Assembly: GCA_024398615.1 (NCBI GenBank)
Contig: JAKSIU010000023.1
Location: 1 to 44,122, forward strand
Reading direction: 5' to 3'
DNA from: Bacteroidaceae bacterium
GTDB lineage: Bacteria > Bacteroidota > Bacteroidia > Bacteroidales > Bacteroidaceae
Length of the DNA: 44,122 nucleotides
The notes beneath the pieces are model-generated. The model had not been told where the DNA came from. It saw nothing but the letters and a program-made list of their open reading frames with translations, and ran no database searches. The translations under genes were made by a program, and so were the position numbers. Positions 1 to 44,122 of this stretch are shown one piece after another (the stretch's first letter is position 1; each line of letters starts with the position of its first letter).

Positions 1-28
1 TTGCTTATCGTATGTCATAGGTTATTGC

Positions 29-70
29 CTATGGCTGGGGTACCTGAGCAGTTACTGAAATTTTTCTCAT
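29..70 (-). pseudogene. 5' stub of a lost lipoprotein-type gene
   Basis: A minus-strand ATG at 70 opens a 13-codon frame (MRKISVTAQVPQP) that stops at 29-31. Directly upstream lies a 51-bp sequence identical to the one that precedes the intact propeller gene starting at 1187. I infer that this is the beginning of a further tandem paralogue whose body has been lost. An inverted repeat CATAGG-N6-CCTATG (17-34) lies just beyond the stop. The window ends too close to judge further. Confidence 0.3.
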
Positions 71-121
71 ATCAATAGTTCGTTAAAAAGTTTATAAATA
101 TATAGTTATCAACAAATTACA
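71..121. repeat. 51-bp direct repeat, copy 1
   Basis: Identical over 51 bases to 1186-1236, starting ATCAATAGTTCG and ending CAAATTACA. Both copies end directly at a minus-strand ATG (70 and 1187), so the repeat is a duplicated 5' leader or promoter of tandem paralogues rather than a random repeat. Confidence 0.9.
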
Positions 122-167
122 ACTGGTAAAAAGAATAATATAAATCGAATACTTGAGCTCATATAGC

Positions 168-1187
168 TTAGAGGTAATATTTATAGACATTGTCATTAAT
201 GTCCCTTGCAATCATTATTTTGTCATTTGAATCAACAGATAATCTACAAATAGATTCGTTAACACATATTTTTTTATAGAAACATCCATCCCAAGTAAAT
301 ACATGTATCTCCATCGGTTTTTCAACCTCATAAGATTCATTATAAGTTTGATTCATATATAATGCATAAACAAAATTATCTGATGCTGCTATGTCGCAAT
401 AATAAACCATCTTTTTATCATCGTTTTTATCGGGGTATGTAGGTTCCTGATATAGAGAGCATGATGACCTCTGTCCGCTTTCCAGTGAAAGGAAATTAAC
501 CTGATTCATACGGCTCATAGCTAATGCAATTATTTGCTTTTCACTATTTGCTTTCATAAAACTACGATACTTGCTGAATGGATTGTTTGTCGGTTTATAT
601 AACTCTATTTGTTTGTTGTTTTTTCTATTATCAATAGATCTTATTACTAGTTCATAGTTATCAAGAGTTTCTTGCTCAAACACCATTAAAGAGTCTTTTA
701 TTACTGATGCATTTAGCACTCTTTGTGAGGTTGGTTTTTTGTTTGATACAATACATTGATTGGATTCAATTGAGGATTGTATATCAATAAATTTTATTGC
801 TGCAGAATTTACATCATTAACAACAATAGTCTTAAAATCATATTGTCCGCACAGGCCCGTTCCATCAGAGAATTCATTTTCAGCACGACCTATTTTGCCA
901 AATGCGCTTATTTTATTTCCACATAAATCAAATATGTTGAATATAAATGTGCTTTGTTCAAGACATTCAACAAGAATTAAATTATTAAACAGCAGTATAT
1001 CATCTATTGATAATAACAAAGTGTCACTGGAAAGAACCTTTACAGCATTAATTGTATCTCCCTTTATTTCATTCTTAATACAATTATTCTTTGTGAGGAA
1101 AATATTGCTTTCCGTTCCATTGCATGAAGTAAATAAGAATACAATGGCAAATAGCAGTGGGACGATTTTATTCATAAGTCTTTTCAT
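168..1187 (-). CDS. 6-bladed beta-propeller lipoprotein
   Basis: About 339 aa. The N-terminus has a basic start, a hydrophobic stretch (IVPLLFAIVFLF) and a lipobox TSC-N, so it is probably a lipoprotein of the outer or inner membrane. The body resembles the NHL/6-bladed beta-propeller family common in Bacteroidales, with an IGRA-type glycine turn after the first strands. The ligand is unknown. ATG 1187 is preferred: the in-frame codon at 1190 is TTG, and ATG 1175 is a weaker alternative. The gene is very AT-rich and is the last of three propeller genes on this strand. Its 5' end abuts the second copy of the 51-bp repeat, pointing to gene duplication. Confidence 0.7.
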   Translation of the reverse strand: MKRLMNKIVPLLFAIVFLFTSCNGTESNIFLTKNNCIKNEIKGDTINAVKVLSSDTLLLSIDDILLFNNLILVECLEQSTFIFNIFDLCGNKISAFGKIGRAENEFSDGTGLCGQYDFKTIVVNDVNSAAIKFIDIQSSIESNQCIVSNKKPTSQRVLNASVIKDSLMVFEQETLDNYELVIRSIDNRKNNKQIELYKPTNNPFSKYRSFMKANSEKQIIALAMSRMNQVNFLSLESGQRSSCSLYQEPTYPDKNDDKKMVYYCDIAASDNFVYALYMNQTYNESYEVEKPMEIHVFTWDGCFYKKICVNESICRLSVDSNDKIMIARDINDNVYKYYL

Positions 1188-1236
1188 CAATAGTTCGTTA
1201 AAAAGTTTATAAATATATAGTTATCAACAAATTACA
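1186..1236. repeat. 51-bp direct repeat, copy 2 (leader of propeller gene)
   Basis: Perfect copy of 71-121. It overlaps the first bases of the propeller gene starting at 1187 and reads as its AT-rich leader on the minus strand. No clean TAnnTTTG box is visible inside it, so any promoter assignment is tentative. Confidence 0.9.
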
Positions 1237-1308
1237 TTTCAAATAGTCCGCTTTCGTCACTTCAACAGACAACTTTTTGGGACACTATCTGCATAGCCGC
1301 ATATTCTT

Positions 1309-2418
1309 TTAATTTAAAAAGGTTGGATTTAAATGTATTCTCACAATAATAATATTGTCATCATTTCTTACATTTTTTAATCGGCTATATGTGGAATAAT
1401 TACTTGATGGATTATCAAAAGAGTCTGGAATAAGGAACTGTGGGCTCATCAAGGTATAAAAATCATAACCATTTGATGCCACAGGGGCAACCATTTGTTC
1501 TTCCACATTTTTGGCGATTCTCAACCATTCTTTTAAATCAAGAATTATCGCTTTATGATTATTCGTGTTAATATATCCATAATGTCTAGTATTGTTGATT
1601 GAATAATTGAAATATAAAATGTCATCAGCTAAAAATGTATCACCGAAAAAAGAAGCTTTTTCATCAAATAAATTCCTATCAATGCCCTTTCTAATCTGTT
1701 TTTCAGAAAACCCATCATCTCCTAAATTAAATGATAAGTAATCATTTAGTTTTCCATCAACTAATTCGAATACTTTATATCTGTAAGGATCACAATATAA
1801 AAGATGATTTCCAGAGGAAAGAAGAGGATTCTCAATCAATAAGGTAGCCTCTCTTTTTTTAGAACTTCTTAAAATCTTCTTTTTTTGATAATCTTTAGAG
1901 TAGCAGTATAATTTGACTCCATCACTTATATCATAACAATAGACATAACCGTCTTTTACCACAGTTTGAATACATGGAGCTGGCAGTCTTTTTGAATCAA
2001 TGAAAGATCCATCGTCCGCATTGTATTTATATAATACAGACTGGTCAAACACATAAATATTGCCACAGTCATAACAAATATTTACTATTTTATTGTATTC
2101 TCCGTGTCCACGGCCTTTTCTTCCTATATTAAATAAAAAATCTCCATTTTCTGAAAAACATTTAACTGCATTTTCATCACACAAATAAAATCTGCTATTT
2201 ACAACCAATAATTGTTTTGTGTTACCAAGTAAACTTTCTGAAGTTGTCTCAAGAGGAACGAATTCAAGTGAATCAACTATCGCTGAATACTTGTTATTTG
2301 CCAATACAATCTCATTGTCAATTTTTGACAATGAGATTGTGTTATTTGATTTTTCGCTTTGTTTACAACTTGCGATAAAACTCGCAATCAAAAACACAAA
2401 CAATAGAATTTTTCTCAT
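1309..2418 (-). CDS. 6-bladed beta-propeller lipoprotein
   Basis: About 369 aa from ATG 2418 (MRKILLFVFLIASFIASC). The lipobox IAS-C directly follows the hydrophobic core, which is why this start is preferred over ATG 2442. The mature part begins with a polar linker. It continues with the family-typical VPLETT motif, a GNTKQ strand and a GRKGRGHGEY turn, as in 6-bladed beta-propeller proteins of gut Bacteroidales. The protein probably faces the periplasm or cell surface. Function and ligand are unknown. Just after the signal peptide the gene contains a perfect 16-bp inverted repeat (2306-2340). It lies in the same orientation as the neighbouring propeller genes but is separated from them by about 120 bp on each side. 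Confidence 0.75.
   Translation of the reverse strand: MRKILLFVFLIASFIASCKQSEKSNNTISLSKIDNEIVLANNKYSAIVDSLEFVPLETTSESLLGNTKQLLVVNSRFYLCDENAVKCFSENGDFLFNIGRKGRGHGEYNKIVNICYDCGNIYVFDQSVLYKYNADDGSFIDSKRLPAPCIQTVVKDGYVYCYDISDGVKLYCYSKDYQKKKILRSSKKREATLLIENPLLSSGNHLLYCDPYRYKVFELVDGKLNDYLSFNLGDDGFSEKQIRKGIDRNLFDEKASFFGDTFLADDILYFNYSINNTRHYGYINTNNHKAIILDLKEWLRIAKNVEEQMVAPVASNGYDFYTLMSPQFLIPDSFDNPSSNYSTYSRLKNVRNDDNIIIVRIHLNPTFLN
2306..2340 (-). repeat. Perfect 16-bp inverted repeat inside propeller gene
   Basis: ACAATCTCATTGTCAA (2306-2321), a TTT spacer, then its exact reverse complement (2325-2340). It lies in the coding region about 25-35 codons after the start, immediately downstream of the signal peptide. 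In mRNA it would form a 16-bp hairpin with a 3-nt loop. Such a perfect hairpin is unusual within a coding sequence. Confidence 0.9.
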
Positions 2419-2545
2419 CTTGATATTAATTAAGTTAAACATAAATCAAAAATAATATCTTAGTACAACCTAAACAATTAAACACTAAAATGATAACAAA
2501 TACCATGTATTTAACAAGACCTTTTATCAAATGCATAATTAGATA

Positions 2546-3715
2546 CTATCTAAGTGTAATTTTCAATAAAACAGGATTGGAATCAGGTTGAATATCGTCA
2601 ATGAATCTAGAAGCTATGAACCAAGGAATTGATGTTATAATTTGATTGTTCATGCTTGAATGAAAATCAATGAATAATTTTAAATCGTCCAGTTTAATCC
2701 AATAACCGGTCCTATCGTCGGATATCTTATACAAAGGTTGTGATATTCCCTTTCTCCAAATAACATTTGTAACACGGTTGCCATAATAAAAACAATCAAA
2801 AATATAGTTCTCTGATTCAAATGGATAAAAAACATCTTGATAATAATATTTAGCTTTCTTCTTTTCCCTATCTGCATCATTAGATAATAACGGCTTTTGT
2901 TTTTCCGGTATATTAATTACAAAGGCTGGTTTAATTAAATCTTTACCACTTAAAGAAAATACCGTATCATTCAACATATCTCTGTATAATGCTCCATAAG
3001 GAGATCTAGTTAATGCTGAGATAATAACTGGCCCCTCTCTTCTTTCCACATAACGTTTTTTGTCATCTGAATAAGTTTTTAATAATTTCATATTTGAGTC
3101 AAAAAAAAGCATAAAAGGATGAAGTTTGTTTCCTTTATTATCGACACCATTAAGACACGCAATACTACCATCTGGTAGTGGAGCTAATTTACTTACCACA
3201 ACACTACCATCAGTCGATTCATAAGGCCGACAATGGGTAATATTTCCCGTTTCTACGTTACAAATAAGTATCTTATCAAAACCTAATATCAATATCTCAT
3301 TTGTTGATTGATTACAAAAGGAATTAATGGTTTGTGCTATTTCGTTCGGCCCTCTTCCTATGTTGTAAAGATTACGAATAAATTTACCATCTTGACCAAA
3401 TACTGCGATTCGAAAATTTAACATGTTCCGACCATGTTTCACTATAATATAATCATTCATTGATTCTATATCTAGCACCATGTCTACCAATGAATTTTCA
3501 TTGGTTTCCAAGGGAATCAAATGAAATGATTTTATAATATTGGTTGTAGAAAGTGTATCTATAGATGAAACACCTTCTAAGTCATACACTAAAAATTGTG
3601 AATCATCTTCATTCAACGTACTCACTTCTAATGGTATATTTTCAGATGATTGTTTTTTATTTTGACAGGACAGTAAAAATAAAGAAATGCAAAACAGAAA
3701 AGAAGGCCTTCTCAT
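2546..3715 (-). CDS. 6-bladed beta-propeller lipoprotein
   Basis: About 389 aa from ATG 3715, where MRRPSFLFCISLFLLSC gives a short lipoprotein signal ending LLS-C. The in-frame ATG at 3766 would add 17 residues. It overlaps the repressor stop as ATGA, so translational coupling from that start is possible. Family features are the SFHLIPLET segment, a GQDGKFIRNL strand and a GRGPNEI turn, as in other propeller lipoproteins here. It is directly downstream of the BlaI-like repressor and probably co-transcribed with it. Substrate or partner is unknown. Confidence 0.75.
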   Translation of the reverse strand: MRRPSFLFCISLFLLSCQNKKQSSENIPLEVSTLNEDDSQFLVYDLEGVSSIDTLSTTNIIKSFHLIPLETNENSLVDMVLDIESMNDYIIVKHGRNMLNFRIAVFGQDGKFIRNLYNIGRGPNEIAQTINSFCNQSTNEILILGFDKILICNVETGNITHCRPYESTDGSVVVSKLAPLPDGSIACLNGVDNKGNKLHPFMLFFDSNMKLLKTYSDDKKRYVERREGPVIISALTRSPYGALYRDMLNDTVFSLSGKDLIKPAFVINIPEKQKPLLSNDADREKKKAKYYYQDVFYPFESENYIFDCFYYGNRVTNVIWRKGISQPLYKISDDRTGYWIKLDDLKLFIDFHSSMNNQIITSIPWFIASRFIDDIQPDSNPVLLKITLR

Positions 3716-3762
3716 AATCGTATTTTTTGATAAAACGACCGAAATGTGATGACTGAATAAAT

Positions 3763-4125
3763 TCATTCAGCTCCTTTTTCAATCAGGTCTATCAGTTCCT
3801 TCAGTTCATCAACAGTTATTTTTTCGTCATGGACAAGACATGATACCAGACTCTTGTATGAGCTGCCAAAGTTCCTGCTGACTATGTTCTCGACACTCAT
3901 CTGACCGCAGTCCTGACGTTCTATTGCCGGATAGTACTGGAAGGAACCGCCAAAGCCCCTGTGGGTCAGGTAGCCCTTGGCTTCAAGCGAGCGCACGTAT
4001 GTTGACAGTGTGTTGATGTGCGGTTTTGGTTCAGAATAAAACTCCAGAAGGTCCTTTACAAACATCGGTCCGTTCTGCCAGAACAGGTTCAAAACAGTTT
4101 CTTCTTTCTTCGTGATTTTCTCCAT
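3763..4125 (-). CDS. BlaI/MecI-family transcriptional repressor
   Basis: About 120 aa from ATG 4125 (MEKITKKEETVLNLFW). The upstream in-frame Met at 4188 would add a cysteine-rich tail not typical of the family. The winged-helix core runs from about residue 5 to 75, with a recognition-helix region around NTLSTYVRSLEAKGYL and a wing with THRGFGG. The C-terminal half is the usual helical dimerisation part. Known relatives pair with a BlaR1/M56 metalloprotease sensor that cleaves them. No such gene is adjacent here. Instead, propeller lipoproteins follow immediately, so the signal input is unclear. The long leader (4126-4280) contains several dyads that could be autoregulatory operators. Confidence 0.85.
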   Translation of the reverse strand: MEKITKKEETVLNLFWQNGPMFVKDLLEFYSEPKPHINTLSTYVRSLEAKGYLTHRGFGGSFQYYPAIERQDCGQMSVENIVSRNFGSSYKSLVSCLVHDEKITVDELKELIDLIEKGAE

Positions 4126-4189
4126 CTGAATTGATATCAATAGTTTTGTCCGACAAAGGAAACATATTATTCTGATAGCAGCAAGCAAT

Positions 4190-4228
4190 AACGAGAAAAT
4201 CTCGTTTATTAAAACGAAAATATTTCGT
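4190..4228. promoter_or_regulatory. Two related 15-bp dyads upstream of the BlaI-like gene
   Basis: ACGAGA-N3-TCTCGT (4191-4205; extends to 17 bp at 4190-4206) and ACGAAA-N3-TTTCGT (4214-4228) fit ACGARA-N3-TYTCGT, with centres 23 bp apart, about two helical turns. They lie in the leader of the repressor gene and are good candidates for its own operator. A classic TACA-N-TGTA BlaI box was not found. Confidence 0.55.
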
Positions 4229-4258
4229 CTTATTCATCGGCAACCATCAGGCTGCCAT

Positions 4259-4287
4259 ATAAATTGCAATTTATCGTTACAAAGATA
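4259..4287 (-). promoter_or_regulatory. Perfect 16-bp palindrome and -7 box of the repressor gene
   Basis: ATAAATTGCAATTTAT (4259-4274) is a perfect palindrome. Immediately upstream on the minus strand lies TATCTTTG (4280-4287), a good Bacteroidales -7 box, which would place the start of transcription on the palindrome. No correctly spaced TTTG -33 box is evident. Confidence 0.5.
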
Positions 4288-4374
4288 ACCGACTTTTCAA
4301 AACGCCGGCCACACCCTTACGCCATATATCTCAAAATCTCCTTCCCCAAAGCAACACTGTATCAGTATTTTTAT

Positions 4375-4382
4375 TACATTTG
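4375..4382 (+). promoter_or_regulatory. Possible -7 box for the rightward element operon
   Basis: TACATTTG matches TAnnTTTG on the plus strand and would start transcription near 4389, giving a leader of about 235 nt before the gene at 4624. The -33 region lacks a TTTG. Confidence 0.4.
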
Positions 4383-4414
4383 TAGTGGGTTTCGGCAGCT
4401 GCCGCATATCAGCT

Positions 4415-4627
4415 ATGTACACGCACGTGAATATGAGAGCAATGTCCCGAACCCAGTCCGGCCTTCACACAGGCCCAGCCGGTCACATCGCCGTATCCCG
4501 TGCGAACAGAGATAAAACCTCCAAGGTGTCCCGGCCAAAACAAGCAGCTTACCGATTCCCACAAACAGGGCCGGGCATCCTTGGCGGAACACCCGTCAGC
4601 CAACCCGTAACCCCTGAGACATTATGA
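4415..4627 (+). CDS. Candidate small basic protein coupled to next gene
   Basis: An open frame of about 70 aa starts at ATG 4415 (ATG 4433 also possible) in the otherwise empty leader of the rightward operon. Its TGA stop overlaps the ATG of the next gene as ATGA (4624-4627), the arrangement of translationally coupled genes. The product would be basic and rich in S, R, P and T, with no recognised domain. High G+C makes chance open frames common here, so it may not be a gene. Confidence 0.3.
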   Translation: MYTHVNMRAMSRTQSGLHTGPAGHIAVSRANRDKTSKVSRPKQAAYRFPQTGPGILGGTPVSQPVTPETL

Positions 4628-5322
4628 AAGCACGCCCATCCATAGCCTTCGACAAGTTCTCCGGCACCGCCAAGGAAGTGACAGCCCGCGACACCAAGAA
4701 CGGCACCGTCCTCTCCGTCCGCGCCAAGCAGAGCCAGGTATCCACCCCTGCACAGAAGAACATCCGCGCCATGCTCACGAACACAGGCCGCACGTACAGG
4801 AAGCTCTCTGACGAGCAGCAGCGTGCCTGGAGCCTCTTCGCCAAAGACATCCGCAGCAACCGTCCTAACACCCTTCCCGGACAGGACACCCGCCTTACCG
4901 GGTGCAGCGTCTTCATGCGCCACAACTGCAACCGCGCCCTTCTCGGCCTCAGTCCCATCAAGTGGCCGCCCGAAGAGACCGTCGCCGTCCCCGACTTCTC
5001 CTTCGGCAATGTCACCGTCACACCCGCACTCATCGAGTTCACAGGCATCGCCACACACAGCAGCGGCCTGCGCCTGTGCGTCACCATGACACGGGGCATC
5101 AGCCGCGGTGTCAGCCAGGGATGGGGCAAGGCCGTAATCATCGACCCCGGCTTCATCCCCGACCGTGGTGTGGCCGATGTCACACGCATCTACGCCTCCG
5201 TCCTCGGCGTCACACCCGTCGTTGGCGAGAAATACTTCATCACCGCCTACTGGATTGACCGTGCCACAGGCTTCGCCGGACAGCGCACGCTCTGCAGCCG
5301 CGAATGCGTCGCCGCAGTCTGA
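4624..5322 (+). CDS. Unknown protein, PSIAFD paralogue 1
   Basis: 232 aa, high G+C. I do not recognise a named function. The first ~110 residues match the next two genes: PSIAFD, a SGTAK.VTA motif, a basic stretch, then LSDEQQRAW followed by a Leu/Arg-rich region. The C-terminal half is divergent and probably beta-rich. There is no signal peptide or membrane segment. Its place upstream of a holin-like and a spanin-like gene suggests a structural or late protein of a phage-like element. This is inferred from context only. It is the most divergent of the three copies: the YLRNR and NLYQRLNFW motifs of the others are replaced. Confidence 0.75.
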   Translation: MKARPSIAFDKFSGTAKEVTARDTKNGTVLSVRAKQSQVSTPAQKNIRAMLTNTGRTYRKLSDEQQRAWSLFAKDIRSNRPNTLPGQDTRLTGCSVFMRHNCNRALLGLSPIKWPPEETVAVPDFSFGNVTVTPALIEFTGIATHSSGLRLCVTMTRGISRGVSQGWGKAVIIDPGFIPDRGVADVTRIYASVLGVTPVVGEKYFITAYWIDRATGFAGQRTLCSRECVAAV

Positions 5323-5432
5323 CACGCGCACGGCAGCACAGCCGCGCACCCCTACCTTTCGGATAGTCACCGGTACCTATCATAAACACCTGTTTCATTA
5401 ACCTATTTACAAACCAACAAAACCTTATCAGT

Positions 5433-6140
5433 ATGAAGTACACACCTTCAATCGCATTCGATGAGATGAGCGGCTCCGCCAAGGGCGTGACTGCCGCCAA
5501 GTCACGTGGCCGCAAGTACCTGCGTAACCGTGGTTACGGAGGACGTTCGCGCACAAGTTACCAATCCACCGTGAAGAGCATCTTCAAGGAGCTCGGCCAG
5601 AGCTGGCGCGGACTCTCTTCCGAACAGATTCTCGCATGGAACAACCTCGCCCAGAGTCAGGCGGGACGCTCCGTGCTCGGAACCTCATCCAAGATTTCCG
5701 GTCTCAACCTCTACCAGCGTCTGAACTTCTGGATCATCCGCTGCGGAGGCACGGCACTGGCCAATCCGCCTATCCTGTCCGGAGTCGAGGCACCCGCCCA
5801 GGCGACCGTTGTCCTCTCTGCGACGGCCTTCACCTTCACACTGGCATCCATCCCCTCCAGCGTGTCCAACCTGAAGCTCGTCATCCAGGCATCAGCACCA
5901 CAGAGCGGCGGCATCAGCAATGCCTTCGCCAAGGCCAGCTCGTTCTCCGAGCCGATGAGCGTCGTCAGCACCGCCATCAGCCTCAAGTCCGACTACGATG
6001 CCAAGAACGGTGCGCCTACCAGCGCAGCCCCGAAGGTCTTCCTGCGCTATTTCTACGTCAATACCGCCACAGGCGAGAAGTCCGGCGATATGCTCGTCGA
6101 GGCACGTCTGACAACGACCACCCAGGAAGAGGAGGATTGA
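5433..6140 (+). CDS. Unknown protein, PSIAFD paralogue 2
   Basis: 235 aa. The N-terminal half has PSIAFDEMSGSAKGVTA, YLRNR, a Gly/Arg-rich turn, LSSEQILAWNNLAQ, GRSVLG and NLYQRLNFW..RCGG. All of these recur almost unchanged in the next gene. The C-terminal half is a beta-rich region ending in VNTATGEKSG and an acidic tail. It follows a 110-nt gap after paralogue 1, and paralogue 3 starts 5 bases after its stop, so the two are surely co-translated. No signal peptide. Function unknown. The DNA-like basic N-terminal part might bind nucleic acid or act as an assembly region. Confidence 0.8.
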   Translation: MKYTPSIAFDEMSGSAKGVTAAKSRGRKYLRNRGYGGRSRTSYQSTVKSIFKELGQSWRGLSSEQILAWNNLAQSQAGRSVLGTSSKISGLNLYQRLNFWIIRCGGTALANPPILSGVEAPAQATVVLSATAFTFTLASIPSSVSNLKLVIQASAPQSGGISNAFAKASSFSEPMSVVSTAISLKSDYDAKNGAPTSAAPKVFLRYFYVNTATGEKSGDMLVEARLTTTTQEEED

Positions 6141-6144
6141 TGCC

Positions 6145-7266
6145 ATGAAATGCAAGCCATCCATCGCTTTTGACGCAATGTCGGGCTCGGCCAGGGAGGT
6201 GACAGCCGCCAGAACAAGCAGCGGCACCTATCTCCGTAACCGCAGCCACGGCTGCGCGTCGCGCACGCCGCAACAGGCAGAGGTGCGCCGCATCTTCCGC
6301 CAGCTCTCCGCTTCGTGGAGGCAGCTGACCGGACAGCAGATAATGGCGTGGAACACCGTGGCAGAGACACAGTCAGGCCGTCGCGTACTCGGTCAGGCAG
6401 CACAGATTACCGGAGCCAACCTCTACCAGCGTCTCAACTTCTGGGTCGTGCGCTGCGGAGGGACACCACTCAGCACCCCACCGGAGCTGAAGGGTGTCGT
6501 GGCTCCGCCCCGGGCATCGCTCTATATCAGCGACACAATGATCCGTCTGGGGCTGTCCTCCGTCCGTCAGTCGGGTCTGAAGGTCGTACTGATGGCAACA
6601 GCCCCTCAGAGCAGGGGCATCACCACCTCCGCAGGTCGTGGCGCCATCATCTACGGTCCGACCGACCCCATCAGCGGCTACGTCAACCTGACACCGGAAT
6701 ACACCGCCCGCTACGGTGCGCCCGATGCCGCACGTCCGCAGATCTTCGCCCGCCTGTTCCTGGTCAATCCCGCCACAGGAGAGCGTTCGTCCGAGATCAG
6801 CCTGAATGCCGCCCTCATCCCGAGACCCACGGGCAAGCTCGCCCTCAACCTCTCGGCCGATGACGACACCCACGGCACCGTTTCGCCTGCCGGCACCACC
6901 TACTACGACTACAATGAAACCGTCCGCATCGAGGCCACACCCGCCGAGGGCTACGTCTTCTACCGCTGGTCCGACTACATGCCGATGAACCCGCGCACCA
7001 TGATGATGCGCTCCGACCAGACCATCAGGGCCATCTTCGGCGAAGACCGCTTCTTCGAGGTCAAGACCTTCGTCAGCCCGACAGGAACCGGCACCGTGAC
7101 AGGCGCAGGAAGCTACCACTTCGGTGAGGAAGCCTGCGTCATAGCCGAACCAGCCGACGGCTACCGCTTCGTCCAGTGGAACGACGGAGACACCGAACCG
7201 GAACGCTACTTCGATGTCACCCAAGATGTCGAGCTCACCGCCACCTTCGAACCGGATGAACCCTAA
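6145..7266 (+). CDS. PSIAFD paralogue 3 with two C-terminal InlB-type B-repeats
   Basis: 373 aa. Residues 1-230 match paralogue 2 along their length (PSIAFDAMSGSAREVTA, YLRNR, LTGQQIMAWN, GRRVLG, NLYQRLNFW, then VNPATGERSSE). Residues ~233-300 and ~303-370 are two divergent InlB/Listeria-Bacteroides B-repeat domains, each with a HGTVSPAG or TGTVTGAG turn followed by EGYVFYRWSD or DGYRFVQWND. Such repeats are known in cell-surface and phage-tail adhesins. The fusion suggests that this member is exposed and may bind a surface. It lacks a signal peptide, as expected for a virion-like protein. The holin-like gene follows after 12 nt. Confidence 0.8.
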   Translation: MKCKPSIAFDAMSGSAREVTAARTSSGTYLRNRSHGCASRTPQQAEVRRIFRQLSASWRQLTGQQIMAWNTVAETQSGRRVLGQAAQITGANLYQRLNFWVVRCGGTPLSTPPELKGVVAPPRASLYISDTMIRLGLSSVRQSGLKVVLMATAPQSRGITTSAGRGAIIYGPTDPISGYVNLTPEYTARYGAPDAARPQIFARLFLVNPATGERSSEISLNAALIPRPTGKLALNLSADDDTHGTVSPAGTTYYDYNETVRIEATPAEGYVFYRWSDYMPMNPRTMMMRSDQTIRAIFGEDRFFEVKTFVSPTGTGTVTGAGSYHFGEEACVIAEPADGYRFVQWNDGDTEPERYFDVTQDVELTATFEPDEP

Positions 7267-7278
7267 CCCGGAAATCCT

Positions 7279-7587
7279 ATGTCCAGAATGACACAGCGGG
7301 AGCTCACACGACTCCAGGGCGCAATGGCCATAGCCAGCTTCACCGCCGGCGTGGCCATCGCCTGCGCCTGTCTCTTCCTCATCCCGCCTCCCGGCGAAAT
7401 CTCCAACTCCGCCATAAGCATAGTCAGCGAACTCCTCGTCCTTGCCGGTGCCATCCTCGGTGTCAAGACCACCTACGATGCCAAATTCATCAAACTCGAA
7501 TCCGACCTCCAGCGCAAAGCCGACAAACCCGAACAATCCGCATCCGACCATTCCTCCGCATCCGGCCAATCCGACAGCGACGAATGA
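7279..7587 (+). CDS. Holin-like small membrane protein
   Basis: 102 aa with two predicted membrane helices (about residues 14-36 and 44-62) joined by a short loop with PPPGEI, then a polar, charged tail rich in Ser and Asp. This layout, including the P-P-x-G-E-I loop and GAILGV in helix 2, resembles holins of Bacteroidales phages. The likely role is permeabilising the inner membrane for lysis. It lies between the PSIAFD paralogues and a spanin-like lipoprotein, which supports a lysis cassette. No endolysin is seen in the element. Confidence 0.6.
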   Translation: MSRMTQRELTRLQGAMAIASFTAGVAIACACLFLIPPPGEISNSAISIVSELLVLAGAILGVKTTYDAKFIKLESDLQRKADKPEQSASDHSSASGQSDSDE

Positions 7588-7623
7588 TGCCCCATTCAAA
7601 CAAGACATTCCATCCGACAAACA

Positions 7624-8211
7624 ATGAGCCCAACAATCAATTTCCGCTTTTCCCAGTCCCCATTCCTCCAATTCGGATTGTCCCGCCGCTTCCTGTTTCA
7701 ACAGTCCGGATTATCACATTTCCAATTTCAACAGCCCGGATTTTTCCATTTCATACTTCTCCAGCTTTTCCTTCTGTCCCTTCTCTGCGCCTCCTGTTCC
7801 TCCTCCAAGCCCGCCGCCTCACAGCAACAGACCCGTGTCGAACTACGCACCGAAACCGTCTATGTCCCCGACACCGTCTATATCGACTTTCCCCACATCA
7901 TCCAGAACAACATCACCCTCGACACCCTTTCAGTACTGGAAAACCGCTACGCCAAATCCCGCGCCCTTGTAGAGAACGGCATCCTCCATCACTCTCTGGA
8001 ACTGAACCCCATCCGCGAACCCGCCACCATCCAGAAACAGATTATCTACAAAGACTCCATCATTATCCAGGAAGTTGATGTTGACCACTACATCGATGTC
8101 CCCGCCAAGCTAACGCCCTGGCAACGCTTCAAGCTGACCCTTGGCGGCTACTCCCTCGTCCTGATAATCCTCCTTCTCGCCACCATCCTCATCCGCATCC
8201 TCCTCCGCTGA
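7624..8211 (+). CDS. Rz/spanin-like lipoprotein
   Basis: 195 aa. A long Phe/Gln-rich N-terminus leads into a hydrophobic segment and a lipobox CAS-C-SSS near residue 58. A periplasmic stretch follows with VYVPDTVYIDFP, LENRYAKSRALVENGILHHSL and IIYKDSIIIQEVDV. A C-terminal membrane helix (about 173-193) ends the protein. A lipid anchor at one end and a membrane helix at the other would bridge both membranes, as in unimolecular spanins. The LHHSL-type motif recurs in proteins next to holins in Bacteroidales prophages. The first ~35 residues may be untranslated if an internal start is used, but no closer Met exists. Confidence 0.55.
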   Translation: MSPTINFRFSQSPFLQFGLSRRFLFQQSGLSHFQFQQPGFFHFILLQLFLLSLLCASCSSSKPAASQQQTRVELRTETVYVPDTVYIDFPHIIQNNITLDTLSVLENRYAKSRALVENGILHHSLELNPIREPATIQKQIIYKDSIIIQEVDVDHYIDVPAKLTPWQRFKLTLGGYSLVLIILLLATILIRILLR

Positions 8212-8240
8212 CATCCAGTACCCGCTGCCCGGAATAAACC

Positions 8241-8281
8241 AACGAAATCCATTCGCAGGAAACCTACGAATGGATTTCGTT
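8241..8281 (+). terminator. 15-bp perfect hairpin after the rightward operon
   Basis: AACGAAATCCATTCG (8241-8255) pairs perfectly with 8267-8281, and AGG/CCT can extend pairing inside the loop. It lies 30 bp after the spanin-like stop and most likely ends this operon. The U-run is weak, so processing or a recombination site are alternatives. Confidence 0.6.
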
Positions 8282-8421
8282 GTCCAGATATATAAAATGG
8301 TGTGGCTAAAAAAAGAAATTCAGTTAATCTATTCCAATATTGCAATGAACAATAAGAATAACATTTTGTGCCCTATTTCGAGTTCTACCTAACATTCCAT
8401 CTACTTTTTCTATAAAAAGTG

Positions 8422-8451
8422 TTTGGATTTCAAGAAAATCGCTTACTTTTG
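8422..8451 (+). promoter_or_regulatory. Promoter of the candidate structured RNA
   Basis: TTTG at 8422-8425 and TACTTTTG at 8444-8451, separated by 18 bp. This is a good match to the Bacteroidales -33/-7 promoter and predicts transcription starting near 8458. No open frame follows. Confidence 0.65.
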
Positions 8452-8457
8452 CATCAG

Positions 8458-8527
8458 AAAAGTCCTACTCCTATGCGAAGGCTCTAGTTCCACTAGAGCG
8501 GTTTATGTAGCATAAGCGGGGCTTTTT
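8458..8527 (+). ncRNA. Candidate structured small RNA next to DUF3800 gene
   Basis: About 70 nt start right after a good promoter and end in a T-run. AAAAGTCC (8458-8465) can pair with GGGGCTTTT (8518-8526), closing the whole molecule. Inside, GCTCTAG-TTCCA-CTAGAGC (8481-8499) is a perfect hairpin. A second helix can form either from TATGC/GCATA (8472-8476/8510-8514) or as TTATG-TAG-CATAA (8503-8515). The outer stem plus T-run would itself be the terminator. It lies at the 3' end of a convergent DUF3800 gene. Structured RNA motifs neighbouring DUF3800 genes have been described by comparative genomics, which supports the pairing. The minus strand could also form these stems as a 3' UTR. Confidence 0.55.
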
Positions 8528-8549
8528 CAGTTTATATACCCCGGCCATT

Positions 8550-9368
8550 TTACTGTTTCACGAATTCACTGGCAAGGAATGACCAGTGACGGTACGGGTG
8601 TTTCCAGTAATCGACAGGCTCTTCTGCTGGAGTATCACAGTATATCTGGAAATTCTCATAGCCTTTAAGCGAACGTATGTGGCCGAGTATGTGATAAAAA
8701 AGATTCTCCTTAGCGATAGTTCTCTTTCCGCGCTCAGTCTGACCTTCGGGTATATCCTCATTATGCTTATTCAGCATAAAAGCCATCGAGCCGAGAACAA
8801 TATCCATACACTGCTGAATGGAATGTTTTCCTGATATAATCTCAGCAATATCATCCATCCTGATTTTGATGCCAGCCTTACGGAATTGCCAGAACTTCTG
8901 AAGAGACAGAATGTGCGACTTGAAAGCGTCGCGTTGCTCCAACGGATAGGGAATCTCATCAAAGTAGATTCTCAGGAACACCTTATCACCGTCTTCCTTA
9001 TCCCTGTGGCAGAGACCAAAAGCATTCTTTACGAACTGGTAATAGAGAAGTGAATACCTGTTGTCTATCTTATCTTTTGAAAGATCCGACGGACATTTCT
9101 CTGTTTCACGGAACATAATGCGAACCTTGACCTTTCCCTGCTCTATGAATGTGAAGAACAAGTCTATAATCTCCATATACTTCTGAAGATAATTCTCAGT
9201 CACCTTCACCCATTTTATTTCATTCTTCAGATTCAGTTCAGCCTTCTTAGCTTCCAGCGCAGCTTTCACCTCCTCGAAATGGGAACTCTTGACCAAGGCC
9301 CCACCGAAGAAATCCGAATAATACCGACCCTTACCAAGCGACTCGTCGCAATAAATGACATATTCCAT
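8550..9368 (-). CDS. DUF3800 domain protein
   Basis: 272 aa. The N-terminus YVIYCDESLGKGRYYSDFFGGALV is the standard start of DUF3800 proteins, which have an RNase H-like fold with an early catalytic-type Asp-Glu (DES). Further acidic positions are visible in LRIYFDEIP and KIRMDDIAE, and the protein closes with YCDTPAEEPVDYWKHPYRHWSFLASEFV. The biochemical role is not established. A nuclease or RNA-linked function is inferred from the fold. A TAAATTTG box on the minus strand (9373-9380) sits only a few bases before the ATG, implying a very short leader. It is convergent with the candidate RNA at 8458-8527 and is accessory cargo of the mobile element. Confidence 0.85.
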   Translation of the reverse strand: MEYVIYCDESLGKGRYYSDFFGGALVKSSHFEEVKAALEAKKAELNLKNEIKWVKVTENYLQKYMEIIDLFFTFIEQGKVKVRIMFRETEKCPSDLSKDKIDNRYSLLYYQFVKNAFGLCHRDKEDGDKVFLRIYFDEIPYPLEQRDAFKSHILSLQKFWQFRKAGIKIRMDDIAEIISGKHSIQQCMDIVLGSMAFMLNKHNEDIPEGQTERGKRTIAKENLFYHILGHIRSLKGYENFQIYCDTPAEEPVDYWKHPYRHWSFLASEFVKQ

Positions 9369-9437
9369 ACCGCAAATTTACTTATTTATGTATTGGGTTA
9401 TACTACCTCAAAATATTATCTTTTCGCCTTTTCGTTA

Positions 9438-9935
9438 TTATTTCATCAACGCCGTCCTCAGTTGCTTCTCCACCTCCCGGCTTCGCCTCTCCAGCTCCTG
9501 GCAGTACAGCCACAAATCATCATACCGCCTCTGTGCGTCACGTAGGTTCACATACAGCTGAGAGTTCTCTTCCCTTAGCCTTTCCGGGCTATCCGTCACT
9601 TCGTGCAGCTGCTGTCCGTTCCGGAAGAAATCGTCCGACACTTGACCGTTCACCAGAACGTCATACCAGTCATCATCTCTCGCAGAGCCAATCTGAATCC
9701 TTAGCACACCCACGTTCATCCACGCGCCTGTCAGCGGATTCATCATACCCTCAAACAAATACCTCGTATTGCCGCGCAATATCATCACAATCTCATCCTC
9801 CGCAATTCCCATACCGTGCAGCGTATGGTTCAGTCGTACGGCATCACGCGCCCAAGGCTGATACAGCTCAATGCTCCTTATAATATCCTCAGTCGTATTG
9901 TCAGAATCTTTTACCATATTATCCATTATTTCCAT
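9438..9935 (-). CDS. Unknown protein with C-terminal coiled coil
   Basis: About 165 aa from ATG 9935 (MEIMDNMVKDSDN). The open frame extends to 9995, but that part encodes a Val-Pro repeat that is simply the translation of the 9-bp repeats at 9961-9987, so the downstream start is chosen. Residues ~20-110 form a compact domain with YQPWARDAVRLNHTLHG and GNTRYLFEGMMNPLTGAW. Residues ~115-163 are a heptad-like, charged coiled coil. Function unknown. It follows the primase-like gene and the iteron-like cluster on the same strand, so a replication or regulation role within the element is plausible. Confidence 0.6.
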   Translation of the reverse strand: MEIMDNMVKDSDNTTEDIIRSIELYQPWARDAVRLNHTLHGMGIAEDEIVMILRGNTRYLFEGMMNPLTGAWMNVGVLRIQIGSARDDDWYDVLVNGQVSDDFFRNGQQLHEVTDSPERLREENSQLYVNLRDAQRRYDDLWLYCQELERRSREVEKQLRTALMK

Positions 9936-9960
9936 AAATACCTCTATTTCTCTTATAGTT

Positions 9961-10042
9961 GGCACACTTGGCACTCTTGGCACACTTCCTATCATTTTTC
10001 ATCCATTTTATTCCAAACTGTGCTAAGAGTGCCAAGAATGCC
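9961..10042. repeat. Iteron-like cluster: 3 direct and 3 inverted 9-mers
   Basis: GGCACWCTT is repeated three times head to tail without spacing (9961-9969, 9970-9978, 9979-9987). After a 28-bp AT-rich spacer come three inverted units: 10016-10024 (two mismatches), 10025-10033 (exact) and 10034-10042 (one mismatch). It lies between the primase-like gene and the following small gene, a typical position for replication-initiator binding sites or an operator. Assignment as an origin is inference. Confidence 0.75.
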
Positions 10043-10064
10043 ACCATAAATACATAAAAACGCA

Positions 10065-12323
10065 CTAATATCTCTTCTCGTAATATCCGTAAGACAATTT
10101 CTTAAACGCGCACGAGCCGAGCCATCTCTTGAAAGTCCTCACAGGCATACCCAGCTGTTCGGCAATTTCCACGCCCTGCCTAGTCTCGAAATTGTGCGGA
10201 AGCACCTCGAACACCGTCTTCTGAAGCTCGGTCATCTCATCGGTAGGCGAGTTCCTGAAATACTTGTGCGCCTTCAGACCGCATCCCAGGAAATAATAGC
10301 ACAGCGCGACCGCGCCCCTCATACTTCCAGCCGAAATCTCCTCCAGACTACTCTCGCCGCATCCGAACTTCATTACTTCTAATCCCAGCGCAAGCCTGGC
10401 ACAGTACCGGTCCATCTTCGTGGCGATGCCCGCGAACCTGCTGCCACCGTTGTTCTTCTGCTCCGCCAGCATATTGTACCACTCCTTGTAGATGCCCTTG
10501 GCCTCAGTCCCGAACCGCACCACTTTCGGCACACCGTCGAACGGCAGCGTCAGAATCCTCCTCACCGTCTCACTCCAGTTCTGCGAAATCCGCTCCGCAA
10601 TATCCTCCTCGTTGAACTTGGGATACCTCACCCTCTCAGGAAACGCGAACAGCCACCTGTCAACAAAACCGTTCTGCACCTTCCCCCTCGCGAACACATT
10701 CAGAATCTCAGGCTGAATGCCTCCCATCACGCCGATGCACGTATCATTGATTTTCACCGGCTCCGAACCGACCCTGTTCACAGTCACACCGCCACCGGCG
10801 AACAGCTGCGTCCACATCTGCTCGTCCGAACCGCTCCTGTACTTGTTGAAACTGTTGATGAACCCCATCAGCTCATCGTTGAACACAATCAGCCCCCGCG
10901 GATTGACCCTGTGCTGCCTCACCAGCACCTCAGCCGTAAAATCATTCAGAATGTACTGCCCGAACACCGGCTCCTCAATCTCCGCGTTCCTCTCCCTCAC
11001 AGGCTTCTGAGCCTCCTGCTCATACAAGCTCTTCGCCCTCCGGTACTTCTCGTACTCCTCATTGTCGTGCTCCGCTATGGGCGACAGCGCAAAGTCAAAG
11101 CAGCTCGTCTTGTTCGTACCCCTGCCGCCTACGATGGCCAGGTACATCAGAGGCTTCTCCCTCCATCCCCTCTGCAACTCCACCACAGCCGAGTTGCCGC
11201 AAGCCATACACGCCACGAACAGCAGACATGGGGCGATATAGTCAACCGGAAAATTCTGATGCCTGTTCGTCTCATCGATAATCTCCCTGATTCTCTCCGG
11301 AAACACCTCCACCGGGAACGGCACACTCTCATAATGCGGCACACTCTCCGGAATCACCCCATACTGGTGACACTTGTAGTAGAAAGTCCCGATACTGTAA
11401 TTGTATTCCACACGCGCAATGTTCCTGAACACGCTCTCAGCCGTCCTCTCATCATACTTCTCCGAGAACCGCGACACCCTCTTGAACACCGCCATACCAT
11501 CCTCGCCGAGGGCAGCCAGCGACATAGCAACCTTCACCCAGTCACCATAGTCATCCAGCGCGACCCGCCTCCGCTCCCATTCCTCCACATACATCCTCAC
11601 ACGCTCGTCAACCGTGATATTGTCAGTTCTCACATCAGTGGCAATATCCGTCTCATCCTCATCAGAGCACCCGTCATCAGGAAGAGAATAGAACTCGCAA
11701 TCCTCATTGAAGTAGGGATCCGGATCATACGACACGAACCTCAGCCGCGTAACGTCACTGCAAGCCTTGTCAACCTTGTACCCCATAGCGGACATCTCCT
11801 CCTTCAATGCCTGAAAGAACAGCTTGTGCCTGTGGCAGTCATCATTATCCACGGCAACAACCGCGAACATACCGCGCCCGCTCACCGACAGACCGGCATA
11901 ATACACCCAAGGCAGACTCCGCAGGTCACTGCGCAGAGCGTCAAGATCATCCACATCGTCAAAATCGAGTGCTATCAGAGGATTGTACTGCCTCATCTTT
12001 TTCTCCAGCGCGACAGTCCTGTCTCTGGTCCAAAGCAGACAACTCACCGTGAATGCCGGCAGATTCCTGCGCTTGTACCAGTTCCTGGTGTCCTTGTCAT
12101 CAATGGCTCTGCAGTGGTCTATCGTCTCTCTCAGCGTCACGCCCCTGAGTAGCGCGTCGCGTATCGGAACCACCTCCGTACAGTCCATTTTCTCGTGAAA
12201 GTCCGTAATCATCTCGCCAACGGTCATTCCGGAAGCATTGCCCGGCGCAATGCCTGAATACAGGCCGACCATAACAGAGGAACCGTCAAAACGCCTCTGT
12301 CCTTGCGTCTTACAAGTAGTCAT
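10065..12323 (-). CDS. BT4734-type primase / DUF3987 helicase-like protein
   Basis: 752 aa. Residues ~60-215 form the BT4734/VirE N-terminal-like, primase-polymerase-type region: IALDFDDVDD, GLSVSGRGMFAVV, and SDVTRLRFVSYDPDPYFN. A helical PriCT-like segment around WVKVAMSLAALGEDG follows. The DUF3987 ATPase part starts near 365 and holds a Walker A variant GGRGTNKTS and an acidic FNDELMGF strand. The last ~45 residues look like a winged helix (RQGVEIAEQLGMPVRTFKRWL). The likely role is replication of the excised element. It is preceded by the HTH gene and followed by the iteron-like cluster. Such proteins are standard in Bacteroidales integrative elements. Confidence 0.85.
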   Translation of the reverse strand: MTTCKTQGQRRFDGSSVMVGLYSGIAPGNASGMTVGEMITDFHEKMDCTEVVPIRDALLRGVTLRETIDHCRAIDDKDTRNWYKRRNLPAFTVSCLLWTRDRTVALEKKMRQYNPLIALDFDDVDDLDALRSDLRSLPWVYYAGLSVSGRGMFAVVAVDNDDCHRHKLFFQALKEEMSAMGYKVDKACSDVTRLRFVSYDPDPYFNEDCEFYSLPDDGCSDEDETDIATDVRTDNITVDERVRMYVEEWERRRVALDDYGDWVKVAMSLAALGEDGMAVFKRVSRFSEKYDERTAESVFRNIARVEYNYSIGTFYYKCHQYGVIPESVPHYESVPFPVEVFPERIREIIDETNRHQNFPVDYIAPCLLFVACMACGNSAVVELQRGWREKPLMYLAIVGGRGTNKTSCFDFALSPIAEHDNEEYEKYRRAKSLYEQEAQKPVRERNAEIEEPVFGQYILNDFTAEVLVRQHRVNPRGLIVFNDELMGFINSFNKYRSGSDEQMWTQLFAGGGVTVNRVGSEPVKINDTCIGVMGGIQPEILNVFARGKVQNGFVDRWLFAFPERVRYPKFNEEDIAERISQNWSETVRRILTLPFDGVPKVVRFGTEAKGIYKEWYNMLAEQKNNGGSRFAGIATKMDRYCARLALGLEVMKFGCGESSLEEISAGSMRGAVALCYYFLGCGLKAHKYFRNSPTDEMTELQKTVFEVLPHNFETRQGVEIAEQLGMPVRTFKRWLGSCAFKKLSYGYYEKRY

Positions 12324-12374
12324 ATCAAAAACAGTTGTTAATTCGCCGTGAAACTATCAGTCAGCGTCCCAACC

Positions 12375-12689
12375 TCAATGGTTTTTGATATTTCTGCCAG
12401 ACTTTCCCATCCTTATCTCACAGAGCTTCTGAGGCTTCATCGAAGCTTCCAGCTCCTCAATGTCAACGAAAGTCAGACCGTTCGACTTGTATTTTGTCAG
12501 AATACCGTGATTGAATCTGTAATAAATGGTGCTGAGTGAGATACCGTAAGTCCTTGTCACCTCCGAGAGAGGCATCTTGTTGTTAAGCCTGTTCTTGTCC
12601 TTGTCCGGTATGGCCTGTTTTACCGCATCGACCACTATCGGCTCTATCAGGTCCTTCAGAAAAGTCCTGACCTCACGTAGATTATCCAT
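12375..12689 (-). CDS. Helix-turn-helix (excisionase/MerR-like) protein
   Basis: 104 aa. The N-terminal ~35 residues are helical. An HTH then follows with the motif LSEVTRTYGISLSTIYYRFNHGIL, followed by LTFVDIEELEAS, the typical recognition helix plus wing of DNA-binding excisionase-like proteins in Bacteroidales elements. It is likely to direct excision or to activate the downstream primase-like gene. A strong promoter (12762-12792), a dyad at the start of transcription and a hairpin just before the ATG point to tight control. It precedes the primase-like gene by about 50 bp on the same strand. Confidence 0.75.
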   Translation of the reverse strand: MDNLREVRTFLKDLIEPIVVDAVKQAIPDKDKNRLNNKMPLSEVTRTYGISLSTIYYRFNHGILTKYKSNGLTFVDIEELEASMKPQKLCEIRMGKSGRNIKNH

Positions 12690-12697
12690 AAGAGAAA

Positions 12698-12724
12698 TCC
12701 TGTTTTATGTTCAACAAAACAGGA
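12698..12724 (-). promoter_or_regulatory. Leader hairpin before the HTH gene
   Basis: TCCTGTTTT and AAAACAGGA are 9-bp perfect arms around a 9-nt loop, ending 8 bases upstream of the ATG at 12689. In the mRNA it would sit at the ribosome-binding region, so translational control is possible. Protein binding to the DNA dyad is the alternative. Confidence 0.5.
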
Positions 12725-12737
12725 ATGGCCATTCACT

Positions 12738-12792
12738 GTATCAGACACCCGTCTGACACCGCAAAACTATGTTGAAAGCTATTGCAATCAAA
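12738..12792 (-). promoter_or_regulatory. Promoter and operator-like dyad of the HTH operon
   Basis: On the minus strand TTTG (12789-12792) and TAGTTTTG (12762-12769) are separated by 19 bp, a close match to the consensus promoter. Just downstream, GTATCAGAC-ACCC-GTCTGACAC (12738-12759) is an inverted repeat with 8 of 9 positions matched. It covers the expected start of transcription, so it is a likely operator. Confidence 0.7.
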
Positions 12793-12830
12793 GTGACCGC
12801 ATTTGCAGCTTCAGATGTACGGAAACGAAA

Positions 12831-12853
12831 TACGGCACCGTAACAGTGCCGTA
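12831..12853 (-). terminator. Hairpin downstream of the 12934-13713 gene
   Basis: TACGGCAC-N7-GTGCCGTA, followed on the minus strand by TTTCGTTT. It lies about 80 bp after the unknown gene and probably ends the integrase transcript. Confidence 0.5.
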
Positions 12854-12875
12854 ACCATAACCCGCCGGATTCCAT

Positions 12876-12913
12876 TGCAGGTTTTCTGCAGGTTTTTTGT
12901 ATCAGTCTGCAGG
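12876..12913. repeat. TGCAGG repeats with 11-bp period
   Basis: TGCAGGTTTT occurs at 12876-12885 and 12887-12896, exactly 11 bp apart, with a third TGCAGG at 12908-12913. The one-turn phasing and 3' T-run resemble the AGGAGGGTTTT pair at the integrase promoter, so both may be arm-type or regulatory binding sites. Confidence 0.5.
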
Positions 12914-12933
12914 AATTTCCAAATATCTGTACG

Positions 12934-13713
12934 CTATTTCTTACAGGCCATCATTTTCCTCGCCGTCTCGATACTGGACCATATCGGATAACGGCTGTCA
13001 TCGTACGACGGAGCATCGCCCGACAGGTTCAGATTCCTGTGCGCCGTCTTCCTTCCCGGAATGATGAAAGTGCCGTTCATATCCCTCGCCGTCAGACCGA
13101 ACGCCCTGGCCATTATCACCGCCTCATCCCTGTCACCGAGCCATTTGGCAGGTTTGCCGAACGGTTTCCCTGTTCTAAGGAAATCCGCAAGCTCAGAATC
13201 ACCTACACCTACGAAATATCTTCTGAACAGCCTCGCGATACCGTGAATGGGATTACTCTCAGACATACCGGCCACGCTCTCCATCCGCATCAGCGAGAGC
13301 AGCCTGGCAAACTTGCCGTCAGCAGTGTGAACCAACAGCTGATATCTTTGCGCAGTCCACTCATCATCAAATAGTGCGAAGCTCCTCACCTCATTCCCGT
13401 GAAAAGCATCCTTGAACTCTGCCACCTTCTCTTTCAGTCCGTTCCACACCTCAAAGAACATCCGCAATTCCAACTGTAGCGCGTCATTTACTATAATGTC
13501 ATTCCAGGCATCAGTAACATATTCCCACACAGACACGGCACACTCCTGAAGCTGACCATTCGACTCCTCCAGATACTCAGCCACGTTCCTCATACGCGGC
13601 CCACGCTCTTTGTCCGCACTCTCATCACGCAGATACGGCAGCATCGCGTCCATCGCCTTGGCGATGGAACGCATAAACTGTGCCGCATTGCATAAAGGAT
13701 TCTCAAACACCAT
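12934..13713 (-). CDS. Unknown element protein upstream of HTH gene
   Basis: 259 aa with no recognised motif. The first ~130 residues are helical and acidic (MRSIAKAMDAMLPYLRDES, VAEYLEESNGQLQECAVSVWEYV). The middle has a region YQLLVHTADGKFARLLSLMR, and the rest contains IARLFRRYFVGVGDSELADFL and KWLGDRDEAVIMARAFGL. No signal peptide or membrane segment. It starts 5 bases after the integrase stop, so the two are almost certainly one operon. A role in recombination control is inferred from that only. Confidence 0.7.
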   Translation of the reverse strand: MVFENPLCNAAQFMRSIAKAMDAMLPYLRDESADKERGPRMRNVAEYLEESNGQLQECAVSVWEYVTDAWNDIIVNDALQLELRMFFEVWNGLKEKVAEFKDAFHGNEVRSFALFDDEWTAQRYQLLVHTADGKFARLLSLMRMESVAGMSESNPIHGIARLFRRYFVGVGDSELADFLRTGKPFGKPAKWLGDRDEAVIMARAFGLTARDMNGTFIIPGRKTAHRNLNLSGDAPSYDDSRYPIWSSIETARKMMACKK

Positions 13714-13718
13714 AGGAA

Positions 13719-15131
13719 TCAGTCAAAATAATCATATTTGTCGGTGATTTTCTCCAGCACATCAAGCTGGTCAGCCTTGATGTATTTCCTCAGCATAGCA
13801 GGTGTAGTATGCCCCGTTATCTTCATAATGTCATAGATATCCATTCCGGAAAGATACATCAGAGTAGCACCCGTACGCCGCGCCGTATGTGAGTGAACCA
13901 GTTCCCACTTCTGCTTGCGCACCCTCTTGGGAGTACCGCCGACAGTCTCAACCACCTCAATCTCCTCAGTCAGTCCGGCAGCCTTACAGATATCCTTCAG
14001 ATAACGGTTCAGCACCTGGTCTGCCAGATGCGGAAGTTTGTAGTCATACTTCTCCAGAATAGAACGCAGCTCACTGCTCACCGGAATACTGATAAGCGCA
14101 CCCGTCTTCTGCTGCCTTATCTTGATGAACATAATCTCCTTGGTCTTGATTACCGGCATCGTCTGCCCCGGATTCTCAGGATCAGGTACATCTTCAATCC
14201 AGCGCTTCGTATGCACGTCAATCTGCTCCTTAGTGATATTATTGTAGTCCGAAATCCTCTGAGCCGTCCAACACCCAACCATAAAGATGTCCCGCGCCTG
14301 CTCGTGTCCGGCACCAAATTCCGTCAAATCAGCCTTCATAATAGCATTCAGATCCTCACGTGGAAGATAAATGCTGTCAACATCCATACGTGTTCCTTTG
14401 AAATGCTTATCCTTCCAGACTTTTCCGGTATTGTACCCCTCACTCTCTGCAAAAGACAGAATCGTCTTCAGAAACAGAATAGCCTTCCCGATAGTATTCA
14501 CACTGTACGCCTGTTTCAGAACCCTATTTCTCTTGTCCTTGATTTCCTGTTTGAGAAAAGCAGTGTACTCGTGATAGAACTGCATATTTATATCCTCAAA
14601 ATCATACTCGTGCTTCTGAATGCTACAGAAAGTCTTGAATTGTTTCAGTGTAGTTTTAATAGTACGGATAGATGACGGAGTATAATTGGTTCCCTTCTCC
14701 GTCTGACGAGCCCCACTCTGAATATCATCCATAAAATTATCGATATACTTCATCAGAGTCATCCGGTTAGCCTCTTCCTGCTTTCTCTTCTCTTCCTGTG
14801 CAGCAGCCTCAGCAGCTTCCCTTTCATCACGATAAATCACATCTCTGATAATACTTCTGACATCTTCCTTAGTGACAATTTTCCCATCTTCAATGCGTTG
14901 GTCTATAATATTACGTATAGCATCAGTATCATCGAAAACTTTTTTGATCAGAGGGTTTTTATAAAAATCTCTGAAATTCTTACTGTCTCTGGATGTTTCC
15001 CAAATTCTTCTTTCAATTTGGATTTTTGTCGCTTGCCTTACATCAACTTTGTGCTTCGGATCTTGGACTCTGATGTAAACCGAAGACATTCCTTTCTTCC
15101 GGGTGTCTTCCAAATAATAATAAGTTGCCAT
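13719..15131 (-). CDS. Tyrosine site-specific integrase
   Basis: 470 aa. An N-terminal arm-binding domain (about 1-105) is followed by a long Glu/Lys/Ala-rich helix (103-122) and a SAM-like core-binding domain (about 127-235). The catalytic domain shows the family residues R292 (TAQRISD), K342 (RQQKTG), H415 and R418 (HTARR), H441 (TGHTT) and Y450 (LRKYIKAD). It should therefore be active. This is the Bacteroidales phage/ICE integrase type. The gene reads into the element from its right side, so the right attachment site should lie beyond 15131. A possible -7 box and 11-bp repeats directly precede the gene. Confidence 0.95.
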   Translation of the reverse strand: MATYYYLEDTRKKGMSSVYIRVQDPKHKVDVRQATKIQIERRIWETSRDSKNFRDFYKNPLIKKVFDDTDAIRNIIDQRIEDGKIVTKEDVRSIIRDVIYRDEREAAEAAAQEEKRKQEEANRMTLMKYIDNFMDDIQSGARQTEKGTNYTPSSIRTIKTTLKQFKTFCSIQKHEYDFEDINMQFYHEYTAFLKQEIKDKRNRVLKQAYSVNTIGKAILFLKTILSFAESEGYNTGKVWKDKHFKGTRMDVDSIYLPREDLNAIMKADLTEFGAGHEQARDIFMVGCWTAQRISDYNNITKEQIDVHTKRWIEDVPDPENPGQTMPVIKTKEIMFIKIRQQKTGALISIPVSSELRSILEKYDYKLPHLADQVLNRYLKDICKAAGLTEEIEVVETVGGTPKRVRKQKWELVHSHTARRTGATLMYLSGMDIYDIMKITGHTTPAMLRKYIKADQLDVLEKITDKYDYFD

Positions 15132-15156
15132 AAAAATATCGTTAAAATTCGTACCA

Positions 15157-15199
15157 CAAAGATAAGGAGGATTTTTAAAAACCCTCCTAAAACCCTCCT
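15157..15199 (-). promoter_or_regulatory. Integrase promoter with tandem 11-bp repeats
   Basis: TATCTTTG (minus strand, 15157-15164) lies 25 bp before the integrase ATG. Just upstream, AAAACCCTCCT occurs twice in perfect tandem (15178-15188, 15189-15199), with an inverted half copy AGGAGG at 15165-15170. The repeats occupy the -33 region, so they are likely regulator or integrase arm sites. Confidence 0.65.
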
Positions 15200-15299
15200 A
15201 TAAATTTACTATTCTATTGGAAACGAATTGAAACCTATTAGAAAATCATATCTGATTATCAGTATGTTACATTATATTAGATTTTATTACTTTCCTAAA

Positions 15300-15363
15300 A
15301 AGTGGAGTCGTATGCTCCACATTAAAGATCAAGCACTTACGTTAATACGTGAGTGCTTTTTTT
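15300..15363 (+). terminator. Two hairpins ending in a T-run (terminator, maybe small RNA)
   Basis: GTGGAG-N7-CTCCAC (15302-15320) is followed by AAGCACTTACG-TTAATA-CGTGAGTGCTT (15331-15358; one G-T pair) and a T8 run with more pyrimidines. The second is a strong intrinsic terminator on the plus strand. No gene precedes it on that strand. It may therefore end a short RNA or be the remnant of a chromosomal transcript interrupted by the element. The remainder of 15200-15520 shows no gene. Confidence 0.6.
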
Positions 15364-15521
15364 CTTTTATTTTGATTTCTTTGATTTGGATATCTGGGAT
15401 TCCAATGCTTTATCACTTTGTTTGATGTACTTTTTTGTTTGAATTTCCAATATGCCATTTTCTGCTTCTCCTTTCATTCCAAGAAGCTCTGCGAAATTCA
15501 GGTATATTCAATGTGTATTCC

Positions 15522-15597
15522 CTATTGCCACAGTTTTCCGCGCAGATTTTCCGGATCATGTGACGCTTCGAATTCCATGCTGTATATCGCAAAAGTA
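15522..15597 (-). other. -7 box and 18-codon frame; possible interrupted gene start
   Basis: TACTTTTG on the minus strand (15590-15597) is a good -7 box, but no TTTG is correctly placed upstream. A short frame MEFEASHDPENLRGKLWQ starts at 15578 and stops at 15522. It could be a leader peptide or the 5' end of a chromosomal gene cut off by insertion of the element. Confidence 0.3.
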
Positions 15598-15629
15598 AGC
15601 AATTTCTACGAATCGACGACCTGACCCTG

Positions 15630-16685
15630 TCAGGAACGGATGCGGCCGAATGTCTTGATGCTGGTGTATTTGCGCCACAGGTTCAGACGGCGGCTGGCGG
15701 GAACACCGTGACGTTCAATGTAGTCCTGGGCCTGGGCCAGCATGCGGCGGCAGCACTGGCCGTCATTGTGCGGGTCGTAGTTCTCCATCACCCATCGGCG
15801 GCGGGCAAGACTGTCGCTGTCGTTCAGGGCCTTGTGGTATGCTTCTTCAAGTTGACCGGCCTCCTGGATGTTCTCCCAGTACAGGTCCTTGGAGATGGCG
15901 CGGAATGAAATGACGGGACGGTCCAGAAGCAGGAATTCGTAGATGACCGACGATGTGTCGGACAGCATGACATCGGCCATCATCTGCCAGCGTGTCACGT
16001 TCTCACCGGCTTCTATGTAGATGGAGTCATTTCTGCCGGTGGCCCACTGACGGTATGAATCGGTCCACTCCTTCGCAGAAAGCGGGTGTGCCTTGATTAT
16101 GAGCAGAATGTCCTTTTCCTTTTCAAGGAGCTGAGCCAGCGGTTCCTGCATGTAGGGGAGCGATGTCAGTTTCGGGGAGAATGTGGGCGCATATAGAAGA
16201 ATCCTCTTCTTACCGTATTTCTCCAGCAGGGACTTCTTCTCGTCATCGTAGTCATGCAGATGCTGCCTTACCCAGTCCTGCTTGGTCCAGCCGGTCTCAC
16301 GGACCTCGAAGTCTCCGTATTTGCGTGCAAGAGCTTCAAAATGGCTGGTGAAATACGGGCCCTGTGTAAAATAGGTGTCAAAATAGCGCCTTATCACCCA
16401 GTGGTCCTTCTTTTCGGCGGCATAGCCGTGGAAAACCTGAATCTTCACACCCGGCAGGTAGTAGGGTACTATGTTGCCGGGAACGAATATGGCCTCGGGT
16501 GCAAAGTCATATACCGCCTGTATGGAATCGGTCCAATTGGTCTGGGCGTCAAGCTGGAAACTGTGAATCTTGGGCGTGTGGATGTACCATAGAATCTCAT
16601 GCCCGCCTTGAGAACGTGCTTCGGACTCAATGGGCTGGAGTATGTCTATCGCGTAGCGGTTCTCGCAGAACAGGACTATTCTCAT
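15630..16685 (-). CDS. CDP-glycerol:glycerophosphotransferase family protein
   Basis: 351 aa from ATG 16685, whose A-T-G overlaps the LicD stop as ATGA. The longer frame to 16832 is not needed. The protein resembles Glyphos_transf enzymes (TagB/TagF type): VPGNIVPYYLPGVKIQVFHGY near the start of the catalytic part, GWTKQDWV, ILLYAPTFSPKL, IIKAHPLS and MLSDTSSVIYEFLLLDRPVISF. These hold the His and Asp-Ser-Ser motifs of the family. Such enzymes transfer phosphoglycerol- or phosphoribitol-type groups in teichoic acid or capsule synthesis. In a Gram-negative anaerobe, decoration of a surface glycan is the likely role. It is coupled with LicD. Confidence 0.8.
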   Translation of the reverse strand: MRIVLFCENRYAIDILQPIESEARSQGGHEILWYIHTPKIHSFQLDAQTNWTDSIQAVYDFAPEAIFVPGNIVPYYLPGVKIQVFHGYAAEKKDHWVIRRYFDTYFTQGPYFTSHFEALARKYGDFEVRETGWTKQDWVRQHLHDYDDEKKSLLEKYGKKRILLYAPTFSPKLTSLPYMQEPLAQLLEKEKDILLIIKAHPLSAKEWTDSYRQWATGRNDSIYIEAGENVTRWQMMADVMLSDTSSVIYEFLLLDRPVISFRAISKDLYWENIQEAGQLEEAYHKALNDSDSLARRRWVMENYDPHNDGQCCRRMLAQAQDYIERHGVPASRRLNLWRKYTSIKTFGRIRS

Positions 16686-17521
16686 TTTATGGAATTGATG
16701 TCGAACTGTTTGTATGGGGTGTTCAGGTCGCAGTAGTCGTGGAAGTGGGACACACGCTTTTCCACTGGCGGGAGAGACATGTAGTCGCCGTAGAATGGTT
16801 TCAGAAATCCTTCGGGATTGGCGGGCGCGCATGCCATGAATCCTTCAAATTCCAGCTTGGATGGAACTCCGAACGTATCCTTGCGATATGCGCAAAGACC
16901 GTCATCGTGAGTCATGACGTGGTTGCAGCCGTCCTTGCCGTTCCATTCCCGGAGAATGGTCTGGCAGCGCCTGTGCAGATGCTCCTTCGTGAAAGTCTTC
17001 TGGACAAGCAACGGAATCCATGAGCGTATCCCGTGTCCGTGTTTGTAAGGATCGCGGTAGACAAAATACAGCAGTTTCCTTACAAAATGGAAACGGTAGA
17101 AATGGAAAGCCCGGGCCACCCGGTTGTCAGGCACGTCATCAAGTGGGAAAATGTCCATGTAGATGCCTCCGGCATATCCCAGGTGGATATTCTCGACAAT
17201 TGTCGTGTCGGTATTCTCAAGTTTTGCAAAGTATTTGGGATACCGGCTGCAACGTTTGTGGTCCACAATGGCATACGGTGCCGGGATCCATTCATCGGCA
17301 TGCTGCATGAGCACATCATAGTCGGAACGCATCAGGGCAATGTCCATGTCATCGTCCCATGGAATGAACCCCCTGTGGCGTACGGCTCCAAGCAGAGTGC
17401 CGGCTATCATGTAATATGTCAGACCATGCTCCCTGCACACCCGGTCAATGGTTTCCAGAAGGCCGATGCTCCTTAACTGGTATTCTCTGATGTCGTAGTT
17501 GAAGACTTTCTCCGATACCAT
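16682..17521 (-). CDS. LicD-family phosphotransferase
   Basis: 279 aa. The family signature is complete: YYMIAGTLLGAVRHRGFIPWDDDMDIALMRSDY, with the nucleotidyltransferase-like D-x-D pair. YAGGIYMDIFPLDDVP follows. LicD proteins transfer phosphocholine or related groups from CDP-activated donors to surface glycans. The overlap with the CDP-glycerol-type transferase suggests joint phospho-decoration of a surface polysaccharide. The pair stands alone: no other glycan synthesis genes are adjacent, and the next gene (prs) is divergent. Confidence 0.85.
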   Translation of the reverse strand: MVSEKVFNYDIREYQLRSIGLLETIDRVCREHGLTYYMIAGTLLGAVRHRGFIPWDDDMDIALMRSDYDVLMQHADEWIPAPYAIVDHKRCSRYPKYFAKLENTDTTIVENIHLGYAGGIYMDIFPLDDVPDNRVARAFHFYRFHFVRKLLYFVYRDPYKHGHGIRSWIPLLVQKTFTKEHLHRRCQTILREWNGKDGCNHVMTHDDGLCAYRKDTFGVPSKLEFEGFMACAPANPEGFLKPFYGDYMSLPPVEKRVSHFHDYCDLNTPYKQFDINSIK

Positions 17522-17586
17522 TCTGCCACACTGTTAAACTCAATGCAAAATAAATGCTTTGCCATATTTCAGCCAAATATTTTTAG

Positions 17587-17594
17587 TACCTTTG
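17587..17594 (+). promoter_or_regulatory. -7 box of prs
   Basis: TACCTTTG, with a TTTG (17558-17561) 25 bp upstream, which is longer than the usual spacing. The ATG of prs is 42 bp downstream. Confidence 0.5.
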
Positions 17595-17635
17595 TGGACC
17601 CTAATTAAAAACGTCAAAACCAGTCATTATTCATC

Positions 17636-18583
17636 ATGGATTCCAAAAATCCTTTTCTTGTGTTCTGCGGTACAAATACAATGTACCTGGCAAAAGAAAT
17701 CTGTGATTATCTGAACTGTCCTCTTGGCAACATGATTGTCTCGCATTTCGCAGACGGCGAGTTCGCCGTTTCATACGAGGAGTCAATCCGTGGTGCCGAT
17801 GTTTTCGTCGTCCAGTCCACTTTCCCGAATTCTGACAACCTCATGGAACTGCTGCTCATGATTGATGCCGCCAAGCGTGCATCGGCCAAGTCAGTGAATG
17901 CCGTTGTTCCTTATTTCGGTTGGGCAAGACAGGACCGCAAGGACAAGCCGCGTGTATCAATAGGTGCAAAGCTCGTCGCTGACATGCTTTCTGTAGCCGG
18001 CATTGACCGTCTTATCACAATGGACCTTCATGCAGACCAGATCCAGGGCTTCTTCGACGTTCCGGTTGACCACCTTTACGCTTCGATGGTATTCGTACCT
18101 TATATTCAGAGCTTGAATCTTGATGATCTCATCATTGCTGCTCCCGATGTAGGCGGCAGCAAGCGCGCCAGCGCATACGCCAAGTATCTGGGATGCCCGC
18201 TGGTACTCTGCCAGAAGACACGCAGCCGTGCCAATGTCGTAGACAGCATCACCATCATCGGCGATGTGGCAGGCAAGAACGTTGTCATCGTTGACGATAT
18301 CGTTGACACAGCCGGAACCATCTGCAAGGCAGCCGATGCCATGATGGCTGCAGGTGCCAAGTCAGTCCGTGCCCTTGCATCGCACTGCGTCATGTCGGGC
18401 GATGCTCCAGTCCGCGTTGACAACTCGTCACTTGAGGAAATCGTCTTCACGAACAGCATACCTTACCGTAATGCCATTCCGTGCACCAAGCTCAAGCAGA
18501 TCTCCATTGCGCAGATGTTCGCCGAAACAATTCGGCGAGTCACCAGCAACGAGTCCATCAGTTCACAGTACGTAATCAAATAA
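17636..18583 (+). CDS. prs: Ribose-phosphate pyrophosphokinase
   Basis: 315 aa, the usual family length. It makes PRPP from ribose 5-phosphate and ATP, for purine, pyrimidine, NAD and histidine synthesis in the cytosol. Visible motifs are FADGEFAV (flexible N-terminal region), VNAVVPYFGWARQDRKDKPR (ATP site), MDLHADQIQGFFDVPVDHL (metal-binding His) and the PRPP loop VVIVDDIVDTAGT. The substrate feeds HisG encoded 8 kb away. It is divergent from LicD and is followed by a terminator before the TlpA-like gene. Confidence 0.97.
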   Translation: MDSKNPFLVFCGTNTMYLAKEICDYLNCPLGNMIVSHFADGEFAVSYEESIRGADVFVVQSTFPNSDNLMELLLMIDAAKRASAKSVNAVVPYFGWARQDRKDKPRVSIGAKLVADMLSVAGIDRLITMDLHADQIQGFFDVPVDHLYASMVFVPYIQSLNLDDLIIAAPDVGGSKRASAYAKYLGCPLVLCQKTRSRANVVDSITIIGDVAGKNVVIVDDIVDTAGTICKAADAMMAAGAKSVRALASHCVMSGDAPVRVDNSSLEEIVFTNSIPYRNAIPCTKLKQISIAQMFAETIRRVTSNESISSQYVIK

Positions 18584-18588
18584 AACAT

Positions 18589-18622
18589 GATGGGACTCCG
18601 GACGGGGCCCCATCGGTTTTTT
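18589..18622 (+). terminator. Intrinsic terminator after prs
   Basis: GATGGG (18589-18594) pairs with CCCATC (18609-18614), with a GC-rich loop, followed by GGTTTTTT. It starts 6 bp after the prs stop. Confidence 0.8.
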
Positions 18623-18638
18623 AATAACAACAGCAAAT

Positions 18639-19751
18639 ATGAAGAAAATCCTATCGGTCATTACAGCAGGAATCCTTCTGACCGCCTGCACTGCCAATTC
18701 TTATAAGGTTAACGGCCAGCTCGAAGGCGTAGCCGACAGCGTCATGGTCTCTCTGAATGTCATTGAGGACAATGCCCTTGCCGTCATTGACTCGACAATG
18801 GCAATTGACGGCAAGTTCAGCTTTGCCGGAGAAACAGAAGGCAGCCGTCTGGCATTCATCACCTTCAATTCGGACCAGAGCCTGTCAGGATGCCAGTTCT
18901 TCCTTGAGAACGGCAAGATTAAAGTCGAATACAACGACCTTACAGGCGAACAGTCCACTACCGGCACTCCGAACAATGATGCATTCCAGGACTTCTACAA
19001 TAAGACATCGGTGCTCAACGACAAGGCCCAGGAACTCAAGGACAAACTGCAGATGACTGCTGCCACTGAAGGTGACGGCACTGATCTGGTCGCTCAGATG
19101 AACGACCTTCAGGATGAATACCGCGCTCTTCTTGGCAAGAGCATAAGCGACAATCTTGACAAGGAATTCGGATTCCAGCAGCTTCTCCAGAGCTATGACA
19201 TGTTCGAGCCCGAGGATCTGAGCGCTTACATTCAGGGCCTGATGCCGTTGTTCGGTGACCGTGCTGAGCTTCAGCAGCTGGCCGAGATGACCGCAATACA
19301 GATGCGTACAGCCAACGGCTCTCCATACCTTGATTTCGAATGCGATCTGCTCGATGCCCAGTTCAATACTCCCACCAAGGCATCCCTTTCGGATTACGTC
19401 TCACAGAACAAGCTCATATTGCTTGATTTCTGGGCAAGCTGGTGCTCCCCCTGTATGAATGAGGTTCCCTACATCAAGGCCGCTTATGAAAAGTATGCAG
19501 AAAAGGGCTTTACGGTTGTAAGCGTATCGGTTGACGAAGACATCAACGCATGGAAGAATGCCGTTAAAGAGAATGAGATGACATGGGTGCATATGTGGAA
19601 CGGTCTTGAAGACCTGGAGAATTCGGCCGCCATGCAGTATGCTGTCAGCGCCATTCCTTCATCATTCCTGATCGATGCCGATGGCACCATTATAGGCCGC
19701 AACCTGCGTGGCGAAGAGCTTGAAGCTGCGCTTGCCGACTATTTCAAATAA
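18639..19751 (+). CDS. TlpA-like thiol-disulfide lipoprotein with DUF4369-type N-terminus
   Basis: 370 aa. Lipoprotein signal with LLTA-C at residue 17. Residues ~22-120 form a DUF4369-type beta domain (YKVNGQLEGVADSVMVSL, ADGK-like turn IDGKFSF). A helical linker follows, and the thioredoxin fold (about 235-370) has the active site WASWCSPC. A cis-Pro region AIPSSFLIDADG completes the fold. It probably reduces or exchanges disulfides in the periplasm, as do related Bacteroidales proteins. It stands downstream of the prs terminator and 15 bp upstream of fbp, so it may share a transcript with fbp. Confidence 0.9.
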   Translation: MKKILSVITAGILLTACTANSYKVNGQLEGVADSVMVSLNVIEDNALAVIDSTMAIDGKFSFAGETEGSRLAFITFNSDQSLSGCQFFLENGKIKVEYNDLTGEQSTTGTPNNDAFQDFYNKTSVLNDKAQELKDKLQMTAATEGDGTDLVAQMNDLQDEYRALLGKSISDNLDKEFGFQQLLQSYDMFEPEDLSAYIQGLMPLFGDRAELQQLAEMTAIQMRTANGSPYLDFECDLLDAQFNTPTKASLSDYVSQNKLILLDFWASWCSPCMNEVPYIKAAYEKYAEKGFTVVSVSVDEDINAWKNAVKENEMTWVHMWNGLEDLENSAAMQYAVSAIPSSFLIDADGTIIGRNLRGEELEAALADYFK

Positions 19752-19766
19752 ATTATCCGCGTAAGA

Positions 19767-21722
19767 ATGGACCGTAGCAGGGAATATCTGCAGTTGCTGG
19801 CCAAGAGCTTTCCGTCAATAGCGGCTGCATCGACCGAAATCATCAACCTTGAAGCAATACTTAATCTGCCCAAGGGGACCGAGCATTTCGTGACTGACCT
19901 GCACGGCGAATTCGATGCGTTCGACTATGTACTGCGCTCGGCATCGGGAGTCATCAACCAGAAGATTGACGCTGTGTTCGGCGATGAACTGGACGTTTCC
20001 GAGAAACGTGTCCTGAGTACCGTCATCAGTTACCCCGAAGCCGCCCTGCGCTCCATACGCTCGCGTACTCCTGACATGGAGTCCTGGTACAAGCTGAACC
20101 TGATCCGTCTGGTGGCAGTGCTTACCCGTGTGACATCGCGCTACACACGCTCCAAGGTCCGTAAGGCCCTGCCCAAGGACTACGCCTACATAATCGAGGA
20201 ACTCATTCATGAGACCCGTGGCGATTTTGCTTCAAAGCAGAACTACATCAAGGCCATTCTGGACACGATAGTGTCAACCGGCCGAGCCGAGCACTTCATC
20301 ATAGCCATAGCCAATGTGACCCGTGAACTGGTCATCGACCATCTTCACATAATCGGTGACATCTACGACCGTGGTCCCGGTGCACACCGTATCATGGACC
20401 TGCTGTGCGGCTATCGTGACTTTGACATACAGTGGGGAAACCATGACATAGTCTGGATGGGTGCGGCAGCCGGAAGTCCCGCCTGCATAGCCAATGTGGT
20501 CCGCAACAGTCTCAAGTATGCCGATATGAGCACCCTTGAGGACGGATACGGCATCAACCTGCTTCCTCTGGCAACCTTTGCCATGAATACCTATGCCGAT
20601 GACCCCTGTGAGCGGTTCATGCCAGTCAAAGTCGACGAGACTCCGGCCGATGTCCCGCAGATACGCCTCATGGCCCAGATGCACAAGGCCATAGCCGTGA
20701 TACAGTTCAAGCTTGAAGCCCAGGTCATTGCGCGTCATCCGGAATTCGGGATGGAGAACCGTAATCTGCTGCACTGCATAGATTTCAGCAATGGCACCAT
20801 AACCATTGACGGAATCAGCTATGAAATGCTTGACTCTGCGCTGCCAACCGTGAATCCCGATGATCCCTACCGTCTTACTCCACAGGAGCAGAATGTGATG
20901 GACCGTCTTGTCCACAGTTTCCGCAGCAGCCATGCGTTGGCCGTCCATATGGACTGTCTGTTCACCCACGGCTCCCTGTACCTTGTCCATAACAACAACC
21001 TCCTGTATCATGGCAGTGTTCCGTTGAATCCTGACGGTTCTCTGGCCGGAATGGAAATACAGGGGCAGATTCTCAAGGGACGTGAACTGTTCGATACGAT
21101 AGACAAGCTTGTCCGTACCGCATATTACAGCACCGATGACGATGAACTGAAGCTATACAGCCAGGATCTGGTATGGTATCTTTGGTGCGGTCCCGTATCG
21201 CCTCCGTTCGACAAGGACCGTATGGCCACTTTCGAACGCTATTTCATTGCAGACAAGAGCACCCACGTTGAGAACAAGGGCAATTACTACCGCCTCAAGA
21301 ACAATCGTGAGGTGTGTGACATGATTCTGCGTGAGTTCGGAATCGAGGATCTGGAACACGCCCACATAATCAACGGGCACATTCCGGTCAAGACCCTGAA
21401 AGGCGAGAGCCCCATCAAGGCCGATGGCCGTCTGCTTGTCATTGACGGCGGCTTCTCAAAGGCCTATCAGAAGATTACAGGAATTGCCGGATATACCCTC
21501 ATATATAACTCGCACGGTATGCGTCTGGTCAGACACCGTCCTTTCGAATCAATTGAACAATCCATTGCCAATGGAATGGATGTCATTGATTATACCGAAA
21601 CCGTTGAAAATACCGACGGCCATATCCTGGTCCGTGACACGGACAAAGGTCGCCGCCTCATGGCCAAGGTTGAAGACCTGACAGCCTTGCTGCAGGCTTT
21701 CCGCAACGGAGAAGTGCGGTGA
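19767..21722 (+). CDS. fbp: Fructose-1,6-bisphosphatase, class 3
   Basis: 651 aa, typical of the large class 3 enzymes of Firmicutes and Bacteroidetes (PF06874). It converts fructose 1,6-bisphosphate to fructose 6-phosphate in gluconeogenesis. Metallophosphatase motifs are seen: VTDLHGEFDAFDYVL, IGDIYDRGPGAHRIMD, WGNHDIVWMGAAAG, and INGHIPVKTLKGESPIKADGRLLVIDGGFS. It ends 10 bp before a 56-bp perfect palindrome and converges with hisB. Confidence 0.96.
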   Translation: MDRSREYLQLLAKSFPSIAAASTEIINLEAILNLPKGTEHFVTDLHGEFDAFDYVLRSASGVINQKIDAVFGDELDVSEKRVLSTVISYPEAALRSIRSRTPDMESWYKLNLIRLVAVLTRVTSRYTRSKVRKALPKDYAYIIEELIHETRGDFASKQNYIKAILDTIVSTGRAEHFIIAIANVTRELVIDHLHIIGDIYDRGPGAHRIMDLLCGYRDFDIQWGNHDIVWMGAAAGSPACIANVVRNSLKYADMSTLEDGYGINLLPLATFAMNTYADDPCERFMPVKVDETPADVPQIRLMAQMHKAIAVIQFKLEAQVIARHPEFGMENRNLLHCIDFSNGTITIDGISYEMLDSALPTVNPDDPYRLTPQEQNVMDRLVHSFRSSHALAVHMDCLFTHGSLYLVHNNNLLYHGSVPLNPDGSLAGMEIQGQILKGRELFDTIDKLVRTAYYSTDDDELKLYSQDLVWYLWCGPVSPPFDKDRMATFERYFIADKSTHVENKGNYYRLKNNREVCDMILREFGIEDLEHAHIINGHIPVKTLKGESPIKADGRLLVIDGGFSKAYQKITGIAGYTLIYNSHGMRLVRHRPFESIEQSIANGMDVIDYTETVENTDGHILVRDTDKGRRLMAKVEDLTALLQAFRNGEVR

Positions 21723-21732
21723 TCGGTTAGGG

Positions 21733-21788
21733 GAAACAGGGGACAGGTACCGTTCCAAAGCTTTGGAACGGTACCTGTCCCCTGTTTC
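21733..21788. terminator. 56-bp perfect palindrome between fbp and hisB
   Basis: Every base from 21733 to 21788 is matched in the opposite arm (28-bp arms, no spacer; arms begin GAAACAGGGGACAGGTACCG). It fills almost the whole 68-bp gap between convergent stop codons. It would serve as a bidirectional terminator, although neither side has a long T-run. Its length and perfection are more like a mobile REP/palindromic element that inserted there. It contains the centre CAAAGCTTTG. Confidence 0.9.
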
Positions 21789-21790
21789 TG

Positions 21791-22930
21791 CTAGAGAACG
21801 CCTTTGGAGGAGGGAAGCTCGTAGTGCCAGACGTCACGGCGTACAGCCTGTTTCATGGCCCGGGCCATACATTTGAAAATGCTTTCTATCTTGTGGTGCT
21901 CGTTGTCGCCCGTTGCCTCAATGTGCAGGTTCATCTGTGCGGCATCGCTAAGCGACTTGAAGAAATGCAGGAACATCTCTGTGGGCATGTCGCCAATCTT
22001 CTCGCGGTTGAACTGCGCATCCCATACCAGCCAGCTGCGCCCGCCGAAATCAAGAGTCACCATAGCCTGACAGTCATCCATCGGCAGTGCAAAACCATAG
22101 CGCTCAATGCCGCGCTTGTCTCCCAGAGCCTTGCGTATGCATTCACCCAGAACAATGCCGGTATCCTCAATGGTGTGATGCTCGTCCACATCAAGGTCGC
22201 CGTTGGCATGAATGGTCAGATCCATTCCTCCGTGACGTCCTATCTGTTCCAGCATGTGGTCAAAGAACGACAGTCCTGTGCTGATGTCGCAACGTCCGTT
22301 TCCGTCAAGGTTCAGTTCCACCAGAATGTCAGTCTCCTTGGTAGTCCTGTGTGCGCTGGCCGTGCGTTTGCCGGCAAAGATGAACTGTGCCACCTTCCAC
22401 CAGTCGCGGCTGTAGAAAGCGCAGGCATCAAACAGATCCTCTCTGGTGCAGGCTATGCCTCCGTCAGCCAGGCAGTCAGTGCTGTCCTGCAGCAGAACGG
22501 CCTTGCAGCCCAGGTTGAAGGCAAGCTCGACATCGGTCGCGCGGTCGCCTATGACGAAACTGTTCTCAAGGTCATAATCGTCTTCAAAGTATCTGGAGAA
22601 CATGGCAGTCCCCGGCTTGCGTGTAGGCAGACCGTCTTCGGGGAAGCTGGAGTCAATGAGCAGGTCGCTGAACTCAATGCCCTCGCCGGCAAGGGTGTCC
22701 AGAATGAAGTCCTGTGTGGGGTAGAAATCCTGTTCGGGATATGAATCGGTTCCGAGACCGTCCTGGTTCGTTGCCATGACCAGTTCGAAATCGGTATGCT
22801 CGCAAAGGAATGACAGGCTCTTGAACACTCCCGGAACGAACTTGAGCTTCTCGAAGCTGTCAAGCTGTTCGTCAAACGGTTCCTCGACCAGGGTGCCGTC
22901 TCTATCAATGAACAGGACTCTCTTTTTCAT
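21791..22930 (-). CDS. hisB: Bifunctional histidinol-phosphatase / imidazoleglycerol-phosphate dehydratase
   Basis: 379 aa fusion. Residues 1-~165 are a HAD phosphatase ([12 protein letters not shown] with the nucleophile Asp, [21 protein letters not shown]). Residues ~188-379 are IGP dehydratase ([64 protein letters not shown]). It catalyses steps 7 and 9 of histidine synthesis. Last gene of hisGDCB, 18 bp after hisC. Confidence 0.96.
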
Positions 22931-22948
22931 ATCTTGTCGCGTTGATGG

Positions 22949-23986
22949 TTACTTGAATCGGGACATGCAGTCAATGAGCTCGTCATTTTCCTGACGTGTT
23001 CCTATTGTTATTCTCAAAGTGTTGCCACACAGTGCAATCTTGCTGCGGTTGCGTACAATGATACCGCATTCCGACAGGTAGTCGTACAGGGCACGGGCAT
23101 CATCGAAACGTGCCAGGAAGAAGTTGGCATCGGACTTGAACACGCGCTGACAGAACGGCATTGCTGCCACAATGGGCATTATGCGCTTGCGCTCAGCAAC
23201 GATATCACGTACCCAAACCTCAACACGTTCCGCCTGTTCCACCTCTTCCAGAGCCTTGCGCTGTGTAAGCACGTTCACGTTGTACGGATACTTGACGCTG
23301 TTCATTACGCTTATTATCTCAGGGCTTGCAAATGCCAGTCCCAGACGTATTCCTGCCATGCCCCAGGCCTTGGAGAAGGTCTGCAGTACCACCAGGCCGG
23401 GGTACTGTGACAGTTTCGTGGTGTATGACGGCATTTCGGTAAAGTCTATGTAAGCTTCGTCAATCACGACAATCCCGTCAAACGAATCAAGCACGCGGTC
23501 AATCACACTGTGGTCAATGTCGTTGCCGGACGGGTTGTTGGGCGAGCAGAAGAACACCAACTTAGTATTGCTGTCAATGGCGGCAAGAAGCTTGTCGGCA
23601 TCGGGCTGGAAATCATCGTCAAGGAGCACCCGGCGGTATTCCACATCGTTGATGGCGGCAGTGACTCCGTACATGCCGTATGTGGGCTCAATGGCAACGG
23701 CATTGTCAATGCCCGGACGGCAGAACATGCGGAACATCAGGTCAATGCATTCGTCACTGCCGTTACCGAAGAAAATCGATTGGGGGGCAACACCCTTTAT
23801 TGCCTGCAGTTTCAGTTTCAGCTCAGCCTGCTCCGGATCAGGGTAACGGTTCAGAGGCTGGTTGAACGGATTCTCGTTGGCATCAAGGAACACATGTGCC
23901 TCCTTGCCCTTGTATTCGTCGCGGGCCGATGTATATGGGCTCAGGACAGCGATATTCGGTCTGAGCAGATCCTTCAAGTCTTTCAT
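22949..23986 (-). CDS. hisC: Histidinol-phosphate aminotransferase
   Basis: 345 aa, PLP fold-type I enzyme. Motifs: NENPFNQP near the N-terminus, FFGNGSDECIDL, FFCSPNNPSGNDI, VVIDEAYIDF, and the lysine motif TFSKAWGMAGIRLGLAFA. It makes histidinol phosphate from imidazole-acetol phosphate. Its start overlaps the hisD stop by 4 bases. Confidence 0.95.
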   Translation of the reverse strand: MKDLKDLLRPNIAVLSPYTSARDEYKGKEAHVFLDANENPFNQPLNRYPDPEQAELKLKLQAIKGVAPQSIFFGNGSDECIDLMFRMFCRPGIDNAVAIEPTYGMYGVTAAINDVEYRRVLLDDDFQPDADKLLAAIDSNTKLVFFCSPNNPSGNDIDHSVIDRVLDSFDGIVVIDEAYIDFTEMPSYTTKLSQYPGLVVLQTFSKAWGMAGIRLGLAFASPEIISVMNSVKYPYNVNVLTQRKALEEVEQAERVEVWVRDIVAERKRIMPIVAAMPFCQRVFKSDANFFLARFDDARALYDYLSECGIIVRNRSKIALCGNTLRITIGTRQENDELIDCMSRFK

Positions 23987-25263
23987 AATGAACTGAGTCT
24001 GACTGTTACAGCATTCTTGTGGGCATCGAGCGATTCGCCTGCCGCCATGGTCTCGATAATGGGGCCAAGGTCCTTGAGACCACTTCCGGACAGTTTCTGG
24101 AATGTTATCTTGCGCATGAAACTGTCAATGTTCACACCGCTGTATGCCGTTGCGTAACCGCTTGTGGGCAGGGTGTGGTTGGTACCCGATGCATAATCGC
24201 CGGCACTCTCGGGCGAATACGGACCCAGGAACACCGAACCTGCATTGACGACCCTGGCCGCCAGCTCGTCACAGTTGTCGGTCTGGATAATGAGATGTTC
24301 GGGAGCATACATGTTGCTGAGCTCCATTATGCTGTCTTCACCATCGAGCAGAATCAGACGGCTGTTTTCAAGAGCCGAACTTGCTATGTCACAACGCGGA
24401 AGCAGGGCAAGCTGTCTCTCAACCTCCTTCTGTACGTTTTCAATCAGCGATTCCGATGTGGTCAGCAGAATGACCTGGCTGTCGCGGCCGTGTTCGGCCT
24501 GTGACAGCAGATCGGCAGCCACGAATGCCGGATTGGCATTGGCATCGGCTATGACCAGAACCTCGCTGGGTCCGGCGGGCATGTCGATGGCTACATCCTT
24601 GAGCGATACAATCTGCTTTGCTGCAGTCACATACGGATTGCCCGGACCGAATATCTTGCTGACTTTGGGAACGCTTTCCGTACCATATGCCATGGCTGCA
24701 ATGGCTTGCGAACCGCCCAGTTTGAAGAAACGGTTCACACCGGCAACCTGTGCGGCAAACAGAATGGCCGGATTCACATGACCGTCAGGTCCGGGAGGCG
24801 TGCATAGCACAATGTCACTGCATCCGGCCGTACGTGCCGGTATGGCCAGCATGAGAACGGTAGAGAAGAGTGGGGCCGTGCCACCGGGAATGTACAGACC
24901 GACCTTGCTTATTGGAACAGCCTTCTGCGAGCATACCACTCCGGGACTTGTCTCGACCTGCACCGGCTTGGGCAGCTGTGCCTTGTGGAAAGCGGCAATG
25001 TTGTCGGCAGCACGCCTTATGGCTTGCTTCAGGTCTTCGGGGACCTTGGCTGCAGCATCGGCCAGTTCCTTGTCCTCTACGGCCAGACTGGAAAGCCTCA
25101 CATGGTCAAACTGCTCCTCAAAGTCAAGCAGAGCGGCATCGCCACCGGTCCTGACCTTGTCAAGTACCGCCTGTACGCGTTCGTACAGACCGCTCACACT
25201 CAAGGCGGGGCGCTTGACCAGATCCGGCCATTGGGAGCGTTCCGGGTATCGGACTATATTCAT
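23983..25263 (-). CDS. hisD: Histidinol dehydrogenase
   Basis: 426 aa. It oxidises histidinol to histidine with NAD. Family motifs are VGLYIPGGTAPLFSTVLMLAIPA, FGPGNPYVTAAKQIV, DMPAGPSEVLVIAD, ADLLSQAEHGRDSQ and YAPEHLIIQ with the C-terminal GDYASGTNHTLPT. Those contain the zinc-binding and base His residues. It overlaps hisG by 4 bases (ATGA) at its start and hisC at its end. Confidence 0.97.
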   Translation of the reverse strand: MNIVRYPERSQWPDLVKRPALSVSGLYERVQAVLDKVRTGGDAALLDFEEQFDHVRLSSLAVEDKELADAAAKVPEDLKQAIRRAADNIAAFHKAQLPKPVQVETSPGVVCSQKAVPISKVGLYIPGGTAPLFSTVLMLAIPARTAGCSDIVLCTPPGPDGHVNPAILFAAQVAGVNRFFKLGGSQAIAAMAYGTESVPKVSKIFGPGNPYVTAAKQIVSLKDVAIDMPAGPSEVLVIADANANPAFVAADLLSQAEHGRDSQVILLTTSESLIENVQKEVERQLALLPRCDIASSALENSRLILLDGEDSIMELSNMYAPEHLIIQTDNCDELAARVVNAGSVFLGPYSPESAGDYASGTNHTLPTSGYATAYSGVNIDSFMRKITFQKLSGSGLKDLGPIIETMAAGESLDAHKNAVTVRLSSL

Positions 25264-26111
25264 AGAATCATCTTTTCAATTGGGAGAACAAGAATTCCTT
25301 CGGCACCAAGTGACTTGAGCTTGCCTATGATTTCCCAGAAACGTTTCTCGTCCAGAACGGTGTGGAGCGAGCTCCATCCCTCCTGAGCCAGAGGCATGAC
25401 AGTGGGACTCTTTATGCCGGGAAGCACGTCAATGATTGAAGCCAGCTTGTCGTTGGGGACGTTCATCATTATGTATTTCTTGCCCTGTGCAATCCTTACG
25501 GCCTCAAAGCGGAACAGCAGTTCGTCAAGAATCTCCTTCTTTTCCTGCGTCATGGCGGGATTGCCTATGAGCAGTGCCTCGGACTTCATGACCACTTCAA
25601 CCTCCTTGAGATTGTTGCTGACCAGAGTCGATCCGGAACTGACAATGTCGAAAATGGCATCGGCCAGTCCTATGCCCGGAGCAATCTCAACCGAACCTGT
25701 AATGACATGGATCTGGGCCGATATGCCGTTCCTGTCAAGGAAATCCTTCAGGATGCCGGGATATGATGTAGCTATTTTCTTACCGTTGAACCACTGCAGA
25801 CCATTGTATTCAAGAGCCTTGGGGATGGCAAGGGAAAGACGGCAGCGGCTGAAACCCAGACGCTTCACGATAACCGCATTCTCCTTACGTTCAATAAATT
25901 CGTTCTCACCGACAATGCCTACATCGGCAACTCCGCCGGCTACAGACTGTGGTATGTCATCGTCACGCAGGAACAGCACTTCGACTGGGAAATTGCCGGC
26001 CTGGACAAGAAGTGTACGTTTTGAAACTCCAAGGCTGATGCCTGATTCCTGGAGCAGGGACATGGTCTCATCGTAGAGACGTCCCTTTGACTGTACTGCA
26101 ATTCTTAGCAT
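25260..26111 (-). CDS. hisG: ATP phosphoribosyltransferase, long form
   Basis: 283 aa, long form with a C-terminal regulatory domain (about 210-283), so probably feedback-inhibited by histidine without HisZ. Motifs: RIAVQSKGRLYDETMSLL, DIPQSVAGGVADVGIVGENE, and the PRPP loop region DAIFDIVSSGSTLVSNNLKEVE. It condenses ATP with PRPP, the first step of histidine synthesis. First gene of hisGDCB. A -7 box lies 30 bp upstream, divergent from the lytic transglycosylase promoter. Confidence 0.96.
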   Translation of the reverse strand: MLRIAVQSKGRLYDETMSLLQESGISLGVSKRTLLVQAGNFPVEVLFLRDDDIPQSVAGGVADVGIVGENEFIERKENAVIVKRLGFSRCRLSLAIPKALEYNGLQWFNGKKIATSYPGILKDFLDRNGISAQIHVITGSVEIAPGIGLADAIFDIVSSGSTLVSNNLKEVEVVMKSEALLIGNPAMTQEKKEILDELLFRFEAVRIAQGKKYIMMNVPNDKLASIIDVLPGIKSPTVMPLAQEGWSSLHTVLDEKRFWEIIGKLKSLGAEGILVLPIEKMIL

Positions 26112-26141
26112 AAATATTCAATAATTCCAACTTTTAACCTG

Positions 26142-26149
26142 CAAAAATA
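26142..26149 (-). promoter_or_regulatory. -7 box of the hisGDCB operon
   Basis: TATTTTTG on the minus strand, about 30 bp before the hisG ATG. No clear TTTG at -33. No His-rich leader peptide is visible in the short leader. Confidence 0.5.
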
Positions 26150-26186
26150 TACTTTTTGCGCAATATGGCCAAATAAATATTCGTGA

Positions 26187-26218
26187 TTTGTTCGTTATTA
26201 TAAAAAGGTGTAACTTTG
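26187..26218 (+). promoter_or_regulatory. Promoter of the lytic transglycosylase-kinase operon
   Basis: TTTG (26187-26190) and TAACTTTG (26211-26218), 20 bp apart, an excellent consensus match. Transcription would start near 26225, which favours translation from ATG 26254 over the nearly leaderless ATG at 26227. Confidence 0.75.
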
Positions 26219-26253
26219 CGGCCAGAATGGAAACGCAATACAATGGTCCCGAG

Positions 26254-26970
26254 ATGAGCCGCTCCAAGCTGGTGGTTCTTCTTTCAACCGCAATCCTTCT
26301 GGTTGTTCTTTTCACTCTGCGCAGCCGTAACCGGTTACATGAAGAACCTGTACAGGAAGTGCCGGTGCAGATTGAGAAACGTGATTTCGGACACGTGGAA
26401 CTATCGGACTTTGACAGTCTCATGCAGGCATGTCAGGACAGTACATTTGACTGGACCCTGCTTACCGCTATCGCTTTCGTCGAATCCAAACTTGATACCA
26501 CTCTGGTCTCGGAGGCCGGTGCATTCGGGCTCATGCAGCTCATGCCGTCGACCTATAAGCACATGCTTGTCAAGATGGATATTGATACCAATCTGGTCAG
26601 TAACGAACTGAATGTCAAAGCGGCAGTCAGGTACCTTCACGAACTTGACGACCTGTTCGGCTTCATCGGTCCTGAAGAAAGACTGAACTACATACTGGCT
26701 TCATATAACGGGGGCCCCGGGCATGTTTTCGATGCCATGCGTCTGGCTCGCCGTGACGGGATTGACCGCTTCAGGTGGGAAAGCCTTGCGCCTGTCCTCC
26801 AGTCCCTTTCCGATTCGGTGGTGGCTCAGGACACACTATGTCGTGCCGGCATTTTCTACGGGACCGAAACATTCGGCTACATAAACCGTGTTCAGAAAAA
26901 ATACCACGATTTCCGGCTCATGGAACTCCTGTATCAGGCCAGTGAAACATTAAACGAACACATCAAATGA
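26254..26970 (+). CDS. Membrane-anchored lytic transglycosylase (SLT, family 23)
   Basis: About 238 aa from ATG 26254. A single N-terminal membrane helix (LVVLLSTAILLVVLF) is followed by a periplasmic SLT domain: LTAIAFVESKLD with the catalytic Glu, EAGAFGLMQLMPSTY, AAVRYLHELDDLF and YILASYNGGPGHVFDA, then a TFGYINRV.KKYHDF end. It should cleave the glycan strand of peptidoglycan to 1,6-anhydro-muropeptides, MltF-like in the catalytic part only. The stop overlaps the kinase ATG as ATGA, an unusual coupling for these functions. Confidence 0.88.
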   Translation: MSRSKLVVLLSTAILLVVLFTLRSRNRLHEEPVQEVPVQIEKRDFGHVELSDFDSLMQACQDSTFDWTLLTAIAFVESKLDTTLVSEAGAFGLMQLMPSTYKHMLVKMDIDTNLVSNELNVKAAVRYLHELDDLFGFIGPEERLNYILASYNGGPGHVFDAMRLARRDGIDRFRWESLAPVLQSLSDSVVAQDTLCRAGIFYGTETFGYINRVQKKYHDFRLMELLYQASETLNEHIK

Positions 26971-28463
26971 GATATATCATCACAATAGACCAGCGGACAT
27001 CGTCATCCAAGGCATTGCTTTTTGATGAGAGCCTGAACCTGCTGGATCGCAAGAGTGCCGACATTGAGATAATCCGTCCCCGTCCCGATTGGGTAGAGGC
27101 CGATGCCGAAGCGATTTTCACCTCAACGATGGACGCCATTTCAAGACTCGAACTGCCTGAGTTTGAAGGGAACGAATTCTCGGTCTCCATCTGCAACCAG
27201 CGTGAGAGTGTGGTCCTTTGGGACAGGAATACCGGCAAGCCCGTCTATCATGCCATCCTGTGGCGCTGCCGCCGTGGTACCGAGATATGCAACGAACTGG
27301 CCGACCAGGGACAGGAACCCAGAATACGCGAAATCACAGGACTTGTAGCCGATCCGTACTTTTCGGCCAGTAAGGTCAAGTGGGTGCTGGACAACATACC
27401 CAGTGTGAGGGAACGTGCCGAGCGTGGGGATGTGCTTATGGGCACCATTGACACCTGGCTCATCTGGAAGCTGACAGGCGGCAAGGTCCATGCCACAGAC
27501 TACACCAATGCATCGCGCACCATGCTGTTCAACCTCCAGTCCCTTGAATGGGACCAGGACATGATGCGCCTGTTCAACATACCGGCCGTCATGCTGCCCG
27601 AACCACGTCCGTCAGACAGCTCATTCGGATGTACCGACCTCAGCGGCCTGCTCCCTGAGCCCGTAACCATAGCCGGAGTCATAGGCAATTCGCACGGGGC
27701 TCTGGTAGGTCAGATGTGCTTTGACAAGGGCATGGGCAAGACTACATACGGCACTGGATCGTCAGTCATGTTCAATGTAGGTGACGAACCCGTCAAGGCT
27801 CCGAACGGCATGGTCTGCTCAGTGGGCTATTCCATGTTTGACAACACGTGTTATGTACTGGAAGGCCATTCCCATTCGTCAGGAGCCGTTCTGGACTGGC
27901 TGCGTGACAATCTCCAGATAATAGGCAATGCAGACGAAACCCAGCTTATGGCGAATAGCGTACCTGACAATGGCGGTGTCTATTTCGTCCCTGCGTTCTC
28001 AGGTCTTGGCTCCCCGTGGTGGATACCCCAGGCAAAGGCAATGATTACCGGACTGACCCTTGAATCGACTCGTGCCCACGTAGTCCGTGCCGCACTGGAA
28101 TCCATTGCCTATCAGGTAAGTGATGTTGTCGAGCTGACATCGCGCGAACTGGCCGCTCCTCCCAGGGAGCTCTGCGTTGACGGCCAGTGGGCATCCAATT
28201 CGTTCCTCATGCAGTTCCAGGCCGATATCCTGGGCATCCCGGTCTGCCGCATGGACCTGCCCGAAGCATCGGGCCTTGGCTCGGCCATCCTCAACTGCTG
28301 CAATGCCGGCATCTTCACTAGCATAGACCAGATCCGTCAGAAACACGAGCCGACCCAGTCCTGCGAACCGCAAATGAAGCCAGAAGAGCGTATCCGCCTC
28401 AAGCAGGGCTGGCTGCAGAGTGTCCACACCGTAATGCTGAGCACCCCCAAGCAGTCCCAGTAG
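26967..28463 (+). CDS. Divergent glycerol kinase-like FGGY protein
   Basis: 498 aa, the full length of glycerol kinase. The glycerol-contact residues are kept: NQRES (R79, E80) and DPYFSASKVKW (Y131). ATP-site parts YGTGSS and SGLGSPWW are recognisable. Three active-site motifs differ. DQGTTSSR-type loop 1 is DQRTSSSK (Gly to Arg at 10). The catalytic-base region GDQQA/GDSHA is GNSHGAL (Asp to Asn at 241). The DGG adenosine motif is DGQW (405-408). Phosphorylation of glycerol is therefore doubtful. A regulatory role or other substrate is possible. It is coupled by ATGA overlap to the lytic transglycosylase, and no glpF or glpD is nearby. Confidence 0.75.
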   Translation: MRYIITIDQRTSSSKALLFDESLNLLDRKSADIEIIRPRPDWVEADAEAIFTSTMDAISRLELPEFEGNEFSVSICNQRESVVLWDRNTGKPVYHAILWRCRRGTEICNELADQGQEPRIREITGLVADPYFSASKVKWVLDNIPSVRERAERGDVLMGTIDTWLIWKLTGGKVHATDYTNASRTMLFNLQSLEWDQDMMRLFNIPAVMLPEPRPSDSSFGCTDLSGLLPEPVTIAGVIGNSHGALVGQMCFDKGMGKTTYGTGSSVMFNVGDEPVKAPNGMVCSVGYSMFDNTCYVLEGHSHSSGAVLDWLRDNLQIIGNADETQLMANSVPDNGGVYFVPAFSGLGSPWWIPQAKAMITGLTLESTRAHVVRAALESIAYQVSDVVELTSRELAAPPRELCVDGQWASNSFLMQFQADILGIPVCRMDLPEASGLGSAILNCCNAGIFTSIDQIRQKHEPTQSCEPQMKPEERIRLKQGWLQSVHTVMLSTPKQSQ

Positions 28464-28467
28464 TTCC

Positions 28468-28557
28468 CAGCTTCGTCCCCATTGGTTTCCGCAGCTTCGT
28501 CCCCATTGGTTTCCGCAGGTTCGGTTCCATTGGTTTCCGCAGATTCGGTCCCATTTT
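28468..28557. repeat. 24-bp tandem repeats after the kinase gene
   Basis: Four head-to-tail units starting CAGCTTCGTCCCCATTGG: 28468-28491 and 28492-28515 identical, 28516-28539 with three changes, 28540-28557 partial. It starts 4 bp after the kinase stop. The period of 24 is a multiple of 3, but no ATG-bounded gene with supporting context covers it. The rest of 28464-28879 is occupied by hairpin repeats listed separately and no gene. Confidence 0.85.
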
Positions 28558-28583
28558 TTCTTTCAGTGGTGCGATTGTAGTAG

Positions 28584-28617
28584 CAAGATGACAGAATAGG
28601 CTGTTTTTGCCATCTTG
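28584..28617. repeat. Hairpin A1 (CAAGATG type)
   Basis: CAAGATGACAGAA (28584-28596) pairs with the segment ending CATCTTG (28611-28617), with one mismatch. It is the same hairpin family as 28854-28887 and 30066-30096, which bracket the transposase gene. Confidence 0.75.
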
Positions 28618-28645
28618 TTTCATACAATTGGATGTCCTTACAATT

Positions 28646-28679
28646 GCACCCCGCTCAGAAGACCTTCTGACGGGGGTGC
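28646..28679. repeat. REP-like palindrome B1
   Basis: GCACCCCGCTCAGAAG, a short loop, then CTTCTG-ACG-GGGGTGC. CCCCGCTCAGAAG.CCTTCTGACGGGG recurs at 28784-28812. Confidence 0.8.
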
Positions 28680-28783
28680 GTAATTTCCAGCTACATGGCG
28701 TCCTTCAATGAGATGACATAAACGTGCGATTTTAACATTTCATATTGGCACTGCCATTCTGAAAAACTTATAAGGTGCGTGTT

Positions 28784-28812
28784 ACCCCGCTCAGAAGGCC
28801 TTCTGACGGGGT
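28784..28812. repeat. REP-like palindrome B2
   Basis: ACCCCGCTCAGAAGG-CCTTCTGACGGGGT, second copy of the palindrome at 28646-28679, 138 bp away in the same orientation. The CGCT/GACG asymmetry in the stem is conserved in both copies, which marks them as copies of one element rather than two chance terminators. Confidence 0.8.
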
Positions 28813-28853
28813 GTGCAGATGCTCACTCATGAGCTGTTTGCGGATTTCAAAAT

Positions 28854-28887
28854 CAAGATGACAGAAATAATTGTTTTCGTCATCTTG
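28854..28887. repeat. Hairpin A2, overlapping the transposase stop codon
   Basis: CAAGATGAC (28854-28862) pairs perfectly with GTCATCTTG (28879-28887), and AGAAA/TTTTC extends the stem. The TGA stop of the transposase (28880-28882, minus strand) is inside the right arm, so the repeat is fixed to the end of the gene. Confidence 0.85.
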
Positions 28888-29827
28888 TGAAAAACAGGCG
28901 GTAGAAGGAATCGTCTGTAGCAGCCAGGCATCGGCCTAATTGGGAAAGCGAACAATGATATCTGGAGTGGAGCATGCGGCCTGTCGCCAGCTTCTGCTGG
29001 ATATTCATCTGGTAGACTGACCGCAAATCGATTTGGGGAAGCAGCACATTGTCAATCTGGTTGCAGATGAAGATATCGCTGTAAGGTGTCTTGACGCACT
29101 TGCCGTGTTCGTTCTTCTCCAGAACCGATTCCAGATAACGGTTGGATTCAATTGATTCAAGCGAAATCAAATTATTGTCGTTCAGGCCGTTGGCAAGACT
29201 GTTCCTCCATTTCTTTGTACTGTATCGGGCCATGTCAATGATGAAATCCTGGGGCGTGCCGAACAGATTCTCCACGTGCCGGACATCAATGACCGAATCC
29301 CGTAGAATCTGCCCTTTGTCATCAAGACTGAACCCCTTTGGCAACTGCCTGTTGGACGGCATGTTAGACTGACGCAGACTGACTTTGTGACCGATGCCGG
29401 GCAATTCGTTCCCCAGACTTTTCCTGAAATACACTCTGACTGACGAATGCTTGTACTCGAACGGAGTGGTGCAGACTCCGTGATGCAGAGGGTTACGCAG
29501 AACATAAGTGATGGCGACAATGTTGTGAGTCGGATCGGGCAGCGCCACTTGGGTGTGCCCGCGGTCGCCCAACATGCCGTTCCGTAAATATTTTGCATTG
29601 AAATACCGTTGGTACGAGTTGCGGAAAAGCCGGACCAATTCTCCGGGATTGGTTGTCTGAACACAGAAATGGATGTGATTTGACATGATTGCATCGGCCA
29701 GAAGCACAGAATTGGTATCATGAACAGCAAGAGCCAGACAGTTGAAAGCCCGTCTGTAATCGTTGTCGGTCCTGAACATGACCTCTTTTTCCGATGCAAT
29801 GCAAATGTGGAAGTAATTGTCTTTCAT
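28880..29827 (-). CDS. IS200-like Y1 transposase (RAYT type)
   Basis: About 315 aa from ATG 29827 (MKDNYFHICIASEKEVMF); the longer frame to 30055 lacks family similarity. The HUH motif appears as IMSNHIHFCVQTTNPGELVRLFRNSYQRYFNAKY. ITYVLRNPLHHG gives the downstream conserved helix of the Y1 (IS200/REP-associated tyrosine transposase) domain. The remaining ~150 residues are a family-specific C-terminal part. It has no partner tnpB. Hairpin repeats of two types lie on its left and one on its right, as expected for a RAYT that handles nearby REP hairpins. Probably intact. Located between glpK-like and smpB. Confidence 0.8.
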   Translation of the reverse strand: MKDNYFHICIASEKEVMFRTDNDYRRAFNCLALAVHDTNSVLLADAIMSNHIHFCVQTTNPGELVRLFRNSYQRYFNAKYLRNGMLGDRGHTQVALPDPTHNIVAITYVLRNPLHHGVCTTPFEYKHSSVRVYFRKSLGNELPGIGHKVSLRQSNMPSNRQLPKGFSLDDKGQILRDSVIDVRHVENLFGTPQDFIIDMARYSTKKWRNSLANGLNDNNLISLESIESNRYLESVLEKNEHGKCVKTPYSDIFICNQIDNVLLPQIDLRSVYQMNIQQKLATGRMLHSRYHCSLSQLGRCLAATDDSFYRLFFTR

Positions 29828-30065
29828 GGATTCATTGAATTTTATCCTGCTCTTGCGGTCAGTGTGCCAGAACAATGCCGTAAAAGCAATGCAATTATAT
29901 GGCAATGAAACGACAAAATGGTAACGAAACCGCAAAAAATCACGTCTTGGTCGAAAAACCGTACGTGCATATGATTTTTGAATACATGTTTTGCATGACG
30001 GAAGGGTATTGTGCGGACTACCGCTCCATGGCCTGCTCCTGCGGCGCTTACCCACTTATAAGACG

Positions 30066-30096
30066 AGATGACAAAAAACCTACATTCTGTCATCTT
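30066..30096. repeat. Hairpin A3 upstream of the transposase
   Basis: AGATGACA (30066-30073) and TGTCATCT (30088-30095) share the stem sequence of A1 and A2 (CAAGATGACA). It lies 240 bp upstream of the transposase ATG, so A-type hairpins bracket the gene. The rest of 29828-30148 shows no gene. Confidence 0.75.
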
Positions 30097-30148
30097 GACA
30101 ATACGGATACCTGATTTTGGAACCGATGGCTAGGACGGTGGCTGATGG

Positions 30149-30619
30149 TCAGTGCTGGAAGGCGCGGGCCATTTCGCGCTTGTCCTCGTTTTCCTTGATA
30201 GACTGGCGCTTGTCGAATTCGTGCTTGCCTTTGGCCAGGGCTATCACCAGCTTGGCCAGACCCTTTTCGTTGATGAACAGGCGGGTGGGGACAATGGTGA
30301 AACCGGGGTTCTTGCTGTCCTGCTGCAGCTTGCGCAGCTCCTTGGCGGTCAGAAGCAGCTTGCGGTCACGCTTGGCCACATGGTTGTTGTATGAACCGTA
30401 GAAGTATTGGGCAATGTGCATGTTCTTGACCCACAGCTCGCCCGCAATGAACGTGCAGAACGAATCGGCAAGACTGGCCTTGGACTGGCGGATCGACTTG
30501 ATTTCCGTGCCGGTCAGAACCAGACCGGCCGTGTACGTGTCAATGAGCTCGTAGTCAAAACTGGCCTTCTTGTTCTTTATGTTGACGCTCTTGGCGCCGT
30601 TTCCTGTTTTTGCTGACAT
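30149..30619 (-). CDS. smpB: SsrA-binding protein SmpB
   Basis: 156 aa. It binds tmRNA for rescue of stalled ribosomes. Family motifs: [64 protein letters not shown] and the basic tail [25 protein letters not shown] that inserts into the decoding centre. Starts 21 bp after the NigD-like gene on the same strand, so probably one operon. No ssrA gene was seen in the window. Confidence 0.97.
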
Positions 30620-30640
30620 GCCTGGAGGTAACGTGCAGGT

Positions 30641-31462
30641 TCAGAAGTCGTACTTGACCCGGATGGACTTGGACGGGTTGGCGATAGGCTGCAGATAATC
30701 AGATTCCGTATTCTTGGCGTTCTTGGCCCGGAGAGTGTCCGGGGTCATTACGGTGAACGTGAAATAGTCATTCTCCATACGGTCCATCCGTGCCAGGATG
30801 GTGTCCCTGAGCTCCTGATTGGCCGGATCGCTGCTGCGGTCGCGCAGAGACGACATGTCGTAGCACAGAAGCGACTGGGTGTAGGCCGGATTCAGACTGA
30901 CATCGCAGTCGGGAATGTAGGAATACAGCCTTGTGAACAGCGTGTCGTGCTCAAATGCAATCGGATTCAGGAAGAACTTCACGGGCTCGTGCTGTTCCGG
31001 AACGAAGTATGTCGGTGCCAGATTGACAATGTGTCCGCTGGTCCAGATGGACGGATACTCCGTGTTGTACAGGGAGAACTTGGTGAACTGGTAGTAGTAA
31101 TTCAGAGTGTCGCTGGGAGCCGTGGTCTCAAACTTGAGCGTCTCGATCTTCGACAGCTTTGACAGGGTGATTGTCGCGTTCTCCATGCTTCCCACTGCAT
31201 TGAAGTCAAGTGCAAGGAACACACGGTCGCCGGCCTTCACGCCGAATTTTGCCATATCGGCCTCACTCTTGAAATTGTCAATGATATAGGCTTCGCCGCT
31301 ATAGTCGAAGTCAATCGATGCAATGTTGCCGGTCAGACGGACCGTTCCCACACGGTAGAACTGTTCGTACATGGTTGACTGTTCCACCGGTTCGCATGAC
31401 ATCAATGTATAAGCCGATGCAATGACCGTCACCACAGCGGCAAGTATTCTGGAAGCTTTCAT
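30641..31462 (-). CDS. NigD-like lipoprotein
   Basis: About 273 aa from ATG 31462 (MKASRILAAVVTVIASAYTLMSC), lipobox LMS-C. After the signal, VGTVRLTGNIASIDFDYSGEAYIID and AGDRVFLALDF match the N-terminal OB-like NigD region; the C-terminal domain follows from about residue 130. NigD is named from a bacteriocin locus of Prevotella but most homologues have no known role. Upstream of smpB. Its -7 box TATCTTTG (31493-31500) is divergent to the next operon. Confidence 0.8.
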   Translation of the reverse strand: MKASRILAAVVTVIASAYTLMSCEPVEQSTMYEQFYRVGTVRLTGNIASIDFDYSGEAYIIDNFKSEADMAKFGVKAGDRVFLALDFNAVGSMENATITLSKLSKIETLKFETTAPSDTLNYYYQFTKFSLYNTEYPSIWTSGHIVNLAPTYFVPEQHEPVKFFLNPIAFEHDTLFTRLYSYIPDCDVSLNPAYTQSLLCYDMSSLRDRSSDPANQELRDTILARMDRMENDYFTFTVMTPDTLRAKNAKNTESDYLQPIANPSKSIRVKYDF

Positions 31463-31492
31463 ATTTCTGTTTTTTAGTGCCTTATTTTGTGG

Positions 31493-31532
31493 CAAAGATA
31501 AATGAAAAAAGCGGGGAAAAACAGTAACTTTG
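31493..31532. promoter_or_regulatory. Divergent -7 boxes: NigD-like (minus) and NifU-like (plus)
   Basis: TATCTTTG on the minus strand at 31493-31500 and TAACTTTG on the plus strand at 31525-31532 face away from each other. Their -33 regions would overlap between the two. Confidence 0.55.
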
Positions 31533-31576
31533 CCTGCTGAAACTGAAAAATCGGTTTTTTATACAATATTTCACTT

Positions 31577-32278
31577 ATGATTTACTCAAAAGAAGTAGAA
31601 AACATGTGCATCGTCCAGAAAGGACCGAAGCACGGACCCGCTCCAATACCGGAAGAGGGCAAGTGGATCAAGGCCAAGGAAATCAAGGACATTTCCGGCA
31701 TGACCCATGGAATTGGCTGGTGCGCTCCTCAGCAGGGTGCCTGCAAGTTGTCACTCAATGTCAAGAACGGTGTCATTGAAGAAGCTCTGGTTGAAACAAT
31801 CGGTTGCTCGGGCATGACCCATTCAGCAGCTATGGCTGCCGAGATCCTTCAGGGCAAGACCCTGCTCGAGGCTCTCAACACAGACCTTGTATGTGATGCC
31901 ATCAACACCGCCATGCGTGAACTCTTCCTTCAGATTGTCTACGGCCGCACACAGAGCGCTTTCTCAGAAGGCGGACTGGTAATCGGTGCAGGTCTTGAGG
32001 ATCTGGGCAAGGGCCTCCGTTCACAGGTAGGAACCATGTACGGCACCAAGGCAAAGGGTGTCCGCTACCTTGAAATGGCCGAAGGTTATGTGAACCGCAT
32101 CGCCCTTGACAAGGACGATCAGGTTTGCGGCTATGAGTTTGTCAACCTTGGCAAGTTCATGGATGAGATCAAGAAGGGAACCGATGCCAACGAGGCACTG
32201 AAGAAGGTTACATCAACCTACGGACGTTTCTCAACCGAGGCCGGTGCCGTCAAGTTCATTGACCCACGTAAAGAATAA
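31577..32278 (+). CDS. NifU/IscU-like iron-sulfur scaffold-type protein
   Basis: 233 aa. The N-terminal part holds IscU-type cysteines: IGWCAPQQGACKLSL and VETIGCSGMTHSAAMAAEILQGKTLLEAL, which correspond to a scaffold fold. C-terminal residues ~130-225 are family-specific (VGTMYGTKAKGVRYLEMAEGYVNRIAL). It is always found beside GGGtGRT proteins in anaerobes, as here. A role in metal cluster assembly is inferred, not shown. The next gene starts 12 bp downstream after a strong GGAGG site. Confidence 0.8.
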   Translation: MIYSKEVENMCIVQKGPKHGPAPIPEEGKWIKAKEIKDISGMTHGIGWCAPQQGACKLSLNVKNGVIEEALVETIGCSGMTHSAAMAAEILQGKTLLEALNTDLVCDAINTAMRELFLQIVYGRTQSAFSEGGLVIGAGLEDLGKGLRSQVGTMYGTKAKGVRYLEMAEGYVNRIALDKDDQVCGYEFVNLGKFMDEIKKGTDANEALKKVTSTYGRFSTEAGAVKFIDPRKE

Positions 32279-32290
32279 GGAGGTACTACT

Positions 32291-33319
32291 ATGATTAGAG
32301 AAGTCAAGTTCGAATCACAGGACCGCCGCATGAAGCAGGTCCTCGCTGCTCTTAACGAGCATGGAATCTCCTCAATTGAAGAGGCTAACCAGATTTGCGA
32401 AAGCTACGGCATCGATCCTTACAAGGCATGTGAGGAAACCCAGCCTATCTGCTTCGAAAACGCAAAGTGGGCATACGTATGCGGTTGCGCCATCGCTCTC
32501 AAGGAGGGTGAAAAGACTGGCGACAAGAGCGCTGTCAAGGCTGCCGAGAACATCGGTATCGGCCTCCAGAGCTTCTGCATTCCCGGTTCAGTAGCCGATG
32601 ACCGTAAGGTAGGTCTTGGTCACGGAAACCTTGCAGCCCGTCTGCTCAATGAAAAGACCCAGTGCTTCGCATTCCTGGCCGGTCACGAGTCATTCGCAGC
32701 CGCTGAGGGTGCCATCAAGATTGCCGCAAAGGCCGATAAGGTTCGCCAGAAGCCTCTCCGCGTCATTCTGAACGGTCTTGGCAAGGATGCAGCTCAGATC
32801 ATCAGCCGCATCAACGGATTCACATACGTACAGACCAAGTTCGACTACTACACCGGCAAGCTTACCGTTGTCAAGAAGATCGCCTACAGTGACGGTCCCC
32901 GTGCAAAGGTCAACTGCTACGGTGCTGACGATGTCCGTGAGGGCGTTGCCATCATGTGGAAGGAAGGCGTTGACGTATCAATTACCGGTAACTCAACCAA
33001 CCCGACCCGCTTCCAGCACCCCGTTGCAGGAACCTATAAGAAGGAACGCGTACTGGCCGGCAAGCCTTACTTCTCAGTAGCATCAGGCGGTGGTACAGGC
33101 CGTACCCTGCATCCCGACAACATGGCCGCAGGTCCCGCATCGTACGGTATGACCGACACCATGGGCCGCATGCACAGTGACGCCCAGTTTGCAGGTTCAT
33201 CATCAGTTCCCGCACACGTCGAGATGATGGGCTTCCTTGGCATTGGCAACAACCCCATGGTAGGCTGCTCAGTAGCTTGTGCCGTTGACGTAGCCCAGGC
33301 ACTTGCCGCCAAGAAGTAA
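32291..33319 (+). CDS. GGGtGRT protein
   Basis: 342 aa. The name-giving motif SGGGTGRTLHPDN is near residue 270. Other conserved stretches are FCIPGSVADDRKVGLGHGNLAARLL, AFLAGHESFAAAEGAIKIA and GNNPMVGCSVACAVDVAQAL. Cysteines such as YVCGCA and VGCSVAC could bind a metal. Function not established. It forms a two-gene operon with the NifU-like protein. The start has an unusually good Shine-Dalgarno sequence for this phylum (AAGGAGGT, 8 bp before ATG), which fits strong expression. A 12-bp hairpin terminator follows. Confidence 0.9.
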   Translation: MIREVKFESQDRRMKQVLAALNEHGISSIEEANQICESYGIDPYKACEETQPICFENAKWAYVCGCAIALKEGEKTGDKSAVKAAENIGIGLQSFCIPGSVADDRKVGLGHGNLAARLLNEKTQCFAFLAGHESFAAAEGAIKIAAKADKVRQKPLRVILNGLGKDAAQIISRINGFTYVQTKFDYYTGKLTVVKKIAYSDGPRAKVNCYGADDVREGVAIMWKEGVDVSITGNSTNPTRFQHPVAGTYKKERVLAGKPYFSVASGGGTGRTLHPDNMAAGPASYGMTDTMGRMHSDAQFAGSSSVPAHVEMMGFLGIGNNPMVGCSVACAVDVAQALAAKK

Positions 33320-33342
33320 CGTACAGGTTAAACCCAAATTTC

Positions 33343-33385
33343 AGGAAGTCTCTGTAGTTCAAATGATTGCAGAGGCTTCCTTTTG
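33343..33385 (+). terminator. Intrinsic terminator after the GGGtGRT gene
   Basis: AGGAAGTCTCTG (33343-33354) pairs over 12 bp with CAGAGGCTTCCT (33370-33381; one G-T pair), followed by TTTTG. Confidence 0.85.
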
Positions 33386-33391
33386 TTAATT

Positions 33392-33916
33392 ATGAAAAAG
33401 TCATATCTTGTAGCTGTTGCCATAGCTGCCTTGGCCTGCTCCTGCGTCAGGGAACAGGAACAGACCCTGGTGCCGGACAATATGCTGTCGGTCAGGGCAT
33501 CGGTCGAACCAGCGCCCTCAAAGACGGTCATGAATGAGTCCGAGCAGGTCCTTTGGGAACAGAATGACAGGATAACAGTTGGCACTAATTCAGACGCATC
33601 GGCCGCATATGCCCGGGACTATAACGATTCACAGACATCGGTGACCGATGTGCTCTTTACCAACGCAACGGAAAGCACTGCCAATCCGCATTTCACCGCA
33701 AACGGTCAGATTGGCTTGTGGCGTACCCTGTCAATGGATGAATTGAACTACCTTCTCAATGTCAGGGAAGTGAACGGATATTGGACCTCAACGCCATCGT
33801 CGGATGAAAGCAACTGTGCCGGACTGTTGGGCATGGACTATTCTTCCGGTGTAGAACAACGTGTTACATACAGGACCTGCGGCAGTTCCGTACGTCTGGT
33901 CAGAACAGCACAATGA
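33392..33916 (+). CDS. Shortened fimbrillin/C-type-lectin-like lipoprotein
   Basis: About 174 aa from ATG 33392. Lipobox CSC near residue 20 (ALACSC). A short stretch of fimbrillin type (SKTVMNESEQVLWEQNDRITVGTN) is followed directly by pieces of the domain seen in the large lipoproteins: VLFTNATESTANPHFTANGQ, GLWRTLSMDELNYLL, then GYWTSTPSSDE and SSVRLVRTAQ. The FSQGNLYY start and the middle of that domain are missing, so it looks like a deletion derivative, perhaps nonfunctional. It overlaps the next gene by ATGA and is not preceded by the small conserved peptide. Confidence 0.7.
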   Translation: MKKSYLVAVAIAALACSCVREQEQTLVPDNMLSVRASVEPAPSKTVMNESEQVLWEQNDRITVGTNSDASAAYARDYNDSQTSVTDVLFTNATESTANPHFTANGQIGLWRTLSMDELNYLLNVREVNGYWTSTPSSDESNCAGLLGMDYSSGVEQRVTYRTCGSSVRLVRTAQ

Positions 33917-34854
33917 AGAAAATCATCAAGACAATGGCCGTCATGGCCGCAGCATTTGCAATTGCTTCCTGCAGCAGGGAGCAACTGGTTGAAACTGATG
34001 TGAACGCCACCGCAGGTGAAAGCGTAATCACCGCATCAATTGACAATGACCTTACAAAGACAACCCTGTCCGGCGACGATACTGCCGGATATGAGGTTTT
34101 CTGGTCAGAGGGAGATAAGCTTTTCGTGTCCGATGCCAATATTGAATGCTGGGCGGCAGTGTATACACTTGACAGATCTTCAGCAGGCAGCTCCAATGGA
34201 CTCTTTGGCTGGCATGAAGGAGATACATTCGTTAAGGTGGACGAAAACTGTCAGAGACCCGCATTCCAGGAAGACGTGTTGTATATGGCTCTGTATCCGT
34301 ATGATATTATTGATTTGGACAACGACTACAGGATAACATGGAAAACAGAGCAGACATACAGCGTGACCGACAGGTATATCCCCATGTTCAGTTTGGGTGA
34401 TTGTGAGAATAACGGGAACGCCCATTTCGTCTTCTCGAATCTTGGAGGTCTGCTCCGACTGACAGTAAAGGGTACGGCAACTGTCCGGTCCATAAAAATC
34501 AGCGCAGCCAATGATGAGGCAATGTCTGGAGAAATACGTTACGTCATACCCAATGAGGACGATAAATATTTCGCTTATATGGCAACTGAGATTGATGGTA
34601 TTCCGCTCGATACCAGGAATTATATTACCCTTGACTGCGGTACCGGTGGAGTTGATCTCAGCCCCGAAGGCACTGATTTCCATATCTCCATACCGTTGGG
34701 CGAATATACAGATGTAAGCATCGCCCTGACAGATATGAATGGCAATGTTTGTGAAAAGAGGCTCAAGGACGACAATCAACTTGTCATCAGGCGCAGCGAG
34801 ATTACCGTAGCCTCATTCACTGCAAGCGACTTCCATCCACAGATTGCACAATAG
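33913..34854 (+). CDS. Fimbrillin-family lipoprotein
   Basis: 313 aa. MKKIIKTMAVMAAAFAIASC-SREQLVET gives a lipoprotein signal. Its first ~75 residues match the N-terminus of the 1128-aa protein at 36805-40191. The rest is a two-part beta-sandwich typical of fimbrillin-like/Mfa-type proteins: TKTTLSGDDTAGYEVFWSEGDKLFVSD, LYMALYPYD, FVFSNLGGLLRLTVKGTATVRSIKI. It lacks the C-type-lectin part, so it may be the bare fimbrillin module. Probably surface-exposed. Co-translated with the shortened gene upstream and convergent with the next lipoprotein. Confidence 0.85.
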   Translation: MKKIIKTMAVMAAAFAIASCSREQLVETDVNATAGESVITASIDNDLTKTTLSGDDTAGYEVFWSEGDKLFVSDANIECWAAVYTLDRSSAGSSNGLFGWHEGDTFVKVDENCQRPAFQEDVLYMALYPYDIIDLDNDYRITWKTEQTYSVTDRYIPMFSLGDCENNGNAHFVFSNLGGLLRLTVKGTATVRSIKISAANDEAMSGEIRYVIPNEDDKYFAYMATEIDGIPLDTRNYITLDCGTGGVDLSPEGTDFHISIPLGEYTDVSIALTDMNGNVCEKRLKDDNQLVIRRSEITVASFTASDFHPQIAQ

Positions 34855-34866
34855 GACGAAACACAT

Positions 34867-34892
34867 CGGCCTCTGTTGTTTGGCAGAGACCG
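34867..34892. terminator. Hairpin between convergent lipoprotein genes
   Basis: CGGCCTCTG-N8-CAGAGACCG (one mismatch) in the gap between the two convergent genes; could end both transcripts. Confidence 0.55.
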
Positions 34893-34930
34893 CATCAATA
34901 TCGAATTGTGTGTTCTTGAGAACTTCTATT

Positions 34931-36271
34931 TTACTCCGCAAGCACCGCACGGACGGAGAGGCCGCCGTGGCGAGTGGCGCCGGTCAATGTCTGGTAGCTA
35001 TTATCTTTGATGTACAGTTTGATCGGGTCGATCGATCCACCGCTTAATTGCGTCGATGAAGTCCAGTAGTATCCACTTTTGTTTGTGAAGAAGAGTTCGT
35101 GTCTGCCATTAAGTCCATTTACATCGAAGTATCCAGCTACAGGGAGGAAGATGCTGTTGACTGAATAATCATCCTTGCCAGTGAACTTGAGTCCATTCAC
35201 GCCTCCTATAGCTGTCCACTCAACACTACATTTGTTGAAAAGTGCCTGAAGTTCTGCACTTGTCGGCATGCGCCATTTATCACCCCAAAGCTGGATGGCA
35301 GTATCATGGCCGCTGATATTATCCCCATCCCAGTAATTACTCATATCCTTATCTTTCGTACCTCCCCAACCATAATAGCCACCATATTCTGTTATCGATT
35401 TTGCACCTACGTTAAATTCTGCGAACTTAGGACCATTCTCCCAGAGCTGTATCCACTTGACCTTGTTGCCAGAGATTCCTGCTTCGGCTTTAACCTCTGC
35501 CTCACCTTGACCGAAAGGATATATTGCCAGTTCATAATACTTGCCAGCCTTGAGACCTTTTGATGTGGACTTGATGATCTGTTTCCCATCTCTGACGGTG
35601 AGTGCTGTTCCTGCAGGAACAGCTATGTAGTAAGTGCCTACCTCCGTTGCACTCAGGAGCGCTTGCCTGGACCCCACAAATGTAGGGCTGAATGATGAAC
35701 CACTGACTTTTAACCCATTGACCCAAAAATTCTCACCATTAATATTACTCATTACGTTGATATCGATGCTGCCCTTTTGGTTGACTATCTTCAAAAAGGC
35801 GAGCTTTGCAGGTTCCATTGTTATGGCCAGACCATCTTTACCAGTAACATTGCTACCATATGGTGTGCTGCCGAACAGTGCATACACATTGGCCAGATCC
35901 TCCCATTTGCCGGTCTGATCGGCAAGAGATACTTCCCTTGATGGGTAATAGGCATACCAACGAGCAGGCTCTGCGGTAGGCTGGGCATCGGTGCTGATGA
36001 AGTCCGTGCCATTGTTGGTGAAAGTGTAGTCGGAACTGGCGTTATCACCCACCTTATTGTACACCATGATCTTGTCACCCTCTGCAAAGGCGAAATGCCA
36101 GACACCTTCATTGTCGGTGAATGTGGCTTTTGTGTCTTCAGGCTGGGCTACTGTTGCATGGAGTATCATGCCCTTCTTCTGGGCTGTTTCAATCTGTGCC
36201 AGTTCTTCCTTGCTGCATGCGGTGAATCCAAGGACTGCAGCCATCATTGCAAAAAGTAAAGTCTTTTTCAT
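34931..36271 (-). CDS. Fimbrillin-FISUMP surface lipoprotein (cassette U1)
   Basis: About 446 aa from ATG 36271 (MKKTLLFAMMAAVLGFTAC). Lipobox FTA-C. Residues ~25-260 are fimbrillin-like (ATFTDNEGVWHFAFAEGDKIMVYN, WYAYYPSREVSL, LAFLKIVNQKG). From ~265 a Fibrobacter-succinogenes-major-paralogue domain of the FGE/C-type-lectin fold follows: VKWIQLWENGPKFAEFNVG, WGDKWRMPTSAELQALF, SIFLPVAGYFD, GYYWTSS, GGLSVRAVLAE. Probably displayed on the surface and ligand-binding. The first gene of the cassette is the small peptide at 36304-36447, 32 bp upstream. Its last domain resembles that of the 693-aa protein at 41431-43506. Confidence 0.85.
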   Translation of the reverse strand: MKKTLLFAMMAAVLGFTACSKEELAQIETAQKKGMILHATVAQPEDTKATFTDNEGVWHFAFAEGDKIMVYNKVGDNASSDYTFTNNGTDFISTDAQPTAEPARWYAYYPSREVSLADQTGKWEDLANVYALFGSTPYGSNVTGKDGLAITMEPAKLAFLKIVNQKGSIDINVMSNINGENFWVNGLKVSGSSFSPTFVGSRQALLSATEVGTYYIAVPAGTALTVRDGKQIIKSTSKGLKAGKYYELAIYPFGQGEAEVKAEAGISGNKVKWIQLWENGPKFAEFNVGAKSITEYGGYYGWGGTKDKDMSNYWDGDNISGHDTAIQLWGDKWRMPTSAELQALFNKCSVEWTAIGGVNGLKFTGKDDYSVNSIFLPVAGYFDVNGLNGRHELFFTNKSGYYWTSSTQLSGGSIDPIKLYIKDNSYQTLTGATRHGGLSVRAVLAE

Positions 36272-36303
36272 CTTTCCTGTCATTTAATGGTTACACTCTT
36301 GGC

Positions 36304-36447
36304 TTAGTTATCCCAGTCGCTGTCATCGCCTCTTTCAACAGTAGCATTGCTTAATGTGAAGCCGGTTTGCACGCTCTGACAAAGAACATTCTGAACATTC
36401 ACCTTGACCACTTTGGCCCGAGGTGCTTTGTAAGTCTTGATTGCCAT
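36304..36447 (-). CDS. Small conserved peptide of cassette U1 (47 aa)
   Basis: Too short for usual gene callers. MAIKTYKAPRAKVVKVNVQ followed by NVLCQS, then a variable tail with FTLSNATVERG and acidic DDSDWDN. The N-terminal 25 residues match the peptides at 40210-40353 and 41290-41415 (YKAP..KVV...VQ..LCQS). There is no signal peptide and a single Cys. It starts 39 bases after the end of its -7 box, and the leader is nearly identical to that of cassette U3. It lies 32 bp upstream of the large lipoprotein. Conserved head with variable tail recalls peptide precursors, but no modification enzyme is nearby. Function unknown. Confidence 0.8.
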   Translation of the reverse strand: MAIKTYKAPRAKVVKVNVQNVLCQSVQTGFTLSNATVERGDDSDWDN

Positions 36448-36486
36448 ATTTTGAAGTATTTATTACCCGGTTGAAAATTGTGGTCG

Positions 36487-36521
36487 CAAAGATAGGACTT
36501 TCAGTATTATTTGGCGAACGG
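36487..36521 (-). promoter_or_regulatory. Promoter of cassette U1
   Basis: TATCTTTG on the minus strand (36487-36494), with TTCG 20 bp upstream in place of TTTG. The CCGTTCG-N6 left arm of the shared dyad is present but the right arm (AATACTG) is degenerate. The remaining stretch up to 36752 has no convincing gene, only a weak GGA.GTTAG/CTAAC.TCC hairpin around 36687-36715. Confidence 0.65.
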
Positions 36522-36752
36522 ACAGATACAACTATCGCATTCCCGAGCAGGAGAATCTTTGGAATGCCTACCGTAGCGAAGCTGTTCCGTTTCGCAGATG
36601 TCGCCGAGAATATAATGCCTCATCTCTCCGCCTCGTATGTGATGATTCCTGGGATCCGTTTCGTTACAGGCGTGAAATCAAGAGGAAAGGAAGTTAGCCT
36701 GCTTCGCCTAACCTCCCGTTTATCGGCATTTTGACTATCCTTCCAGAAACAG

Positions 36753-36785
36753 AAGCAGCCGTATGTCAATGACACACGGCTGCTT
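36753..36785 (-). terminator. Terminator hairpin after cassette U2 lipoprotein
   Basis: AAGCAGCCGTATGTC-AAT-GACACACGGCTGCTT, 14 of 15 positions paired, followed on the minus strand by a T-rich run. It lies 20 bp beyond the stop of the 1128-aa lipoprotein. Confidence 0.8.
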
Positions 36786-36804
36786 GACGTATAAAGTGAT
36801 TCCG

Positions 36805-39800
36805 TTATTTCACATCTGTCACGAGGCGGACAGCCAGGCCGAAATGGCGACCGTCGGAAACGGCTGTTTTGATACCTGTTTTCCCGATGCTCAGGTAGTA
36901 TGCTTTTTGGTCACCGTCATTGGTGGATGACCAATAATTGCCGTAATCTTCTATATCACCATAGACACTGCCACCACCGCGATATCCTGCAAATGGCAGG
37001 AAGATTGCTCCGGCAGACTCCATTGCTGCCCAGTTCTCTACGGAATATGTATTGGAGGTAAAACTGGTGGTTGCTCCGGTCACGAATGCATTGCTGCCAC
37101 CATTCTTCATAGGATCGGTGAATTCATCAGGAAGGATGATGAGTCCATTTTTGCCCCATATCGTTGCATAACCGAACTTGTTTGCAGCACCTTCTCTTCC
37201 TTGGAACAGATAAACCCACTCATCTTTTGAGAGAGTACGCCAGGTATCCTTGTCGTCAATGGCTTTGTCCCAATCAACGAAGCTTCCGGAATACGTGCTG
37301 TTATCTGAAGACGTGTTCATTCCATAAGTTGTGGTGGAGGTAGACCAGCCAAAGAGCCCCCAATGGCCGTTGGCTGTGCCGTCATCGTCATATCCGTTAA
37401 TGTCGCATTTGCCTTTACCACTATATGTGCGGAAATAATATTGCTTCGACTCAAACCCCCAATTGGCACCATCATAATACAGGTTGCCCTGTGAGAAATG
37501 GACCTGCTTGCCGTCTGCTACGGTAAACTTTCCTGAAAGGGCTCCGTTTGGCCACTTGAACCAACCAGCGTAAAGGGTGATGTTTGCATCAACGATATCT
37601 GAGTCAAAATCCCACTTGTTTGTGCAGTTCTTGTCCGTATACCATCCTAAGAAATCATACCCTGCAACATTCAGATCGGTCGGTTTGGTGATGGTCGAGC
37701 CATACAGGACCTTCTTGAGTTCAGCAGGTGCCGTGCCATGACCGTTGGCATTGAATGTGACGGTGTAAGTCGGGGTTGGTGATCCTGACAGTTCCATGAC
37801 GAGACGGATAGAACTGCCGTAGTTTCTGGGCCTATATGAAATATTAACAGATTCCGAATTGAAAGTCAATGCATATGCATAAGACTGATAAGTTGAATAA
37901 ATCACGGACTCCGGAGTAGGAGTGTTTAAGAAGTAGTACCCATTGTATCCAACATTACGAACATTATTTCCGTCGCGGTAGCCGGCGGCTGGCAGGAAAA
38001 CTATGCCTGCTGCAGAAATTTCTGACCACCTTTGTGGAGCTCCATCGGTACCCATCAATGGTCCATTGTAATCGTCAGGATAGAGGAAAATACCATTAAA
38101 AGTGCTACCGAGAACGCTGATTCCGCAACAGTAATTCTCATATCCTACACGGGAATTGTCCATTATGCGACGTTGGTTGAACAGATATTCACACTCCTCC
38201 TTGGTCAAAGCACGCCATGCTGTCTGACCATTAATGTTAAGGATTTTCCTATTTGTGAAGAGGACATCCGTTTCTGTATATTTGTATTCGCCAAAGTTCT
38301 CATTATAAGGAGTGTTACCGTCATAATAATAGGTTGTTGTCCAATATAAATGGGATATATGATATTTATCCCGAGAAAGTATGCCTTGACCGTAATTGTC
38401 TTTCCTCGGTACGGACACACATTGGTAAGTCTCAAAGTGGAATCCTTCGTTAACGTAACCACCATTTATAAGTTCATAATCTCTTGACCCATAATAAAGA
38501 TTGCCCTGCGAGAAGAATACCCGTTTGCCGTTAGCATCGATAGTGAACAGGCTTGGAATAGCTCCTTCAGGCAATTCAACCCATCCGGCATAAAGGGTGG
38601 TGTTGGCGGTCACGACATCGGAACCGAAATTCCATTCGGTCTTGCAACCCTTGTCCTTGTACCATCCTACGAATACCAAACCGTCAGCAGACAGGGCGAC
38701 ACTCGGTTTTGTTATCGTTGAGCGGTACTGGACTCCGGTGATGTTGGCCGGAGCTGTGCCGTGGCCGTTCATGTCAAAGGAAACGGTGAAACTGGGATGG
38801 TCGATGTAATCAGTGACAAGCCGGACATGGTTTTTATTTTCAGATCCAGCTATAGGGGTAGGCAATATGGAAGGTGGCCAGGCGCCATTTTCGTAACGTA
38901 GGGCTTCTGCAGCAGGAAGATCTTCCTGAATGCAGGTGGAAGACCAGTACCATACCAGACTCTCGTTGACCGGCAGGAAGACGCAGCCTTCCGGAATGGA
39001 TGTCAACCCGTCTGTCGGACCGGTATATCCATCGCAGAAGATAATGATTCCTGTTACATTATCGATGGTCGCCTTACCTATGCCGTTATCCCTATTAATG
39101 AGGTAGTTCCATTCGTCCTTAGATAGTGTACGCCATAACCCCTTCTGACCATTGGCTGTGAAATTGGGATTGGCAGTATTTTCATCGGCATTCGTAAAGA
39201 AAGCACTCGAGCCGTTCGGATCAAGAGACCACCCGGAACCTGTGGCGAGATTGGCGCTGTTGGTCCAGTAGAATGAAGAGACGTGATTTTCGACATTGTA
39301 ATTGTACTGGTTGTCTTCAAATTGGTAATCAGTTCCATCCCAGTACAAGTTGCCCTTGGAGAAATAGACTTTCTTTCCTTCTTCAGATACGGTGAATATT
39401 CCAGAAAGCGCTCCCTCCGGAGCGAGTTTCTTGAAGTCATTGGCCGTAAATGAGGCGCGGGTAATCTTGCTGCGCTCTATGACAAGGTCTTTGGAACTGA
39501 GGGACTTGACGCAGCACTTGCCGTCCTTGGACGAAATCAGTATGCTGGTCTGCGAGTACTCACCATAGGGCATGGCAATGTGGAAGACTGTGCCGTCTGT
39601 AGCGTTCAGGGCAACTCCATCACCGCAGTTCAGCGTGATGTCCTCAAGGTCTTTTGCACTTACCGTTATGCTCTGAACCAGGATGTTTTCCGAACCCTTG
39701 ACAGTAAGGCGCAGTATGCCGCCCTTGTTCGTGAAACTGAGGGACTTTTCCGAGACCTCTCCACCGGAGACTGTAACAGATGCCGTCATCGGTGAACCGG

Positions 39801-40191
39801 TGATGTTATTCGCTGTGTAGGTCTGTGAAGCCGGCCAGTCTTCGCCGTTGTATGTTGCAGGATAGCATGCGGTGTATGTGCCGTCCTCTGCAGGAAGGTC
39901 ACCCTGGAAGGTGCCTTTGGTGGTGTTCTCACCGGCAATAAGGGTGAACTCGTTGCCTCCAATAGCGATCTTGTCACCTGAGGACCAGACCACATTGTAG
40001 CCCTCAGAATCGCTGCCGTTGAGGGCAGTCCTGGTGTTGTCGTTGAGGCTGTTCTCGGTGAATGCCGTGATGATGCAGCTGCCTTGGACTGGGGTGGCAT
40101 TGTTCTCCGTTTCAATAAGCTGCTCCCTGCTGCAGGATGCCACTGTGAATGCTGCTACGATGGCAGCAATTGCGATGATGTTTTTCTTCAT
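36805..40191 (-). CDS. Giant modular fimbrillin/C-type-lectin-like lipoprotein (cassette U2)
   Basis: 1128 aa. Lipoprotein signal to VAS-C (residue 20). Residues ~21-260 are fimbrillin-like. Then three copies of a domain starting with GALSGIFTV..GKKVYFSKGNLYW (about 262, 548 and 883), each with WRTLSKDEW, FLP.AGYR and YWSS-type C-type-lectin/FGE-fold motifs and ending VRLV. Between them lie two Listeria-Bacteroides (flg_new) repeats (about 465-545 and 807-875; NGHGTAP.., FVGWYKDKGC, LYAGW). The C-terminus is again VRLVTDVK. Expected on the cell surface as a multivalent adhesin or binding protein. The peptide at 40210-40353 is 18 bp upstream. Confidence 0.88.
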   Translation of the reverse strand: MKKNIIAIAAIVAAFTVASCSREQLIETENNATPVQGSCIITAFTENSLNDNTRTALNGSDSEGYNVVWSSGDKIAIGGNEFTLIAGENTTKGTFQGDLPAEDGTYTACYPATYNGEDWPASQTYTANNITGSPMTASVTVSGGEVSEKSLSFTNKGGILRLTVKGSENILVQSITVSAKDLEDITLNCGDGVALNATDGTVFHIAMPYGEYSQTSILISSKDGKCCVKSLSSKDLVIERSKITRASFTANDFKKLAPEGALSGIFTVSEEGKKVYFSKGNLYWDGTDYQFEDNQYNYNVENHVSSFYWTNSANLATGSGWSLDPNGSSAFFTNADENTANPNFTANGQKGLWRTLSKDEWNYLINRDNGIGKATIDNVTGIIIFCDGYTGPTDGLTSIPEGCVFLPVNESLVWYWSSTCIQEDLPAAEALRYENGAWPPSILPTPIAGSENKNHVRLVTDYIDHPSFTVSFDMNGHGTAPANITGVQYRSTITKPSVALSADGLVFVGWYKDKGCKTEWNFGSDVVTANTTLYAGWVELPEGAIPSLFTIDANGKRVFFSQGNLYYGSRDYELINGGYVNEGFHFETYQCVSVPRKDNYGQGILSRDKYHISHLYWTTTYYYDGNTPYNENFGEYKYTETDVLFTNRKILNINGQTAWRALTKEECEYLFNQRRIMDNSRVGYENYCCGISVLGSTFNGIFLYPDDYNGPLMGTDGAPQRWSEISAAGIVFLPAAGYRDGNNVRNVGYNGYYFLNTPTPESVIYSTYQSYAYALTFNSESVNISYRPRNYGSSIRLVMELSGSPTPTYTVTFNANGHGTAPAELKKVLYGSTITKPTDLNVAGYDFLGWYTDKNCTNKWDFDSDIVDANITLYAGWFKWPNGALSGKFTVADGKQVHFSQGNLYYDGANWGFESKQYYFRTYSGKGKCDINGYDDDGTANGHWGLFGWSTSTTTYGMNTSSDNSTYSGSFVDWDKAIDDKDTWRTLSKDEWVYLFQGREGAANKFGYATIWGKNGLIILPDEFTDPMKNGGSNAFVTGATTSFTSNTYSVENWAAMESAGAIFLPFAGYRGGGSVYGDIEDYGNYWSSTNDGDQKAYYLSIGKTGIKTAVSDGRHFGLAVRLVTDVK

Positions 40192-40209
40192 AGTGATAGT
40201 GCTGCTTAC

Positions 40210-40353
40210 TTAATCCCAACTGCTTTCGTCATAACTGTAGCTGCCAAGAGTGAAGCTCTCGGTATTCTCTCCCAGCTGGCTCTGGCACAGCATGCTCTGA
40301 ACTTTTATCTCTACTACCTTGGTCTTGGGGGCCTTGTAAGTCTTATTTTCCAT
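40210..40353 (-). CDS. Small conserved peptide of cassette U2 (47 aa)
   Basis: MENKTYKAPKTKVVEIKVQ plus SMLCQS, then a variable tail (QLGENTESFTLGSYSYDESSWD). The head is shared with the other two peptides, and the FTLG and terminal acidic-W elements recur in U1. No signal peptide. It ends 18 bp before the 1128-aa lipoprotein and begins about 84 bases downstream of the -7 box at 40437-40444. Its leader contains an imperfect repeat of ATCGGATTAAT. Same gene order and promoter style as in U1 and U3. Confidence 0.8.
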   Translation of the reverse strand: MENKTYKAPKTKVVEIKVQSMLCQSQLGENTESFTLGSYSYDESSWD

Positions 40354-40436
40354 ATTGTTAATGATTTGATTATCGGATTAATATCGGATTAATATTGGAT
40401 AATTTGGGGATTTTGGGGATTTTGAGATTGCAGATG

Positions 40437-40473
40437 CAAAGTTAAGACTATCCGTCTGATTTGACAAACGGAT
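40437..40473 (-). promoter_or_regulatory. Promoter and dyad of cassette U2
   Basis: Minus strand TTTG (40465-40468) and TAACTTTG (40437-40444), 20 bp apart. ATCCGTCTG-N6-CAAACGGAT (40450-40473), 8 of 9 paired, overlaps the -33 box; the same dyad is at cassette U3. Confidence 0.8.
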
Positions 40474-40661
40474 GGATACTAAACATGGAGGATTATCCAT
40501 AAACGCGACATCTATCGCATATGCTTTTTCGTTCCGAATCCTTTCCTTGTTCTTCGTGGAGTATTTATTTGTATAAAATGCCGATATTCACGAATAGTAA
40601 TCATAGATTTACAGAAGGCTGTGCAAAACAATCGCAGAATTCTATAAGTTCTTACACCTTT

Positions 40662-40697
40662 TTCGGTATTTGTTGTGTATTTGCAGTAAATACCGAA
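40662..40697. repeat. 10-bp inverted repeat before the ATPase remnant
   Basis: TTCGGTATTT (40662-40671) and AAATACCGAA (40688-40697) are perfect inverted copies, spaced 16 bp, ending 5 bp before the ATG of the degraded ATPase gene. Operator or promoter element of that former gene. Confidence 0.6.
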
Positions 40698-40701
40698 TAG
40701 G

Positions 40702-41166
40702 ATGGACGGATATGTAAAAAGAGAAAGAACAATCAGAGCGAACTTGTCGACAAGGAACTGCTGAAAGCATATATCTATGAGCGTATCCTCTCCAATCCAA
40801 ATAACATTTCGAATACGCTGTTGAGCGTTCAACATTGCAAAGTCGATGCGGAGACTGTGTTCACGCGGCTATCTGGTTGATGTGGGAATGATTGAGTCAC
40901 GTGAGCTTGTGGGCGGAAAACAGGAATACAGGCAATACGAGGTTGATTTCATTGTGACCGATGGGATGAGGAAATATTACATCCAATCTGCATATTCTAT
41001 TCCTGATGAAGACAAGATGGGGCAGGAGCTGAAATCATTCAGAAAGATAGATGACTCATTTCAGAAGATTGTGATAGTAGGTAACGATATCGCTACATAC
41101 ACCAATGATGAGGGTATTATCTTTATGGGGCTGATGCAGTTCCTGGATAATGAATCCATCCTTTAA
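40702..41166 (+). pseudogene. Remnant of an AAA ATPase with DUF4143-type C-terminus
   Basis: From ATG 40702 a start MDGYVKRER runs into a stop. In another frame SELVDKELLKAYIYERILSNPNNIS continues, and in a third frame RGYLVDVG and RQYEVDFIVTDGMRKYYIQSAYSIPDE..MGQELKSFRKIDD follow to the stop at 41166. These match the first residues and the DUF4143-type C-terminal region of the AAA_14/DUF4143 ATPases common in Bacteroidales; the ATPase core is missing. At least two frame changes and a large internal deletion make it a clear pseudogene. It lies between the divergent cassettes U2 and U3. Confidence 0.75.
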
Positions 41167-41215
41167 AAGGAACTTGGTGACGACCAACCGATAACACAAT
41201 ATGTTTCCGATTGAT

Positions 41216-41250
41216 CCGTTTGACAAATCATACGGATAGTCTTATCTTTG
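41216..41250 (+). promoter_or_regulatory. Promoter and dyad of cassette U3
   Basis: TTTG (41219-41222) and TATCTTTG (41243-41250), 20 bp apart. CCGTTTG-ACAAAT-CATACGG (41216-41235) covers the -33 box and matches the dyad of cassette U2 including the spacer. The 39-nt leader after it is nearly identical to that of U1 (TTCAAyCGGG..AAATACTTCAAAAT). Confidence 0.85.
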
Positions 41251-41289
41251 CGACCGTAAACTTCAATCGGGGAAAAAATACTTCAAAAT

Positions 41290-41415
41290 ATGGAAATTAA
41301 GGATTACAAAGCACCTCAGACCAAAGTGGTCAAGGTGAACGTGCAGAGCATCCTCTGCCAGAGCGAGTTTGAACTTACTCAGCGTCAGGACTGGGAAGAC
41401 GGAGGCGAGATTTAA
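41290..41415 (+). CDS. Small conserved peptide of cassette U3 (41 aa)
   Basis: MEIKDYKAPQTKVVKVNVQ plus SILCQS, then a short tail EFELTQRQDWEDGGEI. Closest in the head to U1. It ends 16 bases before the ATG of the 693-aa lipoprotein, with a TTAGGAG site in between. It is conserved in head, promoter, leader and downstream gene type, which argues for a real gene. Function unknown. Confidence 0.82.
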   Translation: MEIKDYKAPQTKVVKVNVQSILCQSEFELTQRQDWEDGGEI

Positions 41416-41430
41416 TTAGGAGAAATGGTT

Positions 41431-43506
41431 ATGAAGAATGTATTCAAGATGATTGCCATCGTCATGATGATGGCTACCGTATTCTCCTGTGAGAAAGTTG
41501 AGACTCCCGAAATGGAGACAAAGAAGGATGCTACAATTACCTTTACCGCTGATTTCCTTGGTACAAAGACCAGCTTCACTGAAGGCAAGCTGACCTGGGA
41601 AGCCGGAGATAAGATCGCTGTCTGTGATGGGACAACCGTAGAGACTGTTACTCTGAAAGCAGTGGACATCAAGGATGACGGAGCTTCAGCAGAGATTAAG
41701 ACCGCCACGCTTAAGACCGATGCGTCGGAGTATTATGCAATCTTCCCTGCGGCTTGTGCGTACAATGAAGTGGATTACACAAAGCTCAACACCTTTATCA
41801 AGGAGGATGGAAGCATCCAGATTTCCACCGGTACTACCAACAGAGACAAGAGCCAGACCTTCAAGAGTTATGCTATTGCATCGGAAGCAGGTGGGCATTT
41901 CATGTTCAAAAATGTTGATGCGATTGTCTATTTCAAGACCGACAGGACTGATATTGCCAAAGTGGAGTTTAAGTCAAACGTGTCCGGAATGACTAAGAGT
42001 AATGTTCTGATCAACCCGGCGACAGAAGAGATTACCCATAGTTCTTATTGTGAAGCCCGTACGGTCGAATACAAATTGAATGGGGACAAGGAAGCATACA
42101 TTCCTGTAAGTGCAGGAGTCACATTTGTCGGTGGATACACTCTGACAGCTTATGACTCAAATGGCAATATCCTTGGTACTGTCAGCACAAGTACCGACTT
42201 GTCTTTTGAGAACGGTAAGTACTACACCATCAAGAATTTTGACTCCCGACTGCAATTCCCGCTTTCTGACGCTGTACTTCCTGGCGTGTTCAATATATCA
42301 ATTGGCAAGCATGTTCAATTCTCTCAGGGCAACCTTATCTGTGATATATCAGGTGAAACGCCAAAGTGGGGATTCTATGAGAATCAGTATGGCTATGCAA
42401 CCGGATACAGTTCAACTCTCATCAGCCTTTTCACTTGGGGCTACGATCCAATAGAGTCCTTGTATCCTGGTTCTATCATCAGTAATACTATTAACCATCT
42501 GGAGGGTAACTACTTGCCACAGGATAAGGATTGGGGCTCACAGATTGGTGACGGGAAAACATGGCGCACTCTGACCGGGGAAGAGTGGAAGTATTTGTTT
42601 GAAACAAGAACGAATGCGCAAGATAAGTACGGCTATGCAACTGTAGGCGGTGTTTATGGCATTATTATCCTTCCTGATATATTCACCGATCCTATGAAGA
42701 ATGGTGGCAGCGGAGCATTCGTGCCTAAAACAACTACCGGATGGAACGCAAATGTATATACGACCGGAGGAGACTGGGAAGCAATGGAGGCTGCCGGAGC
42801 AGTCTTCCTTCCTGCTGCTGGAAGCCGCTCTGGTTCCTCTCTCTCCTATGTTGGCGACTACGGTTTCTATTGGTCGTCTTCCCATCCTACGAATAGTGGC
42901 CCCTATGGCGTCACTTTCGATAAATCCTTTATTAACCCATATTCCAGTGGTGACGCCACCACAGGAAAGTCTGTCCGACTTGTGACAGGCTCCACTACTA
43001 GCGACTTCGCTGAGGCCACAATCGACGGTAAAGCCACTTACGTAAAATGGATTCAACTCTGGGAGGATGGCCCAAAGTTCGCTGAGTATAACGTAGGCGT
43101 TACCGACGGCAAGGCTGAAAGCTATGGCGGTCTATATACATGGGCAGATAATATTGCATCAGCACAATGGGGAGACAACTGGCGTATGCCGACAAGTGAT
43201 GAATTTGCCGATCTCATAAAGAACTGTACATTCAATGAGGTAACGCAAGATGATGTAAAATGCCTGATATGTACTGGTAAGGGGAATTATATAGATAACA
43301 GTATATTACTTCCTTATAATGGCTACAACAGTCCCCAATTTGGTAACGATTACATTAACTCTATCGGCGAATACTGGTCTAGTACTCCCTCTGAACAAGG
43401 TGGTGCGAACTTCTTGATGGTAGGCTATCATAGCGATAACATCCCTTTTGTGAAGGGATGCGTACTTAACTATGGTCTCTCTGTTCGCGCTGTGCTTGCG
43501 GAGTAG
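41431..43506 (+). CDS. Fimbrillin/C-type-lectin/FISUMP lipoprotein (cassette U3)
   Basis: About 691 aa from ATG 41431, 9 bp after AGGAG; ATG 41425 is only 3 bp after it. MKNVFKMIAIVMMMATVFSC signal with lipobox VFS-C. Residues ~25-280 fimbrillin-like (GTKTSFTEGKLTWEAGDKIAV, YYAIFPAA). About 285-535 is one GVFNISIGKHVQFSQGNL domain with WRTLTGEEWKYLF, FLPAAGSRSG and FYWSSSHP..VRLVTG. From ~540 a FISUMP domain (YVKWIQLWEDGPKFAEYNVG, WGDNWRMPTSDEF, YWSSTPSEQ, GLSVRAVLAE). The two C-terminal halves thus combine the domain types of cassettes U2 and U1. Surface binding or adhesion is likely. Confidence 0.85.
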   Translation: MKNVFKMIAIVMMMATVFSCEKVETPEMETKKDATITFTADFLGTKTSFTEGKLTWEAGDKIAVCDGTTVETVTLKAVDIKDDGASAEIKTATLKTDASEYYAIFPAACAYNEVDYTKLNTFIKEDGSIQISTGTTNRDKSQTFKSYAIASEAGGHFMFKNVDAIVYFKTDRTDIAKVEFKSNVSGMTKSNVLINPATEEITHSSYCEARTVEYKLNGDKEAYIPVSAGVTFVGGYTLTAYDSNGNILGTVSTSTDLSFENGKYYTIKNFDSRLQFPLSDAVLPGVFNISIGKHVQFSQGNLICDISGETPKWGFYENQYGYATGYSSTLISLFTWGYDPIESLYPGSIISNTINHLEGNYLPQDKDWGSQIGDGKTWRTLTGEEWKYLFETRTNAQDKYGYATVGGVYGIIILPDIFTDPMKNGGSGAFVPKTTTGWNANVYTTGGDWEAMEAAGAVFLPAAGSRSGSSLSYVGDYGFYWSSSHPTNSGPYGVTFDKSFINPYSSGDATTGKSVRLVTGSTTSDFAEATIDGKATYVKWIQLWEDGPKFAEYNVGVTDGKAESYGGLYTWADNIASAQWGDNWRMPTSDEFADLIKNCTFNEVTQDDVKCLICTGKGNYIDNSILLPYNGYNSPQFGNDYINSIGEYWSSTPSEQGGANFLMVGYHSDNIPFVKGCVLNYGLSVRAVLAE

Positions 43507-43548
43507 ATTGAGTTCACAAGAAAGGACAATTCGAAAGATTGAAAATAT

Positions 43549-43581
43549 AAAGCGATCTCTGCCAACAGCAGGGACCGCTTT
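43549..43581 (+). terminator. Terminator of cassette U3
   Basis: AAAGCG.TCTCTGC-N5-GCAGGGA.CGCTTT, 42 bp after the stop, followed by a pyrimidine run. Confidence 0.7.
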
Positions 43582-43736
43582 CTGTTATCTGAAACTTGGT
43601 GAATTTGTCGCGTATAACCATCCATCAACTGCATACATGATGATAAACAACCGCAAAACTCTTTAAGTTCTGTAGTAGTAAAGAGATAGACATAAGCCGC
43701 TGAAACAAATATGTTTTTCCTGACTTTATCAATGCG

Positions 43737-43925
43737 TCACCCATTTGGCGTTAGCCAGTCGTCGGTTTCGATGAGGTAGGCGATGTCACGCTCCTCCTTC
43801 GACGTGTAGAGCGTCCTGGTCACGGTCTGTCGGCTGTAGTTTGCGCCTTGTGAGAGACGCTCAATAGCACATCGAAAGCATAAATAATCATCACTGCATC
43901 CTTGGAATTCTCCGGGGATGCAGTT
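43737..43925 (-). pseudogene. Possible coding remnant, minus strand
   Basis: An open frame without a Met reads GCSDDYLCFRCAIERLSQGANYSRQTVTRTLYTSKEERDIAYLIETDDWLTPNG and stops at 43737-43739. Its charged, protein-like composition suggests the C-terminal end of a lost gene, but I cannot name the family. The rest of 43507-44122 has no supported gene. Confidence 0.25.
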
Positions 43926-43930
43926 TTTGT
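43893..43930 (+). terminator. Strong hairpin with T-run
   Basis: ACTGCATCC (43893-43901) pairs with GGATGCAGT (43916-43924), followed by TTTTTGTTTT. It looks like an intrinsic terminator on the plus strand, but no gene for it is visible directly upstream apart from cassette U3. Confidence 0.65.
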
Positions 43931-44122
43931 TTTATACAACATATTTACGCCTCTGCCAAACACCAGGGACCGTTTCAATTTGAAGAATCCGAGTTCTCAA
44001 CGTTCCAGCACTTTGTGGGCACGTTACTGTCATTCATACAAACGGATGAACAAACTGATTCTTTTACAGTTTCCAACAGGCATACGTATTGCCATTAGCC
44101 AGATGCAACGCATTTGCAACGC

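Follow-up and report, generated by a model that had tools for sequence, protein, structure and literature searches.

Precursors of RiPPs are usually sought adjoining the genes of their enzymes. The closest described systems are the linear polyphosphorylated peptides (LPP), a RiPP family of Bacillota, called restricted to this phylum in the source article; no word beginning with Bacteroid occurs in the text of the article (PMC13381572). According to this article, LPP leaders follow the consensus YxxPxVLxHQxIxFETxxS, with the Ser at +18 from the Tyr, the kinase phosphorylates Ser3 of the core, and the system comprises a PqqD-type RRE, a signal-peptidase-like leader peptidase, an HprK-like kinase and an MsbA-like ABC transporter, the majority of loci having an ABC exporter and some also encoding an NTP transferase (PMC13381572). 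Lasso peptides offer a second comparison, the TfuA leader having been solved in complex with TfuB1 (PDB 6jx3). The models of FISUMP and Mfa-like fimbrillin lipoproteins, to which the lipoprotein partners described below belong in part, cover lipoproteins only, and no co-encoded peptide.

The peptides of the locus analyzed resemble LPP precursors in being short, with an N-terminal YxxP leader, a variable C-terminus and a Ser just past the leader region. Their own genome also encodes a discrete PqqD-like RRE and a signal-peptidase-I-like peptidase with Ser and His (the counterpart in genome G012 is below the PF00717 cut-off, that in G055 has no Pfam match). They differ in the host, here Bacteroidales, in the location of most precursors, scattered outside the enzyme operon and beside genes for exported proteins, and in the leader, since the full consensus is not found and only Y, P and the Ser at +18/+19 agree when compared by eye. 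As to the lasso system, the YxxP head and the PqqD protein match the two partner chains of the complex: TfuB1 (6jx3_B, 4e-4) is the sole solved match of the PqqD profile, and the leader chain 6jx3_A is the best solved match of the head profile (E 0.1, not significant alone). The operon peptidase found here differs from the lasso case in being signal-peptidase-like, and neither a lasso (macrolactam) cyclase nor a B2 peptidase was noticed on reading through the operons.

Peptide and lipoprotein gene pairs

The window, meaning the whole stretch of 44,122 nt analyzed (contig JAKSIU010000023.1), holds three real peptides, each with a lipoprotein partner.

36304..36447, minus strand: peptide 1, 47 aa (ORF; head M1-S25 at 36373-36447, tail at 36307-36372)
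34931..36283, minus strand: 450-aa lipoprotein paired with peptide 1 (446 aa from an inner ATG), its C-terminus Lcl_C/FISUMP-like
40210..40353, minus strand: peptide 2, 47 aa (ORF and profile match; head at 40279-40353)
36805..40191, minus strand: 1128-aa lipoprotein paired with peptide 2, carrying List_Bact_rpt repeats (Flg_new E 1e-36) and the lipobox VASC
41290..41415, plus strand: peptide 3, 41 aa (ORF and profile match; head at 41290-41364)
41425..43506, plus strand: 693-aa lipoprotein paired with peptide 3 (691 aa from an inner ATG), its C-terminus FISUMP-like

As reported in the first-pass annotation, the peptides of 47, 47 and 41 aa have in common the head Y-K-A-P..K-V-V...V-Q..L-C-Q-S, and diverge in their tails. 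The gaps of 32, 18 and 15 bp between peptide and lipoprotein, and the partner lengths of 446, 1128 and about 691 aa, are also correct, the first and third values in each series being counted from inner ATGs. Peptide 1 matches a profile of three rows at 2.7e-31, being itself one of the rows. Its partner matches Lcl_C (E 4e-4), Fib_succ_major (E 2e-3) and, at the N-terminus, the Mfa1 family (E 3e-4), each below its own cut-off, and has the lipobox FTAC-SKEE. The partner of peptide 3 comes close to the cut-off of TIGR02145 (E 3.7e-10; 40.8 bits vs. 41.65); none of the three partners reaches the cut-off for FISUMP or Lcl_C, some giving no match. A similar lipoprotein at 33392-34854 is encoded without such a peptide.

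A small-protein family in Bacteroidales

Judged from sequence, the peptides belong to a Bacteroidales small-protein family for which Pfam and NCBIfam have no model: nothing above cut-off was found in either collection, the one weak match being to a lasso peptide (E 0.55). Ten clear members reside in the source genome, three in the window and seven outside; along with matches in the genus and in other Bacteroidales families, they confirm that the head is conserved beyond the locus. One peptide, searched against a plasmid collection, gave two matches, both due to chance. A scan of genome contigs found three loci, two in Candidatus Cacconaster and one in a Bacteroidales MAG from horse faeces; in two of the three the ORF after the peptide is lipoprotein-like and of GH20 type, not a fimbrillin (the two copies are near-identical, and one was compared with Pfam). 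No report of this peptide family beside Bacteroidales surface proteins was found in titles and abstract openings of open-licence papers.

The heads have the form YxxP...[IL][IL][CA]xS, the Ser marking the head/tail junction, and are followed by variable, mostly acidic tails. Y and S are invariant and P nearly so in 43 aligned heads, and the Ser lies at +18 or +19 from the Tyr in 117 out of 130, figures inflated because the sequences were trimmed and selected around that Ser. A double-glycine (C39) leader was considered and dropped, because the residue preceding the Ser is mostly not Gly.

Silent change exceeds replacement change when 17 homologous pairs, each peptide counted once, are pooled, dN/dS being 0.24 in the head (457 codons) and 0.36 in the tail (287 codons). 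Together with the seven members outside the window, this speaks against a chance resemblance. Some single pairs point the other way: four of the 17 have no silent changes and one to four replacements, and in the pair G030/G017 replacement exceeds silent change per site.

Genes flanking the peptides

Among 67 matches read in the genus, the peptide lies directly 5' of a lipoprotein gene in 40, and directly 3' of another gene, mostly coding for a secreted protein, in 15. The latter arrangement is found in 26 of 37 matches read in f111, a second Bacteroidales family. Repeated coupling to genes for exported proteins extends beyond the locus, but the idea that the peptide always lies upstream of FISUMP or fimbrillin lipoproteins is not supported, given the 3' locations. 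When the 40 lipoprotein (class A) partners were scanned at E <= 0.01, Lcl_C was found in 14, FISUMP in eight and Mfa_like_1 in two; three FISUMP loci of the source genome have no such peptide.

The 3' locations also speak against a leader ORF acting only in cis, which would set the translation of the downstream gene, as does amino-acid conservation reaching into the tail. Such a leader would fit the short gaps or overlaps with the lipoprotein start, and the presence of a -7 box upstream of the peptide in 20 out of 41 cases (3.5 expected); on balance we hold it to be very unlikely.

An operon with PqqD, S24 and kinase genes

Outside the window, the source genome carries a PqqD-type RiPP recognition element (G000:C45:12707-12973; PF05402 E 6.3e-15). 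Its operon also encodes an S24 protein resembling signal peptidases and a kinase of HprK-like type, the three genes spanning G000:C45:11368-12973. Neither a peptide nor an ABC gene adjoins this operon, and NTP_transf_5 (PF14907), present in the operon of G055 and in loci with orphan peptides (genus genomes G005, G010 and G015), is not seen in it. PqqD is present in 31 of 37 genus genomes, the search leaving out f111, f56 and f42. In the 21 genus loci read the kinase is constant, the S24 peptidase is found in 20 and an ABC exporter in 16 (kinase and ABC assigned by eye in locus L253); the ABC-like gene, compared with Pfam in one locus, contains ABC_membrane and ABC_tran.

The S24 protein of the source genome matches PF00717 above cut-off (E 4.4e-6). 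Ser33 and His71 are invariant in a profile of 19 such proteins, the best solved matches of which are signal peptidases (E 8e-4). Matches of the kinase to PF07475 are below the HprK cut-off in the source genome (E 0.013) and in G012 (E 0.0056), and missing in G055; the source-genome kinase is matched better by PEPCK_ATP (0.0017), and PEPCK is the sole solved match of the kinase profile (E 0.081). P-loop residues are invariant in 18 kinases.

In nine of the 21 genus loci a peptide of this kind is found no more than 2 kb from the operon, six times with no gene between, though largely at one syntenic place; two of the nine are profile matches and seven were assigned by eye. A strict pattern recovers five of the nine, and gives six matches in the same regions reversed. 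In G055, a genome of another Bacteroidales family, a peptide (head-profile E 0.0017) lies inside the PqqD operon, followed by kinase, S24-sized ORF, PqqD, NTP_transf_5 and ABC-like ORF. The LPP feature of a precursor inside the enzyme cluster is present in G055, approached in the nine genus loci, and absent from the source genome.

PqqD by itself is not telling: only two of 17 non-genus PqqD loci (L271 and L274) have both kinase and S24, and many of the 17 belong to another system. Peptide matches were found in 20 of 31 PqqD-positive and one of six PqqD-negative genus genomes, a weak association confounded by completeness; G010, 80% complete, has two peptide matches and no PqqD found. Co-occurrence is also underestimated, as G002, G016 and G036 yield no profile match, yet a peptide is visible by eye.

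Possible maturation in trans

The family, its two gene contexts, the purifying selection in pooled pairs and the operon are apparent on sequence grounds; from co-transcription and action of the operon on the peptides to binding, phosphorylation, cleavage and export, the further steps are what we infer. We consider it moderately probable that the peptides are dispersed RiPP-like precursors, matured in trans by the PqqD operon located elsewhere in the genome. Each peptide would be co-transcribed with one exported surface protein, its head serving as a leader bound by the PqqD-type element. The conserved junction Ser is the predicted target of phosphorylation by the HprK-like kinase, and the signal-peptidase-like S24 protein is predicted to cut near this residue; the ABC transporter, where present, may export the mostly acidic tail, which would then act beside its surface protein, in a role that is a matter of speculation.

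Of the functions proposed earlier, a peptide precursor is favored over a dedicated chaperone or regulator, because the heads resemble leaders read by RREs, and RRE, peptidase and kinase occur together in the source genome and likewise at 20 of the 21 genus loci read. A small unmodified cytoplasmic partner, such as a chaperone or targeting adaptor binding the exported protein or the export machinery before translocation, would account for the close pairing of the peptides with exported proteins of two types, and for the purifying selection on the tail in pooled pairs. It would not explain why the head has the form of a YxxP leader, why peptides lie near the operon, or why one sits within the operon of G055, and the peptide is absent at some similar proteins, namely the lipoprotein at 33392-34854 and the three FISUMP loci mentioned above; we regard such a partner as unlikely.

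Maturation in trans could be part of a genome-wide surface peptide-decoration system of Bacteroidales, one central RRE operon maturing many dedicated peptides that are phosphorylated and perhaps modified with sugar nucleotides. Every such peptide would be produced together with one surface adhesin or type IX cargo, giving many surface proteins a modified peptide partner of their own; this broader scheme is tentative, and rather doubtful as a whole. Should a single recognition element serve these orphan peptides in trans, gut Bacteroidales would use RiPP-like chemistry more widely than mining by gene cluster reveals, and this chemistry would be linked to surface lipoproteins and secreted cargo. 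The unnamed family would also gain a testable biochemistry, with one predicted binding partner, modified residue and cut site.

Promoter blocks and the inverted block

Sequences upstream of the three peptides are also related.

36486..36505, minus strand: promoter block of cassette 1, ACTGAAAGTCCTATCTTTGC (three mismatches, alone no better than chance places; within the 151-nt block)
40436..40455, minus strand: promoter block of cassette 2, ACGGATAGTCTTAACTTTGC (exact match)
41232..41251, plus strand: promoter block of cassette 3, ACGGATAGTCTTATCTTTGC (exact match)
36372..36522: 151-nt arm of the inverted pair, covering the cassette 1 promoter, leader and head (82% complementary to 41215-41365)
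41215..41365: 151-nt arm of the inverted pair, covering the cassette 3 promoter, leader and head

In all cassettes the -7 box TAnnTTTG precedes the ATG of the peptide, at distances of 47, 91 and 47 nt. The -33 TTTG, said to lie 20 bp upstream of each box, is at exactly that distance for peptides 2 and 3, and is replaced by TTCG for peptide 1. The proposed co-regulation holds locally only, cassettes 2 and 3 being the sole places with an exact copy of the block; its three mismatches at cassette 1 are as many as at three unrelated places, a backward control gave 13 matches, and the block search revealed no regulon beyond the local copies. Scans for sigma-70 promoters (11 vs. 8.6 in shuffles) and terminators (4 vs. 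4.5) were close to shuffled sequence, and Rfam gave no match at E <= 0.5 in 36000-44122.

The inverted block of cassettes 1 and 3 stops at the LCQS codons, at the end of the head, as might be expected if the head were a site of DNA recombination or gene conversion, swapping tail and lipoprotein cassettes. In f56, head DNA has a mean identity of 91% (n=14) vs. 70-78% in flanking segments, silent sites included, and core codons are the same at a rate of 0.91 vs. 0.505 expected. Codon identity is, in contrast, near expectation in the genus of the window (0.421 vs. 0.356; 15,546 comparisons), for which such a site was dropped; values are 0.481 vs. 0.371 in the source genome, and 0.545 vs. 0.388 among the three window peptides (44 comparisons only). 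We hold a recombination site to be very unlikely. The lipoprotein signals of f56 share codons too (0.69 vs. 0.324), and recency thus explains part of the head identity in f56.

Peptide cassettes and their promoters

The three peptides, and the three lipoprotein genes next to them, lie where the first-pass annotation had placed them, and the peptide-lipoprotein gaps that it gave hold when counted from inner ATGs:

36304-36447, minus strand: peptide of cassette 1, 47 aa
40210-40353, minus strand: peptide of cassette 2, 47 aa
41290-41415, plus strand: peptide of cassette 3, 41 aa

Each peptide is made up of a head, the shared N-terminal 25 residues featuring YxxP and a conserved Ser at its end, and of a variable tail. 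An inverted block of 151 nt (82%), which spans promoter, leader and head and terminates at the LCQS codons, is common to cassettes 1 and 3; cassettes 2 and 3 have in common a promoter block of 73 nt (75%). The -33 element proposed for all promoters is intact in two of them, and is not in the third. The promoter pattern is exact only at cassettes 2 and 3; allowing three mismatches adds cassette 1 and three unrelated places, 13 being found in the backward control. By itself, cassette 1 is at chance level in this search. The supposed co-regulation thus comes down to local copies of a promoter, with no regulon detectable.

Two more lipoprotein ORFs, one Lcl_C-like (E 0.01), adjoin the cassettes (33392-34854), and no peptide was noticed 5' of them. 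A 106-aa ORF with no Pfam match (40846-41166) separates the divergent cassettes 2 and 3; it resembles the end of an ATPase gene that has decayed. Positions 31577-33319 encode a NifU-like protein (E 1.5e-4), then a full-length GGGtGRT protein (PF14057, E 1e-186). The low GC region 1-4000 (30-32% vs. 43-60% in the remaining 2-kb steps) carries lipoprotein-like ORFs, one being DUF5128/DUF4934.

Distribution of the peptide family

The peptides have no match above cut-off in Pfam and NCBIfam. A profile of the three gave 11 matches in their own genome (G000), ten members and one chance match upon inspection; two further members are G000:C13 (E 0.005, later profile) and L158:3908-4084, found by eye. 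The ten-row profile (E <= 0.01) gave 68 matches, in 21 of 37 genomes of the genus and in one of 24 others; the latter match (G060) resides inside a long ORF and was taken as chance. Broader profiles detected the family in three more Bacteroidales families, f111 (12/15 genomes), f56 (10/18) and f42 (5/61), many genomes of the sample being incomplete. The head is hence conserved outside the locus, elsewhere in the same genome, in the genus and in these families. Order-wide (E <= 0.05) the family is sparse at the given sensitivity (16/295 genomes, several with short partial or long-ORF matches), and the same search found no match in three genomes that represent two further genera within the own family. 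In G281 a head is in frame with a lipoprotein-like ORF (L189:3448-4557, 369 aa in total), which may be a true fusion or reflect a lost stop.

Selection and composition

With 63 of 67 peptides parsed, heads had a pooled dN/dS of 0.24 and tails one of 0.36 (17 pairs, every peptide in one pair only), a pooling that masks close pairs whose changes are too few for a verdict. The excess of silent over replacement changes expected of translated peptides is therefore seen in the pool, and is reversed in the G030/G017 pair (dN 0.17, dS 0.12). Silent-site change is lower in heads than in tails (pS 0.257 vs. 0.492). Shared head codons barely exceed the prediction from codon usage (0.421 vs. 0.356 in the genus, 0.481 vs. 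0.371 in the own genome), and the genus head is thus conserved mainly as protein. Heads of f56 are conserved at silent sites too, and their DNA identity exceeds the need of the protein. A 30-nt DNA core, silent sites included, is common to f56 heads (L103-L124, L194, L195), at 19 places in 5/17 genomes, 13 exact and the others with 1-3 mismatches. Heads are positively charged (mean +2.6), tails negatively (mean -2.9; net negative in 56/63), with an aromatic residue within the last six of the tail in 53/63.

Gene neighbours

Neighbours were examined for 67 genus hits, which include orthologues and are not independent: 66 of the 68 ten-row-profile matches plus G000:C13, leaving out as chance G060 and the own-genome match within a 361-aa frame. 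Class A peptides lie 5' of an exported-protein gene, class B peptides immediately 3' of a gene whose product ends in a YNLNG..V..YxGIVIxNGKK-like motif. Scripted sorting gave 41 A, 14 B and 12 neither, corrected to 40, 15 and 12 because G030:C57 lacks a lipoprotein gene next to it and has upstream sequence of class B type; contig ends truncate four of the 12. Under simple lipoprotein and secretion rules devised for this analysis, the lipobox rule holds for 37 of the 40 class A partners (three were assigned by eye) and for 11 of 84 control ORFs, all 150 aa or longer. The -7 box accompanies 20 of 41 class A peptides (3.5 expected) vs. 0 of 14 class B, by scripted class.

In f111 (37 examined) class B, with the gene directly 5', predominates (26), one peptide being class A, three 5' of a secreted-protein gene, six other, and one missed by the pattern. 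Class A prevails in f56 (16/21; B 2, other 3); f42 has one A, four B and two other.

The 40 class A partners scanned include 14 Lcl_C, eight FISUMP and two Mfa_like_1 proteins, and are fimbrillin/FISUMP-like only in part; together with the class B and "neither" contexts, this rules against peptides lying always upstream of such lipoproteins. No peptide was detected by pattern at three other own-genome FISUMP loci. Among ten class B neighbours from other families, one scores above the cut-off for T9SS type A and another five match it weakly; none of 14 from the genus matches at E <= 1. Type IX secretion is likely present in the own genome, which encodes SprA.

A proposed trans-acting enzyme operon

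NTP_transf_5 genes found in the same loci as "neither" peptides in three genus genomes turned the search to PqqD (PF05402), present in 31/37 genus and 15/24 other genomes, the set searched. At the 21 genus loci examined (a second G017 copy, in a different setting, was left out) PqqD, a putative RiPP recognition element (RRE), is accompanied by an HprK-like kinase (21/21), an S24 signal-peptidase-like protein (20/21) and an ABC-like gene (16/21). In nine of them (G002, G007, G011, G012, G016, G025, G029, G033, G036) a peptide is found no more than 2 kb from the operon, largely at one syntenic place, with no intervening gene in six (G002, G007, G012, G016, G025, G036) and a secreted partner also present in 8/9. 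Two of these peptides are profile matches (G012, G029), seven were assigned by eye; a strict pattern recovers 5/9, with background counts of 0 in control sequence (120 kb) and 6 in reversed sequence (222 kb). G055 belongs to another family; there a peptide (E 0.0017) is directly 5' of kinase, S24-sized ORF, PqqD, NTP_transf_5 and ABC-like ORF, a second, weaker one (E 0.036) lying 3' of another protein ~7 kb off.

In the S24 profile a Ser and a His are invariant, and its best solved matches are signal peptidases. The kinase is the weakest assignment, being below the HprK cut-off, with PEPCK (E 0.081) as sole solved-structure match. The only solved match of the PqqD profile is the lasso RRE TfuB1 (4e-4), and the best one of the head profile is the leader partner of TfuB1 (E 0.1), a result weak alone; as sequence matches to one lasso pair the two are telling together.

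Relation to linear polyphosphorylated peptides

The same parts list characterizes the linear polyphosphorylated peptides (LPP), a Bacillota RiPP family, for which PMC13381572 shows an RRE to be required to present the YxxP leader, a signal-peptidase-like enzyme to cut the leader, and a kinase to phosphorylate core Ser3. This account and the match to the TfuB1 leader argue for a lasso-type leader motif in the head. By analogy, phosphorylation is predicted at the Ser of [CA]-x-S, where head and tail meet, and cleavage would take place near this Ser. The heads do not fit the LPP leader consensus, and the system was therefore not filed as LPP; from sequence comparison and analogy, both computational, we propose that it would work like LPP, as a new variant. 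The novelty lies in the layout: precursors are numerous and sit next to exported-protein genes, with a single enzyme operon elsewhere.

Other PqqD loci

Outside the genus PqqD is mostly in other settings, kinase and S24 both being found in 2/17 loci examined (L271, L274). In L274 (G048) a single 746-aa ORF, adjoining PqqD and kinase, seemingly joins the S24-like peptidase to an ABC transporter. A different locus, seen in other Bacteroidales families (L265, L266, L270, L272, L273, L275, L278, L279, L281), holds PqqD, a ~350-aa protein with TGLN..D.PGPG and, contig permitting, a ~450-aa protein whose own start is a leader-like Y/F-E-x-P motif, the frame being split in L272.
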